Shown piece by piece: positions 1 to 64,000 of a stretch of DNA of 64,000 nt. Source of the stretch: Williamsia limnetica (GTDB lineage: Bacteria > Actinomycetota > Actinomycetes > Mycobacteriales > Mycobacteriaceae); assembly GCF_003217475.1 (NCBI RefSeq), contig NZ_QJSP01000020.1, positions 1-64,000 of the forward strand, written 5' to 3'. The notes under the pieces were generated by a model. It saw only the letters and a list, made by a program, of their open reading frames with translations. It was not told the DNA's origin and did not search any database. Each line of letters starts with the position of its first letter. Position 1 is the first letter of the stretch. The translations under genes were made by a program, and so were the position numbers.

Positions 1-1
1 C

Positions 2-286
2 TCCACGATCGCCGACTACTTCGACCAACTCAAGACGTTCACCATGCTTGACATGGCGTCACAGATCACTTGTCCGACACTACTTCTCGAATCTGCTGGC
101 GACCCGGTCGGCGGCGGCGGCCCTGCACTTCTGGACGCCATCAGCTCCACCACCAAAGAACTCATCAGCCCGCCGGCGTCGAGCGGGTTGGCCGGCCACT
201 GTGGCGGTCTCGGTCAGAAGGTATGGGAACGAATCGTTTTCGACTGGCTCGACACCATCCTCACCCCAGCCGCCGCTACCGGGTAG
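2..286 (+). CDS. alpha/beta hydrolase, C-terminal fragment (cut by window edge)
   Basis: The reading frame is open from the left edge to a TAG at 284-286, so only the last 94 residues are present. The segment CPTLLLESAGDPVGGGG followed by GHCGGLGQKVWERIVFDWL resembles the C-terminal strand-loop region of dipeptidyl-peptidase-like alpha/beta hydrolases, where the aspartate of the first motif and the histidine of GHCGG would be the acid and base of the catalytic triad. The nucleophile lies off the window. The substrate cannot be inferred. The assignment rests on these two motifs only. Confidence 0.6.
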   Translation, partial: STIADYFDQLKTFTMLDMASQITCPTLLLESAGDPVGGGGPALLDAISSTTKELISPPASSGLAGHCGGLGQKVWERIVFDWLDTILTPAAATG

Positions 287-729
287 TCGTCCGACACAGG
301 AGCACCTTGAGAGCTCCACATCAGATCTACCCACCGACCACGCCCGCTGACTCGCCCCGGGTCCGCCGCGCCTCCTAGACCAATCGCTTGATCCTGACCC
401 CAATGACCGAGCTGGAAGACTACGCAGCGAGATTATCAAGGACAACAACACCGACAGCTACAGCGGTGAGCATCGCGGCAGCGAGAGCGCCCGAACCACC
501 CTTTTCCGCACCCCGTGGACTCTTTTGTCACCTACGCTGTCCGTCTGTCGACACCCCACGCGTCGTTCAGTCATCCGGTGTTTACGAGCCCCGCACCTAG
601 TGGGCCAGGTTTGTGCACGGCCGGCCGATGATCCGCGATCGGCAATCTTCCGCAAACCGGCCCGCTACCGCGTTGAGGGGTTCACACTCGATGGCATGTT
701 CGTCGGGGAGAAAAATGAGGTCAGAAGAA
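287..729. other. intergenic stretch without a convincing gene
   Basis: The frames here are short, arginine- and proline-rich and mutually overlapping, with no ribosome binding site or family motif. The only site seen is a GGGGAG at 705-710 and a GAGG at 717-720, just ahead of the next gene. No hairpin followed by a T-run was noticed. Confidence 0.5.
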
Positions 730-1275
730 ATGCGGAAAAGAACGAGAGCAGCGGTAGTCGCCGCCATAGTGCTGGCATCTGCGGGATTTGGGACTGGAGT
801 CGCAACCGCGGCCCCCTACGTTCCCGACGTTAGCCACGTGATTGCCAACGCAAGCGCGAACGGGGAAACCATAATCGTAACGCTCACAAACAACATTCCG
901 GCCAGCTTCGCACCCGTGGGCTGCAACTACGGACTATTTCCCGACGGAGTGATCCCAACACCGGGAGGAGCGCAGGCCATCCCTGGAACCGTCCGCAGCG
1001 CGGTACTTGCAACTCCGGGGGCCACCGATGCTCAGACAGTGACTCTTCCGCCCGGTGACTACGACCTTCACTTTGAATGCGTCGCCGAAGGGGTCGCCGA
1101 CAACGCCGCTTTTGAAAACTTGACGCCTGGGCCGTTCTTCTGGGGCACCCAAGCAACGCTGGACTACTCCGGCTGGGCAGGAACAGGACACCCAGTGGTA
1201 GGTGTCACGACAGTCGAACCAGAACCAGAACCAGAACCAGAGCCCGCATGCTTCGGCAGCGTCTGCCTCCCCTAG
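730..1275 (+). CDS. secreted protein with Glu-Pro linker and C-terminal CFGSVCLP tail
   Basis: This 181-residue product starts with a Sec signal peptide (basic MRKRTR, hydrophobic AAVVAAIVLASAGFG, cleavage near ATAA/AP). The body is a compact domain with two or three cysteines (GCNYGLF, HFECVAEG) of unknown family. It ends in a repeated Glu-Pro stretch and the tail CFGSVCLP. ATG 730 is preferred because GAGG lies 9 nt upstream; an ATG at 715, with GGGGAG only 4 nt upstream, is possible and would add five residues. The tail resembles that of the propeller protein at 3691-4707. The function is unknown, but the location is very probably extracellular or cell-wall associated. Confidence 0.72.
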   Translation: MRKRTRAAVVAAIVLASAGFGTGVATAAPYVPDVSHVIANASANGETIIVTLTNNIPASFAPVGCNYGLFPDGVIPTPGGAQAIPGTVRSAVLATPGATDAQTVTLPPGDYDLHFECVAEGVADNAAFENLTPGPFFWGTQATLDYSGWAGTGHPVVGVTTVEPEPEPEPEPACFGSVCLP

Positions 1276-1464
1276 TCCAGACCCATCGGTACACGGTGTG
1301 TGTCACGAAGTTTGGTGAGCGGCGACGCCACGGCGTACCGCCGGACTAACCGTGCCATGCACAGCAGACGACCCCACCGCGATCGGAGATCATGGTTGGG
1401 GTCGCTGTCGACTATGCGACTGGTCGTCCTGACGTATTTGAGAGCGACGTTGGCTACCCGGTGT

Positions 1465-2319
1465 TTAGCTGCTTCCGGCCGAACCGGAGCTGCTGCCGAA
1501 CGCTCCGGCGGTGATACAGAAGATGCCCCCGTTGTTGTATGGGGTGGTGGGGGGAGCGGCTGGCGGTGTGTAGGTGATGGTCACCGAGGGCGGGGTGCCG
1601 CGGGCTGCTAGGACGGGGTCGCCGCCGTCGGGATCGAGTGATGATCCGCCGCCGCCGCCGTTGGCGAATGATCCGCCGCCGCCGCCGTACAGGCCGCCGC
1701 CGCCTCCACCTGTGCGTAGCGTGCCTGTTGCGGGGAAGCGTGCACCGGCGGTGCCGCCCTGCCCGAGGCTGCCGGCTTCACCCGGTGCCTGGGCGAAGGT
1801 GCCGCCGGCTCCGCCAGCGGTGGCGGTGCCGGGCTGGCCGACCTGCGCGAGGTTGCTGCCAGTAGCGTCGGGTGCGCTGCCGGCGTTGCCGCCGGCGGAG
1901 TTGATGCCAGCGCCGCCGCCTCCGCCGCTCACACCACCGGCGCCGCCGCCATTGGCCCCGCCGGTGGCGCCCGTTGCGTTGCCACCGACTACCGCGTACA
2001 CGGTGGACTGTGAGACCGGGATGGTGGCGGTCACGACCGCGCCCACACCACCAAGGCGAGCGAAATTGCCATTGCCACCGGTGCCGCCGGTGGCGGTGAT
2101 GGCGGTGACGCCCGCAGGCAACGTCAACACGTTCTCACCAACTGTGGTGTAGGTGCAGGTGACTGATCCACCCGGGGTTGATTCCACGCATTCGGCAGGC
2201 AGCGGCGCAGCCGACGCTGACGGCGCCCCGATAGCCAACGCGGCGAATGCGCCCGCCACAGAAACTGCCGCCAGGCTTTTCCGGCGCCACGCAGTCGGGG
2301 CGCCGCTGTTCAGACGCAC
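1465..2319 (-). CDS. secreted glycine-rich protein with CITAGAFGSS tail
   Basis: The product has 284 residues. Residues 1-38 form a signal peptide with a long basic start and ASA/AP-type cleavage. There follow a beta-rich part (TCTYTTVGENVLTLPAGVTAITATGGTGG) and then about 120 residues dominated by glycine (runs [19 protein letters not shown]), resembling the glycine-rich domain found in exported actinobacterial and PE_PGRS-like proteins. A proline-rich linker leads to the C-terminus CITAGAFGSSSGSAGSS. Two cysteines near residues 43 and 54 may pair. A surface-structural or adhesive role is possible but unproven. The complementary strand reads as a long proline-rich ORF, which is an artefact of the glycine codons. 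Confidence 0.75.
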   Translation of the reverse strand: MRLNSGAPTAWRRKSLAAVSVAGAFAALAIGAPSASAAPLPAECVESTPGGSVTCTYTTVGENVLTLPAGVTAITATGGTGGNGNFARLGGVGAVVTATIPVSQSTVYAVVGGNATGATGGANGGGAGGVSGGGGGAGINSAGGNAGSAPDATGSNLAQVGQPGTATAGGAGGTFAQAPGEAGSLGQGGTAGARFPATGTLRTGGGGGGLYGGGGGSFANGGGGGSSLDPDGGDPVLAARGTPPSVTITYTPPAAPPTTPYNNGGIFCITAGAFGSSSGSAGSS

Positions 2320-2342
2320 CCGACCAGCGTCGCCTGACGTGT

Positions 2343-2715
2343 TCAGACGCCCGCGCCCTCACCCCCATTCAGTCGATCGCGTCCTACCAACTGTTCAGCA
2401 CCCACGACACCGTCGGCGCCCTCAACCTCTACGCCGAGAACCCCGACGGGTTCAGCCAGCACGACCGCGACCTGGGCTACATCTTCGCCGCCCACGCCGC
2501 CATGTCTGGGCAGCAGTCTCACGTGGTGAACACTTCCGCAGCGCTCTGGCCTCCCGCGACACCATCGGCCAAGCCAAAGGCATGATCATGGAACGCTACA
2601 ACCCGGCCCCATCCAAGCCTTCGAACTCCTACGCCAACTGTCCCAAGACTCCAACATCCGCATCGCCGACATCGCCCAGCGACTCGTCGAGAATGAACGG
2701 CCTGACGCCCTTTGA
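2343..2715 (+). pseudogene. GAF-ANTAR regulator remnant (two frameshifts, no N-terminus)
   Basis: Three consecutive segments in three frames make one recognisable protein end. The first, to about 2508, reads SYQLFSTHDTVGALNLYAENPDGF, a GAF-domain end. The next, about 2535-2610, reads LASRDTIGQAKGMIMERYN, the start of an ANTAR RNA-binding domain. The last, about 2615-2715, reads QAFELLRQLSQDSNIRIADIA, the ANTAR end. The 5' part is missing and abuts the 5' end of the glycine-rich gene. Intact relatives are cytoplasmic transcription antiterminators. This copy cannot make the protein. Confidence 0.75.
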
Positions 2716-2828
2716 CATCAACCGGATATGCAGCGGAGGCAGCACGAACGACGGAACCCGCGGCTGTCCACCTCACGCATCTGCTGCCCCGGGACACTGC
2801 ACGTGCGGCGTGTGGGGGCTGATAGCCA

Positions 2829-3187
2829 ATGTATTGCACCGGGCCCCATTGCCGGGCGGTGATCGGTGACGGAGCCGGCGGGACCCTGGCCCTGCACCTG
2901 GCCACCGACCACGCCGACTCGATGCGGATCGCGCCACTAGCCCCCGAACTGGGGTCTAAGGGCTTCGCACTTATACGCCGCTGGCACCGACGTGCACGAT
3001 GTTGCGGCCCGGCCCGGACCGGCCCGTCGACGCGGACCTTACCGGGCCCGCGCCGCTGATGGCGTTCATCGGCATCCGCGACCTGCTGCCTCCCCCGCCT
3101 CGACTCCTACAGACTCGGGCCCGCCACGACGGCGTACCCATCGACCTCAAAATCGACGACGCCATGTTCGACAACTGGATCCGATGA
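2829..3187 (+). pseudogene. HSL-type alpha/beta hydrolase remnant
   Basis: The first segment (about 2829-2960) reads IGDGAGGTLALHLA, corresponding to the GDSAGG nucleophile elbow of hormone-sensitive-lipase-type esterases. The second (about 3002-3187, another frame) reads PLMAFIGIRDLLPPP and ends DLKIDDAMFDNWI, corresponding to the conserved C-terminal Asp/His region (GTRDxL, MFHVW). The middle is deleted, the frame is shifted, the catalytic serine position is glycine and the histidine of MFH is Asp. It is clearly dead, and lies beside the GAF-ANTAR remnant. Confidence 0.62.
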
Positions 3188-3690
3188 TCACTGCCCGAGT
3201 CGCGGCCGGCCATTATCGAACTCGCCGAGTTCACCAGTGCCGCTGCCACAGAGTCTCTGGCACACACCAGATCACGTGAGCGGGCGTTGTAAGTCTGCAG
3301 CGCGACAGCTGGCTACAGAGCCCCGACGCGCACGCTCAGGCAGGGCCTCTGTGACGGCGACGGGTCTCACGCCGCCCAGTGGCTCGATACCCGTCAAGGG
3401 CCGGTGCGCGCGGCCTACCGGCCCGCGCGACCCTTCACCACACTCTCTCGTTCCATCACCGCAAAGTGTCGGGGGCCGACCGCCGATGACAGGCTCGCGC
3501 CGCGGGCCAGCTCGCGATGAAACGATGATCGGGACTGCACCCGGTTGGGCGGCCTGCCCAGAAAGGGAAGTGTGGACCCGAAAGGCGTACTCAATCTGGG
3601 CACCACCCCATTTCGACGAAGCGTCTTCAAGCACTGCTGCCAATGCGCATACTGAGCACGATCAACAATCCCGCCACCACGGAAAGCCCT
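3188..3690. other. gene-poor stretch before the propeller gene
   Basis: No frame shows family motifs or a signal peptide, and the ORFs on both strands overlap one another and lack ribosome binding sites. I see no coding gene, tRNA or strong terminator. GGAAAG at 3681-3686 is the probable ribosome binding site for ATG 3691. Confidence 0.45.
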
Positions 3691-4707
3691 ATGAAAACCG
3701 GAACCGGTAGCCGCGCCACGCTTCGCCCTCAGATTGAGCCCTCGCCGGCCCGGCGCCACAGCCGAATACTCGTTACGGCACTGACGGGCTTGCTCCTTGC
3801 AGCCGGATCACTCGGTATCCCTCACTACGCCGTCGCTGCCCCTGCACCGTCGGTGAGCACCCTATACGCCGTGGGCTATTCGCTGGAACGCAATAGACAT
3901 GAAGTCGTGGCGGTACCCGCGGCCGGCGGCGCACCGGCGACCTCCGCCCTAGGAACACCTACGCCGCGGGCGGTAACAGCGATTGGCGACACCCTCTACA
4001 TCGCCGACGGGCCTGCGGGTGAGCGGAACGCCGGAACCGTCGTCGCTGTCCCAGCCGACGGCAGCACTGAATCTGTCACCATCATCCGCGACCTGGATTT
4101 CCCCACGGGCATCACCGCTGTCGGGAACACCCTCTATATCGCTGACCTGCAACTCGGATCAATCGTCTCCGCGCCAGCAGATGGCAGCTCCTCCCCCACG
4201 ACCGTTGTTGGTGGGCTCAATGGACCCGGAGCAATAACCTCGGCCGGAAGCACGCTCTACTACGCCTCGGACAACAGCGCCTCGATCTACTCCGTCCCGA
4301 TCGATGGCAGCAGCAACCCGCGAACAATCGTGTTTGACGGAAGGGACGAAATAACAGGTCTCACCGTCATCGGAAACACGCTCTACTACTCGGTCGAAGG
4401 CGACCACCTGGGGTCCGTCTTCTCGGTTCCCATCGACGGTAGTTCTGCCCCCGTCGTCACGGCACGAAATATTTCAGGTATCCGTGGGCTGACCTCCGCC
4501 GGCAACACTCTCTACATCACAACACTGCGGGACATCTATTCGCTACCCACCGACTCCGAGACCACCACGCTCCCAGCTCCCCTTTTCAGCTACAACGGCA
4601 ACGCTGGCTATCTCCTCGCGATAACGGCCATCACACAGACGACCCCGCCCCCCGCCCCGTGTACCGGATCAGTCTGTATCACCCCGGGAATGTTCGGCAG
4701 CAGCTGA
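3691..4707 (+). CDS. secreted beta-propeller (NHL-like) repeat protein with CITPGMFGSS tail
   Basis: The 338-residue protein has a signal peptide with a long basic N-region (to about residue 50, ending YAVAA/AP). It then carries at least five repeats of about 40-45 residues with the core GNTLYxA...I.S.PADGSS (for example ITAVGNTLYIADLQLGSIVSA and LTVIGNTLYY), typical of NHL or SMP-30-like propellers. No catalytic metal-binding set is evident, so binding rather than catalysis is more likely. After a proline-rich linker it ends CTGSVCITPGMFGSS, a tail shared with other exported proteins here. ATG 3691 is chosen over an in-frame ATG at 3643 because of GGAAAG at 3681-3686. Confidence 0.78.
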   Translation: MKTGTGSRATLRPQIEPSPARRHSRILVTALTGLLLAAGSLGIPHYAVAAPAPSVSTLYAVGYSLERNRHEVVAVPAAGGAPATSALGTPTPRAVTAIGDTLYIADGPAGERNAGTVVAVPADGSTESVTIIRDLDFPTGITAVGNTLYIADLQLGSIVSAPADGSSSPTTVVGGLNGPGAITSAGSTLYYASDNSASIYSVPIDGSSNPRTIVFDGRDEITGLTVIGNTLYYSVEGDHLGSVFSVPIDGSSAPVVTARNISGIRGLTSAGNTLYITTLRDIYSLPTDSETTTLPAPLFSYNGNAGYLLAITAITQTTPPPAPCTGSVCITPGMFGSS

Positions 4708-4944
4708 TTTACGCAGAGCGAGACGCCTACCGCCAGACAGCATGTTGACCAAACAATCGGTGTTGATGCGATCGCCTGCACCGCGTCTTGGAGCCCTAAA
4801 ACCCTCTATAGAAATACGAGATTCCCCCAGGTAGCTGACACCGAGCTAGCGGGATCCCTGGATCCGTCGAGAGGTGTTCACTACCTGGAGGGGGCCGCAG
4901 CGCACAGGCCTGCCGACACCGAGCATCGAGTCTGAGAGTTATTC

Positions 4945-4968
4945 GTGCATAGCGTAAGAACTCGGCAC
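4945..4968 (+). promoter_or_regulatory. conserved element upstream of lipoprotein 1
   Basis: A 24-nt element beginning GTGCATAGCGTAAGA and ending CGGCAC matches the one at 9708-9731 at 20 of 24 positions. Both lie 55-56 nt before the start codon of an LpqE-like lipoprotein. The ends GTGC/GCAC are inverted. It could be a sigma-factor promoter or a regulator site. Confidence 0.55.
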
Positions 4969-5000
4969 TCGTGCATGATCGCTGTCTATCCTGGAAAGAT

Positions 5001-5522
5001 ATGAGAGACCACCACGCACGGCTAACGGTTTCAACCCTCGCCGCGTGCGGCGTCGCGCTCACAGGATGCAGTACAGGCGAAACGGCCAGCAACGCAGCAT
5101 CCATTGACACGTCCGTCGAAAACACCTCCATTGCCCCGGCCTACGACAGCTCTTGTGTTCTGCAGATCGATGCACCCGCACATTTGAGTTTCACGGCAAT
5201 CAACAACAGCTCGACGACCATCGAGACGCTGCGACGAATTTCGACTGAAGCCGCGCACGGGGTGTCGATCACTGCTGCCACCCGGACATTTCGAATCGAA
5301 CCGCGAACGTCTATCGCTGCTGGGCAACCAATTCAAAACCTCGCAGCCCCCGGCGCACCCGAAAACACTCTTACCGTGGACTTGCGGGGACTCAAGGACA
5401 TGGTGTATCCCGGCACGTCAGTGCCGGTGACATTTCACTTCGATCATGCAGGCCCCATTACCGTCGACGTTGCAGTCAACGCGTGCCCCCACACAGTCGC
5501 AGACATAAGCCCCCGCACCTGA
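5001..5522 (+). CDS. LpqE-like lipoprotein (paralogue 1)
   Basis: The 173-residue precursor has a lipobox, ALTGC, at about residues 19-23, so it should be diacylated and anchored in the membrane. The mature part (AHLSFTAINNSSTTIETLRRIST ... IEPRTSIAAGQP ... VPVTFHFDHAGPITVDVAV) has the immunoglobulin-like beta pattern of mycobacterial LpqE and PCu(A)C-related domains. The Met/His copper ligands of true PCu(A)C proteins are not evident. It is a paralogue of the 9763-10269 product, with the same order of motifs and a related upstream element. GGAAAG lies 2-3 nt before ATG 5001, which is a short spacing. A copper or envelope role is only inference. Confidence 0.7.
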   Translation: MRDHHARLTVSTLAACGVALTGCSTGETASNAASIDTSVENTSIAPAYDSSCVLQIDAPAHLSFTAINNSSTTIETLRRISTEAAHGVSITAATRTFRIEPRTSIAAGQPIQNLAAPGAPENTLTVDLRGLKDMVYPGTSVPVTFHFDHAGPITVDVAVNACPHTVADISPRT

Positions 5523-5708
5523 ACTACCTCAACCCCTCCGGGTACAAGGACCTCCGAAGAATCGGACGACTTCTCACAATCCGAACTTTCCGCATCGGAC
5601 CACCAAAAGTCTGGGGCAGCTGCCGGTGTGATTTTTGCTCCGCATCGAGCGCGCCGTGCCATTGTGCTTCTGGGCAGTCCCCCTTGCCCACAAGAACGCA
5701 GCCAGGAG

Positions 5709-6203
5709 TTAGGTGGCGAGCACTTGCGGGGACAGGGTTTTGACCATCGCGTTGGCCCACTGCATCTGACGTAGCGACTCGGGGTGGCAGCCTTCGGCCA
5801 GGTCGAGCAGGTGAGTATTTTTCATGGCTTGCGTGCCTTGGGCGAGCAGTTCCCAATCCAACGAGACCCCGGCTGTAGTGCGGTACAGGTGCCGTAGATC
5901 CACGAGGAGCAGCAGGGCTGGTTCGGGCCGGCGCCCGAGTGCCTCACTGAGCCGTTGCTGCACTGAGTCGGTCACGGTGTGAGCGAGATCAACTGTTGAT
6001 GATGGTCGCTTGAGGGTTAGTCCGTACTCTGCTCCAGCGTCGCTGAGTTGCTCGATGTGGTCGTCGGACCAGTGTGCGAGATCGAGAGCTACATGGTGGA
6101 TTTCGTGTTCGACCCGATGGCGGGCAGCCACCGCGCGAAGCAGTCGGGCCAGGCCGATTTCGGAGCGGTGCAGCTCGGTCAGAGCCATCGTCAGGTGACT
6201 CAT
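5709..6203 (-). CDS. helical His-rich protein coupled to molybdopterin oxidoreductase
   Basis: This 164-residue product is predicted all-helical and rich in histidine (RHRVEHEIHHVALDLAHWSDDHI), reminiscent of ferritin-like or hemerythrin-like bundles, but no complete metal-binding signature is identifiable. Its ATG overlaps the stop codon of the oxidoreductase by ATGA (6200-6203), so translation is probably coupled and the two proteins probably act together. It may be an accessory or maturation protein. I do not recognise the family with certainty. Confidence 0.55.
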   Translation of the reverse strand: MSHLTMALTELHRSEIGLARLLRAVAARHRVEHEIHHVALDLAHWSDDHIEQLSDAGAEYGLTLKRPSSTVDLAHTVTDSVQQRLSEALGRRPEPALLLLVDLRHLYRTTAGVSLDWELLAQGTQAMKNTHLLDLAEGCHPESLRQMQWANAMVKTLSPQVLAT

Positions 6204-8645
6204 CGCTGCACCACCCGGTCGAGGCTGGTGGCCGCGGCTGCGCCCACTGTTGCCGGGGCTGCTGCGGGGTCGACGGGGGCTGAGGCGGTGTTGGTCGGCG
6301 CCGCAGAGGGCGCTGACCCCGTCGAGATTTTGCGGATCCCGGCGGCGGCGGTCTTGAACAAGGGTTGCTTCGAGGCCGGATCCCAGTCGGTGAGGGTGAG
6401 TTCATTGGCGGCCCGCTCATGCTGAGTTTGTGGGTTGCCGGTGTCCCAATACCCGTAGTGGAAGGGCACGAACACCACTCCTGGGCGGGTGCCACTGACC
6501 CGGACATGCACACGAATGGACGAGCGTGGGGTGAACACCTCCACCAGATCCCCTTCGGAGATGTCGTACCGGGCAGCGTCGGCGGCCGACACTTCCACCC
6601 ACGGCGACGGGGCGGCGTGCTGCAGTTGCGGAGCTCGTGCGGTTTTGGTGCGGGTGTGGAAATGGAACAGGGTACGTCCGGTGGTCAAGACCAGTGGGTG
6701 GTCGGCGTCGGGAACTTCGTGAGGCCGGGCATAGTGTGCCGCTTTGATGATCGCTTTGGCGTCGGGGTTGAGCGCCCGGTAGTCGGTGGGTTCGACGGGG
6801 GCGCCGGTGACCAGGTCTTTGCCGTAACTCTCGCAATAGTCGGGCGCGCTGTAAAAAAAAGCCACCCGCGTAGAGGCGTTCGGTTCCTTCCGGGGCGTCG
6901 GAAGTGCAGGGCCACTGCACGCCATCACGCGTGCGGAGCATGTCGTAGCTCATGGCGCTGTAGTCACACGGCCGTCCGGCGCTGCACTTCTTCCACGCCT
7001 CGAAGGCTGATTCGGCGTCCGTCCACGGCGGCAGTTGCTGTCCGTCGTTGTCCCGGAAGTTCATGCGGCGAGCGAAGTCGAGGAAGATGTCGAGATCCGG
7101 TCGCGCCTGCCCGGGCGGTTCGACGGCCTTGTCCGACAGGTGCACGGTGCGATCGACGTTGGTGAAGGTGCCGGTCTTTTCTGCCCAGGCCGCAGCGGGC
7201 AACACCACATCGGCGAGCTCGGTGGTTTCGGTGGGGAAGATGTCCTGGGCCACGACGAAGAGCCGCTCTTGGCCGAGGATGGCCCGGATACGTGCCAACT
7301 CAGGCATCGACACGGCCGGATTGGTGGCGCTGATCCACAACATACGGATCGAGCCCTGCTCGGCGTACCGAAACATCTGCATGGCATGCGTGGGCGGAGC
7401 GTAATGCGGAATCTGCCCGGAGTCGATGTTCCACAACCGCGACAACTGTTCGATGTGTTCATCGTTGGACCAGTTCCGAAACCCTGCCAGGTCACCGTCG
7501 GCACCGCATTCTCGGGTGTTCTGCGCGGTGGGCTGACCGTTCATCTGCAGCACACCGCATCCGGGCGCACCGAGCATTCCCCGCACCAGGTGCACATTGT
7601 TGACCTGCACCGCCGCTGCTGTGGCTTGGTGGGATTGATAAAACCCTTGCAGCACAGTGGACAACAACTTCTCCGCAGTGCCCAGAAGCCGTGCTGCAGC
7701 GCGAATTTCGGCGGCATCAAGTCCGCAGATGTCGGCGGCACGCTCCGGTGGATACTCGGCGACACAGGCCTTGAGGTCAGCGAATCCGACAGTATGAGCA
7801 GCCAGGTACTGCTCGTCGATCCATCCCTGGGCGATGATGTCGTGGAGCAGTGCGTTCATCAAGGCCATGTTCGTTCCCGGCAGCGGCGCCAAGTGCACCG
7901 TGGCGTGCCGGGCCACCTCGGTCAGGCGGGGGTCCACGCACAGCAGTTTCGGCGGGTTCGGTCCGGCGAGGCGGTCCAGCATGCGGGTCCACAGCACGGT
8001 TTGCGTCTCGGCCACGTTGTGGCCGTACAGCGCGATGACATCGGCGTGGTCGATGTCGGCATACGAGCCGGGTTGTCCGTCGCTGGCAAAGGATTCTTTG
8101 AGGGCTTCGGCGGCGGTAGCAGTGCACAGCCGGGTATTGCCGTCCACATGGTTGGTGCCGATAGCCCCATGCGCGATGACCCCTAGGGTGTAGTACTCCT
8201 CCAAGAACAATTGGCCACTGGTGTAAAAGCCGATGGCGCTGGGACCTTGGTCATCGAGAAGGTGGCGGGTGTGCTCGACGATCCGGTCCATGGCGGTGTC
8301 CCAGTCCGTCTCGACAAGCACGCCGTCGACCCGGACCAGCGGCTGCGTCAAACGATCTGGAGAACTGTTGGCCTGCCACCCGAACAAGTCCTTGGGACCA
8401 AGGCGTCCGTGATTGACCCGATCCTGTTCCCGGCCGCGTACCCCGACGATCTGATCATCTTTGACCGCGATGTCGAACCCGTCGCCGTTGGAGTGCAACA
8501 CCGACGCCGACCGCACCCACCGGTCAACATCCTGCTCCCCGATCCCGTCGGCCAAGAACATATCTACCCGCGCCGGCCACGGCTGGCCGGAACCGTACGG
8601 GGTTCGGGTACCCCACGGCTGCGCAGTGCCGGGATTGTGATGCAT
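6200..8645 (-). pseudogene. molybdopterin oxidoreductase (nitrate-reductase-like), frameshifted at a homopolymer
   Basis: Two adjacent frames join to make one Mo-bisMGD oxidoreductase of about 815 residues. The first (from 8645) contains VNHGRLGPKDLFGWQANSSPDRL, RLCTATAA (with the candidate Mo-ligand Cys), GCGVLQMNGQPTAQNTRE and PTETTELADVVLPAAAWAEKTGTFTN. The second (to 6200) contains LTTGRTLFHFHTRT and the cofactor-binding C-terminal domain. The break lies at eight A on the plus strand (6853-6860); seven would restore GGFFYSAPDY. ATG 8645 follows GGGAGG by 7 nt. The N-terminal region reads SASVLHSNGDG where relatives have CxxC..GC cysteines, so the [4Fe-4S] ligands appear lost. It lies downstream of a MarR gene on the same strand. 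A sequencing error at the homopolymer is a real alternative to a true pseudogene. Confidence 0.75.
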
Positions 8646-8747
8646 CCTGCGCCCTCCCACATCCGCCGTGAACGGCTTTCCTACCTCTCCTGCTTACTCG
8701 CAATGCTTGCGGCAGCGCAATGGGTGGGGCAGCGGACGTGTCAGGTC

Positions 8748-9257
8748 CTACGTGATGGGTGGCCACAGCAGTGCGGCCGCTCCCCCTTCGGCGGGCTCGC
8801 CGGCGGCGGCCGCGAACTTGCGCAACGACGCCGCCAAACTCTGTCGGGCACTGGGCGTCATGGTGTGCAAGATCGACTCGACGGCCGCGCGTCGCCGGCC
8901 GTTGACCCCCTGCACCAGGGCTGACCCGGCGTCGGTCAGGGTCAGCGCCAGATGGCGGCGGTCCGTGGGAGAGTCGTAGCGATCGATCAGGCCCGCTTTG
9001 TGCAACCGATCCACGGTACGGCTGGCGTTCGACGGATTGACATCAAGTTCGCGCGCCACCGCCGCAAGATTGACCTCATCGCGCGTGGCCAGCAACATCA
9101 ACACCCGCAACTGGCCAATGGTCACGATTCCTTCGATATCAGCGATCGACGTTGCAGCAATCCCAACCAAGGCCCTCGACGCCGACAACACCGCATCCAC
9201 CTGCGCATCAAACGATGCCGTCGCGGCCGAACCAGTCGATACCTCGCCTCTCGCCAT
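8748..9257 (-). CDS. MarR-family regulator of the oxidoreductase operon
   Basis: From ATG 9257 the protein has 169 residues. A winged helix is seen in TIGQLRVLMLLA ... NLAAVARELDVNPSNASRTVDRLHKAGLIDRYDSPTDRRHLALTLTDAG, with the typical wing R-R-H-L-A-L-T-L. The start at 9257 is preferred over upstream codons because an AAGGG lies just ahead and the inverted repeat at 9267-9284 would otherwise lie within the coding region. The oxidoreductase starts about 100 nt downstream in the same direction, which suggests one operon with autoregulation. Confidence 0.75.
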   Translation of the reverse strand: MARGEVSTGSAATASFDAQVDAVLSASRALVGIAATSIADIEGIVTIGQLRVLMLLATRDEVNLAAVARELDVNPSNASRTVDRLHKAGLIDRYDSPTDRRHLALTLTDAGSALVQGVNGRRRAAVESILHTMTPSARQSLAASLRKFAAAAGEPAEGGAAALLWPPIT

Positions 9258-9266
9258 ACCCTTATC

Positions 9267-9284
9267 GTGCAGACTATCTTGCAC
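9267..9284. promoter_or_regulatory. candidate MarR operator
   Basis: A perfect inverted repeat GTGCA-N8-TGCAC lies 10 nt upstream of the regulator's start codon, where an autoregulatory MarR dimer would bind. Confidence 0.45.
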
Positions 9285-9762
9285 AAGCGCAACAGTTGCG
9301 GGCCGGGCGAGACCGCGTGCTCGCGGCGGGAGCGGCGGGCGCGGCGCCATTCCGTCACGTCGATGCCATTTGGCAATCGGTTCACCGAGTCCTCGATGCG
9401 ACCTCACCCAGCGCGTAGCCATGCTCGCTTGACGTAATCACTTGCTATGACACTTATGTCGTCGCCATGACGTAGCTGTGGGCACATGCGGTGGTACACG
9501 CCTGCACCGGTGAGACGGGGAAGTGCCGTGTGCACAAATCAGATGCGGGTTCGGCTTTGACCGTGAGCGGCCTGCACCGTCGTGTCATTGCGCAATAGTC
9601 ACGCGTCCCGGCGCTGGCTCGCCCCGGCCACACACCACGGCGAGGACGTGCTGAGTGTGACGCCGCGCCGCGGTAGAGGGCGCCTTGGTGCCGGCTGAAA
9701 GTTGCCGGTGCATATCGTAAGAGTCCGGCACGTGCTGTGCACGGCGTTCTAAACTCGGTCAT
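9285..9762. other. non-coding stretch between MarR and lipoprotein 2
   Basis: No ORF with coding character is visible on either strand. The region holds the 24-nt element at 9708-9731 and presumably the promoters of the two divergent genes. Nothing else is recognised. Confidence 0.45.
9708..9731 (+). promoter_or_regulatory. conserved element upstream of lipoprotein 2
   Basis: The second copy of the 24-nt element (GTGCATATCGTAAGA ... CGGCAC) starts 55 nt before ATG 9763. It is 20/24 identical to the copy at 4945-4968, which lies 56 nt before its gene. The flanking sequence is less alike, so this block appears selectively conserved. Confidence 0.55.
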
Positions 9763-10269
9763 ATGAGCACCCATTTTGCTCGACCAGCTGTTGCCGCTGC
9801 CGTCACTGCACTAGCAATTGCACTGTCGGGGTGCAGCGAAAATCAGTCGGACAACACTGCAGAACCCGCCGACACCTCAATCGACAATGCCTACATCGTC
9901 CCGGCTTTCGATCAGTCGTGTGCCCTACAAACCAATGCGCCCGCGGACTTGAGTTTCACTGCCACCAACAACAGCTCGACCATCACCGAAACGCTGCAGA
10001 GGATTTCAACACCCGCAGCCGCTGACGTCACAATCACCGCACCCGACAGTGTTCTCGCCATGGAGCCCCAAAGCTCGATCGCTGCCGGTCAACCGGTCGA
10101 GAACACCAACGAAACGGCTGCGCCCGACGAACCCTTCCACGTCACCCTTCACGGGGTAAAAAACACCCTGCAACCGGGAAAGTCAGTCCCCGTGGCGTTC
10201 CAATTCGAACGGGCAGGAACCCTCACTATCAACGTCGCGGTCGATGCATGCCCGACGCAGAAGGACTAA
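9763..10269 (+). CDS. LpqE-like lipoprotein (paralogue 2)
   Basis: The 168-residue precursor has the lipobox LSGC at about residues 22-25. It then has the same domain as the 5001-5522 product: ADLSFTATNNSSTITETLQRIST, MEPQSSIAAGQPVE, VPVAFQFERAGTLTINVAVDACP. The C-terminal Cys in DACP is shared by both paralogues. It is expected on the outer face of the membrane. A role in metal handling or envelope maintenance is inferred from LpqE-type relatives only. The shared upstream element suggests co-regulation with paralogue 1. Confidence 0.72.
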   Translation: MSTHFARPAVAAAVTALAIALSGCSENQSDNTAEPADTSIDNAYIVPAFDQSCALQTNAPADLSFTATNNSSTITETLQRISTPAAADVTITAPDSVLAMEPQSSIAAGQPVENTNETAAPDEPFHVTLHGVKNTLQPGKSVPVAFQFERAGTLTINVAVDACPTQKD

Positions 10270-10745
10270 CCCACTTCCGGGCCAAGCCATTCCTAGCCCG
10301 CGTACGCCGCACCGGCTCGATGTTGGTGAACGCTTCTTGGCCAGCCGTCATATGTGGCGCCGGGATCGTCGACAGTCAGGTCAATTGCTGTTGCTCATCG
10401 CCCATTACAACGGTGATGACATAGGAGAGCTGGCTGGCGGGGTGATGGCATCGCGCACGCCACCTGTGCGGCGCAAGCTCGCCGACCGATTTTGAGCGCG
10501 ACGCTCGACTGCCGGGCGCATTAGCGATGTTGTGCAACACGCAAGCACGCGCTCTGGGTGCCCTCGTGCGGATCCGGCACACGCACCCTCAAAGACGGAA
10601 TCGGGACAGCTTTCGTGGATGCACACGGGACAGATTGTGACAGGATGATATGCCGGTAGAGATGATGCCGCCGCCCTGATCGGGACCGACGCTCGCCGCC
10701 CGACAGGTGCGAGTTCGCTGCTGTTCGTCGAAAGGGGATCGCCCG
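10270..10745. other. gene-free stretch before STAS gene
   Basis: No ORF here has family motifs or a good ribosome binding site. AAAGGGGA at 10731-10738 belongs to the STAS gene. Nothing else was identified. Confidence 0.45.
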
Positions 10746-11147
10746 GTGCCAGTGGAGAGAAACAACAAAGCGTTCATTGCCGACGACAGCGCAGACACCG
10801 TCGGCAGTGCCGCTCTCACCGTGGTGACCGTCGCGCATAGCGAGTTAGTCATTCTCACCGTGCAGGGCGCCGTGGACGCCCTCACCGCACCCCAGCTGTC
10901 CGAGTCAATCAATGACGCCCTCACCGGCGCCCCACGCGGTGTGATCATCGACCTGTCGACGACCGAGTTCCTGGCCTCTGCAGGTATGACCGCTCTGGTG
11001 ACCGCCTACGAGGCGATCGCCCCGACCGGGCTGTTCGGAGTCGTCGCAGACGGGCCGGCCACCTCGCGACCCTTGCACCTGGTCGGTCTCGATCAGACTT
11101 TCACCCTCTACCCCACCCTGGATCAGGCGATCGCCGACATGGCGTGA
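10746..11147 (+). CDS. STAS-domain anti-sigma factor antagonist
   Basis: The 133-residue protein is an SpoIIAA/RsbV-type STAS domain: ELVILTVQGAVDALTAPQLSESI, then GVIIDLSTTEFLASAGMTALVTA, where the serine before AGM is the usual phosphorylation site, then the C-terminal helix. Such cytoplasmic proteins bind an anti-sigma kinase and free a stress sigma factor. GTG 10746 is chosen because AAAGGGGA lies 7 nt upstream. The expected partner kinase immediately downstream is only a remnant, so this protein must act with a partner encoded elsewhere or is itself orphaned. Confidence 0.82.
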   Translation: MPVERNNKAFIADDSADTVGSAALTVVTVAHSELVILTVQGAVDALTAPQLSESINDALTGAPRGVIIDLSTTEFLASAGMTALVTAYEAIAPTGLFGVVADGPATSRPLHLVGLDQTFTLYPTLDQAIADMA

Positions 11148-11193
11148 GCGCGCCCTACCCTTAGAACCGTTCGGCGGTGGGTAGCTACCGCCT

Positions 11194-11439
11194 ATGGCCC
11201 CCACACCCCAGATCCGGCGCAGCGCCGCAGACTGCGGGTTCACCCTGCACGAGGTACCCGCCGACGCCGCCAGTGCCGCCGTCTTCCGCCACCACTTCAC
11301 CCCGTGACTCACTGACGAATGTCGCTGCACGGCCCCGCAGCGCGCCGACATCGTCCTCGCAGTGCACGAAATTGTCGCCGCCACCGTCACCCTCCGCTGG
11401 CGACTGACGTCGCGACGGATGTGCGCGCGACCGCCTTAA
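11194..11439 (+). pseudogene. RsbW-type anti-sigma kinase remnant
   Basis: From ATG 11194 the frame reads FTLHEVPADAASAAVFRHHF, has a TGA at 11305-11307 (where relatives have a Trp, as in RxWL), then reads LTDECRCTAPQRADIVLAVHEIVAATVTLRW. This matches the N-terminal half of HATPase_c anti-sigma kinases up to the helix preceding the N-box, after which the ATP-binding region is absent. It lies directly after the STAS gene, as in rsbV-rsbW pairs. Confidence 0.55.
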
Positions 11440-11534
11440 CAGTCAACGCCCGTACCCGGCGCCCTCGGGGGCTTTTCCGTGGCGTGGTCAGCGTCGCATA
11501 GTCTTCGTCGGGTGCGGATCAACCTGGATAGACG

Positions 11535-12755
11535 TTGGTAATTGGACAGGGCCGGCCGGTGCCTCATCCCGGGTACCGCAGGCTCTACACGGCTCTCCGC
11601 ACGTTGCGCCCCGTCGGCGCGCCGGGATCATCTGTCGAGGTTGTGCGTGCCAGCGTCGGCGCGGCGGTTGGCCTTGGACTGACGGGTCTGACGTTCTTCG
11701 TTGTTAGCGCCCATGTCGATGCCGCGCTGTACCTGGTTGCGCCCTTTGGTGCGACCGCTGTGCTGCTATTTGCCGCGCCGAGCAGCCCGTTAGCGCAACC
11801 GTGGCCCGTTGTTGTCGGTAACACATCTGCGGCACTCGTGGGTATTACCGTCACGCCACTGATGGCTAGTTCGATTGCCCGGGTGTGCGTCGCCGTTGCG
11901 GTGACGGTGGCGGTGATGCTGACGCTTCGGGCCGTTCATCCGCCTGCTGGGGCAGTTGCCATGACCGTTGCTCTAGCACCCGAGGCTGGACATTCGTTCG
12001 GTTTTTTGTTTGCTCTTGTTCCTGTTGCCGTCGGCACTCTCTTACTCGTGATCGTCGCCGCGATCTACGGACGAATAACACGACATCACTATCCACTTCG
12101 TCAGTTTGAGTCTGCTCCGGCGGCGGTGGAGCGGATAGGTCTCACGGAAAGTGAGTTGCACGACATCCTGGCTCGGTATGAGCAATCACTGAATCTCGGC
12201 GTAGCCGATCTTGCACGATTGGTAGGTGCCGCCGAAATACAAGCGGCCGGGCACCGAACCGAACCCATCGTTGCCGGCGACATCATGTCCACGGACCTGG
12301 TGACGGTTAGACCAACGGCATCGGTCAACGAATTGGTCGATCTATTTCACCGCCACGAGTTCACCTGTCTGCCAGTGGTACACCCGGCAGACCGCTTGGC
12401 GGGCGTGGTCTTCCAAATTCATCTGCTTGTCCGACTTCGAGAGTCATCGATCAAAGGCAGGCTCGATACCCTGTTCCGACGAGGGAATGCCCGTGAACGG
12501 TCAGCAGTATGCGCTGCGGACATCATGGATGTGGGGTCGCCGACGGCTTCAGTGCGAACACCTGTGGCTGCGCTGCTACCGTTGCTCGCCGCCAGCGACT
12601 GCGATGCAGTTCCGATTCTTGACGACGACATCATTGTTGGGATCGTTACCCAGACAGACCTGATTGCCGCATTGGCGCGTCACACGGTGAGCGAGTCGCA
12701 GGTGAGCATCACAGAGTCATTCCAGGACGCCCGTCAAGCGCACTGCCTGAGCTAA
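11535..12755 (+). CDS. HPP-family membrane protein with two C-terminal CBS domains
   Basis: The N-terminal half (about residues 30-190) has four hydrophobic segments and the family hallmark LRAVHPPAGAVAMTVAL, with PFGATAVLLFAAPSSPLAQPWPVVVGN before it. This is the HPP membrane domain, some members of which transport nitrite. The C-terminal half has paired CBS domains (GDIMSTDLVTVRPTASVNELVDLFHRHEFTCLPVV and AADIMDVGSPTASVRTPVAALLPLL...VGIVTQTDLIAAL), which normally bind adenine nucleotides. The product has 406 residues from TTG 11535; GTG 11559 is an alternative start. The substrate is not evident. Confidence 0.82.
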   Translation: MVIGQGRPVPHPGYRRLYTALRTLRPVGAPGSSVEVVRASVGAAVGLGLTGLTFFVVSAHVDAALYLVAPFGATAVLLFAAPSSPLAQPWPVVVGNTSAALVGITVTPLMASSIARVCVAVAVTVAVMLTLRAVHPPAGAVAMTVALAPEAGHSFGFLFALVPVAVGTLLLVIVAAIYGRITRHHYPLRQFESAPAAVERIGLTESELHDILARYEQSLNLGVADLARLVGAAEIQAAGHRTEPIVAGDIMSTDLVTVRPTASVNELVDLFHRHEFTCLPVVHPADRLAGVVFQIHLLVRLRESSIKGRLDTLFRRGNARERSAVCAADIMDVGSPTASVRTPVAALLPLLAASDCDAVPILDDDIIVGIVTQTDLIAALARHTVSESQVSITESFQDARQAHCLS

Positions 12756-12764
12756 CGTGGGCAG

Positions 12765-13112
12765 GTGATCACCGAACGTGTGCGTGGGCGTGTGCCGGTC
12801 GGCAGCGTAGCGCCCAGCACGACGAACTTGCGCCTCGACGAGGTATGCGAGGTTGTCTTCGCCATCGAATCAGGACACGTGATGTCCTACGGCGACATCG
12901 GCGTACTTGTTGGACTCGGCCCCCGGCAGGTCGGCCGTGCAATGGCCCTCATCGCAGCACAAGGAATGCCCTGGTGGCGTGTTGTCTACAGCGACGGAAC
13001 CCCTGCACGCTGCCACGACGGGCAAGCGCCGCTGCTGCTGGCCCAGGAGCGAACCCCGATGCGCGGCACTCGAGTCGACATGTCGCGCGCACGACAGACC
13101 ATTGTCGGCTGA
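12765..13112 (+). CDS. alkyltransferase-like DNA-binding protein (ATL)
   Basis: The 115-residue protein matches the DNA-binding domain of O6-alkylguanine-DNA alkyltransferase (VVFAIESGHVMSYGDIGVLVGLGPRQVGRAMA, then MPWWRVVYSDG) but has no PCHR active-site cysteine, as in ATL proteins. ATLs bind O6-alkylguanine and recruit nucleotide excision repair without removing the alkyl group. GTG 12765 follows GGGCAGG closely and starts 10 nt after the HPP gene, so it is probably in one transcript. Confidence 0.8.
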   Translation: MITERVRGRVPVGSVAPSTTNLRLDEVCEVVFAIESGHVMSYGDIGVLVGLGPRQVGRAMALIAAQGMPWWRVVYSDGTPARCHDGQAPLLLAQERTPMRGTRVDMSRARQTIVG

Positions 13113-13264
13113 GCAATCCACGTGCTGGAGCGATCACTGACAGAGGCCGTTTGTGAACACAACATTGTTCGTGGCTGGCTAGGTGTCAGTCAGTCTCAGA
13201 AGTCTGACAATACTGGATCAGACGCCGTATGCAGCTCACCGAGCCCGAGAATGGTTATCGATAG

Positions 13265-13597
13265 TCAGGGAAGTTTCGCCACGGTCATGAGCACTACAGA
13301 ATCTTCGATGGATTCCAAGGAGTGCGGTAGCTGCGGCACTATGAGAAGATCGCCGCGACGGCCCTCCCACGAGTCGGGCCCTGCTCGGAGCTGCACTCGC
13401 CCAAAGAGGACCTGCACTGTCGCTTCGCCTGGATTCTCGTGCTCACTCAATTCTTGGCCCGCCGTCAGCGCGATCAGCGTCTGACGCAGGACGTGTTCGT
13501 GACCGCCGTACACCGTGTGCGCGGCGCGTCCGCTCGTGGCCGATGTCGCCTTCTCGAGTTGTTCGCGGGCAAGTGCTTCCAACGAGCGCTTCATCAT
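13265..13597 (-). CDS. small cupin-domain protein
   Basis: The 110-residue product has a single cupin fold: LIALTAGQELSEHENPGEATVQVLFGRVQLR corresponds to cupin motif 1 (with the H of EHENP and the E of GEATVQVL) and GDLLIVPQLPHSLESIEDSVVLMTVA to motif 2 (PxxPH). The metal-ligand His/Glu set is largely present. ATG 13597 follows AAAGGA by 6 nt. These small cupins are found in stress-linked neighbourhoods, and the substrate is unknown. Confidence 0.75.
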   Translation of the reverse strand: MMKRSLEALAREQLEKATSATSGRAAHTVYGGHEHVLRQTLIALTAGQELSEHENPGEATVQVLFGRVQLRAGPDSWEGRRGDLLIVPQLPHSLESIEDSVVLMTVAKLP

Positions 13598-13873
13598 GGA
13601 GTGTCCTTTGTTCTGTACGAGTGGAGTAAGACTGTTCGAGCTGCTGACGTTGGACTCGATCCCGTTGTGGTTGAAGTACGACTGCCCGGCCGAAGTGTCG
13701 ATCCGCGCCGTCACCTGACCTGGCGGGTAGTCAGCCTTCACGATGGCGCAGGCCCCGGTAGAACTGCCGCGGCAATACTCCCACGCCGATGACCTTCGAG
13801 CGTGGACGCGTACGAGTGATCACGCCGGAACCGCGTTCACACCGGACTTGCCCGACCTGAGGGATTGATGGTT

Positions 13874-14068
13874 CTAGTCTTCGCTGGAGCTGCGATTCCC
13901 AATCCACGCAACAACTTCCGGGTCGCATGAGTGAATCTGCTGCATTTCCTCCCCACCGTCGCAGGTGAGTAAGGTCAATGTCACCGCGGACGAGTTCTTC
14001 GCCACGACACGCCATATCCCGCCTGAATCGGACCAACGGACCAGGGTCTGCACGACATCATCCACCAC
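13874..14068 (-). CDS. small conserved actinobacterial protein
   Basis: This 64-residue product (RWSDSGGIWRVVAKNSSAVTLTLLTCDGGEEMQQI, ending IGNRSSSED) resembles small hypothetical proteins that I recall from related actinobacteria, with WRV, TCDGGEE and a terminal RxSSED. The start is one of two consecutive GTG codons at 14068. The function is unknown. It lies between the cupin gene and a DUF488 gene on the same strand. Confidence 0.55.
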   Translation of the reverse strand: MVDDVVQTLVRWSDSGGIWRVVAKNSSAVTLTLLTCDGGEEMQQIHSCDPEVVAWIGNRSSSED

Positions 14069-14113
14069 CGCCCACCCCCATGCCGGAGGGATCTAGGTGG
14101 TATGAGCTGTGTA

Positions 14114-14470
14114 TCACCGATCACCCAGTAACCAGTCGCGGAACACTACTGCGTGGTTGTGTACGTCGTCTTTGGCTGAATACAGCAACACAATGGAGCT
14201 GACCGTCGCCGCCTGAATAATCGGCTCTGCCGGTGTCGGGTTGGCATCGAGCTCAGCGAGATATTGCTGACGGAATTCAACGAAGCGGTCTGCCCGGTGG
14301 CCGAACCAGGACCGAAGTTCTGGACTCGGTGCCACGGCTTTGACCCAGGCGTCGACGTCGAGATCGGATTTCGCAATCCCCCGAGGCCACAGCCGATCTA
14401 TCAAGAAGGTTGGCGAGGTCTTCTTGATCGATCGCTTGTCGTAAGTTCGTTCCAATTCAATCGGACCCAT
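14114..14470 (-). CDS. DUF488 family protein (YeaO-like)
   Basis: The 118-residue protein has the features of short DUF488 proteins: YDKRSIKKTSPTFLIDRLWPRGIAKSDLDVDAWVKAVAPSPELRSWFGH at the N-terminus and IVLLYSAKDDVHNHAVVFRDWLL near the end. The R-L-W-P-R-G and LRxWF-H motifs are intact. The biochemical role is unknown. A second, different type of DUF488 gene is disrupted by an insertion sequence at 28228-31163. Confidence 0.85.
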   Translation of the reverse strand: MGPIELERTYDKRSIKKTSPTFLIDRLWPRGIAKSDLDVDAWVKAVAPSPELRSWFGHRADRFVEFRQQYLAELDANPTPAEPIIQAATVSSIVLLYSAKDDVHNHAVVFRDWLLGDR

Positions 14471-14557
14471 TGCGTTAATGGTGGCATACGCACAGCTCTC
14501 GCACCAGGTTTACGGCCGAACCGCGGGCCGATCACACTCCCGGGGTGCGAATATGGG

Positions 14558-15805
14558 TCAGCCAGCAACCGGCGTCAGTTCGTCGGCCTTTCCGTTCGTC
14601 CAATTGTCGGGTCCGAAAACCTCGAAGTGAATGTTCTCGTCCGCGACATCCTTCTCGAGAAGAGCTGACCGCAGACCCAACATGAACGGCAGCGGACCAC
14701 ATAGGTAAGCGTGGGTGCCTTTTGTGATCGTTACGTTGTCCAAGTCGGCGCGACCCGCCTGCAGGCCGGACTCCGGAACACGACCACCCAGATCCTCGTA
14801 CCACCGGTGCATGACGGCCGTGGGCAACTTCTCGACCAGCTGCGTCAGCTCCACCCGATGGGCATGACTATTCGGCGATCGGTCGGCATGAAGCACCGAA
14901 ATGGGTCGGCTATCACTTGTCTCTGCCAGATGACGCAGCATTCCGATCATGGGCGTGCAACCGATACCCGCCGAGGCGAGCAAGATGGGAGAATTGTCCG
15001 GTTGCAGAGTGAGATCACCGAAGGGTGTGGTGACACTGAGAACATCACCCTCGAAAACGTTGTCATGCATATAGTTCGAAACCTCGCCGGCCGGGGTTGC
15101 CACTCGCTCGCCGTCCAATTGACCGGCGATTCGCTTAACAGTGATGCGCCAGTCGGAACTAGACGGTGCCGACGAGAGGCTGTACTGCCGTATCTGACGC
15201 GCGCCGTCGGCAAGAAGCACTCCCACCGACAGGTACTGCCCCGGTGTGAATCTCGGTAGAGCAGAGCCGTCCAGGGACGCAAGAACAAACGACAGTGTAT
15301 CGGGTGATTCGTGCCGTCGATCGCGGACGCGGACGTCTCGCCAGACATCCCCCACAGCGACGCCGGCCCGCTGGTAGAGTCCGGCCTCCATCGCGATCAA
15401 CGTCTCCGCCATCAGCCAGTAGACCTCGTCCCATGCCGCTGCCACCGGTGGCGTGATGGCTTCGCCCAGCACCTCGACAATGGCTGCGAACAGGTGTGTA
15501 TGTACGACCTCGTACTGGGTGGGCTCGATACCCAATGAAGCATGTTTGTGGGCGATCCGAGAAAGGATCCGGTCCACCCGTACTTGATCTGGTTCGAGTT
15601 GCAGCGCAGCGAATGCTGCGATTGCTCCGGCGAGCGCGCGTTGCTGCTCGCCCTGCTTTTGGTTGCCGCGATTGAAGAGATTTCGTTCGAGGTCGGGTTC
15701 GGCAGTGAATAGGTTCCGGTAGAAGAGGGTCGTTATCTCGTCGATGGCCGCGCCGACCGCCGGTAGAGTCGCCCGTATGAGTTCCGTTGAAGTGGCCGAG
15801 AGCAT
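14558..15805 (-). CDS. hmp: flavohemoglobin, nitric oxide dioxygenase
   Basis: The 415-residue protein oxidises NO to nitrate with O2 and NAD(P)H in the cytoplasm. Residues 1-140 form the globin, with the proximal histidine in AHKHASLGI. The FAD domain has FTPGQYLSV and RQYSLSSAPSS, and the NAD domain has AGIGCTPMIGML and ends HFEVFGPD. Three domains are complete, and the length is near the family norm of about 400. The start is ATG 15805 with AGGAGA 5 nt upstream; an open frame continues far upstream, but it lies antisense-like over the nsrR gene and is not coding. It starts one base after the NsrR stop codon, forming an nsrR-hmp operon. Confidence 0.93.
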   Translation of the reverse strand: MLSATSTELIRATLPAVGAAIDEITTLFYRNLFTAEPDLERNLFNRGNQKQGEQQRALAGAIAAFAALQLEPDQVRVDRILSRIAHKHASLGIEPTQYEVVHTHLFAAIVEVLGEAITPPVAAAWDEVYWLMAETLIAMEAGLYQRAGVAVGDVWRDVRVRDRRHESPDTLSFVLASLDGSALPRFTPGQYLSVGVLLADGARQIRQYSLSSAPSSSDWRITVKRIAGQLDGERVATPAGEVSNYMHDNVFEGDVLSVTTPFGDLTLQPDNSPILLASAGIGCTPMIGMLRHLAETSDSRPISVLHADRSPNSHAHRVELTQLVEKLPTAVMHRWYEDLGGRVPESGLQAGRADLDNVTITKGTHAYLCGPLPFMLGLRSALLEKDVADENIHFEVFGPDNWTNGKADELTPVAG

Positions 15806-15806
15806 T

Positions 15807-16280
15807 TCAATCTCCTGTCTTTGAGGGAATCTGAGGATCACTACCACCAAATCGCGGAAGCGACAGCAATACGCCGCGTGTAGGACTACGCGTGAGGTCC
15901 TCGACTGTGACGGTGTCCAAGGACTCGAAGAAGGACTCCTGGGCACCGCGAAGCGCAGACCGCAACAGGCATCCACTGCGGAGCGGGCAAGGCTGCGCGC
16001 CGTCACAGTCGACGACCTCACCATCACCTTCGAGGCGACGCGCGATCCACCCGATTGAAGCGACTCGACCCAACTCGGTGATAGCGAGCCCACCGCTGCG
16101 TCCGCGTTGGGCATCCACGATGCCGAGCTCGCTGAGCCTGGATATGACCTTTGCCGTATGCGCGTACGACACCGAGAGCTCTGCAGCGATCTGGCGAGTG
16201 CCCGGCCGGTCCTCGCTATCATCCACCGCAAGGCGCATGACGACGCGAAGCCCGACGTCGGTGAATCGAGTGAGTTGCAC
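15807..16280 (-). CDS. nsrR: NsrR-type Rrf2 nitric-oxide-sensing repressor
   Basis: The 157-residue protein is an Rrf2 regulator: QLTRFTDVGLRVVMRLA, winged helix TRQIAAELSVSYAHTAKVISRLSELGIVDAQRGRSGGL, and the cluster-binding loop VDCDGAQPCPLRSGCLL, where three cysteines spaced C-x5-C-x5-C match the [4Fe-4S] ligands of NsrR. Loss of the cluster with NO would relieve repression. It starts with GTG 16280 and is one base upstream of hmp, its classical target. A 23-bp palindrome lies 16 bp upstream. Confidence 0.9.
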   Translation of the reverse strand: MQLTRFTDVGLRVVMRLAVDDSEDRPGTRQIAAELSVSYAHTAKVISRLSELGIVDAQRGRSGGLAITELGRVASIGWIARRLEGDGEVVDCDGAQPCPLRSGCLLRSALRGAQESFFESLDTVTVEDLTRSPTRGVLLSLPRFGGSDPQIPSKTGD

Positions 16281-16296
16281 ACTGCGAAGTTACTTG

Positions 16297-16319
16297 AATT
16301 TGCATCTGAAATACCAATT
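16297..16319. promoter_or_regulatory. candidate NsrR operator
   Basis: This is a 23-bp imperfect palindrome with arms AATTTGCAT and ATACCAATT and a 5-bp centre, matching at 7 of 9 arm positions. Its size and TGCAT-N-rich character resemble known NsrR boxes. It sits just upstream of the nsrR-hmp start, suited to autorepression. Confidence 0.65.
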
Positions 16320-16553
16320 ATGTGAGCGGAGACATATGTGCGTTCGTTTCGGCGAATCCGTTTGCCGAGGAGTATGGCGAAACCAGTTCTCTCGCATCGG
16401 TTCTCTACGAACCGCGACGGTGTGCGCGTTTCGGTAATCGTGCGTGATCGTGTCAGCGGCGAATTTGCCACGTCAGGGGTCTGGTCACGTGCGGATACCT
16501 GCGAATAGGCGCTTTCACCGCAACAGACTCAGCACTACAGTGCAGGTCGCCGG

Positions 16554-16925
16554 TCAGCCCAGTATCCACTCGCCCGGGGATGTTTCCACCAGCGTGTGGG
16601 GCTCTACAACGTCGGAGTCAACGGGTAACGGACCCATGATTCGGGGACGTTGGGCATGGGGATCGGCCTGCTGCTCGTTGTCGTCCCAGGCGATGCTGCC
16701 TCCGGCGGCGCGCAGTGCCTGACAGTCGATGGCGAGGGCGACCAGGGGCAGGCCGGCGTCCTGATAGACGGTGCTGGCGGTCTGACATATTTTGTCCTCT
16801 GTGGTGGCGTGGATGTATCCGACATCGTCGAGGGTCTTGCCGCGAGTGGACACTTCGTACTCGCCGAAGCGTTGCGCACCCTCCCAGTCGTCGGCGAATG
16901 CAATGTGGAACACTTTCTCGTTCAT
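16554..16925 (-). CDS. DUF952 family protein
   Basis: The 123-residue protein reads VFHIAFADDWEGAQRFGEYEVSTRGKTLDDVGYIHATTEDKICQTASTVY, then LPLVALAIDCQAL, typical of DUF952, whose fold resembles ADP-ribosyl-binding enzymes. ATG 16925 is chosen over an upstream in-frame codon at 16997 because GAGAGG precedes it and the family begins at FHIA. The function is unknown. Confidence 0.82.
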   Translation of the reverse strand: MNEKVFHIAFADDWEGAQRFGEYEVSTRGKTLDDVGYIHATTEDKICQTASTVYQDAGLPLVALAIDCQALRAAGGSIAWDDNEQQADPHAQRPRIMGPLPVDSDVVEPHTLVETSPGEWILG

Positions 16926-17016
16926 AGCTAGCCTCTCGGTATCATCAGTGCGATTTTTCTCGCTGGCCGTCAGCGGTGATGTTGATGTATTTGTCACCGT
17001 TTCGGTGTGCGTCGCG

Positions 17017-17910
17017 TCAGCTGTGGTGCACGATCATCAGCGGGCATTCGAGTCGTCGCAGCAGTGCCGTTGCCGTGGTGGGGCGCAAGGCCCCGAGCCA
17101 CGTCGTATCCCGGCGGCCGACGACGACCAACTGAGCGTCGCTTGCTGCTTCAACCAGGGCACGGCGGGCTGAGGTTCGTACGACTCCTAAACGCACCGTG
17201 ACACTGGGGAAACGTTGTTGCCAGGGCTTGAGCTCCTCGGACAAAGCGGTGTACTCCTCGAGTTCGAGCGCCCACTCGAGCACAGAATCGTCGCAGGCCT
17301 CCGTCGCGTCGGTGCTCCATCGGTGAATCACCACGAGATCCACGCACCGCAACGACGCCTCCTCGAACGCCGCTTCCACCGTCGGCGCACTCGTGGTGGC
17401 GTCATTGATGCCAAGGACTACCGGGCCAGTCGCGGGTATTTGATGTTTCGGGCTGTGGTGAAGTATCACTACCGGACATGGTGAGTGAGCGGCTACTGAT
17501 CGAGCAAGAGCGCCCACGTGCTTGCCCGGGCCGTGAGCCCCGAGGACGATCATTTGCGCCCGGTGTGATCGTTCGATGAGGTCTACGACGGGCTGAACTG
17601 TGGGCTGATTGTTCGTGATCTCTGCTGCCACTGCGCCCTTGGTGACGTCGGCGGCAACCGTTAGTGCTTCGTCCAACAGTGCTTGGCACTCGTCTGTGCG
17701 GAAAGTATCGACGTCTATCGAGGCCCAGACTCCCATTCCGTTGCCGTAATAGAGGACGGGTGGTCGTGTGGTCGGTACAAGCATCAACCGGGTTCGCCGT
17801 CGCCGGGACTCGTGCGCAGCCCACAATAGTGCTTGTCGCGATGCCGACGAGCCGTCCACGCCGACTACGATAGGTAATTGACTCGAGCGTTCCTCAAATT
17901 CTGGATACAT
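17017..17910 (-). CDS. tandem universal stress protein
   Basis: The 297-residue protein has two UspA domains, at about residues 10-150 (PIVVGVDGSSASRQALLWAAHE ... QMIVLGAHGPG) and 160-297 (GPVVLGINDATTSAPTVEAAFEEASLR ... QLVVVGRRDTTWLGAL). The first has the ATP-contacting VGVDGS and a partial G-x2-G loop; the second lacks the terminal G-S/T of the ATP motif, so nucleotide binding may be limited to one lobe. Tandem Usp proteins of this size are common in actinobacterial hypoxia and stress regulons. It lies 18 nt beyond the metH stop site on the same strand, upstream of DUF952. Confidence 0.9.
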   Translation of the reverse strand: MYPEFEERSSQLPIVVGVDGSSASRQALLWAAHESRRRRTRLMLVPTTRPPVLYYGNGMGVWASIDVDTFRTDECQALLDEALTVAADVTKGAVAAEITNNQPTVQPVVDLIERSHRAQMIVLGAHGPGKHVGALARSVAAHSPCPVVILHHSPKHQIPATGPVVLGINDATTSAPTVEAAFEEASLRCVDLVVIHRWSTDATEACDDSVLEWALELEEYTALSEELKPWQQRFPSVTVRLGVVRTSARRALVEAASDAQLVVVGRRDTTWLGALRPTTATALLRRLECPLMIVHHS

Positions 17911-17927
17911 CGAGTACCTCCACTAGG

Positions 17928-20900
17928 TCAGGTGTTGAAGTACTTCGCTTCGGGGTGATGAAGGACAAAAGCATCGGTCGACTGCTCGGGATGTAGCTGT
18001 AATTCCTCAGACAGGTGGACCCCGATGCGCTGTGCGTCGAGCAGTGCGACCAGCTTGGTGCGATCGTCGAGATTGGGGCAGGCTCCGTAACCGAAGGCGT
18101 AACGTGCGCCCCGATAGTCGAGGTCGAAGAATCCCTGTGGTGTGTCGGGATCGTCGGCACCCGCGGTTCGTCCGCCGAAGTTTAGTTCTGCGCGGACCCG
18201 CTGGTGCCAGAATTCTGCGAGCGCCTCGGTCAGTTGCACCCCGATGCCGTGGACTTCCAGATAGTCGCGGTATGCGTTGTCGGCGAACAACTGTGCGGCA
18301 TAGTCGGCGATGGGTTGGCCCATCGTGACCAACTGCATGGGCAAGACATCGACCTGACCGTTGGCGAGCGCACTGCGGCGCGATCGAATGAAGTCTGCAA
18401 TGCACAGGAACCGACTTCGCTGCTGCCGCGGAAACTGGAAGGTGACTCGGGTTTTCGCTGTTGGGGATGGATGCTCCAAGACGTGGACGGTATCGCCGTC
18501 GCTGATCGCCGGGAAGTATCCGTAGACCACCTTTGCGTGTTGGATGATGCCTTCGGTGGTGAGGCGTTCGATCCATTGGCGTAGCCGTGGTCGTCCTTCG
18601 GATTCGACCAGGTCGTCGTAGCTGGGGCCGGTGGCGCCGCGCGTCCCGCGCAGCCCCCACTGACCTAAGAACAGTGCACGCTCGTCGAGGAGTTCGAGGT
18701 AGTCGGTGACGGGCACGCCGGCGGCGATGCGGGTTCCCCAGAACGGTGGGGTCGGGACGGGGTGATCGTCCTTCACGTCGGACCGAATTGGCACCTCTAC
18801 AGGTATCTCGGTGGCCTTGCGCTGCAGTGCGATGCGTTGTGAACGTTCGTGGCGGGCCTTACGTTCAGCGAGTTTCGCTGCGGCAGCGTCCGCCTCGGGG
18901 CTGTTCGGTGGCGGGCCGTGCCCACGTTTGGTGGCCATGATGTCGTCCATCAGTCGTAGACCTTCGAACGCGTCGCGGGCATAGTGGACCTGGCCGGGGT
19001 AGGTGACGGCGAGATCGGTTTCAACGAATGCGCGCGTCAGTGCGGCTCCACCGAGCAATACCGGATACCTTTCGGCGAGACCTCGCGCGGTGATCTCGTG
19101 CAGATTGTCTTTCATGACAACGGTGGATTTGACCAACAACCCGGACATACCGATGACATCGGCCCGTTCGCCTTCGGCGGCGTCGAGGATTGAGGTGATG
19201 GGTTGCTTGATGCCGAGGTTGACTACGTCGTAGCCGTTGTTCGACAGGATGATGTCGACGAGATTCTTGCCGATGTCGTGGACGTCGCCTTTGACGGTCG
19301 CGAGCACGATGCGTCCCTTACCGTCGGCGTCAGCTGCCTCCATATGCGGTTCTAGATGTGAGACAGCGACTTTCATCACTTCGGCAGACTGCAGCACGAA
19401 CGGTAGTTGCATCTGACCCGAGCCGAAGAGTTCGCCGACTGTCTTCATGCCCGATAGCAGGGTGTCGTTGATGATTGCCAGTGGCGGCGTGCGCTCCATA
19501 GCGGCATCGAGATCGCTGCTCAGGCCTTCGCGTTCGCCGTCGACGATGCGTCGCTCGAGACGGTCGAATAACGGCAGTTGAGCAAGCTCTTGTGCGCGGC
19601 TTTCACGAGCGGAGGCCGCTGAGACACCCTCGAACAGTGCCATCAGCTCTTGCAGAGGATCGTAGCCGTCGCGTCGACGGTCGTAGACCACGTCCAAAGC
19701 AATGGTTCGATGCTCGTCGGGGATCCGCGCGATGGGCAGAATTTTAGAGGCGTGCACGATCGCCGTGTCGAGGCCGGCTTGTACACATTCATGGAGGAAC
19801 ACCGAGTTCAACACTTGCCGTGCAGCGGGATTGAGACCAAAGGAGACGTTCGAAACCCCTAGGGTGAAGTGCACTTTGGGGTGACGTTGCTTCAGCTCTC
19901 GGACGGCTTCGATGGTCTCGATAGCGTCGCGGCGCACTTCCTCCTGTCCGGTGGATACCGGAAATGTCAACGTGTCGATGATGATGTCTTCTTCAGCCAC
20001 ATCCCAGTTGGTCGTTATATCAGCGATCAGCCGTTGAGCGATTGCGACTTTCCCCGTCGCGGTGCGTGCTTGTCCTTGCTCGTCGATGGTCAGTGCCACG
20101 ACGGCAGCGCCATGCTGTGACACCAGCGCCATGATGCGCTGGAATCGTGATTGCGGGCCGTCTCCGTCTTCGTAGTTCACAGAATTAACCACACATCGAC
20201 CGCCGAGTGCCTCCAGCCCAGCTTGCAGTACTGCAGGTTCAGTCGAGTCGAGCATGATCGGCAGCGTCGAACTGGTGGCCAAACGGCTGGCTAATGCGGA
20301 CATGTCCTTGGCGCCGTCGCGTCCGACGTAGTCGACGTTGAGATCGAGCATGTGTGCACCGTCGCGGGTTTGCTCCTTCGCTATAGCGAGGCACTGCTGG
20401 TAGTTTTCGGCGATCATCGCCTCGCGAAAGGCTTTGGATCCATTGGAATTGGTGCGTTCCCCGATCACCAGAAAAGTGGAATCTTGGTGGAAGGGCACTG
20501 CCGTGTACAACGACGATACTCCGGGTTCGTGTTCGATCGTGCGCGATGGCCGAGTCACCGCGCGCAGTGCTTGGCAGACGTGCTTGATGTGCTCGGGCGT
20601 GGTGCCGCAGCACCCACCGACCAGCGACAGTCCGTAGTCGCGGACAAATCCTTGCAGTGCGTGGGCGAGTTCTTCCGGGCCCAGCGGGTAGAGCGCCCCA
20701 TCGGGGCCGAGCGTGGGGAGTCCGGCGTTGGGCATGACGGACACTGGGACGCCGGAGTGGGTGGACAGGTACCGCAGATGTTCACTCATCTCTGCGGGCC
20801 CGGTAGCGCAGTTCAATCCGACCAGGTCTACACCTAGCGGCTCGATCGCTGCCAATGCTGCGCCGATGTCGCTGCCCAGGAGCATGGTGCCGGTGGTCTC

Positions 20901-21500
20901 GACAGTGACATGGGTGATGACCGGGATGTGGCGGCCCAACGACGCCATCGCGTGCCGAGCACCAAGTACCGCCGCTTTGACTTGGAGTAGGTCCTGCGAT
21001 GTTTCGATGAGCAGCGCATCGGCGCCGGCCTCGATCATTCCCAAGGCGCACTCGATGTAGGCATCACGCAAGACCGCGAACGTGGTGTGACCCAGGCTGG
21101 GCAGTTTCGTGCCCGGCCCCATCGAGCCCAACACGAAGCGGGGGCTCGCATCAGTGGCCGAAGTACATTCATCAGCTGCGAAGCGGGCGATTTCGGTGCC
21201 TTTACGCGAGAGTTCACGAATGCGATCACCGATCCCGTAGTCCCCGAGATTCGATAGATTGCAACCGAAGGTATTCGTTTCTACTGCGTCCGCACCGGCT
21301 TCGAAGTAGGCCCGGTGTATGGCGGAAAGGACGTCCGGTCTGGTGTCGTTGAGGATTTCGTTGCAACCGTCGAGACCAGCGAAGTCGTCCACAGACAAGT
21401 CGGCGTTTTGCAGCATGGTTCCCATCGCGCCGTCTCCGACGATGACCCGCTGCGCCACCGTGGTCAGCAGCTCCGAGTCGTACGTTCGCGTCGATGTCAT
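17928..21500 (-). CDS. metH: cobalamin-dependent methionine synthase
   Basis: The 1190-residue cytoplasmic enzyme transfers a methyl group from methyltetrahydrofolate to homocysteine. Domains run in the usual order: homocysteine domain (zinc cysteines in GLNCATGP and VGGCCGTTPEH, about residues 1-320), pterin-binding domain (GERTNSNGSKAF, about 350-620), B12 domain (VKGDVHDIGKNLVDIIL, the DxHxxG motif, about 650-880) and the AdoMet activation domain (RYAFGYGACPNLDDR near the end). ATG 21500 overlaps the stop of the zinc-ribbon gene by ATGA. It is the last gene of the marR-sir-ribbon-metH operon. No cobalamin riboswitch is visible upstream, which fits its position inside an operon. Confidence 0.95.
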   Translation of the reverse strand: MTSTRTYDSELLTTVAQRVIVGDGAMGTMLQNADLSVDDFAGLDGCNEILNDTRPDVLSAIHRAYFEAGADAVETNTFGCNLSNLGDYGIGDRIRELSRKGTEIARFAADECTSATDASPRFVLGSMGPGTKLPSLGHTTFAVLRDAYIECALGMIEAGADALLIETSQDLLQVKAAVLGARHAMASLGRHIPVITHVTVETTGTMLLGSDIGAALAAIEPLGVDLVGLNCATGPAEMSEHLRYLSTHSGVPVSVMPNAGLPTLGPDGALYPLGPEELAHALQGFVRDYGLSLVGGCCGTTPEHIKHVCQALRAVTRPSRTIEHEPGVSSLYTAVPFHQDSTFLVIGERTNSNGSKAFREAMIAENYQQCLAIAKEQTRDGAHMLDLNVDYVGRDGAKDMSALASRLATSSTLPIMLDSTEPAVLQAGLEALGGRCVVNSVNYEDGDGPQSRFQRIMALVSQHGAAVVALTIDEQGQARTATGKVAIAQRLIADITTNWDVAEEDIIIDTLTFPVSTGQEEVRRDAIETIEAVRELKQRHPKVHFTLGVSNVSFGLNPAARQVLNSVFLHECVQAGLDTAIVHASKILPIARIPDEHRTIALDVVYDRRRDGYDPLQELMALFEGVSAASARESRAQELAQLPLFDRLERRIVDGEREGLSSDLDAAMERTPPLAIINDTLLSGMKTVGELFGSGQMQLPFVLQSAEVMKVAVSHLEPHMEAADADGKGRIVLATVKGDVHDIGKNLVDIILSNNGYDVVNLGIKQPITSILDAAEGERADVIGMSGLLVKSTVVMKDNLHEITARGLAERYPVLLGGAALTRAFVETDLAVTYPGQVHYARDAFEGLRLMDDIMATKRGHGPPPNSPEADAAAAKLAERKARHERSQRIALQRKATEIPVEVPIRSDVKDDHPVPTPPFWGTRIAAGVPVTDYLELLDERALFLGQWGLRGTRGATGPSYDDLVESEGRPRLRQWIERLTTEGIIQHAKVVYGYFPAISDGDTVHVLEHPSPTAKTRVTFQFPRQQRSRFLCIADFIRSRRSALANGQVDVLPMQLVTMGQPIADYAAQLFADNAYRDYLEVHGIGVQLTEALAEFWHQRVRAELNFGGRTAGADDPDTPQGFFDLDYRGARYAFGYGACPNLDDRTKLVALLDAQRIGVHLSEELQLHPEQSTDAFVLHHPEAKYFNT

Positions 21501-21703
21501 GGCAGAGAGGACTCCTGGCGGGTGGGCGGCGCAATAGTGTGTGGCCGGTCGGTCAGTCGGGTTGCTGTCAATGTGAGGGTGAAAGCACGTTGACACTGGT
21601 GACATTCCCACCCCCGGTCCTCACGAGGGTAGAGATCCTGTTCGCCGCAATAGGGGCAGTAGAAGAATTCCATGTCCGGGTTGACCATGTGGTGTGACGT
21701 CAT
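21497..21703 (-). CDS. small zinc-ribbon protein of the sulfite reductase operon
   Basis: The 68-residue protein has FFYCPYCGEQDLYPREDRGWECHQC, two CxxC knuckles that should bind one zinc. Proteins of this type are usually encoded just after actinobacterial sulfite reductase, and their exact role is not known to me. Its ATG overlaps the sir stop codon (21700-21703), and its stop overlaps the metH start (21497-21500), both as ATGA, so it is translated in lockstep with both. Confidence 0.8.
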   Translation of the reverse strand: MTSHHMVNPDMEFFYCPYCGEQDLYPREDRGWECHQCQRAFTLTLTATRLTDRPHTIAPPTRQESSLP

Positions 21704-23394
21704 CGCGGTGCCGGGGTAAGAGTCGATTCGTCCACCCGCCGAACCCATCCAGCGAAAGTCTCGGCAGGCAGGCAATTCGTTTGATACGTCTGGAGAAGGT
21801 GTTCGATATAATCAGGCAGGTCGTCGGCAGCCACTTTGAGGCCGCGCACTTTCCGGCCGAAGCCGACGTCGGCCGACAGCCCGCCTCCCAGTTGCACCTG
21901 GAACCCCTCGACGTGCTGACCGGTATCGGTGGTGATGATCTGCCCCCGCAGGCCGATGTCGGCGGTCTGTATTCGGGCACAGGAGTTGGGACACCCGTTG
22001 ACATTGATGGTGACCGGTACCTCAAAGTCAGGTAGCCGACGTTCGAGTTCAGCGATGATCTGTTTCGCGCGGTCTTTGGTGTTGACGATCGCGAGTTTGC
22101 AGAACTCGATACCGGTGCACGCCATGGTGTGCCGGCGAAAGACGCTGGGATCAGCCGACAGTCCCAGCTTTTCGAGCTCCTCGGCAAGTGGAGTGGTGTG
22201 TGCTTCTGGTACGTCGAGAATGATTAGTTTTTGGTCGATCGTGGTGCGTACCCGCTGGGAGCCGTAGCGTTCTGCCAGCTCACCAACTCGCGTCAACATC
22301 TCGCCTGATGTGCGTCCCACGCTCGGTGTCACACCCACGTAGAACCGGCCGTCTTTTTGCGGGTATATACCGACATGGTCGCGCCGCAGGGTGCTGGGCG
22401 GTGCAGCTGCCGGCCCTTCCACAAGAGTGAACCCAAGGAATTCCTCCTGCAGAACGGTGCGGAACTTCTCGGTTCCCCAGTCCGCGAGCAGGAACTTCAG
22501 GCGCGCTTTGGCCCGTGCGCGACGGTAACCGTAGTCACGGAACAAGGACGTGACGCCCACCCAGACTGCAGGTACTTGCTCTGGCGGGACAAACACTCCG
22601 AGCCGCTGGGCATACATGGGGTTGGTGGACAGGCCCCCGCCCACCCACAGATCAAACCCTCGTTGCCCCTCTGGCCCAAGAACTCCTACAAACGCGACAT
22701 CGTTGATCTCGTGAATGGTGCAGTGCCGGGAACATCCGGAGATGGCGGTCTTGTACTTACGCGGCAAATTGGAGAAGGCGGGGTCGCCGACGAACGGGGC
22801 CAGTGCGTTGAGCGATGGTGTGCCGTCGATCACCTCGTCGGCAGCGATGCCGGCAACCGGGCAGCCGAGCATGTTCCGGGGCGTGTCCCCGCAGGCTTCG
22901 ATGGTCGAAAGCCCCACCGACTCCAACTGTTCCCAGATCGCCGGGACGTCTTCAATACGTACCCAATGGAACTGAATGTTCTGCCGGTTGGTGATGTCGG
23001 CAGTGTTTCGGGCGTACTGCCTCGACAGTTCACCGATGACCCGCAGTTGGGCGGTCGACAGTTGACCGCCGGCGATGCGAACCCGAAGCATGAAGTAGCT
23101 GTCCTCGAGGTCCTCGGCGTCGAGCTTGGCTGTCCTGCCTCCCTCGATCCCTGGGCGTCGCTGGGTGTACAGGCCGTACCACCGAAAACGGCCACGCAGA
23201 TCCGACGGATCAATCGAGGCGAACCCGTTGCGCGCATACACGCCGATGATGCGATCGCGAACATCGAGGCCGTCGCTGTCGCGTTTGAACCGTTCGGTGA
23301 AGTTCAGCGGCTCACGATATCCATGAGCCCACTGCCCCTCACTGCGAGTGCGGACTGTTCTGGGACGCGCTCGAGGAGTCGCTCCTGTAGTCAT
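21700..23394 (-). CDS. ferredoxin-dependent sulfite (or nitrite) reductase
   Basis: The 564-residue protein is a siroheme/[4Fe-4S] enzyme reducing sulfite to sulfide. The duplicated ferredoxin-like half-domains are present (DLRGRFRWYGLYTQRRPG and GRFYVGVTPSVGRTSGE), and the cluster and siroheme cysteines appear as CTGIEFC and NGCPNSC. The context with metH favours sulfite (sirA/nirA-type of Mycobacterium) over nitrite, although sequence alone does not settle it. The start ATG 23394 overlaps the MarR stop by ATGA. No NADPH-flavin subunit is nearby, so ferredoxin is the likely donor. Confidence 0.88.
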   Translation of the reverse strand: MTTGATPRARPRTVRTRSEGQWAHGYREPLNFTERFKRDSDGLDVRDRIIGVYARNGFASIDPSDLRGRFRWYGLYTQRRPGIEGGRTAKLDAEDLEDSYFMLRVRIAGGQLSTAQLRVIGELSRQYARNTADITNRQNIQFHWVRIEDVPAIWEQLESVGLSTIEACGDTPRNMLGCPVAGIAADEVIDGTPSLNALAPFVGDPAFSNLPRKYKTAISGCSRHCTIHEINDVAFVGVLGPEGQRGFDLWVGGGLSTNPMYAQRLGVFVPPEQVPAVWVGVTSLFRDYGYRRARAKARLKFLLADWGTEKFRTVLQEEFLGFTLVEGPAAAPPSTLRRDHVGIYPQKDGRFYVGVTPSVGRTSGEMLTRVGELAERYGSQRVRTTIDQKLIILDVPEAHTTPLAEELEKLGLSADPSVFRRHTMACTGIEFCKLAIVNTKDRAKQIIAELERRLPDFEVPVTINVNGCPNSCARIQTADIGLRGQIITTDTGQHVEGFQVQLGGGLSADVGFGRKVRGLKVAADDLPDYIEHLLQTYQTNCLPAETFAGWVRRVDESTLTPAPR

Positions 23395-23876
23395 AGCGGC
23401 ACCGGGCTCTGCGTACCGATGGTGTACTCGTCGCCGGCGTGGACATGCAACTCACGCAGCCCGGCGACGCACGCTGCGCGTGTCTGGGGGTCCAGCCGGT
23501 CGAGCAACTGCGCCAGTTCACGCCGTCGATCAGCGACAGCCTCGCGCACCACAGCATGACCGCGGGTAGTCAAGCTCAACGTCACCACACTCCGGTGCGA
23601 AGGCTCATTCCCGCGCTCGACGTAGCCTGCTGCGCAGAGCTTGTCAGCCATCCTGGTCACAGAAGAACCCGCCAATCCCAGAGCTTGGGCCACGTGGGTG
23701 GAGGGAAGCGCGCGCTGCTCGTGCAAGACGAGCATCAATCGAAACTGCGGCAAAGTGAGCACATCGTTGATCGCGGTGAGGCTGCGCAGCGCGACACCGA
23801 CAAGGTCGCGAGTAGCCACTTCGAATACATCGAGGTCGCCTTCGGTAACGGGTGCGGAACGAATCTTCTCTTGCAT
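23391..23876 (-). CDS. MarR-family regulator heading the sulfur operon
   Basis: From ATG 23876 the product has 161 residues with a winged-helix core: DVLTLPQFRLMLVLHEQRALPSTHVAQALGLAGSSVTRMADKLCAAGYVERGNEPSHRSVVTLSLTTRG. A GTG at 23921 would add 15 residues, including two cysteines (CIALCKTC), but would place the tandem palindromes inside the gene. Both starts have weak ribosome binding sites. The stop codon overlaps the sulfite reductase ATG, so the regulator is co-translated with the genes it probably controls. Confidence 0.75.
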   Translation of the reverse strand: MQEKIRSAPVTEGDLDVFEVATRDLVGVALRSLTAINDVLTLPQFRLMLVLHEQRALPSTHVAQALGLAGSSVTRMADKLCAAGYVERGNEPSHRSVVTLSLTTRGHAVVREAVADRRRELAQLLDRLDPQTRAACVAGLRELHVHAGDEYTIGTQSPVPL

Positions 23877-23899
23877 AGAGCAAGTCTTGCATAAAGCAA
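23871..23899. promoter_or_regulatory. tandem MarR operator candidates
   Basis: Two palindromes, TTGCATAGAGCAA (23871-23883) and TTGCATAAAGCAA (23887-23899), share the TTGC-N5-GCAA form and are 16 bp apart. The first overlaps the regulator's ATG. This suits autoregulation of the marR-sir-metH operon. Confidence 0.6.
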
Positions 23900-23972
23900 T
23901 ACATTTGGCTACATCGTCCACAGTCGTGCGCCGACCTGATTCCAGAAGCCTGCTGGTGCGCGTCGTGGCAGG

Positions 23973-25043
23973 TCAGCTGCCAGGATTGGCGAGGTGGCGT
24001 TGCGCCTCGTCCCACAGTCGCTTGATGACGTCGGCGGCGGGGTCGGCGCGGGCTGATCGATAGCCCGCACCGGCCCACACATTGGTCATGTCTGCATTGG
24101 CGGCGTGCATCGCTGCCTCTCGTAGCGGTCCGGTCATCGTGTTGACCTCTGGGTAGGCCGCGGGTGCGTAACGATTGAACTCGCGGTGGAAGAGATTCGA
24201 CAGCCCTCGTGCTGGTCGGCCGGAAAACGCCCTCGTCACTACCGTTGTAGTGAACCGGGGGTCGGCCAAAGCGTCGCGACGAACGGGATGGGTCCCAGCT
24301 TCGGGACAGCGCAACAGCAGGGTTCCGACGGCGACCGCTGAAGCACCTGCGTTGAGCAATTGTGCGACGTCGGCGCCGGTTGAGACTCCCCCGGCGGCAA
24401 TCAGCGGCAGACTCGTCACCTGTGACACTTTGTCGAGGAGCACGCGCAGTTCGATGTCGGGCGGTTCCGTACCCACGGAAAATGTTGACCGATGTCCGCC
24501 CGCCAAGGGTCCTTGCACTACGAGGTAGTCAGCTCCTCGATCTGCCGCGTCGCGCGCGTCGTGCGGCGAGGTGACGGTCACCACCACCTGCGTGTGCACC
24601 TCCTTGAGGCGGGCCACGTCGACGAGACGGGGAAGTCCGAAGGTAAAAGACAACCACGGCACCCGTGAGTCAACGAGGACGTCGACTTTGGCCGCATAGT
24701 CGCTGACGCCGTCCACCACGTCGGGCACCTGCGCTCCCAGAGCGGCGGCTACAGGGCTCAAGCGATGACGATAGGCACGCAGGGCAGCGTAGTCAGGTGT
24801 GAAGCTTGGTTCGGGGACAAAAACATTCACGCCGAACCGCTCCACTCCCTGATCGCGGACCCCGGCGACGGCGTAGCGTATCGCCGCGGGACTGATCGTT
24901 GCCCCCGCGAGGAAGCCCAACGCGCCAGCGCCGGAGACTGCGGTCACCAGATCGACTGTTGTAGGCCCGCCGGCCATGGGCGCGCCGACGATCGGAATGG
25001 GCAGATCCGCAAGGACGTTCCCGCAATTCTCGGTCGATGTCAT
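23973..25043 (-). CDS. nitronate monooxygenase-like flavoprotein
   Basis: The 356-residue protein has the FMN-binding TIM barrel of the 2-nitropropane dioxygenase family: PIPIVGAPMAGGPTTVDLVTAVSGAGALGFLAGA at the N-terminus, ADYLVVQGPLAGGHRST with the catalytic-region histidine, and PLIAAGGVSTGADVAQLLNAGASAVAVGTLLL for phosphate binding. ATG 25043 is chosen because GGAAGG precedes it. It oxidises alkyl nitronates or acts as an NADH:quinone reductase in relatives; the substrate here is unknown. Confidence 0.85.
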   Translation of the reverse strand: MTSTENCGNVLADLPIPIVGAPMAGGPTTVDLVTAVSGAGALGFLAGATISPAAIRYAVAGVRDQGVERFGVNVFVPEPSFTPDYAALRAYRHRLSPVAAALGAQVPDVVDGVSDYAAKVDVLVDSRVPWLSFTFGLPRLVDVARLKEVHTQVVVTVTSPHDARDAADRGADYLVVQGPLAGGHRSTFSVGTEPPDIELRVLLDKVSQVTSLPLIAAGGVSTGADVAQLLNAGASAVAVGTLLLRCPEAGTHPVRRDALADPRFTTTVVTRAFSGRPARGLSNLFHREFNRYAPAAYPEVNTMTGPLREAAMHAANADMTNVWAGAGYRSARADPAADVIKRLWDEAQRHLANPGS

Positions 25044-25127
25044 CGTCAGCCTTCCACTACAGAACTCCAGACCGGAACGTTCCCAACCATGCACAGTGAC
25101 CGACCTCGCTGTAGCGACATGTCTCAC

Positions 25128-25598
25128 TTACCGCCCACGGTCGTCCCAGGTCGGCAACGTCAGCATCGACCCGAGGTGTTTGAGTTCGTCTCGATGCATC
25201 GCACTCAGACGTGCCAAAATCCGTTGGCCTTGTTCAGTGAGCTCGACCCGCACCATGCGGGCGTCGTCCGGATGAACTGCCCGCTCCACAAGCTGCTGCT
25301 TCTGCGCCCGGTTCACCAGTTCCACCACACTGTGATGACGCAGCTGCAAGCGATCGGACAGCTCAGCTATGCTCGCCCATTCCCGATCGGGGTAACCCTT
25401 GAGCGCCAACATCATCTGGTACTGCTGAGGCGCAATTCCATGAGCCCGAACCGCTTCCTCACTGAACCGCAAGTAGCGCCGGATGCCAAAACGGAAGCGC
25501 GCCAGCGCCTCAAACTCCCGCTTCGATAGCGGCTCTGGGTCGTGCTCACCATCCCTAAAAGCATCGTCGTCAGGGGTCATCATTTCACTCACAGTCAC
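25128..25598 (-). CDS. MarR-family regulator next to SPFH gene
   Basis: The 156-residue protein has the MarR winged helix (GIAPQQYQMMLALKGYPDREWASIAELSDRLQLRHHSVVELVNRAQKQQLVERAVHPDDARMVRVELTEQG). It starts with GTG 25598 after a purine-rich GGAAGTGAGG. Three copies of a palindrome fill the space to the divergent SPFH gene, with the nearest copy 10 bp ahead of this start, so it probably represses itself and the SPFH gene. Confidence 0.82.
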   Translation of the reverse strand: MTVSEMMTPDDDAFRDGEHDPEPLSKREFEALARFRFGIRRYLRFSEEAVRAHGIAPQQYQMMLALKGYPDREWASIAELSDRLQLRHHSVVELVNRAQKQQLVERAVHPDDARMVRVELTEQGQRILARLSAMHRDELKHLGSMLTLPTWDDRGR

Positions 25599-25607
25599 CT
25601 CACTTCC

Positions 25608-25762
25608 ATCGTTACACGATACAGCTCGGGGGCTAGCATTCCGCGCCGTCTAGATGGGTCGAGACTCAAAACAACTCGTTACACGGCGCATTCGTCGTTC
25701 GCTCAGCAGCCCACCCCACCTACCGCCAGGTAGGTCGTAACTAATTTCTATCGTGTTACGAT
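25608..25762. promoter_or_regulatory. three operator copies ATCGT-N3-ACGAT
   Basis: Perfect palindromes ATCGTTACACGAT (25608-25620) and ATCGTGTTACGAT (25750-25762) flank a degenerate copy CTCGTTACACGGC (25675-25687). All lie between the divergent MarR and SPFH genes, where a MarR dimer would control both promoters. Confidence 0.65.
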
Positions 25763-25918
25763 GTACCTGTCACGTTGAAGTGCTGACCGGTTGACAGGTA
25801 CTACGACGGGCGACCGTCAGGCGGCGCGCGCCGCCGCCGGTCGCGTAATCCTCGTTACCTGGCTGCTGCGGCTCCCCAGGTCCGAACAGGGACGCCACTG
25901 ACTAGGTAGGAGTTGGCA

Positions 25919-26782
25919 ATGATCGCAATACTTCTGTATGCACTCGCCGCGATAGGCGGCCTCGCCGCGTTGTTGGCGGCGACGAGCGTGCGCGTAATCA
26001 AGCAGTACGAGCAGGGGGTCGTGTTTCGACTCGGCAGAGTGATGCCTGACGTTCGTGCTCCTGGCCTCATCACGCTGATTCCCATTGTTGACCGCCTGGA
26101 GAAGGTGAGCATGCAGATCGTCACCATGCCGGTGCCGGCCCAGGATGGGATCACCCGTGACAACGTCACCGTCCGAGTGGACGCTGTGGTCTACTTCAAC
26201 GTTTCTGACCCCGTACGCGCGGCCGTGGATGTGCAAGATTACATCTCCGCTATCGGTCAAGTCGCTCAGACGTCCCTACGTTCCATCATTGGTAAAAGTG
26301 ACCTCGACGACCTGTTGTCGAACCGCGAGCGCCTCAACGAGGGCCTCGAGTTGATGATCGACAGTTCGGCCCTTGGATGGGGCGTGCACATCGACCGGGT
26401 CGAGATCAAAGATGTCGTGCTTCCCGATTCGATGAAGCGCTCGATGTCCAGACAGGCTGAGGCCGAACGAGAGCGGCGGGCACGAGTGATCACCGCCGAT
26501 GGCGAACTCCAAGCATCGGCGAAGTTGGCGCAGGCCGCCGAAGCGATGACTGAGCATCCCGCAGCATTACAGCTTCGCCTGTTGCAAACCGTGGTAGAAG
26601 TTGCTGCCGAGAAGAATTCGACGTTGGTACTTCCGTTCCCGGTGGAGCTGCTGCGGTTTCTCGAACGAGCGACCCCACCTGAGGACCCGCCGACCGCACA
26701 GCCGCCCAATCCAGATGGGGCGATTATGCCCAGAACCAACAGCGCCCCAGCCGAATATCAGGCGCGGTGCTACGTCACCTGA
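25919..26782 (+). CDS. SPFH/band-7 membrane protein (stomatin-like slipin)
   Basis: The 287-residue protein has one N-terminal membrane segment (IAILLYALAAIGGLAALLAATS) and an SPFH domain (VRVIKQYEQGVVFRLGRVMPDVRAPGLITLIPIVDRLEKVSMQ, then DNVTVRVDAVVYFNVSDPVRA). A helical, charged segment follows (MSRQAEAERERRARVITADGELQAS), then a proline-rich tail. Such proteins form membrane rings and scaffold microdomains. The usual NfeD partner is not adjacent. ATG 25919 has AGGAG 6 nt upstream. A divergent MarR probably regulates it. Confidence 0.9.
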   Translation: MIAILLYALAAIGGLAALLAATSVRVIKQYEQGVVFRLGRVMPDVRAPGLITLIPIVDRLEKVSMQIVTMPVPAQDGITRDNVTVRVDAVVYFNVSDPVRAAVDVQDYISAIGQVAQTSLRSIIGKSDLDDLLSNRERLNEGLELMIDSSALGWGVHIDRVEIKDVVLPDSMKRSMSRQAEAERERRARVITADGELQASAKLAQAAEAMTEHPAALQLRLLQTVVEVAAEKNSTLVLPFPVELLRFLERATPPEDPPTAQPPNPDGAIMPRTNSAPAEYQARCYVT

Positions 26783-26898
26783 AGACCTGACAACGTAAAA
26801 CTACGACTGACGTACAGCACGTCGTTATCGTGCGGACATCCCACCCGGCGGCGGCACAAGGAGAGGTTCAATTCTATGACGCACAGTGAGGCTTCGGT

Positions 26899-27528
26899 AT
26901 GAACGTGGCAGCATTGGCACCGGCGGATGCGTGGGCACAGTTACGCGAGGGCAATAACAGATTCGTCGCTGGACGCCCGCATCATCCCAGCCAAGACATC
27001 GGTGATCGTGAGCGACTGGCTCACGGACAACACCCTAAAGCGGTCATATTCGGATGCGCAGATTCCCGGGTAGCTGCTGAGATCATCTTCGACCAGGGAT
27101 TAGGTGATGTATTTGTAGTTCGCACTGCTGGACATGTCATCGGCAGTTCGGTGCTGGGTTCGATCGAGTACGCCGTAGACATCCTCGACGTACCTCTGAT
27201 CGTGATCCTCGGGCACGACAGCTGCGGTGCGGTCGAAGCAGCACTCGGCGCCCTCGATAACTTGGACATCGCCGGCGGTCATATTCGCGACCTGGTCGAA
27301 CGCGTCACACCGAGCATTCTGCTGGGCCGGAGTGAAGGCCTCACCACTGTCGACGAGTTCGAGGCCCGCCATGTCCAAGAAACCGGCAAGTTACTGATGG
27401 AACGCAGCAAAATTATTTCTGCAGGTGTGGCCGATGGTGACATAGGGATCATTGGTCTCACCTACCGCCTCGCAGACGGCAACGTCCATCTCTGCGCAGC
27501 GGTTGGGGATGTGAATGATGATGTGTAG
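26899..27528 (+). CDS. beta-class carbonic anhydrase
   Basis: The 209-residue cytoplasmic enzyme hydrates CO2. The zinc ligands and their Asp/Arg dyad are visible in VIFGCADSRV and ILGHDSCGAV, with VVRTAGHV between them. The length fits the beta class. It follows the SPFH gene by about 115 nt on the same strand, and a small membrane protein gene follows it. This arrangement suggests a pH- or CO2-related unit, but no promoter within the gap can be excluded. Confidence 0.92.
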   Translation: MNVAALAPADAWAQLREGNNRFVAGRPHHPSQDIGDRERLAHGQHPKAVIFGCADSRVAAEIIFDQGLGDVFVVRTAGHVIGSSVLGSIEYAVDILDVPLIVILGHDSCGAVEAALGALDNLDIAGGHIRDLVERVTPSILLGRSEGLTTVDEFEARHVQETGKLLMERSKIISAGVADGDIGIIGLTYRLADGNVHLCAAVGDVNDDV

Positions 27529-27656
27529 CTGAAGTACACGAACGCCGGCGAAGAAGCTCACTGGACGAGTTCACCTCGTGACGAGGATGGCCATCACGCG
27601 GTCGTCCACCCTCTGGCACAGGTGAGAATGCCTCGACGATGGGAAGCGTCACCGTC

Positions 27657-28079
27657 ATGAATTTCGAGCAATCCCTCGCGATAGCAATTGTCTTCGTCTG
27701 GTTAGGCATGGTGTTGGCTATCTCGTTCCTAGAGACCCCCTTAAAGTTTCGGGCGCCGGGGGTGGACGTGCCAACTGGTCTTGGAATTGGCCGGCTAATT
27801 TTTCGTGCATTGAACACGGTTGAAGTAGTGCTCGCGTTAGCGCTCGTCGCCGTACTTGTCACCGACCGTCCAGATGCAACGACAGCAGTGACGGCCGGTG
27901 TGACGGTTGCGATTCTCGCCCTGCAAGTAGTCCTTGTACGGCCCCGGCTAACGCGCCGAACCAACCTTGTTCTTGCCGGGGACGACGTTCCCCACTCGTA
28001 CGCACACCATGCTTATATCGCTCTCGAGGTGGCCAAGGTCCTGGGCCTATTGGCCACCGGAATCGTGCTGTTGAGTTGA
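27657..28079 (+). CDS. four-helix integral membrane protein of unknown function
   Basis: The 140-residue product has four hydrophobic segments (AIAIVFVWLGMVLAISFLE; IFRALNTVEVVLALALVAVLV; VTAGVTVAILALQVVLV; ALEVAKVLGLLATGIVLL) with conserved-looking polar residues ETPLKFRAPG after the first. It recalls small DUF4149/TMEM205-like membrane proteins, though the match is not certain. ATG 27657 has GGGAAG about 10 nt upstream; ATG 27639 is an alternative. Confidence 0.7.
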   Translation: MNFEQSLAIAIVFVWLGMVLAISFLETPLKFRAPGVDVPTGLGIGRLIFRALNTVEVVLALALVAVLVTDRPDATTAVTAGVTVAILALQVVLVRPRLTRRTNLVLAGDDVPHSYAHHAYIALEVAKVLGLLATGIVLLS

Positions 28080-28344
28080 TACGCCGGCTGTCACAACCGC
28101 CTACCGCCTCGACAAGGAAGCACGAGCTCAAGGTGAGGGTGCATGGGACAACCCCCTTGCCCACTGCATTCCGCACCGGCAGAGTCGTAATGTCAAAGTC
28201 TCATCCTGAACAAACAGGTGCCAGAACATGCTGATTTCTGTTGGTCACGGACGTCTGAACAAAGACGAGCTGCTGGCGCTGCTGCAGCAGTCCTCGATTG
28301 ACGAGGTTGTTGATATTCGTCGTTTCCCGGGTAGTCGGCACAAT

Positions 28345-28398
28345 TGACGGGGCTCAGGAAAGTTCCCCAGTGGTGCTCATCGAAATTCCCCACCCGTG
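28345..28398. repeat. left end of IS21-family element
   Basis: The left end is an inverted match to the right end at about 43 of 54 positions. It contains two transposase-site-like repeats, GAAAGTTCCCCAGT and GAAATTCCCCACCCGTG. Confidence 0.8.
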
Positions 28399-28406
28399 AG
28401 GTGGGT

Positions 28407-29258
28407 CTACTGTAGCGGCCGGCGGATGGTTCCGGCGGCGGTGCGGTGGTTTTCTGATCGGGCGTGGTGGTCTCGCAGGCGATAGGAATCTCCGTCGAGT
28501 TTGAGGACAACTGAGCGGTGCAGGAGCCGGTCGAGCATGGCCGCTGCGACGGTGGTGTCGCCGAGGACTTCGCCCCATTCGGAGACGCTGCGGTTGGTGG
28601 TGATCACGATTGACGTCTTCAGATATCGTTGTGCCACAACCTGAAACAACGCAGAGGCAGCCTCGGCAGGCAGCGGTAGATACCCCAGCTCATCAATCAC
28701 CAAGAGTGTCGGCCCGGCATAGAACCGCATGCAGGTGGCCCACCTGCCTTCGATAGCCGCTTTGTGGCAGCGGGCCGCCAGATCGGCGGCGGTGGTGACA
28801 TAGGTGCGGTACCCGGCGTGCACCGCAGCTCGGGCCAGCCCGACTGCCAGATGTGTCTTTCCTGTGCCTGGCGGGCCCATGAGCAGGACATTTGTAGCTG
28901 ATTCGAGGTATCCGCAGGTGCCGAGTTCGGCGATCAGCTGGCGGTCCACGCCGGGAGCGGCGTCGTAGTCGAACCCGTCTAAGGTGGCTGGGGTGGGCAG
29001 GCTCGCGAACCGCAACCGGCCGGCCAGGCGCCGGGCTTGATTCTCTTCGACTTCTACGGCTAGGAGTTGTTCGAGGGTGCTGGTCATCGACCACCCCTCG
29101 CCCTGTGCCCGCTCGAGCATCCCGGGCAAGGCCTCCGCGGCGGCGTGGAGTTTGAGCACCGCCAGGTGGTGCCGCAGTTGCTGGTAGACCGAGATCTCAG
29201 CCTGCGTGGCCGGCTCAGGCACCGCGTTGGTGGTGGTTGTTGTTTTGGTGCGGGTCAT
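28407..29258 (-). CDS. istB: IstB-like AAA+ transposition helper
   Basis: The 283-residue protein is the ATPase that assists the IS21 transposase in target selection. Walker A is GPPGTGKTH and Walker B is LLVIDELGYLPL, with the sensor-like SIVITTNRSVSEWGEVLGD after them and the usual N-terminal helical domain (YQQLRHHLAVLKLHAAAEALP). Its ATG overlaps the istA stop by ATGA (29255-29258). Length and motifs are complete. Confidence 0.93.
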   Translation of the reverse strand: MTRTKTTTTTNAVPEPATQAEISVYQQLRHHLAVLKLHAAAEALPGMLERAQGEGWSMTSTLEQLLAVEVEENQARRLAGRLRFASLPTPATLDGFDYDAAPGVDRQLIAELGTCGYLESATNVLLMGPPGTGKTHLAVGLARAAVHAGYRTYVTTAADLAARCHKAAIEGRWATCMRFYAGPTLLVIDELGYLPLPAEAASALFQVVAQRYLKTSIVITTNRSVSEWGEVLGDTTVAAAMLDRLLHRSVVLKLDGDSYRLRDHHARSENHRTAAGTIRRPLQ

Positions 29259-30607
29259 CGCAGCGTGGTCCTGTTCTGTGCGGCGCGCTCATAAGCGCTC
29301 ATGTCGATCACGGTGGCAGACTCGTCGGCCGCGGCTACCGTGTGGGAGTTGTTGTTCAGCAATAGATCTGCAGCAGCGAGCGCGCTCTTGCCGGGTGGGA
29401 TCCGTTGCTTGCGGCGGTGCGGAGGTCCACCGGTGTTGGCCGTGGCCATCACTTCGGTATTGAGCGCATGGACGTGGCCGTGATCGCGGACCATCACCCC
29501 CGACCCCTCAGCGGCGAGGCGATGGCGGGCGATGACGATCCCGCCGGCGGTGGCGATATCGATGTGGGCGTCGCCGAGCTGATGGGTCACCATCACCTCG
29601 CCCATCGCCGGCTCCGGCGGCACCGAATACTGATTGCCTTTCCACGCCACCATCGCCTGCCGGTTCACCTTCCGGGTCTCGGTCATCGTCGCCGGATAGG
29701 GTGAAGTCGGCAGCGATGCCAGGGGTTCACGCCCAGCAACCGTTGCGACGGTGGACTTTCCGTCAGCGGTGACCCGGACGCGGGTGTCTCCTCGGCGAGT
29801 GCAGAACGTGTCCAAACTTTTCTGGGCTTGCTCGGCGGTGACGTCATCGCCCAGGGTCCGCCACCACCGCTGAGCGGCGACCCGGTTGGCAGCCTCCACG
29901 ACACCTTTGCGATTGCCGCGCCGCGGCGGGCAGATCGCCACACTGACCCCGTAATACTTGGCCACTCCCGCGAAAGATGCTGTCACCGAGCCCGAATCGG
30001 GATGGCAGACCGTGGCCATCCGGTCAAACCGCCACACCTTCGTGAGGCCGCCATGCTGGCGGGCGACCCGGCCGAGGCCGGCGATCAACGTCGGCTGGGT
30101 CATTTCGGCGGCCAAAGAGCCCCGCCAACGCCCCGAGTGGGCCAGCGACCCAACCAGCAGATGCGCAGTCTTACCCCAGCCCCACGACGATGGCGGGTCG
30201 GGTAGGTCCACCCAATCCCATTGCTTCTCTTCACCCGCCGGGTGATCGATGATCGCATTCGGGCGGCTGGTCGCGGTCTGACATTGCGGGCAGACCGGGC
30301 GCAGGTTCCGAGTGCGGATCTGGCGGGTCAGCGTCTGATAGGACTGGGTGTAGCCGAGGTCTTCGAGCTCATCGCACAACGTTCGGGCCCACAGATGTGG
30401 GTCGTCGATCAAGCGTGCGGTGATGTAGGCGACGAACACCTCGAACGCATCGACGGCGCTGCGCGCCCGCACACCGGGCGAGCGGGTGCCGTTGAGATAG
30501 GCGCGGACCGTTTTGCGGTCTCGGCCGGTGTGGCGGGCGATCGCCGAGATCGTCAACCCTCGTTTGTGCAGGGCGTGTACTTCCATATCGTCCTCCCATG
30601 TAAGCAT
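29255..30607 (-). CDS. istA: IS21-family transposase IstA
   Basis: The 450-residue DDE transposase begins with a helix-turn-helix, LTISAIARHTGRDRKTVRAYLNG. The DDE core shows WDWVDLPDP, a second aspartate near WRFDRMATV and the glutamate in NRKGVVEAANR. The C-terminal beta-barrel region (GNQYSVPPE) follows. It appears intact. The start lies about 90 nt inside the right end of the element. Confidence 0.93.
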   Translation of the reverse strand: MLTWEDDMEVHALHKRGLTISAIARHTGRDRKTVRAYLNGTRSPGVRARSAVDAFEVFVAYITARLIDDPHLWARTLCDELEDLGYTQSYQTLTRQIRTRNLRPVCPQCQTATSRPNAIIDHPAGEEKQWDWVDLPDPPSSWGWGKTAHLLVGSLAHSGRWRGSLAAEMTQPTLIAGLGRVARQHGGLTKVWRFDRMATVCHPDSGSVTASFAGVAKYYGVSVAICPPRRGNRKGVVEAANRVAAQRWWRTLGDDVTAEQAQKSLDTFCTRRGDTRVRVTADGKSTVATVAGREPLASLPTSPYPATMTETRKVNRQAMVAWKGNQYSVPPEPAMGEVMVTHQLGDAHIDIATAGGIVIARHRLAAEGSGVMVRDHGHVHALNTEVMATANTGGPPHRRKQRIPPGKSALAAADLLLNNNSHTVAAADESATVIDMSAYERAAQNRTTLR

Positions 30608-30691
30608 GAGGAAGCGGGTCTCCTTCGAGTAGCTGATGAGTGGTCAGAGACCATCAGCATCGAGGGAGACCCGCCCTCGTTGGCGGTGCCA

Positions 30692-30745
30692 CACGGGTGG
30701 GGAATTTCCGTAAGCGTTACTGGGGAATTTCAATGAGCGCCGTCA
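30692..30745. repeat. right end of IS21-family element
   Basis: On the minus strand it reads TGACGGCGCTCA, then GAAATTCCCCAGT and GAAATTCCCCACCCGTG, mirroring the left end. Confidence 0.8.
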
Positions 30746-31280
30746 CAATCCAGATGTCGGTAGCGATGCCATGACTCAGTGGGTGGCTCAGGGCGGTATT
30801 AGATACCGCACCGATCCTCGACTCGGAGGGCGGCGTCGCCTGCCAGCCGACGCTGTGGTCGAGGATTCCTGGTGGCGAGTACAGCAGTTCGCTGCCTACG
30901 CAGCCCATACCCGCACACCAGAGTTCACGGCCGCCGTTCGTGAACTCCTCGAATCCGAGGGACGCACCGCGATGATGTGCAGTGAAAGCGTGTGGTGGCG
31001 ATGCCACCGCAGACTCGTGGCCGACGTTGTCGTGATGCGATGGAACGCACCCGTTGAACATCTCATGCATACCGGACGACTCACGCCACACTCACCGGCA
31101 GCCGGCGCCCGCATCAGAGCGGACGGACACATAATTTGGGACGGCGATCCCGACCGTCGGTAACGACGTAGGCTCCCGTCCCCTACGCCGTCGTATCGGC
31201 AGTATGGGTCGCGAGCGGACCCCTCAGCACACCGCGACATCAACCAGTAACCGAGAGCGTTCATGGGGGGCTCGCGTCGC

Positions 31281-31718
31281 TCAGCAGCTGGTCGTCAGCG
31301 GGCCTTTCGTTTTTGGGTTCGACGTGCCGTCGACGGCGGCCGCTTCCAAGTCGAGCGTGCTGTGAGCCAGAGCTAGGTAGCGCAGTGCCAACTCCACACC
31401 CGTTCTGTACCCCGCGTCATACTCGGGATCACGCTTGGGGGCCGTACTGAGCGCACTGGTCAACCGATCTCCGATGGCCTGCAGGTTCGCCCGCTCACGT
31501 CGACCATCGGAGCGTCCTCTGGGTATTGAGGCGTCGGTGTGCCCGACCTCCGACGCCAATGTGTCAAGCACGCAGATCCTGGCGAAGCGCATCCCGGCCT
31601 CGTGGCCGACACAGAACAGCGACGCACGACGGTCCAAGCGCGCCGTGGTCGAGAAATGCTCGTGCAGAGCAGCTAGTAACTGAGCGAGTGTCCGATTGCC
31701 TCGACCGGGGTCAGGCAT
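31281..31718 (-). CDS. hypothetical protein, 145 residues
   Basis: The sequence is mainly helical (TLAQLLAALHEHFSTTARLDRRASLFCVGHEAGMRFARICVLDTLASEVGH; YRTGVELALRYLALAHSTLDLEAAAV) with no motif I recognise. ATG 31718 overlaps the end of the 37-residue gene upstream by 8 nt, so the two are probably one transcript. The composition looks like a real protein. Confidence 0.5.
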   Translation of the reverse strand: MPDPGRGNRTLAQLLAALHEHFSTTARLDRRASLFCVGHEAGMRFARICVLDTLASEVGHTDASIPRGRSDGRRERANLQAIGDRLTSALSTAPKRDPEYDAGYRTGVELALRYLALAHSTLDLEAAAVDGTSNPKTKGPLTTSC

Positions 31719-31824
31719 TCTTACGCCTTCGCACGATCGTCCGTTCCGCCACTGCCCGTTTCTGATCGCGCTTCTCCTTGATCGCTAGACGCTTCTTCTT
31801 CGAACTCGAATTCTTCTCTGCCAT
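31711..31824 (-). CDS. 37-residue highly basic small protein
   Basis: The short frame starts at ATG 31824 after GAGGGA and encodes 37 residues, about half of them Lys or Arg (SSSKKKRLAIKEKRDQKRAV). It ends 8 nt inside the next gene. The charge pattern suggests a nucleic-acid-binding or ribosome-associated micro-protein, which is inference. The start signal and overlap with a second gene support its reality. Confidence 0.5.
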   Translation of the reverse strand: MAEKNSSSKKKRLAIKEKRDQKRAVAERTIVRRRKNA

Positions 31825-32068
31825 CGTCCCTCAATGCCATAGGTCAATCGCGGCCGCAAGGACCGCTCACCGACCGACCATAGCCCAATAAAAAATAAAA
31901 TCCAGCCTGCCCCCGGACGGCTCCGCTCAGACCTCAGCGCGTACCGCAGAATTTCGACATCTTCTCTTCCCCAGTAGATTTCGGGGCAACCCCTGCAGAG
32001 AGGAGCGACTGGCATTTATTTATTTTCCGGCTAGAGTCCGAGGAACGGATAAACAAAGGAGTGTGGCC

Positions 32069-32554
32069 GTGAAAGCGGTTGTCATGGAGTGCTGTATTCG
32101 GGTCTGCGCGACGCCGGCGCGGTTTTTGGCGTTTCGACACGACGCGGAGCGACTCGCCAGCGCGGCGTTCTCGGGACGAACGCGGCGTTCGAGCGCGACG
32201 GTCGATGCGGGGCCCCGCCTGTTGCTGCGGCAGTGGCACATGCTGAACGACCTAACACGTCTTGGTGAACCGCAGTGCCGAGAGTTGTGTTTGGCCTTCG
32301 CCGGCAATCCGGCCCGGGTGACCCCGGCGAAACTCGAGGCGCTGTCCCGCGACATCCTGGCCACGCTCGATACCAGCACAGTGGAGACGTCGACCGAGAC
32401 TGTTCCGTGGATCCTCACGCTGACGACAGACGTCGATGCTGCGTACCGACGTCAGATGACCGACAGACACCCGACTCTGCACACCAGCGCCAGCACCGCT
32501 CCTGGCGATGTGACGCGCTTCAAGACTCTGGCTACGCAGGAAGTCATGCAATGA
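32069..32554 (+). CDS. hypothetical protein upstream of GreA-like gene
   Basis: The 161-residue product has no family I recognise: an N-terminal part with cysteines (VMECCIRVCATPARFLAF), an arginine-rich stretch, and a helical region (LLLRQWHMLNDLTRLGEPQCRELCLAFAGNPARVTPAKLEALSRDILATLD). GTG 32069 has AAAGGAG 7 nt upstream, better than GTG 32063. The stop overlaps the start of the GreA-like gene as ATGA, so they are translationally coupled. Confidence 0.55.
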   Translation: MKAVVMECCIRVCATPARFLAFRHDAERLASAAFSGRTRRSSATVDAGPRLLLRQWHMLNDLTRLGEPQCRELCLAFAGNPARVTPAKLEALSRDILATLDTSTVETSTETVPWILTLTTDVDAAYRRQMTDRHPTLHTSASTAPGDVTRFKTLATQEVMQ

Positions 32555-33030
32555 CCACCGTTCCGTTATCCAAAGAACGCCCCGGGGGTCGCCTCGAGCA
32601 ACAGTTGTCTGAACTGTGTCGATTGCGGACGGAAGTCAGTGCCGAGATGATGGGCCATCGCCGCATGGGTGACTTAGACAACAACGACGCTTACCACCGA
32701 AGCGTGACAGACCTCGAAGCACTCGACAGCCAGATAGCTCGGATCCACGCTGTGCTCGAGGTCATCGATGAACCGGACCTCGGAGACGACACCGTTCGGA
32801 TCGGTTCCGTAGTCACCGTCGAGTTCGATCACGATCACTTCGATCGCGCCCGATTTCTGCTCGGTGCACATGAACAACACGAGCTGGTCGCCGTCGAAAT
32901 CTGCTCTCCCAATTCGCCACTCGGCCAAGCGATACTGGGTTCGGCAGTGGGAGACGAACGCACCTACGTACTGCCGACGGGACGGGAATGCACGGCAACG
33001 GTAGTGGACTGCGTCCACCACCATTGGTGA
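32551..33030 (+). CDS. GreA/GreB-like transcription elongation factor homologue
   Basis: The 159-residue protein has a predicted N-terminal coiled coil (GRLEQQLSELCRLRTEVSAEMM ... VTDLEALDSQIARIHAVLEVI). It is followed by a Gre C-terminal domain: VRIGSVVTVEF, then SPNSPLGQAILGSAVGDERTYVLPTGRECTATVV, where SPLGxAILGxxVGDE is the Gre hallmark. The acidic tip residues that catalyse transcript cleavage in GreA are not clearly matched, so it may bind RNA polymerase without cleavage activity. It is coupled by ATGA to the gene before it. Confidence 0.75.
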   Translation: MTTVPLSKERPGGRLEQQLSELCRLRTEVSAEMMGHRRMGDLDNNDAYHRSVTDLEALDSQIARIHAVLEVIDEPDLGDDTVRIGSVVTVEFDHDHFDRARFLLGAHEQHELVAVEICSPNSPLGQAILGSAVGDERTYVLPTGRECTATVVDCVHHHW

Positions 33031-33074
33031 CCGGACCAGTCGACAGTTCCTCAACATCAGGCGGAGTACCGGTA

Positions 33075-33629
33075 ATGATCATCGGCTACGCCGACGACCT
33101 CAGACGACGGATATGTAACGCGCTGATCGATTCGGGTGCGGTTGTCGAGGTCATCGACCCCGACCGGCCTGGACTGCGAACTCAACACAGCGGACACCAT
33201 CGGTCGCGTCACCTCGACGACGTTCCCAACGCATACCGCGACGCCGAGCCGTCCTATGTCGTCACCGTCACCCAAGAGATTGATGACGAGCACCGGTCGC
33301 TGCTGGGTCGGTGGCGACGTCGGTGCCACCGACGCGTCGAGACGGCGCGTTTGCTCGGAGCCGCGACCGACGCCACTTCGATACCGGATTCCTGTCGCAT
33401 CCTTGTCGTCGGAGATGCCCGCAAATCCACCCCGACACGGACCAGCCACTCGTGGATCAAGCACCTCGCGCGCGAGGTCACCTACGAAACCGAGATCAAC
33501 GGCACTCAAGTGGATTCCGCGACCTACCTACTCGTCAGAAACAACGTGGAACTGCGCAAGTCGCTGAACCTCGTCGCCGCATGGTGGTCGAGGACCAAAG
33601 CCACGCGAACGCCGACCGTTGCCTACTGA
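33075..33629 (+). CDS. hypothetical protein, third gene of GreA-like operon
   Basis: The 184-residue product begins MIIGYADDLRRRICNALIDSGAVVEVIDPD, which has the pattern of a Rossmann-like beta-alpha-beta start without the glycine fingerprint, and contains a second beta strand at RILVVGDARKS. An SDR-like origin is possible but weak. ATG 33075 has GGAG about 9 nt upstream, 45 nt after the GreA-like gene. The function is unknown. Confidence 0.5.
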   Translation: MIIGYADDLRRRICNALIDSGAVVEVIDPDRPGLRTQHSGHHRSRHLDDVPNAYRDAEPSYVVTVTQEIDDEHRSLLGRWRRRCHRRVETARLLGAATDATSIPDSCRILVVGDARKSTPTRTSHSWIKHLAREVTYETEINGTQVDSATYLLVRNNVELRKSLNLVAAWWSRTKATRTPTVAY

Positions 33630-33725
33630 TCGCGCCCTCATGCTGGTAGGACGCTGACTGTCCGCGCTAAATGGTTTTAGCAGCATCTCCTGCCGAGTCC
33701 ACGCATTCACCGAGAAGCCGCCCTT

Positions 33726-33779
33726 ATGTCAGGTCCGCCGGTCGCGGGCATCACCCCCGGATTGTTGGGCAGCAGCTGA
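33726..33779 (+). pseudogene. short remnant ending GITPGLLGSS
   Basis: The 17-codon frame MSGPPVAGITPGLLGSS ends with the same kind of tail as the exported proteins at 1465-2319 and 3691-4707. No signal peptide or body precedes it, and an in-frame TAG lies at 33678-33680. It is most likely the decayed 3' end of a gene of that group. Confidence 0.4.
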
Positions 33780-33893
33780 AGCCGGCCGGATCATCGGCCG
33801 ACCTGCCTCCGCGGGCGCCCACGGTGAGGGCTCGAGCGAGGGTGAAGTCGTGAGGACCGAACGGCCGCGGCGGCGATCGCTATCCGCAGCACG

Positions 33894-34790
33894 TCAGCTT
33901 TCGTACTCCAGGCACTTCGCTAGAACTGCATGCAGCGCTGGGTTGGTGTCGTCCCGACGCCACGCAGCTCGCATGTCGACCGAAGGTGCAGGATCGGTCA
34001 CGGGAACAAAGGCAACATTCGGATCCATCACATTTCGAGCGACCGATGCCAAAGTGAGGTGACACCCGACCTGCGCGCCGACCAGCGCGAGCGCTGTGTG
34101 GGTGTCTGGCGCGACCTGCACGACTTCGGCGACGAATCCGCTCGCCTGCGCGAGTCTGCGCATCCGGTCCGGCAATACCGCGCCTTCATGCGCCGGCAAG
34201 GTGATGAATGATTCGCCGGAGAGCTGGGCGATGGAGATCTTCTCACTGCGCGCCAAGGGGTGCGTATCGGCGACGGCGATCACGAGAGAATCGGGCATCA
34301 CAACCCTCGTCATGATCGTCGAGGGGATGATGTCCCATCGGCCCAGAGCAATATCTGTGTCGCCGTTGGCAAGCCGTCTCATCGCCGGTCGCGCGAAGTT
34401 CTGGCTCGACAGCTCCAGTTCGATCCCCGGCGCCCGCAACCGCACCGTGCGCGCCAGCTGGGCGATGAGCCGATTGGTCGAAACACCGGCGAACGCGATC
34501 CGCACCAAGCCTGCCTCACCGTCTTCTGCCGCGAGCACCGCGGCCTCTGCGCGTCGCAGAGCTGTGAATACATCCCTGGCCGGCTCGACGAGTGCCCGAC
34601 CACTTGACGTCAACTTCACCGAGCGGGTGTTGCGTTCGAACAGCCGACTCCCCAGCTTGCGCTCGAGCTGACCGATGGTGCGGCTCAGCGCAGGTTGCGC
34701 AACATGGAGCCGCTCTGCGGCACGGCCGAAATGGAGCTCCTCGGCGACGGCCGAAAAAGCTCGCAATTCCCCGATGTTCACCAGCGACAT
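33894..34790 (-). CDS. LysR-family regulator
   Basis: The 298-residue protein has the LysR helix-turn-helix (ELRAFSAVAEELHFGRAAERLHVAQPALSRTIGQLERKLGSRLFERNTRSVKLTSSG) and a periplasmic-binding-like effector domain. It is divergent from the acyl-CoA dehydrogenase gene, with only 84 nt between them, and two inverted repeats lie in that gap. It probably regulates the dehydrogenase in response to an intermediate of the pathway. The effector is unknown. Confidence 0.88.
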   Translation of the reverse strand: MSLVNIGELRAFSAVAEELHFGRAAERLHVAQPALSRTIGQLERKLGSRLFERNTRSVKLTSSGRALVEPARDVFTALRRAEAAVLAAEDGEAGLVRIAFAGVSTNRLIAQLARTVRLRAPGIELELSSQNFARPAMRRLANGDTDIALGRWDIIPSTIMTRVVMPDSLVIAVADTHPLARSEKISIAQLSGESFITLPAHEGAVLPDRMRRLAQASGFVAEVVQVAPDTHTALALVGAQVGCHLTLASVARNVMDPNVAFVPVTDPAPSVDMRAAWRRDDTNPALHAVLAKCLEYES

Positions 34791-34809
34791 CCATGATTCA
34801 TGACAACTG

Positions 34810-34852
34810 AGTTATAACAGAACTGGCAATCGAGTATTGGACTGATACCAAT
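34810..34852. promoter_or_regulatory. candidate LysR binding sites
   Basis: AGTT-N7-AACT (34810-34824) and ATTGG-N7-CCAAT (34836-34852) are inverted repeats in the divergent intergenic region, in keeping with LysR boxes of the T-N11-A type. Confidence 0.4.
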
Positions 34853-34874
34853 TCCCTGCGGCATAGTCCTCAAC

Positions 34875-36062
34875 ATGACCCCAAACGATCCTGCCTTCGC
34901 CGAAGATACCCCCGGCGATGTCTTCGCCGATGTCCTCACCCAGATCAACCAATTCATCCGGTTGCGCGTCGTTCCACGTGAACTCGAGATCATGTCGCAC
35001 GACGAGATCCCCGCCGACCTGCGTCAGCAGGTGAAGGACATGGGTCTTTACGGCTATGCGATTCCCCAGAAATGGGGCGGCCTGGGGCTCGATCCCGCAC
35101 AGGACGTGGAAGTCGCGATGGAGCTCGGCTACACCGCGCTGTCCCTCCGCTCGTTGTTCGGCACCAACAACGGCATTGCAGGTCAGGTGCTGGTCGGGTT
35201 CGGCACGGAGCACCAGCAGGAGCAGTGGCTACCGGGCATCGCCTCCGGTGATATCGTCGCCTCGTTTGCCCTCACCGAACCGGGCGCGGGCTCCAACCCG
35301 GCCGGGTTGAAGACCACCGCTACGGCGGACGGTGGAGACTGGATCATCAACGGTAGCAAGCAATTCATCACCAATGCGCCCGACGCCGGCCTCTTCGTGG
35401 TCTTCGCCAAGACAGACCTCCAGCCCTCCCGCGGTAATGGGATCGCCGTCTTTCTCGTACCGGCCGACAGCCCTGGCATCGTCGTCGGACCCAAGGACGC
35501 GAAGATGGGGCAAGAAGGATCACGCTCGTCAGGCATCACGTTCACCGACGTGCGGGTCGGCGCGGACGCGCTCGTCGGAGGCGACAGCGAAGCCGGGTAC
35601 CGCGCGGCGCTGACCTCTCTGGCCCGAAGCCGCATGGTCATCGCCGCTCTTGCTGTCGGACAGGCACAACGAGCACTCGACGAATCGGTTGCCTACGCAG
35701 CCACCGCCACCCAGGGCGGCACGCCCATCGGCGAATTTCAGCTGGTGCAAGCCATGATCGCCGATCAGCAGACCGGGGTGATGGCCGGGCGCGCACTCGT
35801 CCGGGACGCAGCCCGAGCATGGGTGAATGGCACCGACCGTCGGATCGCACCATCGGTCGCAAAGCTGTTCTGCACCGAGATGGCCGGCAAGAACGCTGAT
35901 CTCGCGGTCCAGGTCCATGGTGGGGCGGGGTACATGCGCGGGGTCGCAGTCGAGCGTATCTACCGCGACGTACGCCTGCTCCGACTGTACGAGGGCACCA
36001 GCGAGATCCAGCGCCTCATCATTGGCGGTGGCCTACTTCGTGCCGAGCGGCAGCGCGCATGA
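34875..36062 (+). CDS. acyl-CoA dehydrogenase
   Basis: The 395-residue FAD enzyme oxidises an acyl-CoA to the 2-enoyl-CoA. FALTEPGAGSNPAGLKTTA is the family signature 1, VQVHGGAGYMRGVAVERIYRDVRLLRLYEGTSEIQ the C-terminal one, with the glutamate of YEGT as the usual catalytic base. The position beside an acyl-CoA ligase, crotonase and SDRs supports a beta-oxidation-like pathway. No clear ribosome binding site precedes ATG 34875. The chain length or type of acyl group is not evident. Confidence 0.9.
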   Translation: MTPNDPAFAEDTPGDVFADVLTQINQFIRLRVVPRELEIMSHDEIPADLRQQVKDMGLYGYAIPQKWGGLGLDPAQDVEVAMELGYTALSLRSLFGTNNGIAGQVLVGFGTEHQQEQWLPGIASGDIVASFALTEPGAGSNPAGLKTTATADGGDWIINGSKQFITNAPDAGLFVVFAKTDLQPSRGNGIAVFLVPADSPGIVVGPKDAKMGQEGSRSSGITFTDVRVGADALVGGDSEAGYRAALTSLARSRMVIAALAVGQAQRALDESVAYAATATQGGTPIGEFQLVQAMIADQQTGVMAGRALVRDAARAWVNGTDRRIAPSVAKLFCTEMAGKNADLAVQVHGGAGYMRGVAVERIYRDVRLLRLYEGTSEIQRLIIGGGLLRAERQRA

Positions 36063-36086
36063 GAACCGCTCTGCTGTAACACGATT

Positions 36087-36112
36087 CGTGATCAATTGGT
36101 CTCCAGATCACG
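36087..36112 (+). terminator. hairpin after acyl-CoA dehydrogenase gene
   Basis: CGTGATC and GATCACG form a 7-bp stem with a 12-nt loop, 25 nt after the stop codon. No T-run follows, so termination is possible but unproven. Confidence 0.3.
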
Positions 36113-36156
36113 GATTTCAGCACCATCGAAGAGGCACGGGTCAATGGCCTCCGTAT

Positions 36157-36191
36157 GATACAGTCAATTGACTGAGTCGATTGACTGTATC
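36157..36191. promoter_or_regulatory. tandem TetR operator pair upstream of SDR gene
   Basis: Two 12-bp palindromes, AGTCAATTGACT (36162-36173) and AGTCGATTGACT (36175-36186), start 13 bp apart. Together they lie in a larger perfect inverted repeat with arms GATACAGTCAAT and ATTGACTGTATC. The same motif occurs at 37402-37426 and 40703-40751. Confidence 0.75.
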
Positions 36192-36343
36192 TTCTTCGAA
36201 CCGGGATCACTCCGTCAGGCATAGAAATTTCGGAAGCTGCGGTTCCGCCGTCCACACACTGCGCCGCCCGCATCGGCCTTCCGAACGAACCTCTGCGGAG
36301 ACCGCAGACCCAACCCCGCCCGACAAGTGAAAGTGAGCAAGCT

Positions 36344-37171
36344 ATGCAGAGCAACTCGGAATTGGCATCGCCGAAGGTGGCACTCGTCACGGGAGCAGGA
36401 CGCTCACGGGGCATCGGCGCGGCTACGGCGTTGCACCTCGCCAGCGCCGGCTACGCCGTGGTCCTCACGGACGTCATACCTGATGGGCACGCCGGTGAGG
36501 AGACGATGGGAGCACTGAAGGCGACTGCCGAGAAGATCGGGGAAAACGGTGGCAGGGCGCTTATTCAGCCCCTTGATGTCACCGACAATGTGCAGGTCAC
36601 CGAGGCCATCGACAATACAGTGACCACCTTCGGTGGGCTATCGGTGCTCGTGAACAACGCAGGGACTGGCGTCGGAGTGGGACCGTTTGCCACGCTCGAC
36701 GACTCGAAGTGGGACCTGTCGTGGCAGATCAACGTGATGGGGGCGGTTCGGTTGAGCCGCGTCGCCCTCCCTCACCTCGCCGAGCAAGGCGGAAGCATCG
36801 TTAATGTCGCTTCCACAGCGGGCATCGCCGCGGAGGCGGGCTATGGCGCGTATGTCGTCACCAAGCACGCTCTCGTCGGACTCACCCGACTCCTCGCCGC
36901 GGAACTCGGCCCGTCGGGCGTCCGCGTCAATGCTGTTGCCCCAGGGATGATTCACACCGACCTCGGCGCGTCTGAGCTCGATGTCATCGCCGACTCCTCT
37001 GGCTCGACCGTCGAAGAGGCTACCCGCGCGGTCGTCGACGGGATCCCCCTCGGACGCCTCGGCACACCCGACGACGTCGCCGCGGCGATCACCTGGCTCG
37101 CTGAAGCCGCCGACTACGTCTCGGGTGCGATCCTCCCCGTCCACGGCGCCGCGGTGTCCGGACTCAACTGA
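36344..37171 (+). CDS. short-chain dehydrogenase/reductase
   Basis: The 275-residue protein has the classical SDR features: cofactor motif TGAGRSRGIG, NNAG in VLVNNAGTGVG, the catalytic serine in VNVASTAG and the Y-x3-K in YVVTKHALVG, then VNAVAPGMIHTDL. It is a NAD(P)(H) oxidoreductase for an alcohol or ketone intermediate. It is the first gene after the tandem operators. The long stretch after the dinucleotide fold (EETMGALKATAEKIGENGG) suggests the mycofactocin-like or carveol-type branch, without certainty. Confidence 0.9.
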   Translation: MQSNSELASPKVALVTGAGRSRGIGAATALHLASAGYAVVLTDVIPDGHAGEETMGALKATAEKIGENGGRALIQPLDVTDNVQVTEAIDNTVTTFGGLSVLVNNAGTGVGVGPFATLDDSKWDLSWQINVMGAVRLSRVALPHLAEQGGSIVNVASTAGIAAEAGYGAYVVTKHALVGLTRLLAAELGPSGVRVNAVAPGMIHTDLGASELDVIADSSGSTVEEATRAVVDGIPLGRLGTPDDVAAAITWLAEAADYVSGAILPVHGAAVSGLN

Positions 37172-37202
37172 CCTTCCTCTCCGAGGAAGGCGGGGACCCC
37201 GC
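37172..37202 (+). terminator. paired hairpins after SDR gene
   Basis: CCTTCCTC-TCC-GAGGAAGG (37172-37190) begins immediately after the stop codon and is followed by GCGGGG-A-CCCCGC (37190-37202). Both stems are perfect, but no clear T-run follows. They may attenuate transcription before the permease gene, which has its own operator. Confidence 0.5.
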
Positions 37203-37401
37203 CCGTCCATTGATGTACGGACAGAGCCCTTTAGCCCCGCAGAAGCATCCGACGACGCCTCCCACAGCAAGGCACTGCCAGGGCGTATCACCTCGCCGGG
37301 TCGGCCAGGGCGATCCGCCCTGGCCGAGTGCTGCGCACGGGTCGACCTACCCGCATCGACGTCCTTTTCCATCTCCGAAATCACATCTGCGTTAATTTCT
37401 C

Positions 37402-37426
37402 GGTCAAGTGACATAGTCGGTTGACT
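37402..37426. promoter_or_regulatory. tandem TetR operator pair upstream of permease gene
   Basis: AGTCGGTTGACT (37415-37426) and an imperfect GGTCAAGTGACA (37402-37413), 13 bp apart, have the same arrangement as at 36157-36191. They lie 78-102 nt before ATG 37504. The rest of 37203-37503 shows no gene. Confidence 0.65.
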
Positions 37427-37503
37427 AAGACGGCAGGAAAAACTACTGTCCCATGCATATGGTCCAGGTCACAATTCTTGGATCACCAGGTACAGGAGTT
37501 CAT

Positions 37504-38973
37504 ATGACAGCGAGTAGCCAACGTTTGAGTGGCAACCTCACCACCTTCAAGATCGTGACGATGGTGGTCGCGGCGGCCGCGCCGATGGGTGCCGTCATCG
37601 GCATCATTCCGATCGCGATGGCGATCGGCACCGGGGCCACCACACCACTTGTGTTCGTCGTCGCGGCCGCGTTGCTGCTGTGTTTCGCAGTCGGTTACGC
37701 GGCGATGAGCAGACGGATGTCGGCCTCCGGCGGCTTCTACACCTACATCGCCAAGGGGCTCGGGCGGTCGACTGCCATGGCCGCAGCGGTCATCGCGATC
37801 ACCGCCTACCTGTCACTGACACTGCTGATCTTGGCCGGGGTGGGGAACTTCGGGAACACGGTGGCCGCCGTCCTCACCGGGCATGACGTGCCGTGGTGGG
37901 CCTTCTCGGCAGTTGCGCTCGCGCTCGTCGCGGTGATGGGAGTTCGCGAGATCAACATCGCGGGAAACGTTCTCGCAGTCATGCTCGGCGTCGAAATCCT
38001 GGCAATCCTGGTGCTCGACATCGCGATCGTCGCCCAGAAGGGCCTCGACGCTTTCCCGTTGGCTGCGATGAACCCGACTGACCTATTCACCGCGGGCTCG
38101 TTCGGATTGGGAATCATGTTCGCGTTCACCACGTTCCTCGGCTTCGAGTCCGCCGCGATCTATGCCGAGGAGTCGAAGGACCCGCACCGGACGATCCCCC
38201 GCGCTACCTACTCAGCAGTCGTCCTGATCGCCACTTTCTACGCGGTGACCACCTGGATCATGGTGGGCGGCATCGGAGTCGACAATGTGCAGGAGACCGC
38301 TGAAGCGAAACTGAGCGGACTGTCGTTCTGGCTCAGCGCCGAGTATGCGTCGGATCTGCTGACCAAGGTCATGTATGTCACCGTCTTCACGAGCCTGTTC
38401 GCGGCCATGCTCGCCTTGCACAACGCTTCGAGCCGGTACATTTTCTCGATCGGACGCGAAGGTGCGCTGCTTCCAACATGGTTCGGCGTCGCGCACTCCA
38501 AGTTCGACACTCCGGCACGGGCAAGCATCGCGGTGACGATCCTGACATCGGCTGTCACCGTGGTCTTCGCGGTGCTCGGTGCCGACCCGTACCTGACCAT
38601 GCTCACCATCATGACCGGACTCGGGACGCTCGGAATCGTCCTCCTCCAGGCACTTGCTGCCGGCGCAATCATGGTCTACTTCTGGCGGACCTCACGCAGT
38701 AGCACCGGCGTACTCGTCGGATCGGCGATCGGTCTCGTCGCCTTCGTCACTGTCTCCATCTTGATCCTCAAGAACTTTCAGACCCTGGCAGGCAGCGATT
38801 CCGCGTGGATCAACGTCTTGCCCTGGTGCCTTCTCTTGGCTGCCGCGCTCGGCGGCCTTCGGGGCGTCTGGCTCAAATCGCACAAACCCGATGCGTACGC
38901 GCGCATCGGCACCTTCGGCGACCAGACGGCTCCCGCCCACGAGGAGCTGCCCAGCACTCCCCTGCAGAAGTAG
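37504..38973 (+). CDS. APC-family amino acid/amine permease
   Basis: The 489-residue membrane protein has about 12 hydrophobic segments. The APC features are visible in FKIVTMVVAAAAPMGAVIG (helix 1, unwound region), GFYTYIAKGLGRSTAMAA and FLGFESAAIYAEESKDPHRTIPRA. It probably imports an amino acid, polyamine or related cation as substrate of the surrounding pathway. ATG 37504 is chosen because AGGAG lies 5 nt upstream; a frame from 37453 is less likely. It follows the second tandem operator. Confidence 0.9.
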   Translation: MTASSQRLSGNLTTFKIVTMVVAAAAPMGAVIGIIPIAMAIGTGATTPLVFVVAAALLLCFAVGYAAMSRRMSASGGFYTYIAKGLGRSTAMAAAVIAITAYLSLTLLILAGVGNFGNTVAAVLTGHDVPWWAFSAVALALVAVMGVREINIAGNVLAVMLGVEILAILVLDIAIVAQKGLDAFPLAAMNPTDLFTAGSFGLGIMFAFTTFLGFESAAIYAEESKDPHRTIPRATYSAVVLIATFYAVTTWIMVGGIGVDNVQETAEAKLSGLSFWLSAEYASDLLTKVMYVTVFTSLFAAMLALHNASSRYIFSIGREGALLPTWFGVAHSKFDTPARASIAVTILTSAVTVVFAVLGADPYLTMLTIMTGLGTLGIVLLQALAAGAIMVYFWRTSRSSTGVLVGSAIGLVAFVTVSILILKNFQTLAGSDSAWINVLPWCLLLAAALGGLRGVWLKSHKPDAYARIGTFGDQTAPAHEELPSTPLQK

Positions 38974-39026
38974 GCAGAGCACTTCACCCAGCAGTCGTCC
39001 AAACATCCACCTTCAGAAAGGTCTTC

Positions 39027-40025
39027 ATGAAAACGCGCATCACCGAACTGTTCGGCATCCAGTACCCCATCATCCAGGGCGGAATGCACCACGTCGGATA
39101 CGCGGGGCTGGCCGCCGCGGTATCGAACGCCGGCGGCCTCGGGCTGATCACCGCACTCACCCAGAAGACGCCCGGCGACCTCGCCGCCGAGATCAAGAAG
39201 TGTCACGACCTCACCGAGAAACCGTTCGGCGTCAACCTCACCTTCCTCCCGTCCGTGAATCCGCCGGACTACGGCGCCTACGTGAACGCCATCATCGACG
39301 GAGGCGTACGGATCGTCGAGACGGCAGGCAATGAGCCCTCTCAATGGCTACCGCCCCTCAAAGCCAACGGCGTCAGCATCATTCACAAGTGCACAACGGT
39401 GCGCCACGCACTCAAGGCGCAGGCGATCGGATGCGACGCGGTCAGCGTCGACGGCTTCGAATGCGGCGGGCATCCCGGCGAGGACGACATCCCCAACATG
39501 ATCTTGCTACCCCGGGCTGCCGACGAGCTGGAGATCCCTTTCGTCGCCTCTGGAGGGCAGGCCGACGGCCGATCTCTGGCGGCATCCCTCGCGCTGGGAG
39601 CGGAAGGGATCAACATGGGCACCCGGTTCCTCGCCACGAAGGAAGCTCCGGTTCATGAGAACGTCAAGAGGGCCATCGTCGGGGCAACCGAACTCGACAC
39701 TCGGCTGATCATGCGTCCCCTGCGGAACACCGAGCGCGTTCTCAACAACGCAGCGGTGGAGCGTCTTCTGGACAAGGAACGGACCCTCGGGGCCGACATT
39801 ACATTCGAGGACATCAGGGCCGAGGTTGCCGGCGTGTATCCGCGGGTGATGATCGATGGCGATGTCGGCGCAGGCGGTTGGTCGTGCGGAATGGTTGCCG
39901 GACTGATCCACGACATCCCCACCGTCGCCGAACTGATCGAACGCATCGTCGCCGAGGCCCGCCACATCACCGAGACTCGGCTGCCCGGACTGTTTCAAGA
40001 GCAGAACGAGCCGGCCTTCACCTGA
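39027..40025 (+). CDS. nitronate monooxygenase-like flavoprotein (catabolic island)
   Basis: The 332-residue TIM-barrel flavoprotein reads FGIQYPIIQGGMHHVGYAGLAAAVSNAGGLGLITA, then VDGFECGGHPGEDD and VASGGQADGRSLAASLALGAEGINMGTRFLATKEAP, the FMN-binding parts of the 2-nitropropane dioxygenase family. GAAAGG precedes ATG 39027. Located between the permease and the TetR gene, it may reduce or oxidise an enone or nitro intermediate. It differs from the other family member at 23973-25043 in length and context. Confidence 0.87.
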   Translation: MKTRITELFGIQYPIIQGGMHHVGYAGLAAAVSNAGGLGLITALTQKTPGDLAAEIKKCHDLTEKPFGVNLTFLPSVNPPDYGAYVNAIIDGGVRIVETAGNEPSQWLPPLKANGVSIIHKCTTVRHALKAQAIGCDAVSVDGFECGGHPGEDDIPNMILLPRAADELEIPFVASGGQADGRSLAASLALGAEGINMGTRFLATKEAPVHENVKRAIVGATELDTRLIMRPLRNTERVLNNAAVERLLDKERTLGADITFEDIRAEVAGVYPRVMIDGDVGAGGWSCGMVAGLIHDIPTVAELIERIVAEARHITETRLPGLFQEQNEPAFT

Positions 40026-40042
40026 CAGGCCGCAGCCGGCGA

Positions 40043-40645
40043 TCAACGGTCGCGAGGCGTCGCCAGCGATGTGAAGTAGTCGGCAAACGCATCCAGTGAC
40101 GCCTCCGCGGCTGCGGTGTCCCGGTCGGCCAGCCACCCGAGGACCAACCCGTCGATCGCGCTGGTCAACATGCGGGCGAGCACCGACCGCGGCACGACCC
40201 AACCGACACCGGCGATCTCCTCCATCGTCGCGATCGACCGTTCCGTCTGGGCGTAATACTGGGCGTACTGCCACTCGGCCAGGGCGGCGAGGTCCGGCTC
40301 ACGCAGGACGTAAGTGGTCAGTTCGTATCCGACCAGCTGACGTTCAGGATGCGCCTTGGCCTTGTCCCACGCACTACGGATCCCGTTGCGGAACGATTCG
40401 CCCACATCGGTGGTCACCTTCTTGGCGTCGATGGCAGCGTCGATCATGGAACCGATCGTGATCTGGACCAGCTCCTCGAGCAGTTCCTTCTTCGAACCGA
40501 ACGAGTAGTGGAAGACGCTTTGGTGGACACCGGCTTCCGCGCAGATCGCCCGCGTGGTCGTTTGCGCCACTCCATCGCGGGCCATCACCTGAAAAGCCGC
40601 CTCGACCAGGTCTTGACGCCGCTGTTGCACGGAAACGCGTGCCAT
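40043..40645 (-). CDS. TetR-family repressor of the catabolic island
   Basis: The 200-residue protein has the TetR DNA-binding domain (RRQDLVEAAFQVMARDGVAQTTTRAICAEAGVHQSVFHYSFGSKKELLEEL) and a helical ligand domain with aromatic residues (YAQYYAQTE). It is transcribed divergently from the flavin monooxygenase gene. The operator-like tandem palindromes at 40703-40751 in the gap, and the same motif before the SDR and permease genes, make it the likely local repressor. The inducer is unknown. Confidence 0.88.
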   Translation of the reverse strand: MARVSVQQRRQDLVEAAFQVMARDGVAQTTTRAICAEAGVHQSVFHYSFGSKKELLEELVQITIGSMIDAAIDAKKVTTDVGESFRNGIRSAWDKAKAHPERQLVGYELTTYVLREPDLAALAEWQYAQYYAQTERSIATMEEIAGVGWVVPRSVLARMLTSAIDGLVLGWLADRDTAAAEASLDAFADYFTSLATPRDR

Positions 40646-40702
40646 GTGCTGTTCTCCTCATCTCGACCAAACGGGCAGTCACTTGTCGAACTGCGTCATT
40701 GT

Positions 40703-40751
40703 AGTCACTTGACCAAGATCATAGTTAGTCGGCCGACTGAGTCGGTTGACA
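40703..40751. promoter_or_regulatory. TetR operator cluster between tetR and monooxygenase genes
   Basis: AGTCGGCCGACT (40727-40738) and AGTCGGTTGACA (40740-40751) again start 13 bp apart, with an imperfect AGTCACTTGACC at 40703-40714. They lie in the divergent intergenic region and could control both the regulator and the monooxygenase operon. Confidence 0.75.
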
Positions 40752-40822
40752 TACTTAGTGGTTGTAGTCATGCTCGTACTCAGAGCGTCAAGCAGTTCTC
40801 GCCAATCAATCAAGGAGACAAC

Positions 40823-42148
40823 GTGAGTGAAGATGTCGCGCGGAGCGACCGGGTATGCGTCATCGGCGCGGGACCGTCTGGGCTGGCCACAGCGCGGCAG
40901 CTGCGCGAAGCCGGCATCCCTTTTGACGTCCACGAAAAGCATTCCGACGTCGGTGGTATCTGGGACCCCACCAACGAGGGGAGCCCGATCTACCGGACCG
41001 CTCATTTCATCAGTTCGAGGTTCAACAGTGGGTTCTACGGCCACCCCATGCCCGATTCGTACCCCGACTACCCGTCGTGGTCACAGATCCGAGACTACAT
41101 CCACGACTTCGCTACCGACGAAAAGCTCTACGAATACATCACATTCAACTCCCGGGTCGAGCACGCCGAGCTTCGCAGTGACGGACAGTGGGACGTCACC
41201 GTCGGCGGCGAGCAAAAGCGCTATCGAGCACTGGCGGTGGCGACCGGTGTCACGTGGCACGCCAGCACCCCGGAACTGAAAGGGCAAGAGACCTTCACGG
41301 GCAAGATGATGCACTCGTCGGAGTACTCCGACAGTTCGATCTTCTGGGACAAGAAAGTGCTCATCGTCGGTGCAGGCAACTCAGGGGTCGACATCGCATG
41401 CGACGCCGCCACCAGCGCCGAACGCGCATTCCTCAGTGTCCGCCGCGGATATCGCTTCATCCCCAAACACATCTTCGGCATGCCGCTGGACGTGTTCTCC
41501 AAAGGGGGACGGAAGGCGCCTGCGGGAATAACCCTGCCCGACAACATGGATGAGATCGTCGACGCTCTCGTCGGTGACGTGACTCGCTTTGGACTCCCGG
41601 CACCAGATCACGATCTGCTCACATCGCATCCGATCGTCAACGATCAGATCATCCACCATTTCAATCACGGCGACATCACCGCCAAGCCCGACATCGACCG
41701 GCTCGAGGGATCGGACGTCGTGTTCAAAGACGGTACCCGAGAACAGATCGACGTTCTTCTGCTGGCGACCGGATACGACTACAAGATCCCCTTTCTGGAT
41801 GATCAGTTGTTCGAATGGCAGAACGGCAGACCGCAGCTCTACCTCAACACCTTCAACCGCACGGTTGACTCCCTGTATGTCGTGGGTTTCGTCGAGTTCG
41901 CCGACGCAGCGTACAAGCGATTCGAGGAAATGGCCCAGCTGGTCGCCATGGACCTCACGCTCGAAGGAGCCGAGAAGGCGACGTTCGCGGAGATGAAGGC
42001 ACATCACCAGCCCGATCTTCGCGGCGGCCGACACTACGTCGACTCTCCCCGTCACGCCAATTACGTCGACACACTCACGTTTCAACAACGAATGCGCGAG
42101 ATTCGCGATCAGTTCGGGGTCGACCAGCTGACCGACACCGCGCCCTGA
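40823..42148 (+). CDS. class B flavin-dependent monooxygenase
   Basis: The 441-residue enzyme has the FAD motif VIGAGPSGLATARQL, the FMO fingerprint FTGKMMHSSEY (FxGxxxHxxxY), the NADPH motif VLIVGAGNSGVDIACDAA and the later LLLATGYDYKIPF. It belongs to the group of N- or S-oxygenating and Baeyer-Villiger-like enzymes using FAD, NADPH and O2. GTG 40823 has AAGGAG 5 nt upstream. It opens an operon with the DUF4188, ligase, SDR and crotonase genes. It may attack an amine or ketone substrate imported by the nearby permease, which is inference. Confidence 0.9.
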   Translation: MSEDVARSDRVCVIGAGPSGLATARQLREAGIPFDVHEKHSDVGGIWDPTNEGSPIYRTAHFISSRFNSGFYGHPMPDSYPDYPSWSQIRDYIHDFATDEKLYEYITFNSRVEHAELRSDGQWDVTVGGEQKRYRALAVATGVTWHASTPELKGQETFTGKMMHSSEYSDSSIFWDKKVLIVGAGNSGVDIACDAATSAERAFLSVRRGYRFIPKHIFGMPLDVFSKGGRKAPAGITLPDNMDEIVDALVGDVTRFGLPAPDHDLLTSHPIVNDQIIHHFNHGDITAKPDIDRLEGSDVVFKDGTREQIDVLLLATGYDYKIPFLDDQLFEWQNGRPQLYLNTFNRTVDSLYVVGFVEFADAAYKRFEEMAQLVAMDLTLEGAEKATFAEMKAHHQPDLRGGRHYVDSPRHANYVDTLTFQQRMREIRDQFGVDQLTDTAP

Positions 42149-42208
42149 GTTGCACACACCGTCCCACGTGCTCGGCCCCGGCTGAGCAGATCCCAGCAAA
42201 GGATAGTC

Positions 42209-42742
42209 ATGTCGAATGTCAGACGAGGGCGAACAACCCATCTCTACGACGGCGAACTGGTCGTGTTCCACATCGGAATGACTTTCAACAAATGGTGGCG
42301 GCCCGACCTATGGGTGCCGGTATTCCTCGCCATGCCGATGATGGTGAAAGAGTTGAGCGAAGACCCGGAGTCGGGCCTGCTCGACTACGAAATGCTGTTC
42401 AACCGCAATGGCCCCTATGTGGTGCAGTACTGGTCGTCGATCGACAAGCTGTATGAGTACGCATCTGAGGGATCCCTGGCCCACCGGCCGGCGTGGGCCA
42501 AGTTCAATCGCACGGCGCGAAAGGCGCCCGGTGCGGTCGGGGTCTGGCACGAGACATTCGTGGTCGAGCGTGCCGAGAGCATGGTCGTCGACACCAAACC
42601 TCTGGGCCTCCCGCGGGCCACCACAGCCGTGGCCGTGCAGAAGGAACACGCCCGTGCACAGTCCCGACTGACCGACGGCCGCACAACCTTGCCCTCAACG
42701 TCAGCCGGCCTCGACCGCACCGGAGGAGGTGACAACCCATGA
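42209..42742 (+). CDS. DUF4188 domain protein
   Basis: The 177-residue protein reads ELVVFHIGMTFNKWWRPDLWVPVFLAMPMMVKEL, then YVVQYWSSIDKLYEYA and AVGVWHETFVV, the conserved pattern of DUF4188, a ferredoxin-like alpha/beta-barrel family. The histidine and tryptophans suggest a ligand site. RBS AAAGGA precedes ATG 42209. Its stop overlaps the next gene's ATG as ATGA (42739-42742). It may act directly after the monooxygenase; no reaction is established. Confidence 0.8.
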   Translation: MSNVRRGRTTHLYDGELVVFHIGMTFNKWWRPDLWVPVFLAMPMMVKELSEDPESGLLDYEMLFNRNGPYVVQYWSSIDKLYEYASEGSLAHRPAWAKFNRTARKAPGAVGVWHETFVVERAESMVVDTKPLGLPRATTAVAVQKEHARAQSRLTDGRTTLPSTSAGLDRTGGGDNP

Positions 42743-44268
42743 GTTGGTACACCGTTGCGCGCCATGAGCCCTCGACACCGGCCATCGTCGATGGAACCCA
42801 GACGTTGACTTTCGGGCAACTCCGCTCGGTTGTCGCGCGTATCACGGCTGGTTTCGACAAGATGGGCGTAGCCGCCGGCCATACTGTCGCGGTCGTCCTG
42901 CCCAACTGCTGGGAACTGCTCGCGATCGAACTCGCTGCCTTGAGTACCGAGCGGTACTTCCTGCCCATCAATCACCATCTGACAGCTGACGAGATTGCCT
43001 ACATTCTGGGCAACAGTGCGCCCTCCGTGGTGGTGACCAACAACGAACTGCTCGATGTGGTCGAGGCTGCTGCAGGCCAGGTCACCGACTCCGTTTTCGA
43101 CCATGTGCAAACCACCGGGCCCGGTGTCCACGCCTTTGATCGAGTATGGGCCCATCTCCCCGATTGTGATCCCGAGGTTCGACGCGCTGGCTCGGTCGTC
43201 TATTACAGCTCAGGAACCACCGGCCGGCCCAAGGGAATCCGGCGGCCGCTCAGCGGCACCACACCGGAGCAGGAATCTGACGCGTCCCAGGTTGCCTGGG
43301 CCAAACTCCAGGTCGCTCCGGGCCCCGGGGTGCATGTGGCCGTCGCGCCCCTCTACCACGCAGCTCCAAACGGAATGGCCCTCGGAGCGCTCGGCCGTGG
43401 TGTGACAGTCGTCATTGCACCCGGAAAGCGTTTCGACGCAGCCCGATTCCTGTCTCTCGCCGGCGAGGTGGGGATGACGGAATCTTTTATGGTTCCGACG
43501 ATGTTCGTGCGCCTGCTGCAACTCCCGCCGGCCCAGCGGGAGGCCTTCGACCCAAGCCTGTTGCGATGCGTCGTCCATGCCGGTGCACCCTGCCCCATCT
43601 CGGTCAAACAGCACATGATCAGCTGGTGGGGACCGATCGTCTCCGAGTTCTACGGGTCGACCGAGAGTTCAGTGACCACCACCGTCACCAGCGCGGAATG
43701 GCTCGACGCCCCTGGCACCGTGGGAGGTGCGCGCCCCGGTTGCCGGATTGAGATCCACGATCGACAAGGCAGTGTTCTGCCGCCCGGGGACGAAGGCCTC
43801 ATCTGCATCATCGGCAGCCAGCCCTTTGAATACATCGGCGATCCGGGCAAGACCCAGGAGAGCTGGGTCGACGGTGGACTTGTCCTCGGCGACATCGGGC
43901 GGCTCGACGAGGCTGGGCGGTTGTTCGTTCTCGACCGTCGCAGCGACCTGATCCTCACCGGCGGCGTCAACGTGTATCCGGCGGAGATCGAACTGGCCCT
44001 GAGCAACCATCCGCAGGTTCAAGACATCGTTGTCATCGGGATGCCCGACGACGAATGGGGCCAGCGAGTTCTCGCGGTCGTGCAACCCGCCGAAGGTGTC
44101 GATAGGAATGCTCTCGCAGAGGATCTGGCGGCTTACGCCAGCCCGATCCTCGCGAAGTTTAAGCAGCCACGCGAGTACCGCATTGTCGACGAGATCCCAC
44201 GAATGCCCACCGGGAAGGTCAATCGGACGGCCATCCGCGAACGACAGATTGACTCTGGGCAGGCCTGA
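42739..44268 (+). CDS. acyl-CoA ligase (AMP-binding, FadD-type)
   Basis: The 509-residue adenylate-forming enzyme activates a carboxylic acid to its CoA thioester with ATP. The P-loop reads VYYSSGTTGRPKGI, motif A5 SEFYGSTESS, and the hinge region GDIGRLDEAGRLFVLDRRSDLILTGGVNVYPAEIE, with the catalytic lysine in PTGKVNR. All landmarks are intact. It is translationally coupled to the DUF4188 gene and is followed by SDR and crotonase genes, so the product would enter a beta-oxidation-like sequence. Confidence 0.92.
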   Translation: MSWYTVARHEPSTPAIVDGTQTLTFGQLRSVVARITAGFDKMGVAAGHTVAVVLPNCWELLAIELAALSTERYFLPINHHLTADEIAYILGNSAPSVVVTNNELLDVVEAAAGQVTDSVFDHVQTTGPGVHAFDRVWAHLPDCDPEVRRAGSVVYYSSGTTGRPKGIRRPLSGTTPEQESDASQVAWAKLQVAPGPGVHVAVAPLYHAAPNGMALGALGRGVTVVIAPGKRFDAARFLSLAGEVGMTESFMVPTMFVRLLQLPPAQREAFDPSLLRCVVHAGAPCPISVKQHMISWWGPIVSEFYGSTESSVTTTVTSAEWLDAPGTVGGARPGCRIEIHDRQGSVLPPGDEGLICIIGSQPFEYIGDPGKTQESWVDGGLVLGDIGRLDEAGRLFVLDRRSDLILTGGVNVYPAEIELALSNHPQVQDIVVIGMPDDEWGQRVLAVVQPAEGVDRNALAEDLAAYASPILAKFKQPREYRIVDEIPRMPTGKVNRTAIRERQIDSGQA

Positions 44269-44391
44269 ACCTGCAAATTGAGTCGCCGATACCCACTTGC
44301 CGCATCAACCCAGATACCTGACTGCACGGTCGACGCCGTGCACAAACCGCGTCGCACTCTCTGAGCGCCCCACTCCGAAGGACGAAACCTC

Positions 44392-45123
44392 ATGCTACTC
44401 AACGACACAACTGCGGTCATCACAGGCGGAGGCCAAGGTATCGGCGCCGCGATCGCCCGCACGTTCGCCGACAATGGCGCGCGAATCGTCATCGGCGATC
44501 TGGACGAAGCCCGCGCCAAAGAGTTCGCCGCGTCGATCGGTGTCGACGCCGTGGGCGTGGGCTGCGACGTGGCAGACGGTGACAGCGTGTCGGCGCTGCT
44601 CGACGTCGCCATCGCCTCTTTCGGATCGCTCGACGTGATGGTCAACAACGCCGGCATCACCCGCGACGCGACCATGCGCACGATGACGGATCAGCAGTTC
44701 GATGATGTTGTCGCCGTGCACCTCCGAGGTACCTGGAACGGCACCCGCCTGGCTGCGGGCATCATGCGCGCAAACGGAGGAGGCTCGATCATCAACATGT
44801 CCTCGATCTCGGGCAAGGTCGGGTTCATCGGCCAGACCAACTATTCCGCCGCCAAAGCCGGCATCGTCGGGTTGACGAAAGCCGCAGCCAAGGAGGTAGC
44901 TCACCACGCAGTGCGCGTCAACGCCATCGCCCCCGGGCTCATCCGCACCGCCATGACCGAGGCCATGCCCGCTGCGGCACTTGAGTCCAAGATGGGCGAG
45001 ATCCCGATGCAACGCGCGGGCGAGCCTTCCGAAATCGCTTCGGTTGCGCTGTTTTACGCATCCAAGATGTCCTCGTACATGACCGGTACCGTTGCCGAGG
45101 TCACCGGCGGACGGCACATCTGA
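44392..45123 (+). CDS. SDR, FabG-like 3-hydroxyacyl-CoA dehydrogenase
   Basis: The 243-residue protein has [28 protein letters not shown] and [18 protein letters not shown] (Y-x3-K), then VNAIAPGLI and an end in EVTGG, all typical of FabG-like SDRs. It would oxidise a 3-hydroxyacyl-CoA from the ligase/crotonase route. GAAGGA precedes ATG 44392. It differs from the other SDR (36344-37171). Confidence 0.9.
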
Positions 45124-45206
45124 CTCCCGGCCTGGCACGTCGGTCCCCAATCTTGGACCGTGAGCAGATGCGGCACAACAGCAATGCAACGACCAGGAGA
45201 TCTCGA

Positions 45207-45989
45207 ATGTCACATCCCACTCGAGCAGGCATCGACGAATCAGCGGCGAAGCGCACAGATGTGGCGACAGTTCGCAGCGAAGATCCTGCTGACGGCGTGA
45301 GAGTTTTGACCATTGATCGCAGGCATCGACGAAACGCTCTGGACCACGCCACGTACCTGGCCCTTGTTGCTGCGCTGGAAGATACCGACGCAGACCCCGA
45401 CATCAGGGCGATCGTACTGACCGGCGCCGGTGACACCTTCACCAGCGGCAACGACATCGCCGACTTCCGGCAACAAGGCCCTCGCGGTGGGCCCCTGTTG
45501 TTTTCGGCCTTGATCAAGCTGCGAAAGCCGGTGATCGCGGCCGTGGAAGGCCATGCAGTGGGGATCGGAGTGACATTGCTGCTGCACTGCGACCTGGCGT
45601 TCGCAGGTGAGACGGCACAGTTCCGGCTGCCCTTCACCGCGCTAGGACTGTGCCCCGAAGGTGGATCGAGCTACCTCCTCCCCCGTCTCGCCGGCGAGAA
45701 ACGCGCCAACGAGATGCTGTTGCTCGGGGAGAGGTTCACTGCTGCGGAGGCGGCTGCAGCGGGTCTTATCAATCGGGCTGTGCCATCAGGCGACGCGCTA
45801 GAGGATGCGGTTCGGGCGGCAGCGACGCTCGCGCAGCGGCCAACAGCATCTGTGCTGGCCACCAAGGCGCTCATCCGAGCCCATCGGGATCCCACAGTCT
45901 CCGCAGCTCTGGCTGCCGAGTTAGAGGTGTTTGCCGAGCGGCTCGCCGATGAGGCAACTCAGGCCATCCTGTCCGCGCCACGCGGCTGA
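45207..45989 (+). CDS. enoyl-CoA hydratase/isomerase-family protein
   Basis: The 260-residue crotonase-fold protein has oxyanion-hole segments SGNDIADF and VEGHAVGIGVTLLLHCD, and the glutamate in LGLCPEGGSSYLLPRLAG. The other hydratase glutamate position (in RLPFTALG) is not acidic, a pattern found in isomerase-type or single-glutamate crotonases rather than standard hydratases. ATG 45207 follows AGGAG by 7 nt; a frame from 45153 is open but lacks such a site. It is the last gene of the TetR-linked operon. Confidence 0.87.
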   Translation: MSHPTRAGIDESAAKRTDVATVRSEDPADGVRVLTIDRRHRRNALDHATYLALVAALEDTDADPDIRAIVLTGAGDTFTSGNDIADFRQQGPRGGPLLFSALIKLRKPVIAAVEGHAVGIGVTLLLHCDLAFAGETAQFRLPFTALGLCPEGGSSYLLPRLAGEKRANEMLLLGERFTAAEAAAAGLINRAVPSGDALEDAVRAAATLAQRPTASVLATKALIRAHRDPTVSAALAAELEVFAERLADEATQAILSAPRG

Positions 45990-46870
45990 CGGGCCCGACA
46001 CAACCGCTGTCAGACGAAGTTAGCAGCGCCACGAACAAGTCTTCGTCACTTTATGGCTGCTCTGTCGTGCGAGCCGTGGACAGGAGGGCCGCAATGACGG
46101 CAGGTGCTGGCGTCACCAACCTCTACTCGAACACTGGCGACTCTGTCGGGCAGCGGCAGCCGTCGTACCGACGCATATATCGGGTCAGCGTCCGACATAA
46201 GACCCTCGCTTGCTTGTCTAACAAACTCGGCAACCGCCTTGTCATGAGCAGGTGTCGTCAGAGGCGGCGAGACGGCTGCGGGTTCGCTAGAGCCGGAAGC
46301 TTCGCCTGGGTCGGACACTCGTCAATTTGACCACAGACACCCCACGTATTTGCAGATTATCCTGACGCACTTGATGGCTCGCCAACGCGGACGCGGACCT
46401 AGTCGTCAGTCGCGCATCCGTTAATACTTGCCCCGGCCCCTCGTGCCTCTGTCTTGCGGCCACAACATCATTACCCCAGCTCACGACCCATTCGTTTATT
46501 GCGGCGGACCTCGGTCGCTCGGGGCCTCACTGGGACTAACAGCGCTCCGCCGATTGCGCGTTGACCTGTTGACGTGCGGCCGCCGACGACGCCCTGTGCG
46601 TGTTCTGCGCTGAATTACACAGTCTACCGTTGTCGGAATCCTCGGTGTTCGCAATGTCGCGCTGGTCGACGCCAGTATCATCTGCGCTAATTGGATTTAG
46701 CGCGGCACTTCTAGCAACCAGCAATGGCCACTCAGTGAGAGGTCCACACTCCTCGCCCGAGAACCGCCACGTGACCGACTGCGCACGTACGGCCCAGCTA
46801 CGCGGCACATGACGGTGCAGCTATTCACGATCGAACGACGACAATTGGTGACAGGGGGTGAGCGAAGCGC
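45990..46870. other. long stretch with no convincing gene
   Basis: This 880-nt gap lies between the crotonase gene and dnaB (convergent). Frames are short and weak; only 46046-46318 (listed separately) has some protein-like composition. No tRNA or strong terminator was recognised. Confidence 0.45.
46046..46318 (-). CDS. possible small protein (low support)
   Basis: The 90-residue frame from GTG 46318 reads DKAVAEFVRQASEGLMSDADPIYASVRRLPLPDRVASVRVEVGD, with plausible composition but no ribosome binding site or recognised family. It may be a chance frame. Confidence 0.22.
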   Translation of the reverse strand: MSDPGEASGSSEPAAVSPPLTTPAHDKAVAEFVRQASEGLMSDADPIYASVRRLPLPDRVASVRVEVGDASTCRHCGPPVHGSHDRAAIK

Positions 46871-49468
46871 CTACCCGCGGGCCATATCCACGAACCGACT
46901 CAAATGTAGTTGGTGCGCAACGGTAATCGTCGACGTCGGACCGTTACGGTGCTTACCAAGAATGATGTCGGCTTCACCGGCGCGGGGGTCGTCCCGCTCG
47001 AACGCATCAGGCCGATGCAGCAGGATGACCATGTCGGCATCCTGCTCCAGTGAGCCTGACTCGCGAAGGTCAGAAATCATGGGGCGCTTGTCAGTTCGCT
47101 GTTCAGGACCACGGTTCAGCTGACTGATTGCGACCACCGGAACCTCGAGCTCCTTCGCGAGAAGCTTGATGCTTCGCGAGAACTCCGAGACTTCCTGCTG
47201 GCGAGATTCGACCTTTTTACCCGAGGACATCAGCTGCATGTAGTCGATGACCACCAGCTTGAGATCATGCTTCTGCTTCAAACGCCTTGCCTTGGCCCGG
47301 ATTTCCATCATCGTCAGGTTGGGCGAGTCGTCGATGAACAGCGGCGCCTCCGAGATCTCACCCATCCGGCGTGCCAGCCGCGTCCAGTCGTCGTCGCTCA
47401 TCTTTCCTGAACGCATGTCGCCGAGCTTGATCTTCGCTTCGGCCGAGAGCAACCGCATCACGATCTCGGTTTTGCTCATTTCCAGCGAGAACATGGCACT
47501 CGTCATGTGGTGCTTGATGGAGCATGAACGCAAGAAGTCCATGGCGAGCGTGGAGTTGTGAGTCGGGATCATGGAATCACCTGCGAGGTACATGTGATCA
47601 GCGTTGTCGACCTGGACGCACCGTACCGGCACGCTCTCGACCTGTCGCACGTCGACGATGTACCTCGCCGAAGACCGTGCGAGATTTGTTGCCTGTCGAC
47701 GTTCTTTGTGCAGAAGGGCCTTGCGAGAAAGTCCAAAGACCTCGTCGTCAGTCGAGAAGGTCAAGGTGTACGCGACCGAAGACGCCTCGGTGTGGCCTTT
47801 GACCCGCTTTGTCGAAGTGCCGCAACGATATCCGAGACTCACAACGACTTCGCGAACGTCGCTGACCAGACGTGCATTAGTGCCCGTGAATTGCACAGCA
47901 CCACCCGCCGTGACTGTACCGTCGGTGTCCAGCAACCCGGCGAGAAGCGCGCGCCGCTGGTCCTCTGAAGACCTCAGGTACGCGGTCGGTATGTGCTTGT
48001 TGTTCAGAACGCCCAGCATACGAAGACGGCCCTGCACGCTGCCCACTGTGTTCAAGCACTCTTGGCAGGCGTACTTTCCGGTAAACTCGCGGCCGCACCA
48101 TTTACAGGGCGTGGGCGCAACTGGCGCAGACATGAAACGCGACTTCCCGCCGCACGACTGTCCGCAAGTCCTCACATGAGCGAAAGCCGGAACGAACTCG
48201 ACGCCGCAAACAACGCAGTTCTTGGAGGCGATCGGGTCGTTGGCCGGAAGCCTGATCCAGTATCGCATTGTCACATTCGGACTCAACCGGCAGACATAAC
48301 CTTCGGCCTCGATCCGCATCGGGATTTCCGGGTCATCCGAGGTGAGATTCGCGGTGGCCGAGGTACCGTCACCGAGCCAAGCACCAAGCGTGTAGGGCTG
48401 GACCAGCAGGTCGCGCTCCGGCAATTGGACCGGCTTCGCGTTGGAGACCGAGTGATTGACCCGGCGATCCTTGGTGTTCGTCCTCAACGTGGAGAGTATC
48501 TCCGCTGTCGTCCGAACCTCAGCTTGCGCTTTCGAGTGGCGGCGAGAAGCTCGGGTGTCGGTCAACCACTGGTGCTGCTCATCGGCCACGATCACTGAAC
48601 CATCGGAGAACTCAACTTCATAGCAAGGCCGATCAACCATCTCCTCAGTGGCCGCAACAACGCGGGTGGGCTTGCCGTCGGCGCCGATCAGGTGATCGCC
48701 GACCTGGATCTCACCCATGGTGGTCCATCCCGATGGCGTGGCCAGCGGCGTATCGAGGGCCAAGGCTTTTCCGACGCCAGGTCTCGCCGCCACGATGATC
48801 ATCTGACCCGCATGCAAACCGTTGGTGAGTTCGTCGAGATCGTGGAAACCCGTTGGCACCCCGAGCGACAGACCGCCCCGCGAGGCGATCGAGTCGATCT
48901 CGTCCATCGTCGGCTGCAGTAGCTCTTCAAGAGCCACATAATCTTCTGCGGTACGGCGTTCGGTGACCTCATAGACCTCGGCCTGCGCGCGGTCGACGAC
49001 TTCGGCGACATCCTGCCCGTCGGCCCCGGCATAGCCGTACTGGACGATGCGGGTGCCCGCTTCCACCAGTCGACGCAGGATGGCCTTCTCGGCGACGATC
49101 TCCGCGTAGTAGCCGGCGTTGGCGGCCGTGGGAACCGTCGAGATCAAGGTGTGCAGATAGGGCGCGCCACCGATGCGGCGCAACTCTCCTGCACGGTCCA
49201 GCTGGCCCGCCACGGTCACCGCGTCGGCTGGTTCACCCTTGGCATACAGATCGAGGATCGCGTCGTACACGGCTTGATGGGCTGGACGGTAGAAGTCGCC
49301 GGGCCGCAGCTTTTCGAGGACGTCGGCGATGGCGTCCTTCGACAGCATCATGCCGCCCAGCACAGATTGCTCCGCGGCCATGTCTTGCGGAGGCTGGCGA
49401 CCGAAGTCCTCACTCGGGGGGGCCTGCTCTCGAGCCTCGGCATGCCCACGGTCGTCAACTACGGCCAA
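46871..49468 (-). CDS. dnaB: replicative DNA helicase with an intein
   Basis: The 865-residue precursor consists of an N-extein of 234 residues, an intein of 404 and a C-extein of 227; after splicing, a normal 461-residue DnaB remains. The N-domain has PQDMAAEQSVLGGMML and the RecA-like domain MIIVAARPGVGK|STLAMDF (Walker A, interrupted by the intein at the bar) and LVVIDYMQLM (Walker B). The end SLEQDADMVILLHRPDAF ... GPTSTITVAHQ includes the arginine-finger region. The start is TTG 49468 with AAGGGG 7 nt upstream. DnaB is the ring helicase of the replication fork, and function requires splicing. Confidence 0.95.
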   Translation of the reverse strand: MAVVDDRGHAEAREQAPPSEDFGRQPPQDMAAEQSVLGGMMLSKDAIADVLEKLRPGDFYRPAHQAVYDAILDLYAKGEPADAVTVAGQLDRAGELRRIGGAPYLHTLISTVPTAANAGYYAEIVAEKAILRRLVEAGTRIVQYGYAGADGQDVAEVVDRAQAEVYEVTERRTAEDYVALEELLQPTMDEIDSIASRGGLSLGVPTGFHDLDELTNGLHAGQMIIVAARPGVGKALALDTPLATPSGWTTMGEIQVGDHLIGADGKPTRVVAATEEMVDRPCYEVEFSDGSVIVADEQHQWLTDTRASRRHSKAQAEVRTTAEILSTLRTNTKDRRVNHSVSNAKPVQLPERDLLVQPYTLGAWLGDGTSATANLTSDDPEIPMRIEAEGYVCRLSPNVTMRYWIRLPANDPIASKNCVVCGVEFVPAFAHVRTCGQSCGGKSRFMSAPVAPTPCKWCGREFTGKYACQECLNTVGSVQGRLRMLGVLNNKHIPTAYLRSSEDQRRALLAGLLDTDGTVTAGGAVQFTGTNARLVSDVREVVVSLGYRCGTSTKRVKGHTEASSVAYTLTFSTDDEVFGLSRKALLHKERRQATNLARSSARYIVDVRQVESVPVRCVQVDNADHMYLAGDSMIPTHNSTLAMDFLRSCSIKHHMTSAMFSLEMSKTEIVMRLLSAEAKIKLGDMRSGKMSDDDWTRLARRMGEISEAPLFIDDSPNLTMMEIRAKARRLKQKHDLKLVVIDYMQLMSSGKKVESRQQEVSEFSRSIKLLAKELEVPVVAISQLNRGPEQRTDKRPMISDLRESGSLEQDADMVILLHRPDAFERDDPRAGEADIILGKHRNGPTSTITVAHQLHLSRFVDMARG
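47555..48766 (-). other. DnaB intein, class 3 type, with LAGLIDADG and zinc-ribbon segments
   Basis: The 404-residue intein starts with Ala (ALALDTPLATPSGW), not Cys/Ser, and ends PTHN before the +1 Ser. It has Trp67 in HQWLTD (block B), Cys383 in VPVRCVQVDN (block F) and Thr402 in IPTHN (block G), the W/C/T set that defines class 3 inteins. Homing-endonuclease LAGLIDADG helices appear as LGAWLGDGT (about 127-135) and ALLAGLLDTDGT (about 273-284). Between them, CxxC/CxxxC pairs (residues 184-205 and 221-237) look like two zinc ribbons. The insertion lies in the Walker A loop, a conserved site. Confidence 0.9.
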
Positions 49469-49997
49469 GACGCCACCCCTTCTCGCTTACCTGTTCGAAA
49501 TCAGTCTCGCAGGACTGTCCGACAAGCCCCGACCAGCTCCGGTCACGCCGATCCATCAATCCACTCGGCCAGACACTAAGGGCTCGGAGCAATCGCGCCA
49601 AACCGAGCTGTGCACCATCCTGTGCACCAACTGTGGACGCTCCGCGCATACCTGTTAGCGCCCTGTTGGGAACTTGTGGATAAGTCGACGAACTTTCGAC
49701 ATTCAGGCACTTCAGAGGTGGTTTCACGCTTTTGAACACTGTGGATACCTTTTCGGCGGCGTGTCTCTCCATGTCCGTTTTCGGCGTGTTCCTTTTCGCG
49801 CGTCGGTTCGGTAGCAGCTTCGCGCGTCGGTTCGGTAGCAGCCCGATGGCGCCTCGCCGTAGCACGAACGGGTGAACGCCTTGACCGGCCCCGAAATGAC
49901 CCTTACGATCACGCCCCACCAGACCCGCCAACCCAACACATACGAGCCCGCGAAGTGGTGCAATGATCACCAGGCAAGCAATGCTGGGGAGGCATTC
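49469..49997. other. gap between dnaB and secreted protein gene
   Basis: No gene is evident. It holds the dnaB ribosome binding site (AAGGGG on the minus strand), a 24-bp tandem duplication at 49795-49842, and GGGGAGG just before ATG 49998. Confidence 0.45.
49795..49842. repeat. 24-bp tandem direct repeat (two copies)
   Basis: The unit TTCGCGCGTCGG...GGTAGCAGC occurs at 49795-49818 and 49819-49842, identical in both copies. It lies outside any convincing gene. Confidence 0.75.
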
Positions 49998-50561
49998 ATG
50001 AGAAAACTCATCGGTGTGATGGCAGCGTTGGCGGCGACGGCGGGGTTGCTCACAACCGGCTCGCCGGCGTCGGCCGCTCCCGGTCCCGACTACACGCAGG
50101 TGCCTGACCTCTCTGGCTATACGGCGGTCGATCCTGACCCGTACTTCTCACTCGACTACAACGACAACGGGCGCACCTTCTTCGTGACCCCTGGCGGTCG
50201 GGTGTGCGCGATCGGCTCGGGGTACGCATACGTCGGCTGCAACGGCCGGCCGGGCGGAGCTCCCCGGGACGCCGTCGGCGTGGCCATCTCAGGAGGCCAG
50301 GAAGGTCCGTACTGGGTACCCCGGGACACGACGTACAGCACTGCCCCCGAGGGTTGGTTCGAGCCGCCGCTGCTCGGTGTCGGGCAGTCGATCACGGTCG
50401 CCGGCTCGACCTGCGCGGTGAGCCCCGTCAGCGTCACCTGTGTCGGCGGGCCGCGTGCGTTCACCGTCGCCCAGTCGTGGTTCAAGTTCGTCTACCCAGC
50501 GGGCGACAAGTACCACGACAACAACATCAACCCGAGGTATCTGCCGCCAGATCAGCGTTGA
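49998..50561 (+). CDS. secreted protein of unknown function
   Basis: The 187-residue product has a signal peptide (MRKLIGVMAALAATAGLLTTGSPASAA) and a mature part with four cysteines (GRVCAIGSGYAYVGC; STCAVSPVSVTC) that may form two disulfides. I do not recognise the family; it resembles small exported actinobacterial proteins. ATG 49998 has GGGGAGG upstream. It ends without the CITPG-type tail seen in other exported proteins of this window. Confidence 0.75.
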   Translation: MRKLIGVMAALAATAGLLTTGSPASAAPGPDYTQVPDLSGYTAVDPDPYFSLDYNDNGRTFFVTPGGRVCAIGSGYAYVGCNGRPGGAPRDAVGVAISGGQEGPYWVPRDTTYSTAPEGWFEPPLLGVGQSITVAGSTCAVSPVSVTCVGGPRAFTVAQSWFKFVYPAGDKYHDNNINPRYLPPDQR

Positions 50562-50592
50562 GCGAGACCCGGAGTCGGCGCATGCGCCTCTG

Positions 50593-51084
50593 TCATGTCC
50601 CGTTCAGCTCGTCCTGATACGTCTTCATCGCGCCGATCATGGCGCTGAACACCCGGTGCGCAGCCTCGAGATCCTCGTCGGGGAGTTCCGCCAGCGCGTC
50701 GTGCGTGTGTTTGCCGAGCGGCGCGAAGAAGGCTCTCGCCACCGCCATCCCGTGATCGTCGTAGTGCAGCATCACTTTCCGACGGTCCTTCTCATGTGCC
50801 TCACGCCGGATGTGCCCGGAGCCGATGAGCCGTTCCACGAGATGCGTCACCGCTCCGCCGGATACCTGCAGTCGCTGACCGAGCGCGCCCGATGTGAGCG
50901 GCTCGCCCGCAGAATCTGCGACCATCACATGCAGGAGCGCCCGAAAATCATTGGCACTGAGGTCGTTCAGCCCAGCGAACACACGCGAGATCTGATCCGA
51001 CTCCGCCGAGAGCGCCCGCACATCGGCCGACATCTGAAACTCCAACTCGGCACGCGGGTCCCCCGAAGGGACTTGCTCGGACAT
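50593..51084 (-). CDS. MarR-family regulator of MmpL gene
   Basis: The 163-residue protein has a MarR winged helix (LSANDFRALLHVMVADSAGEPLTSGALGQRLQVSGGAVTHLVERLIGSGHIRREAHEKDRRKVMLHYDDHG). It is divergent from the MMPL transporter gene, with 82 nt between starts. This layout and an AT-rich inverted repeat in the gap suggest it represses the transporter. Confidence 0.85.
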   Translation of the reverse strand: MSEQVPSGDPRAELEFQMSADVRALSAESDQISRVFAGLNDLSANDFRALLHVMVADSAGEPLTSGALGQRLQVSGGAVTHLVERLIGSGHIRREAHEKDRRKVMLHYDDHGMAVARAFFAPLGKHTHDALAELPDEDLEAAHRVFSAMIGAMKTYQDELNGT

Positions 51085-51133
51085 CGTTTCCTCCTGCCGA
51101 CGGCGCTACTGCCACCGGAAGATAGTTTACTTG

Positions 51134-51154
51134 CTCAATATTTGAAAATATGAG
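51134..51154. promoter_or_regulatory. AT-rich inverted repeat, candidate MarR operator
   Basis: Arms CTCAATATTT and AAAATATGAG around a central G form an imperfect palindrome between the divergent MarR and MMPL genes, ending 12 bp before the MMPL start. Confidence 0.45.
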
Positions 51155-51166
51155 ATTGTCTGAAAT

Positions 51167-53302
51167 ATGGCGATAAATGACACGTCAACTGATTCTCGCA
51201 CCCTTTGGGATCAGCTTGCCGCTTCAGTGACCGGACGACGATCGTGGTGCATCGCACTGGTGATCGTTCTGATCTCGATCGCCGCGATGGGACTCATCGG
51301 TGAGAACGACTCGGCCGGCGAGGCTCCTCAATCCCTGCCGGCCAACGCCGACTCCGCCGACGTCGACGAATTGCTGGAACAGTTCCCCGACTCGGACGTC
51401 GCGCCGGCGGTCCTCGTCGTGGTGCGCGATGACGGTGGCACCCTCACCCCGGCCGACCAGGAGGCCGTCGCAGCGGCCCAGCAGCGCATGCTCGCGGTCG
51501 AGCGGTCCGTTCCCACAGACAGTCTTACCGGCCCGCCGGTGGCGCTCTCACCGGACCAGATGGCCGCGATCTCGATCGTGCCGGTCAGCGCCGACCTCAA
51601 CGGCTTCAAGCTCACCGATCTCGTCGACGAACTCCGAGCCGCAGCTGACGACGGACTACCGAGCGACCTCACCACCTACGTCACCGGCGGCCCGGCGTTC
51701 GGCGCCGACACCGCCAACTCGTTCTCCGGCGCCAACGTCACCCTGCTCGCCGTCACGGCTCTGGTGGTCGCCCTCCTGTTGATCGTCACCTACCGGTCCC
51801 CGGTGCTGTGGCTGGTCCCGCTCATCGTCATAGCGTTCGCCGACAGGCTGGCCAGTTCTGTTGGCACCGGCCTGGCCGAACTCACCGGTCTGTCGTTCGA
51901 CGGCTCGACGTCGGGGATCACCAGCGTGCTCGTCTTCGGGGCCGGCACCAACTACGCGCTGCTGTTGATCTCTCGCTATCGCGAAGAGTTGCGGGCCGAG
52001 GCCGACCATCGAATTGCGTTGCGGCGCGCCGTCCGTCAGGCCGGCCCGGCCATCCTGGCGTCCAACGCAACGGTCGTGTTGGCCCTGCTGACCCTGCTCC
52101 TCGCCGTGCTCCCGAGTACCCGTAGCCTCGGCGCGCTGGCAGCCGCAGGTCTGGTGGTGGCGGTGATCTTCGCGCTGCTGGTGCTGCCCCCGCTGCTGGC
52201 TCTGTTCGGGACCAAACTCTTTTGGCCGTTTGTACCCAAGGTGGGCGACCCCGTCCCCACCGAGGGTGGCACCTGGTTCCGTATCGCCGGAGCGGTCTCC
52301 CGGCACCCCGCACGAGTACTCGTGGTCTCTCTGACCGCTCTGATCGCGTGCTCACTCGGCCTGGTGGGCGCCAACATCGGCCTCTCGCAGACCGAACAGT
52401 TCCGGGTCAGCGCCGACTCGGTCGAGGGGTTCGACAAGCTGTCCGAACACTTCCCGCCGGGGCAGTCCGATCCCACCACCGTCCTCGCGAAAACGTTCGC
52501 GGCCGAGGAGGTTCAAGGAATCATCGAGTCGACGCCGGGGGTCGTGTCGGTGACGGAGACCGGACAATCCCCGACCGGGTTCACGAAGTGGTCCGTGGTA
52601 CTCGATGCCGATCCGGCCTCGCAGGAAGCCTTCGACATCATCGAAGAGCTGCGGACCTCCACCGACGAATTGCGCGGTGCCAACGCTTTTGTCGGCGGAT
52701 CCGACGCCAAAGCGCTCGACATCCAAAACGCCTCTGAGCGCGATCGATTGGTGATCATCCCACTGATCCTGGCGGTGGTCTTCATCATCCTCATCGTATT
52801 CCTCCGAGCGCTCGTCGCGCCGCTCGTGCTGGTCGCGACGACCGTGCTGAGTACTCTCGCCGCGATCGGGATCGGCAGTCTCATCAGCGAACACATCTTC
52901 GGCTTCCCCGGCGTGGACAACAACGTCCCGCTGTATTCGTTCCTGTTCCTCGTCGCGCTCGGTATCGACTACACCATGTTCTTGGTGATCCGCGCCCGCG
53001 AAGAGACACCGGAATACGGTACGCGACAGGCGATCATCCGCGCGGTCGCGTCGACCGGCGCCGTGATCACCAGTGCCGGAATCGTTTTGGCAGCAGTGTT
53101 CTGCGTGCTCGGCATTCTGCCGCTGATCACGCTCACCCAGATCGGGATCATCGTCGGCCTGGGTATCCTTCTCGACACGTTCCTGGTACGAACAGTGGTG
53201 ATACCCGCTCTCTTCAGTCTGATCGGGCCTCGCATGTGGTGGCCCGGCAATGTGGATACACAAGCGCGTCCACACCCGCAGTTACAACCGCAACAGAAAT
53301 AG
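51167..53302 (+). CDS. MMPL/RND-family transporter
   Basis: The 711-residue membrane protein has two halves, each with a periplasmic loop and a set of membrane helices (about 11-12 in total). The proton-relay segments read GAGTNYALLLISRYREE in the first half and GIDYTMFLVIRAREE in the second; the first has Asn where MmpL3-type proteins have Asp. It probably exports lipids or hydrophobic compounds. It is followed by a lipocalin gene whose ribosome binding site overlaps the stop region, so the two form an operon. No clear ribosome binding site precedes ATG 51167. Confidence 0.9.
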   Translation: MAINDTSTDSRTLWDQLAASVTGRRSWCIALVIVLISIAAMGLIGENDSAGEAPQSLPANADSADVDELLEQFPDSDVAPAVLVVVRDDGGTLTPADQEAVAAAQQRMLAVERSVPTDSLTGPPVALSPDQMAAISIVPVSADLNGFKLTDLVDELRAAADDGLPSDLTTYVTGGPAFGADTANSFSGANVTLLAVTALVVALLLIVTYRSPVLWLVPLIVIAFADRLASSVGTGLAELTGLSFDGSTSGITSVLVFGAGTNYALLLISRYREELRAEADHRIALRRAVRQAGPAILASNATVVLALLTLLLAVLPSTRSLGALAAAGLVVAVIFALLVLPPLLALFGTKLFWPFVPKVGDPVPTEGGTWFRIAGAVSRHPARVLVVSLTALIACSLGLVGANIGLSQTEQFRVSADSVEGFDKLSEHFPPGQSDPTTVLAKTFAAEEVQGIIESTPGVVSVTETGQSPTGFTKWSVVLDADPASQEAFDIIEELRTSTDELRGANAFVGGSDAKALDIQNASERDRLVIIPLILAVVFIILIVFLRALVAPLVLVATTVLSTLAAIGIGSLISEHIFGFPGVDNNVPLYSFLFLVALGIDYTMFLVIRAREETPEYGTRQAIIRAVASTGAVITSAGIVLAAVFCVLGILPLITLTQIGIIVGLGILLDTFLVRTVVIPALFSLIGPRMWWPGNVDTQARPHPQLQPQQK

Positions 53303-53314
53303 GAGATGGCAACC

Positions 53315-53932
53315 ATGGCGTTCTCACCTCGACGGCTCAGCCGCGCAGTGATCGGTGGGCTGGCAATCGCTTTCGCGCTGGCCTGCGCGGCCCCCGCCTC
53401 GGCCGACACCAGTTCACTGCCCCAGCCGCTCAAGCCGGTGGCCAAACTGGACACCCAGCGCTACCTCGGTACCTGGAACCAGGTCGCCGCAATCCCCCAG
53501 CCGTTCAACCTGATCTGCGCCCGTGACACCCAGGCGCAGTACGACCTGATCGATGCGAGCAACATTCGGGTCGAGAACACCTGCACCACCTGGACCAACG
53601 GTGAGAACAAGATCGTCGGCAACGCGCGCGTCAACGACGCCGTCACCGGCGCACAACTGCACGTGAGCTTCCCCGGCGTCCCCACGCAGGAGTCGAAGTC
53701 CGGTCCCACCAATTACGTCGTCACCTATATCGCCGATGACTACTCCTGGGCATTTGTCGGAAGCCCCGAACGCACGTCGGCGTTCGTCCTGTCCCGGGAG
53801 CCGAATGTGAGCACCGCGCAGTGGAAGCAGATCCGCAAGGTCGCCGAGGACCGCGGCTACAACGCCTGCACCATCCTCACCTCACCGACCACCGGTGGGT
53901 CCAACGAGATCCGCCCGCTCTGCACTGTCTGA
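53315..53932 (+). CDS. secreted lipocalin-family protein
   Basis: The 205-residue protein has a signal peptide (RLSRAVIGGLAIAFALACAAPASA) and a lipocalin fold: LDTQRYLGTWNQVAAIPQPF with the GxW motif, TNYVVTYIADDYSWAFVGSPERTSAFVLSREP as the second motif, and a closing cysteine pair. Related Blc proteins bind lipids. ATG 53315 has AGGAG 9 nt upstream; ATG 53306 is too close to it. The pairing with an MMPL transporter suggests the lipocalin receives or carries the exported lipid, which is inference. Confidence 0.88.
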   Translation: MAFSPRRLSRAVIGGLAIAFALACAAPASADTSSLPQPLKPVAKLDTQRYLGTWNQVAAIPQPFNLICARDTQAQYDLIDASNIRVENTCTTWTNGENKIVGNARVNDAVTGAQLHVSFPGVPTQESKSGPTNYVVTYIADDYSWAFVGSPERTSAFVLSREPNVSTAQWKQIRKVAEDRGYNACTILTSPTTGGSNEIRPLCTV

Positions 53933-53950
53933 GCTGACACCCACACAACA

Positions 53951-53988
53951 ACAACAAACCCCCGACCAGATGGCCGGGGGTTTGTTGT
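53951..53988. terminator. bidirectional terminator between lipocalin and rplI
   Basis: ACAACAAACCCCCG (53951-53964) and CGGGGGTTTGTTGT (53975-53988) form a perfect 14-bp stem with a 10-nt loop. It lies between converging genes (lipocalin and rplI), and the arms carry A- and T-rich runs suited to termination in both directions. Confidence 0.85.
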
Positions 53989-54003
53989 CGGATCGCTGTG
54001 TGA

Positions 54004-54459
54004 CTACTCGCCGGCAGCCACGGTCAGGCTGAACTTGGCGGCGACATCGCCGTGCAGGTTCACCACGACCGGGTACTTGCCGGTGGCCTTGATGTGGCCT
54101 TCGGGCAGTTCGACGCTGCGCTTGTCGATCGCCGGTCCACCGGCGGTCTTGATCGCGCCCACGACGTCAGCCGTGGAGACCGAACCGAAGAGCTTGCCGG
54201 AGTCGTGGGTCTTGACGCCCAGCTTGACCTCGGAGAGTCCTTCGATGGCCTGCTTGAGCTCGTTGGCGTGCTCGACGCCACGAACCTCGCGCAGATCACG
54301 CGAACGGCGGATGCCGTCGACCTGCTTCTGGGCTCCACGGGTGGCGACGATGGCCAGTCCGCGGGGCAGCAGGAAGTTACGGCCGTAGCCGTCTTTGACC
54401 TCGACGGTGTCGCCTGCGACACCCAGGTTCTCAACCTCTGCGGTGAGGATCAGTTTCAT
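54004..54459 (-). CDS. rplI: 50S ribosomal protein L9
   Basis: The 151-residue protein begins [36 protein letters not shown], the L9 N-terminal domain, followed by the long helix and the C-terminal domain ([22 protein letters not shown]). It binds 23S rRNA in the large subunit. It is the last gene of the rpsF-ssb-rpsR-rplI operon, 18 nt after rpsR. Confidence 0.96.
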
Positions 54460-54477
54460 GTTCTTGGTCCTTTCCGC

Positions 54478-54741
54478 TTATCGAGAGGTCGAGGTGAAGG
54501 GCAGCAGGGCAACTTCGCGCGAGTTCTTCACCGCGATGGCCACGTCCCGCTGATGCTGGACGCAGTTACCGGTGACCCGACGCGAGCGGATCTTGCCACG
54601 GTCAGACAGGAAGCGACGCAGCAGCGCCGTGTCCTTGTAGTCGATCAACAGGTTCTTCTCTTTGCAGAAAGTGCAGGCCTTGGCCTTGACGATCTTTTCT
54701 GCACCACGGACCTTCCGTCCGCCTTTAGCTTTTCCAGCCAT
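54478..54741 (-). CDS. rpsR: 30S ribosomal protein S18
   Basis: The 87-residue protein has CTFCKEKN and [23 protein letters not shown], the S18 fold next to S6 in the small subunit platform. The CxxC plus Cys pattern marks the zinc-binding (C+) type, which in actinobacteria often coexists with a zinc-independent copy elsewhere. ATG 54741 is chosen over a frame from 54756. Confidence 0.95.
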
Positions 54742-54804
54742 GTGTACATACTCCAAAAGTGTTCAGATCCTCGGCATGTGACTGCCGAGACCCTGGAATG
54801 TTCG

Positions 54805-55344
54805 TCAGAACGGTGGTTCGTCGTCCCCGCCACCGAACGATCCGCTCGCCGGGGCACTGCCCCACGGATCGTCGTTCTGCGCAGCGCCGCCGCCGCCGGA
54901 ATTGCCTCCGCCGCCGCCACGGTTTCCACCGCCGCCGCCGGAACCGGCATTGCCGCCACCGCCACCGCCGCCTCCACCGCGCGAGGCCCGATTGACCTTT
55001 GCGGTGGCGTAGCGGAGCGAGGGACCGATCTCGTCGACCTCGAGTTCGACCACTGTGCGCTTCTCACCCTCACGGGTTTCGTACGACCGCTGCTTGAGCC
55101 GGCCGGACACGATCACGCGTGAACCCTTGGTGAGAGATTCGGCAACATTCTCGGCGGCATCACGCCAGATGTTGCAGCGCATGAACAGCGCTTCGCCGTC
55201 TTTCCATTCGTTGGTCTGCCGGTCGAACGCACGCGGCGTAGAAGCCACGGTGAAGTTCGCGACGGCGGCACCGGACGGTGTGAACCGGAGTTCCGGATCA
55301 GCCGTGAGGTTTCCAACGACGGTGATGATGGTGTCGCCTGCCAT
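54805..55344 (-). CDS. ssb: single-stranded DNA-binding protein
   Basis: The 179-residue protein has the OB fold ([33 protein letters not shown] ... [40 protein letters not shown]), a glycine-rich linker with long G runs and the acidic tip GGDDEPPF, which recruits partner proteins. It acts in replication and repair. It lies between rpsF and rpsR, as in mycobacteria. Confidence 0.96.
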
Positions 55345-55498
55345 GTGTATCTCCCGAGTTCAGTTGCGGTTGCGCAGTGGTTGGGGTCGATGTGCACCGA
55401 GCGAGCGAGCCCCCTGTGAGAGGAGCCTAGAGCCCGGTACCGACACGCATGAGACGTTCAGAAGGACCGAATGGTTCAACTGGACGCGTCAGCAGTGC

Positions 55499-55855
55499 TT
55501 ACTTGGCCGGTTTTGCAGCAGCCTTGGCCGCGTGCTTGGCAGCAACCTTGGCGCGACGCACCTTGGCCCGCTCATCGACACGCATCACCTTGGTGCGCAG
55601 CACCGACTCGTTCAGCTTCAGCTGACGATCGAGCTCGGTGACGGTTTGGGGCTCCGCATTGAGATCGACGACTGCGTAAATTCCCTCGGTGTGCTTGAGA
55701 ATTTCGTAGGCAAGACGGCGCTTGCCCCAGACATCGACGCCTGCAACATTTCCGCCATCCTGGCGAATCACGTTGAGGAAGGTATCCAACGATGGAGCAA
55801 CAGTTCGCTCATCTAGGTTGGGGTCGAGAATGACCATCAATTCGTAGTGACGCAT
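55499..55855 (-). CDS. rpsF: 30S ribosomal protein S6
   Basis: The 118-residue protein reads [26 protein letters not shown], then [23 protein letters not shown], the S6 fold, and ends in a lysine/alanine-rich tail (about 20 residues longer than in E. coli-type S6 cores). The strong ribosome binding site AGGAGGTGATGAGG precedes ATG 55855. It heads the rpsF-ssb-rpsR-rplI operon. Confidence 0.95.
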
Positions 55856-56014
55856 AAGACCTCATCACCTCCTATGGACTAGGTCGGCCACGGACGTTCC
55901 GTGGCAGGAGGGTCGCCGCGTCGGCAACGCTGGCCAGGTTACCTCAACAGACCGTGACCAGCGAAATTCCCCATTCGGGACCATGAAACCTGAATCGCTA
56001 GTTAGTTTTTGCGG

Positions 56015-58021
56015 ATGAGCACACCGACTGTGATCGCCGTCACCGATGATCTGACCGCCGACTGGCTGACGGGGGCCCTCGGAGACGGCTCGGTCGCCTC
56101 CTTCGACACCACTCGGATCGGGACCGGCCAGATGAGCGAAAGTCACCGCGTCAGTGTCCGCTACGGCGACGGGCACGGGCACGGGCCGGAGTCGGTGGTC
56201 CTGAAGATTGCTGCGTCCGATGAGACGAGTCGCTCCACCGGGGTCTCCCTCGGACTCTACGAACGCGAGGTCCGCTTCTACGCCGACATCGCCGACTCCA
56301 TCGGCAGCGGCGCCCTCGCCCGGTGCCACCATGCGAGCTACGAACCGGGCACCGGGACCTTTGCCCTGGTCCTCGAGGACGCGGGGCCGGCGGAGGTGGG
56401 CAACGACATCGTGGGCGCCACGCTCGCCCAGGCCGAACTCGCGGTGCAGGCACTGGCGCGGATCCAGTCAGCAGTCCTGGGCAGCGACGATCTGGCCGCC
56501 ACCGAGTGGCTCAACCGGGAACCGCCGATCGATCAGGCGCTGCTGGCGTCGCTGTTCCCGGCGTTCGTGGCCCGATACGGCGACCGTCTGGACCCGCGGC
56601 ATCAAGCGTTGGCACAGCAGATGGTCGACAGTTGGGACGGCTATCTGGCCGAGCAGCAGAGCCTCCCGCATCAGAGTCTGATCCACGGCGACTTCCGCCT
56701 CGACAACCTGCTCTTCGGGCAACCGGGTGCCGCTCGCCCGGTGACGGTCGTCGACTGGCAGACCGTCGCGTGGGGCCCGGCGACCAACGACCTCGCGTAC
56801 TTCCTCGGGGCGTCGCTACCGACCGAACTGCGACGGACGCACTTCGACGATCTGCTGCAGATCTACTTCGACGGGCTCGGTGGGCGAGGTCCCGCAACGG
56901 TCGACGAGGTACGCGACGGCGTCCGCAAACACACGTTCTTCGGCATGCTGATGACGATCGTCCCGTCGGTGATCGTCGAGCAGACCGAGCGCGGCGACGA
57001 GATGTTCATGACGATGTTCGCGCGACACTGCGAGCTGGCCCTCGACCTCGACTCCGCCGCGACCCTGCCCGCGCCGAGTGTCCTGCAACCCCTCGTACCC
57101 GAACCGTCGGACGAGTTCGCTCACACCCCCGGCGACGAGGACCTGTGGAACGAGAGCTGGTACTTCGACTTCGCCGACGCCGAGGCAGGAGTCGGCGGAT
57201 ACGTCCGGATCGGACTCACCCCCAACCAGAAGAGCTCCTGGTACACCGCGATGATCTGCGGTCCCGGCCGGCCGACGGTCGCGGTCCTCGACTTCGACCT
57301 ACCGACTCCCCAGGACCTGACCTTCTCCACCGACAGGCTCGAGGCGACCCACCGCTTCGACGAACCGCTCACGACCGCGTCGGTCCTGCTGCGAGGGCGC
57401 GGTGAGTCCTTCGACGATCCGGCCGCGATCCTGCGGGGTGAGCGGGGCCGACCCGTCGAGGTGCAGATGGATCTGCGCTTCGCCAGCGCGGGCGCTGCCT
57501 ACCAGTACCGCGTGACGCCGCGCTACGAAATTCCCTGCCTCGTCACCGGGACGATCAGTGTCGATGACGAGATGATCCCGATCCGGGACGTGCCCGGGCA
57601 GCGGGACCACTCGTGGGGTGTCCGCGACTGGTGGGGCATGGACTGGGTGTGGAGTGCACTGCACTTCCCGGATGGCACCCATCTGCACGGCCTCGACCTG
57701 CGGATCCCGGACCTACCGCAGATGAGTATCGGGTATGCGCAGCTGCCTGCCCTGCCGTTGCTCGAGCTCACCCGACACGTCGCCGAGTCGGAGTTCACCC
57801 CAGACGGCCGCCGCTCCGACGCACTCCCTGCCGCCACTCGCCTCGAGGTCGAACCCGGCGGCGCCAGACTCACCTTCGAACCGCTCGGCCATGGGCCACT
57901 GCGGCTGGAATCCGAGGACGGCAGGGTCGCCTGTTTCGCCCGGGCGTGGGGCCGGGTGACCGGCGCCGACGGTCGAACCGGGGTGGGCTGGATCGAATGG
58001 AACCGCAACCAGATTTCGTAG
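56015..58021 (+). CDS. phosphotransferase-like protein with C-terminal CrtC/DUF7064-like domain
   Basis: The 668-residue protein has an aminoglycoside-phosphotransferase-like N-terminal half: SVRYGDGHGHGPESVVLKIA, HGDFRLDNLLF (catalytic loop HxDxxxxN) and VVDWQTVAWGPATNDLAYFLG (metal-binding Asp). The C-terminal half (from about residue 380) has LWNESWYFDFADAEAGVGGYVRIG and RDHSWGVRDWWGMDWVW, resembling the lipocalin-like DUF7064/hydroxyneurosporene-synthase fold. Such two-domain proteins are found in mycolic-acid bacteria; the substrate is unknown. ATG 56015 has no clear ribosome binding site. Confidence 0.8.
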   Translation: MSTPTVIAVTDDLTADWLTGALGDGSVASFDTTRIGTGQMSESHRVSVRYGDGHGHGPESVVLKIAASDETSRSTGVSLGLYEREVRFYADIADSIGSGALARCHHASYEPGTGTFALVLEDAGPAEVGNDIVGATLAQAELAVQALARIQSAVLGSDDLAATEWLNREPPIDQALLASLFPAFVARYGDRLDPRHQALAQQMVDSWDGYLAEQQSLPHQSLIHGDFRLDNLLFGQPGAARPVTVVDWQTVAWGPATNDLAYFLGASLPTELRRTHFDDLLQIYFDGLGGRGPATVDEVRDGVRKHTFFGMLMTIVPSVIVEQTERGDEMFMTMFARHCELALDLDSAATLPAPSVLQPLVPEPSDEFAHTPGDEDLWNESWYFDFADAEAGVGGYVRIGLTPNQKSSWYTAMICGPGRPTVAVLDFDLPTPQDLTFSTDRLEATHRFDEPLTTASVLLRGRGESFDDPAAILRGERGRPVEVQMDLRFASAGAAYQYRVTPRYEIPCLVTGTISVDDEMIPIRDVPGQRDHSWGVRDWWGMDWVWSALHFPDGTHLHGLDLRIPDLPQMSIGYAQLPALPLLELTRHVAESEFTPDGRRSDALPAATRLEVEPGGARLTFEPLGHGPLRLESEDGRVACFARAWGRVTGADGRTGVGWIEWNRNQIS

Positions 58022-58051
58022 CGTCTGATACCCGCCCTTACTCTGTAGCCC

Positions 58052-59554
58052 ATGCCATCGCCGCCCCGCGCTTCGACGTGGGAACATGCGACCCCCGACG
58101 AGCCCTCCGGCCAGGCTGCTTCGTGGCGGACCCGCATCAGCGCAGGACGCGGCGAACTGGTCCTGATCCTGCTGATCTCGCTGCTGATCAGTTCCTTCTT
58201 CATGTGGCTGAGCTACCTGGGCAAGGCGACGTGTGGCGGAGCGCCGTTCGACGAGTTCGGCCGCAGTTCCGTCTGGCCCGTGGGTTCGGGCGAGATCGTG
58301 ATGCCCTGTTACTCGGATCTGCAGTTCCTATGGGTCGGCCGCGACATCAACAACCACATCTTCCCGTTCATCCACGGCGGGATCGACGACAACGGCGTGC
58401 TCTACGGCGGCGTGGTCGAGTACCCGGTGCTGTCCGGTCTGCTGATGTACATCGGCGCCAGCGGCGCTCACACCGACATCGACTTCCTGACCCAGTCAGC
58501 ACTTCTGCTCGCGCCGTTCGGGGTGCTCATCGTCATCCTGCTCGCCCTGCTGGCGCGCTGGTGGGTGCTGCTCTGGGCCGCGACCCCGCCGCTGATCCTC
58601 TATGCGTTCCACAACTGGGAACTCCCCGTCGTCGCGACCTCGGTCGGCGCGGTGGCGGTCATGGTGCTGGGCTCCCGCATCAACACCCGCACAGGCCGAC
58701 CGTGGATGTCGTTGCGTACCAGTGCGCTCTGGGCATCGTTCATCCTCTCGATCGGGTTTTCGCTCAAGATCTATCCCGGCCTGTTCGTCCTCCCGCTGGC
58801 CATCTTCGTGCTCACCCGCGGACTCGCCCCGGGAGCAGGCGCGAGCGACGACAGCGGACGCGGCGGCGACTCCCGGGTCCGCCTCGACTGGGCGGGCGCA
58901 GGTGCGGTGGCCGGTGTCGCGGTCGCGACGGTGCTCGCGGTCCAATTGCCGTTCATGATCGCCGGGTTCGAGGGCTGGCAGGCGTCCCTGTCGTTCCAGG
59001 GCAAGCGCAAGGCCGATGTCGACACGAACTCCATCTGGTACTGGGGTCTACGGCATTTCACCGGCAGCGGACCCAGCGACGATCCCAGCCTCTACAACTC
59101 CATCGTCGGGGTCGCCTCGCCACTGCTGATCATCGCCTCACTGGCGTTGGCGGTCTGGTTCGGTCTACGGCACTGGCAGCGCGGCAACGTCTTTCCCTGG
59201 ATCGGCGTCAGCGCCGCGATGCTGGCCGGGTTCATGCTGTTCCACAAGGTGCATTCACCGCAGTACACCCTCTGGATCCTGCCGTTCTTCGTTCTGCTCA
59301 AAGTCGACTGGCGCGTGATCCTGCTGTACCTGATCGGCGACCTCGCCCTGGACCTCACCATCTTCCGGATGTTCGGGATCCTCACCCGCGGCGACGACAT
59401 GACCTGGTGGGTCATGGGTGGCGTACAGCTCGGCGTGTGGTCGCACGCACTGTGCCTGGCGTTCCTGATCTATCATTTCGTGGGCGCGGGGCTGCGAGTA
59501 CCGCCTGAAATACCCTCGACGGCCGGGCCACGGAGCGCTACCGTACCGGCATGA
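58052..59554 (+). CDS. GT87-type membrane glycosyltransferase (DUF2029)
   Basis: The 500-residue membrane protein has about 10 hydrophobic segments. Family segments include YGGVVEYPVLSGLLMY, SIGFSLKIYPGLFVLPLAIFVL and FHKVHSPQYTLWILPFFVLL, as in polyprenyl-phosphomannose-dependent mannosyltransferases (PimE-like, GT87). A proline-rich start precedes it. The next gene overlaps its stop codon as ATGA. It is a distant paralogue of the protein at 60140-61819. Confidence 0.85.
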   Translation: MPSPPRASTWEHATPDEPSGQAASWRTRISAGRGELVLILLISLLISSFFMWLSYLGKATCGGAPFDEFGRSSVWPVGSGEIVMPCYSDLQFLWVGRDINNHIFPFIHGGIDDNGVLYGGVVEYPVLSGLLMYIGASGAHTDIDFLTQSALLLAPFGVLIVILLALLARWWVLLWAATPPLILYAFHNWELPVVATSVGAVAVMVLGSRINTRTGRPWMSLRTSALWASFILSIGFSLKIYPGLFVLPLAIFVLTRGLAPGAGASDDSGRGGDSRVRLDWAGAGAVAGVAVATVLAVQLPFMIAGFEGWQASLSFQGKRKADVDTNSIWYWGLRHFTGSGPSDDPSLYNSIVGVASPLLIIASLALAVWFGLRHWQRGNVFPWIGVSAAMLAGFMLFHKVHSPQYTLWILPFFVLLKVDWRVILLYLIGDLALDLTIFRMFGILTRGDDMTWWVMGGVQLGVWSHALCLAFLIYHFVGAGLRVPPEIPSTAGPRSATVPA

Positions 59555-60123
59555 ACTGGTTGAGCGCCCCTGTCCTGTCCGGTACGCGAGTTACTTTGCG
59601 CCCCTTGGAACTCTCGGACGCGGCCGCCCTGGCCACAGCCGTCGACGCCCCGGAGAAGTTCCGTTGGACGACTGTTCCCGCCGACGAGCAGGACGCCCGT
59701 GACTACATCCAGACCGCCCTCGACACCCCCGATCGGGTCGCCTTCGCCGTCGTCGACTCGGTGACGGACCGGATCGTCGGCTCGACCAGCTTCTACGACG
59801 TCAGTCCGACGAATCGAGCGCTGGCCGTCGGTTACACCTGGTACTCGGCCTCGGTGCAGGGCACCACCGTCAATCCCGACGCGAAGTTGCTCCTGCTCCG
59901 GCACGCGTTCGAAGAGCTGGGCGCGGTACGCGTGGTGTGGCACACCGACGAGCGCAACGCGCAGTCGCGGGCGGGGATCGCCAAACTGGGCGCGACCTTC
60001 GAAGGTCTGCTGCGCAAACACAAGCCGTTGGCCGGCGGTGAATGGCGGACCACAGCGCAGTTCGCGATGACCGACGACGACTGGCCCGCTGCCCGGGCGA
60101 AGCTCCTGCAACGTCTGAGCTGA
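59551..60123 (+). CDS. GNAT-family N-acetyltransferase (RimJ/RimL-like)
   Basis: The 190-residue protein reads LSGTRVTLRPLELSDAAALATAV, then VGYTWYSASVQGTTVNPDAKLLLLRHAFEELGAVRVVWHTDERNAQSRAGIAKLGATFEG, the GNAT motifs A and B of RimJ-type enzymes that acetylate ribosomal proteins or small amines. The start ATG 59551 overlaps the GT87 stop as ATGA. It converges on the second GT87 gene. Confidence 0.85.
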   Translation: MNWLSAPVLSGTRVTLRPLELSDAAALATAVDAPEKFRWTTVPADEQDARDYIQTALDTPDRVAFAVVDSVTDRIVGSTSFYDVSPTNRALAVGYTWYSASVQGTTVNPDAKLLLLRHAFEELGAVRVVWHTDERNAQSRAGIAKLGATFEGLLRKHKPLAGGEWRTTAQFAMTDDDWPAARAKLLQRLS

Positions 60124-60139
60124 ACTCAGGCGCCTGGAG

Positions 60140-61819
60140 CTAGGAATCCTCGAGAAGTAGTGGTCCCGTGGCCGCGTCGTCGTCGCGATGGCGGACCGCG
60201 GGTGTGCGCCGCGGCCACGGCATCCGATCGGGGGCGAGATCGAGAACACCGCCGCCGGGATCGTCTGCGGACAATCTCCGCCAGCCGCTGCCCCGCCGGA
60301 CCAAGTCCTCGGTCGGATGGTAGATCTGCCAGATCACCAACGCGCACAGCGCGATCACCGCGATGTCGCGGATCACCACCGCCGTGAGGAACCACTGCTC
60401 CGGCAGTCCGTCACCGGTCTCCTGGAACAGGTACCACATCATGCGCGGCACCCACACGAGCGAATCGATCACCATCCACGCCAACAAGATACGAGTGTGT
60501 GGCAGCGCCAGCACCGCCAACGGCACCAACCACAGCGAGTATTGCGGACTCCAGACCTTGTTCACGAGCAGAAACCCTGCGACGGTCAAGAACATCAGCT
60601 GCGCCAGGCGCGGGCGCATCGGGGCGTGGAACCCGATGAACACCACGACGAGACACACCAGGATGAACAAGCCCATGCTGATCGCATTGAGCAGCGACGG
60701 CGCCTGCCCGGGCTGATTGCCCCACTCATACCCGGATACTGCCGAGATGACGTTGAAGAGGGTATCGGGGTCGGTGCCGCGTTCGGAGTTGTACCGGAAG
60801 AACTCTGACCAGCCGCGGGGATAGAGCACCATGATCGGCAGGTTGATGACCAGCCAGGTGGCGGCGGTCATGACAGCGGCGATCCCGAAGTCGCGGACCT
60901 TGCCCGCCCGTAGGCACAGCACCAGCAAAGGGATCAGCAACAACCCCGGATAGAGCTTCGCCGCCATCCCGATCCCGAGGAAAAGTCCCGTCAGCCAAGG
61001 GTTTCGACGTGACCAGGCCAACATCGCCACGGCCAGCGCGGCGGTGGCGATGGCGTCGAAGTTCGTGAAGATGTGCACGATCACCAACGGTGATGCGGCA
61101 GCCAGAGCCGCCGCCCATACCCGACGCTGCGCGGTGAGCGCGGTGGCCCAGATGGTGACCAACCAGCACAGGGCGAGACCGAGTGCGACCAGATTGAAGA
61201 ACAGCACGACGTCGAGAGCCGCAGGTACACCCCAGTTCTCGTGTGCCCACGCCCACCCCTGCGCCGTCTGCGCGGCGGCGTACATGAACATGCCCGTCGC
61301 GACGGGATACTCCATGAATCGCTGCTCTTGCCCGCCGGTGCCGTCATCCTGGAACCACGACGCCTTGTACGGCAGTGCCCCCTCGTTCAGCTTCTCGGCG
61401 CTGTAGAGGGGGATGGTGTCGGCGTAACACATTGCCGTGTACTGACGGTGGTTGTCCCAGTCAAGACCGAGCACCTTGGTGTTCTTGTCCGGAGCCTGCT
61501 GCAGGCAGCCGGCTTTCGCGAACCAGCCGAGGGCCATGAACACGAGGGCGATCAGCAGGATCACGCGGATCGGGGTCCAGCCGGGACTGCGGCCGACCAC
61601 AGCGTGCAGCCCGACAGGGCCGCCGATCACCATGCTGCCCGGGGCCACTACGGGGTCGCTGCGACTCGGCAGCACCCGCGTACTCGCCTCGCGCCGATCG
61701 GCCGCGTACTCCGACGGCGACGCGAACAGGTTCAGAGAATCCGTGGTCGGCGTCTGCTCGGCGCGGGGCCCATCGTCTCGGGCCTCGACTCCGCTGTCCG
61801 AATCCCCCTCAGTTGTCAC
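60140..61819 (-). CDS. GT87-type membrane protein (Rv0051-like)
   Basis: The 559-residue protein has a cytoplasmic, charged N-terminal part (about 80 residues) and about 10-11 membrane segments (PIRVILLIALVFMALGWFAKAG; MEYPVATGMFMYAAAQ; FLGIGMAAKLYPGLLLIPLLVLCL; VNKVWSPQYSLWLVPLAVL). It lies 9 nt after ponA, as does Rv0051 after ponA1 in Mycobacterium tuberculosis, and is probably a mannosyltransferase of envelope synthesis. The conserved EYP and KLYPG elements match the other GT87 protein. Confidence 0.88.
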   Translation of the reverse strand: MTTEGDSDSGVEARDDGPRAEQTPTTDSLNLFASPSEYAADRREASTRVLPSRSDPVVAPGSMVIGGPVGLHAVVGRSPGWTPIRVILLIALVFMALGWFAKAGCLQQAPDKNTKVLGLDWDNHRQYTAMCYADTIPLYSAEKLNEGALPYKASWFQDDGTGGQEQRFMEYPVATGMFMYAAAQTAQGWAWAHENWGVPAALDVVLFFNLVALGLALCWLVTIWATALTAQRRVWAAALAAASPLVIVHIFTNFDAIATAALAVAMLAWSRRNPWLTGLFLGIGMAAKLYPGLLLIPLLVLCLRAGKVRDFGIAAVMTAATWLVINLPIMVLYPRGWSEFFRYNSERGTDPDTLFNVISAVSGYEWGNQPGQAPSLLNAISMGLFILVCLVVVFIGFHAPMRPRLAQLMFLTVAGFLLVNKVWSPQYSLWLVPLAVLALPHTRILLAWMVIDSLVWVPRMMWYLFQETGDGLPEQWFLTAVVIRDIAVIALCALVIWQIYHPTEDLVRRGSGWRRLSADDPGGGVLDLAPDRMPWPRRTPAVRHRDDDAATGPLLLEDS

Positions 61820-61828
61820 GGACAGCGC

Positions 61829-64000
61829 CTACGGGCTACCGCGGCCCGGGCCGCCCTCTTCTGCAGGCAGCGTCGGTTCGGTCTCCGTCTCGGTGTCCGG
61901 ATCTGGATTCGCCTGCCCCGGCAGCGGTATCACCACACCCGGCGCCAGGGTCACGCCCGGCGGGGTCGTCGTGGTCGGCGGAGCGGTCGTCGTGGACGGC
62001 GGCCTGGCTGTGGTGGTGGTGTAGGTCTCGGGCGGCGCCTCGTAGGGCACGCCGGCGACGCCACCGATTTCCGTGGGCTCAGGGAAGCTCTCGATCGGCT
62101 GGCCGTCGAGCGCACGGTTCATCGCCGTACGCCAGATCTGCGCGGGCAATCCTGAGCCGTAGATGGTTGCGCCGCTGTAGTTCTTCAGCGCACCACCCTT
62201 GTCGGTACCGACCCACACCGCCGTCGACAGCTGCGGGGTGTAACCGACCATCCAGGCATCCTTGTTCAGGCCTGTGTCCCCGAGCTGGGTGGTTCCGGTC
62301 TTCGACGCCGACGGGCGCTCGCCCCCGTCGAGGGCGTTGCCGTTGGAGTACGCCGCGATCGGTTCCAGTGCCGCGGTGGTGTTGTCGGCGACCTCGGCAG
62401 GGAGCCGGCGCTCACCCTGGTTGTCGGTGCGCTCATACAGCACCTCGCCCTTGGAGTTCTCGACCTTCTGCACGAAGTGCGGTGAATGGAACATGCCCGA
62501 CGCGGCCAGGGTGCCGTAAGCCGAGGCCATGTCGATGACCCGCGAATCGTACTGTCCGAGAACCACACCACCCTCGACGCCGCCGTCCGGGTTCTGCAGG
62601 GTCTTGACCCCACTGTTGGAGACCTCGGGGATACCCGCGCGGTGGGCCGCTTCCGCGACTGCGTTGGGTCCGCCGTTGAGGTCCATCATCAGCCGGTAGT
62701 AGACGGTGTTCAGCGACATCTTCATCGCGGTGGCCAGGTTGCAGCTGCCACATGATTCGCCGTCGGAGTTGTTGACGGTGAATCCACCCGCACCCTCGAA
62801 GGGCGCTGAGCTGTAGTTCTTGGACAACGGGATGCCCTGCTCGAGGGCGGCGACGAGCGCGAAGACCTTGAACGACGACCCGGTCTGCAGGTCGGCCTGC
62901 GCGTAGTCGTAACCGTTGCCGTCGTTGCCGCCGAAGTAACCCTTGACGCCACCTGTGCGTGGATCGATCGAGACCACCGCCGTGCGGATGTCGTTCGGTT
63001 CGCCCTCACGTAAGTCGTTGGCGCTGCTGACGTTGGCGTTCTGGACCTGCGGATCGATCGTCGTCGTGACGCGGAGCCCGCCGGTGCGGATCTCCTCCTC
63101 CGAGATGTTCAGGGTGCCCAACTCCGCCAGCACCTGTCGCTTGATCAGACCGTTGGGTCCGTTGCTCGCCGGATCCCCGGTCTCTGCCTGCTGGTCGACG
63201 ACCTTCGGATACTGCTGAGCCGCAGCTTCTTCCTCGGTGATGGCGCCGGTGGTGACCATTCCGTCGAGGACGTAGCTCCACCGACCCTCCGCTGCCTGCA
63301 GATTGGTCGCGGGATCGTAGTACGAGGGCGACCGGATCGAACTCGCCAACACCGCGGCCTCGGGCAAGGTGATGTCGCGGATGTCTTTGTTGAAGTACGC
63401 CTTGGAGGCAGCCGAGACACCGTAGGCGCCGCGACCGAAGTAGATGGTGTTCAGGTAGGCGGCCAAGATGTCCTGCTTCGACCACTCATTGGCCATCTTG
63501 GTGGAGATCGCGAGCTCGCGGAACTTGCGCTGGTAGCTGGCCTCGTCGCCGGTCAGCACGTTCTTGACGTACTGCTGGGTGATCGTCGAGCCACCGCCCG
63601 CGTCCTCGCGGCCGGTGATCTTGCCGAGCGCGGCGCGACCGTAACCGCTGATCGAGAACCCGGCGTTCTCCTCGAACTCGCGGTCCTCGGCGGCGATGAC
63701 CGCCTGCTGCAGTACGAGAGGGATCTCTTCGATCGGGACGTCGGTACGGTTGCCCTCCGGCGGCACGATCTTCGCGATCTCGCCGCCGCGCGAATCGACC
63801 ACCGTCGCGATCTGGCTCTGCTTGATGTCGCCGGGTGCGGGCACGGACAGGTCTGCGTAGGTGAACAGGAACACTGCCGCCATCACCAGGACGAACCCCG
63901 GCAGCAATGCGCCGCCGAGGCCGATGATCCAGGCGATGACCTTGTGGATGCGTCGCTTCTTCTGGACCGGGGTCCGGCCAGCCGAAGCGGGACGTCCGCC
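61829..64000 (-). CDS. ponA: class A penicillin-binding protein (cut by right edge)
   Basis: At least 723 residues are present; the N-terminus is off the window. A basic segment (QKKRRIHKVIAWIIGLGG) and a membrane helix precede the GT51 transglycosylase domain (AAEDREFEENAGF, GGSTITQQYVKN, IYFGRGAYGVSAASKAYF). The transpeptidase domain has the catalytic serine in TGSSFKVFAL (SxxK), SLNTVYY (SxN) and SKTGTTQ (KTG). A proline/threonine-rich extracellular tail ends the protein, as in mycobacterial PonA1. It polymerises and cross-links peptidoglycan and is co-transcribed with the GT87 gene downstream. Confidence 0.95.
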   Translation of the reverse strand, partial: GGRPASAGRTPVQKKRRIHKVIAWIIGLGGALLPGFVLVMAAVFLFTYADLSVPAPGDIKQSQIATVVDSRGGEIAKIVPPEGNRTDVPIEEIPLVLQQAVIAAEDREFEENAGFSISGYGRAALGKITGREDAGGGSTITQQYVKNVLTGDEASYQRKFRELAISTKMANEWSKQDILAAYLNTIYFGRGAYGVSAASKAYFNKDIRDITLPEAAVLASSIRSPSYYDPATNLQAAEGRWSYVLDGMVTTGAITEEEAAAQQYPKVVDQQAETGDPASNGPNGLIKRQVLAELGTLNISEEEIRTGGLRVTTTIDPQVQNANVSSANDLREGEPNDIRTAVVSIDPRTGGVKGYFGGNDGNGYDYAQADLQTGSSFKVFALVAALEQGIPLSKNYSSAPFEGAGGFTVNNSDGESCGSCNLATAMKMSLNTVYYRLMMDLNGGPNAVAEAAHRAGIPEVSNSGVKTLQNPDGGVEGGVVLGQYDSRVIDMASAYGTLAASGMFHSPHFVQKVENSKGEVLYERTDNQGERRLPAEVADNTTAALEPIAAYSNGNALDGGERPSASKTGTTQLGDTGLNKDAWMVGYTPQLSTAVWVGTDKGGALKNYSGATIYGSGLPAQIWRTAMNRALDGQPIESFPEPTEIGGVAGVPYEAPPETYTTTTARPPSTTTAPPTTTTPPGVTLAPGVVIPLPGQANPDPDTETETEPTLPAEEGGPGRGSP

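What the first reader, a model, noticed from the sequence alone, without database searches (positions are those of the whole stretch)
36157..40751. A local TetR regulon marked by tandem 12-bp palindromes with 13-bp period
AGTCRRYYGACT-like palindromes occur in pairs at exactly 13-bp spacing in three intergenic regions (36162/36175, 37402/37415, 40727/40740), before the SDR, the permease and the divergent tetR/monooxygenase operon. The repeated geometry is hard to explain by chance and points to a cooperative, two-dimer TetR operator.
Basis: seen in the sequence. Interest (0 to 1): 0.75.

Follow-up and report, generated by a model that had tools for sequence, protein, structure and literature searches.

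The report
Tandem-palindrome operator of TetR subfamily
Three control regions around a small metabolic gene cluster carry side-by-side copies of the same short mirror-image DNA word exactly 13 bases apart, and the same arrangement recurs in front of related repressor genes in other bacteria, so it is very probably the landing strip of that repressor.

Summary
Palindrome pairs (core GTCN4GAC, 13-bp period) lie at 36162/36175, 37402/37415 and 40727/40740: the only three places in the 6.35-Mb genome with at most 2 mismatches to AGTCN4GACTNAGTCN4GACT. Dinucleotide shuffles of the three spacers reach them 0, 1 and 0 times in 20,000.

The TetR link is supported by comparison. In the window and six relatives' loci (43-82% TetR identity), 12 of 12 regions that I chose hold a complete unit, 7 of 12 an exact pair. 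Of 26 tetR upstreams, 13 have a 13-bp pair with at most 1 mismatch; each other spacing from 10 to 20 has 0-1. Searching for the DNA pair alone lands within 1.5 kb of a relative of this TetR in 7 of 28 loci; with 14-bp spacing 0 of 21, plus one weak.

At 6 of 13 TTGAC half-sites facing a target, TAnnnT follows at 17 nt; a -10-like box abuts the tetR-side unit in 5 of 6. Best reading: an autoregulated repressor, one dimer per unit, two or three units head to tail. Binding, cooperativity and ligand are untested.

The parts
36157..36191 (.). Operator A: pair 36162-36173 and 36175-36186 inside a 35-bp near-perfect palindrome; upstream of SDR
37402..37426 (.). Operator B: pair 37402-37413 and 37415-37426; upstream of permease
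37421..37449 (+). Predicted permease promoter: TTGACT (37421-37426, last half-site of operator B) - 17 nt - TACTGT (37444-37449)
40727..40751 (.). Operator C: pair 40727-40738 and 40740-40751 between divergent tetR and FMO
40703..40714 (.). Third complete unit, tetR side, 24 bp from the operator C pair
40698..40703 (-). TACAAT, predicted -10 of tetR, overlapping the end of the 40703 unit by one base
40746..40774 (+). Weak predicted FMO promoter: TTGACA (40746-40751, last half-site of operator C) - 17 nt - CATGCT
40043..40645 (-). TetR-family regulator, 200 aa, presumed binder of the sites
36344..37171 (+). SDR oxidoreductase (presumed target)
37504..38973 (+). APC-type amino-acid/amine permease (presumed target); start at 37504 behind AGGAG preferred over the ORF start 37453
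   Evidence: Pfam scan was of 37453-38973
39027..40025 (+). Nitronate-monooxygenase family protein, nearest solved relative PA1024; presumed to be co-transcribed with the permease
40823..42148 (+). FMO-like flavin monooxygenase (presumed target, first gene of the divergent operon)
42209..42742 (+). Monooxy_af470-like (DUF4188) protein, presumed operon with FMO
42739..44268 (+). AMP-binding acyl-CoA ligase
44392..45123 (+). FabG-like SDR
45153..45989 (+). Enoyl-CoA hydratase family protein

Best explanation
The paired palindromes are the operators of the TetR encoded at 40043-40645. One TetR dimer recognises one RGTCN4GACY unit. Units are laid head to tail at a fixed 13-bp step (two here, three in some relatives), so neighbouring dimers sit next to each other, turned by about 86 degrees, and probably help each other bind. 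The array covers promoter elements: the outer TTGAC(T/A) half-site of the array is itself the -35 box of the target promoter (permease, perhaps FMO), and on the other side tetR's own -10-like box abuts a unit. Bound TetR would block RNA polymerase at the FMO operon, the permease-NMO operon, the SDR gene and tetR itself; a ligand (perhaps a substrate or intermediate of this amine/acyl-CoA pathway) would release it. Shown: the geometry, its rarity, its co-occurrence with this TetR subfamily, its placement on promoter-like elements. Inferred: binding, stoichiometry, cooperativity, repression, ligand. The confidence below is for the core (these are this TetR's operators and it represses from them); the cooperative part I hold at about 0.5, and the first rival shares the core.
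For: Only three places genome-wide at <=2 mismatches, all within 4.6 kb of each other around this tetR; shuffles 0/1/0 of 20,000. In 12 intergenic regions that I chose in the window and six relatives' loci, 12 of 12 hold at least one complete unit and 7 of 12 an exact 13-bp pair (the L062 region was chosen because the pattern pointed to it); triple arrays in Amycolatopsis pithecellobii L013 and Nonomuraea L014. 26 distinct tetR upstreams: 13-bp pairs with <=1 mismatch of 12 in 13; spacings 10-12 and 14-20: 0-1 each; without the 4 loci that were found by the pattern 9 of 22, and without the window too 8 of 21. DNA-only search of 397 genomes: 35 exact 13-bp places (reversed control 11); 28 non-self loci examined, 7 with a TetR of this subfamily within 1.5 kb (HTH HMM E <= 3e-20), 5 of them with the pair within about 150 bp before tetR; 14-bp control 22 places (reversed control 16), 21 loci, 0 strong and 1 weak (E 3e-7) (Fisher 0.014 without and 0.06 with the weak one). 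TTGAC half-sites facing a target: TAnnnT at 17 nt in 6 of 13, at 18 in 1, at 14 in 1, none at the other spacers from 8 to 29. tetR side: TAnnnT at -1 to 0 nt from the end of the nearest unit in 5 of 6. The recognition stretch RAICAEAGVHQSVFHY is identical in the window, L012, L013 and L014 and in L032 and L062.
Against: No binding or expression data. 9 of 26 tetR upstreams have no pair at <=2 mismatches (one of these, L062, has its arrays in front of the operon instead), and at the 2-mismatch level other spacings also reach up to 5 of 26. 5 of 12 regions have only complete units without an exact partner at 13 bp. The generic sigma-70 scan found no promoter in 35900-41000; SDR has no 17-nt promoter match and FMO's -10 is weak. 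Relatives share ancestry (for example L071 and L073, and L074-L076, come from two genera), so counts are not independent; L074's pair is GC-rich and may be chance. 21 of 28 pattern loci have no such TetR within 1.5 kb, and one of the seven that do (L053) was already known, while in L047 the pair is about 1 kb from the tetR start.
Confidence: 0.85

Rival explanations
1. Same TetR and sites, but the two units are filled independently: tandem copies only raise local occupancy, with no contact between dimers.
For: Isolated complete units exist at 40703 and in relatives (5 of 26 units in 12 regions), so a single unit can probably be a site on its own.
Against: Spacing is locked at 13 bp: at <=1 mismatch no other spacing from 10 to 20 exceeds 1 of 26 upstreams. 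Independent sites should drift in spacing. The window itself has one unit at 24 bp, though.
Confidence: 0.3
2. The recognised dyad is the central junction GACYNRGTC, or the whole 25-35-bp palindrome, not the 12-bp unit; a QacR-like two-dimer complex is arranged about one pseudo-dyad.
For: 36157-36191 is a near-perfect 35-bp palindrome about its central base. M. abscessus MAB_4384 binds two dimers to a 27-bp operator of two 13-nt inverted sequences with 1-nt spacer (PMC5895659, passages read).
Against: Triple arrays in L013, L014, L071, L073. Where one element is missing it is mostly the junction: 5 isolated complete units among 26 against 1 orphan junction among 16 in 12 regions. The flanks of operators B and C are not clearly palindromic (by eye).
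Confidence: 0.12
3. Another regulator (a TetR paralogue or the nearby LysR 33894-34790) uses these sites.
For: The genome has 3 other matches to this TetR at E <= 1e-6, and one of them (L099) has a 2-mismatch 13-bp pair about 295 bp before its start, a level that background also reaches; LysR lies close by.
Against: Neither of the two nearest paralogues (32-36% identity) has a pair of <=1 mismatch upstream (L099 best 2 in 300 bp, best 4 in 250 bp; L100 best 4); the third, L101, was not tested. No unit is in the LysR-ACAD gap 34791-34874; none of the 28 features annotated around the pCRE138 cluster, which keeps the sites, is a LysR.
Confidence: 0.04
4. Chance or a dispersed repeat.
For: The single 12-mer is as frequent as in shuffles, and the loosest pair search is at background.
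Against:: close pairs are rare genome-wide and tied to this TetR; unit sequences differ in their centres, so they are not copies of one repeat.
Confidence: 0.02

Closest known systems
QacR / CprB class of TetR regulators (dimer of dimers on one operator)
   Same: TetR family; more than one dimer expected per operator; cooperative binding is reported for QacR and CprB (PMC4150764, abstract and passages read).
   Different: QacR is described as binding one 28-bp palindrome as a tetramer (PMC4482099, passage), and this class in several instances reads non-palindromic sites (PMC4150764, passage); here each unit is a complete palindrome at a 13-bp step and arrays reach three. QacR's own paper was not read.
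MAB_4384 operator of Mycobacterium abscessus mmpS5/mmpL5
   Same: 27-bp operator of two 13-nt inverted sequences with a 1-nt spacer, two dimers per DNA (PMC5895659, passages read).
   Different: Described as one palindrome with degenerate arms; target is an efflux pump. Relatedness of MAB_4384 to this TetR was not tested.
EthR and Mce3R
   Same: Motifs said to be larger and in multiple copies (PMC4482099, passage read).
   Different: Said not to conform to the classical palindrome; here every unit is one. Their sequences were not compared.
DarR (Rhodococcus/Mycobacterium)
   Same: TetR dimer-of-dimers on DNA (PMC10636190, passages read).
   Different: Palindromes are called overlapping there; here they are separated by one base.
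BetI (NCBIfam TIGR03384)
   Same: Best curated match of this TetR; all 16 members scanned match it at E <= 1e-6.
   Different: 46.9 bits against a cut-off of 201.3; none of the ten cluster genes scanned is a choline gene by its Pfam matches.

Membership tests
TetR family of regulators | N-terminal TetR_N helix-turn-helix domain | tested here: met
   PF00440, 47.0 bits, cut-off 24
TetR family of regulators | Palindromic operator in the divergent intergenic region | tested here: met
   Units at 40703, 40727, 40740 between tetR and FMO; that they are operators is inferred
TetR family of regulators | Protein binds the operator and a ligand releases it | not testable with these tools
   Needs bench work
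Two-dimer (QacR-like) operator class | Two dimers bound per operator, cooperatively | not testable with these tools
   Fixed 13-bp spacing is only indirect support
Two-dimer (QacR-like) operator class | Overlapping half-sites on one DNA site (recalled as its mark; 'overlapping palindromes' is printed for DarR) | tested here: not met
   Units are separate 12-bp palindromes with a 1-bp spacer
BetI equivalog | Score above the curated cut-off | tested here: not met
   46.9 against 201.3 bits for the window protein; bit scores of the other 15 members were not shown
Local regulon of this TetR | Same sites before several operons of one cluster, absent elsewhere | tested here: met
   Three places of at most 2 mismatches, all here; weaker sites elsewhere cannot be told from background
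Local regulon of this TetR | Sites conserved before the same kinds of genes in relatives | tested here: met
   12 of 12 chosen regions with a unit, 7 of 12 with an exact pair

The most novel reading that the evidence does not exclude
A TetR subfamily (signature TTRxI..EAG.....FHY.F) reads DNA as a lattice: abutting palindromes at a fixed 13-bp step, one dimer per unit, with two or three units setting the steepness of the switch, and with the lattice ends built into the promoters (-35 of the target at one end, -10 of tetR at the other).
Probability: 0.4. Interest if true: 0.6.

Novelty: new variant of a known kind. Interest (0 to 1): 0.45.

Why it matters
It gives a DNA signature that predicts the operator, the autoregulation and some target promoters of a TetR subfamily directly from sequence, in a regulator with no curated family name. 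If the fixed 13-bp lattice is cooperative it is a simple natural series (1, 2, 3 units) for testing how unit number sets the sharpness of a repressor switch, and the parts are compact enough for biosensor use. It also points to the ligand: the recurring targets are an APC permease, an FMO and enzymes of acyl-CoA metabolism.

Tried and rejected
Structure prediction of the TetR: switched off, so no fold comparison. Generic sigma-70 scan: no promoter found; the promoter reading rests on the targeted tests. The relaxed genome scan with RGTCN4GACY pairs at 2 mismatches is at background (40 against 36) and was not used to add targets. A wider search of 394 genomes of the class for the TetR at E <= 1e-45 found only the window's own (eight candidates scored per genome, so misses are possible). 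Of 35 plasmid records with a match I fetched 2. L015, one of the four loci, matches only 57 residues and has no pair; it was left out.

Paper searches, for this operator, its letters, a tandem 13-bp TetR operator, or this cluster, gave no print of it that I saw. Most hits were seen in the listing only: one search found 52 papers, 30 listed, judged by title; one search found 30, 20 listed; one search found 57, 8 listed; the two papers and the one were not opened. One paper holding two of the short strings (PMC11784139, passages read) has them only in primers. PMC8053128 (MtrR; passages) describes a single MtrR site with N4 centre. The idea that the FMO is a Baeyer-Villiger enzyme was dropped: its motif reads FTGKMMHSSEY (recalled FMO-type rule FxGxxxHxxxY/F; not from a call). 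Nitronate chemistry is uncertain because the NMO's nearest solved relative is PA1024, recalled to be an NADH:quinone reductase.

Errors of mine: one search used contig orientation wrongly for minus-strand loci among L016-L031 (orientation established); one search replaces it. The upstream scan of L100 and L101 had the same fault; redid L100, and for L101 only a stretch of the reading frame was shown, so its upstream was not tested. One search miscounted isolated units through an index slip; one search replaces it. In one search, 43 entries (with the window) were cut to 26 by removing duplicate upstreams; a filter for hits that do not reach the protein start was also on, and how many it dropped was not printed; L047 and L050 are not among the 26. 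Of 35 exact 13-bp places, 5 were not examined for neighbours (one locus per genome was given); of 22, 1 was not. The HTH model was trained partly on loci found by the pattern.

Full report
What was checked. The window (G000:C20:1-64000 of an unnamed 6.35-Mb genome) holds, at 33.9-46.0 kb, a LysR gene, an acyl-CoA dehydrogenase, an SDR, an APC permease, a nitronate-monooxygenase family gene, a TetR on the minus strand, and a divergent run FMO - Monooxy_af470-like - acyl-CoA ligase - FabG-like SDR - enoyl-CoA hydratase. The three paired palindromes are at the stated coordinates with exact 13-bp offset.

Is it more than chance? A single AGTCRRYYGACT-like 12-mer is not (30 against 28.7 expected). 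The pair is. In the whole genome AGTCN4GACTNAGTCN4GACT with up to 3 mismatches is found at 11 places against 24 for the reversed control, but only the three window sites have 2 or fewer mismatches. The looser RGTCN4GACY pair at up to 2 mismatches is at background (40 against 36), yet 3 of the 4 places with at most 1 mismatch are these. In 20,000 dinucleotide shuffles of each intergenic stretch, 0, 1 and 0 reached the observed match.

Does it go with this TetR? Of 9 genomes of the genus searched only the window's own has the TetR at E <= 1e-30, so the cluster looks accessory here (inference). I chose 12 intergenic regions in these and the window (one of them, in L062, because the pattern pointed to it). 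All 12 hold at least one complete GTCN4GAC unit, and 7 of 12 an exact 13-bp pair; the other five do not. On pCRE138 (91.7 kb) the pattern at up to 2 mismatches occurs at 3 places (control 0), two of them before the SDR and before the permease. Arrays of three units stand in L013 and L014.

Is the spacing special? For 26 distinct upstream stretches of TetR relatives, the window included, I took the best pair of GTCN4GAC at every spacing from 10 to 20 bp. At 13 bp, 13 of 26 have at most 1 mismatch of 12; at every other spacing 0 or 1 of 26 (Fisher 1.6e-4 against the best other spacing). Four of the 26 loci had been found through the pattern; without them it is 9 of 22 (0.005 against 1 of 22), and without the window too 8 of 21. 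Some of these come from one genus and are not independent. At the looser limit of 2 mismatches 13 bp gives 17 of 26 against up to 5 of 26 elsewhere, and 9 of 26 have no pair at all.

A search from the DNA side. RGTCN4GACYNRGTCN4GACY, exact, was sought in 397 genomes of the order: 35 places in 29 genomes, reversed control 11 places in 11 genomes (counted from its listing). The same with one more spacer base: 22 places in 21 genomes, reversed control 16 places, 9 of them in one genome. Within 1.5 kb of the 13-bp places a TetR of this subfamily lies in 7 of 28 non-self loci (L035, L041, L046, L047, L050, L053, L061); for the 14-bp places in 0 of 21, with one weak other TetR. In five of the seven the pair is within about 150 bp before tetR; in L053, already known, it is before the operon, and in L047 about 1 kb off. 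Fisher's test gives 0.014, or 0.06 if the weak one counts. The HMM used had been trained partly on these loci; six of the seven were also found by plain tblastn with the window protein. Neighbours differ (amine oxidase in L061, fatty-acid hydroxylase in L046, CoA transferase in L047, ABC transporter in L035), so the geometry goes with the regulator, not with one pathway.

Where do the units sit? Among 13 TTGAC half-sites of units facing a target gene, a TAnnnT box follows at 17 nt in 6, at 18 nt in 1, at 14 nt in 1 and at no other spacer between 8 and 29 (chance about 0.2 per spacer; binomial 2e-8 for the six at 17, ignoring shared ancestry). The six are the permease of the window, two sites before the permease of pCRE138, the permeases of the two Amycolatopsis, and the operon of L062. 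In the window FMO has TTGACA-17-CATGCT, a weak form, and SDR has no 17-nt match. On the tetR side a TAnnnT box begins 1 base before to 0 bases after the end of the nearest unit in 5 of 6 (window TACAAT at the 40703 unit, L032, L013, L014, and L012 where that unit has 1 mismatch; not L033). So an array in a divergent region can cover tetR's own -10 at one end and the target's -35 at the other: the anatomy of an autoregulated repressor. The generic promoter scan found nothing, which is told against this reading.

Which element is the unit? Isolated complete GTCN4GAC units occur 5 times among 26 in the 12 regions, orphan GACN3GTC junctions once among 16, and triple arrays exist; this favours one dimer per 12-bp palindrome rather than recognition of the central junction. 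Half-sites then alternate at 7 and 6 bp, and successive dimers are turned by about 86 degrees (13 bp at a recalled 10.5 bp per turn; arithmetic, inference).

What does the regulon do? The TetR has no curated name: best NCBIfam match BetI at 46.9 bits, cut-off 201.3; nearest solved sequences are weak. The permease is of the APC class. The FMO is nearest to PDB 8z12-8z17 and to FMO-type enzymes by a recalled motif. The NMO is nearest to PA1024. With the acyl-CoA enzymes this suggests uptake and oxidative breakdown of an amine- or amino-acid-like compound with a carbon chain that ends in beta-oxidation; the substrate is unknown and this is inference.

Comparison with the literature. TetR regulators that bind as a dimer of dimers are known (PMC4150764, abstract and passages; PMC10636190, passages; PMC5895659, passages; PMC6449355, abstract and passages). 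A survey of mycobacterial TetR motifs was read in passages only; its motif logos are not in the text (PMC4482099), so an earlier sighting there cannot be excluded. My searches did not show me a 13-bp head-to-tail array of complete palindromes; most hits were seen in listings only, and many journals are outside the library.

Verdict. The finding is larger than stated: the geometry is a trait of a subfamily. It remains a variant of a familiar theme, a TetR repressor with multiple operator units, and binding and cooperativity are untested.

Noticed in passing
window 46871-49468 (-): DnaB replicative helicase ORF of 865 aa with a long insertion between its N- and C-terminal domains (Pfam matches 25-127 and 639-860), most likely an intein (no intein model was run against it alone).
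   Followed up: partly
window 37453-37504: The longest permease ORF starts at 37453, at about the predicted transcription start; ATG 37504 behind AGGAG is the better start.
   Followed up: partly
window 39027-40025: Labelled nitronate monooxygenase by Pfam, but its nearest solved relatives are 2gjl (PA1024) and 6e2a, recalled to be an NADH:quinone reductase.
   Followed up: no
L099 (G000:C21:53201-53821): A paralogue of the TetR (32% identity) whose match contains one in-frame TGA; its best upstream 13-bp pair has 2 mismatches, about 295 bp off.
   Followed up: partly
window 51167-53932: MMPL-family transporter gene followed at once by a lipocalin-like gene.
   Followed up: no
L032 17160 and 17590 (pCRE138): The pCRE138 permease has a unit near the gene and another, with a decayed partner, about 430 bp further up, each with TTGACT-17-TAnnnT, perhaps two promoters.
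   Followed up: partly
   Followed up: partly
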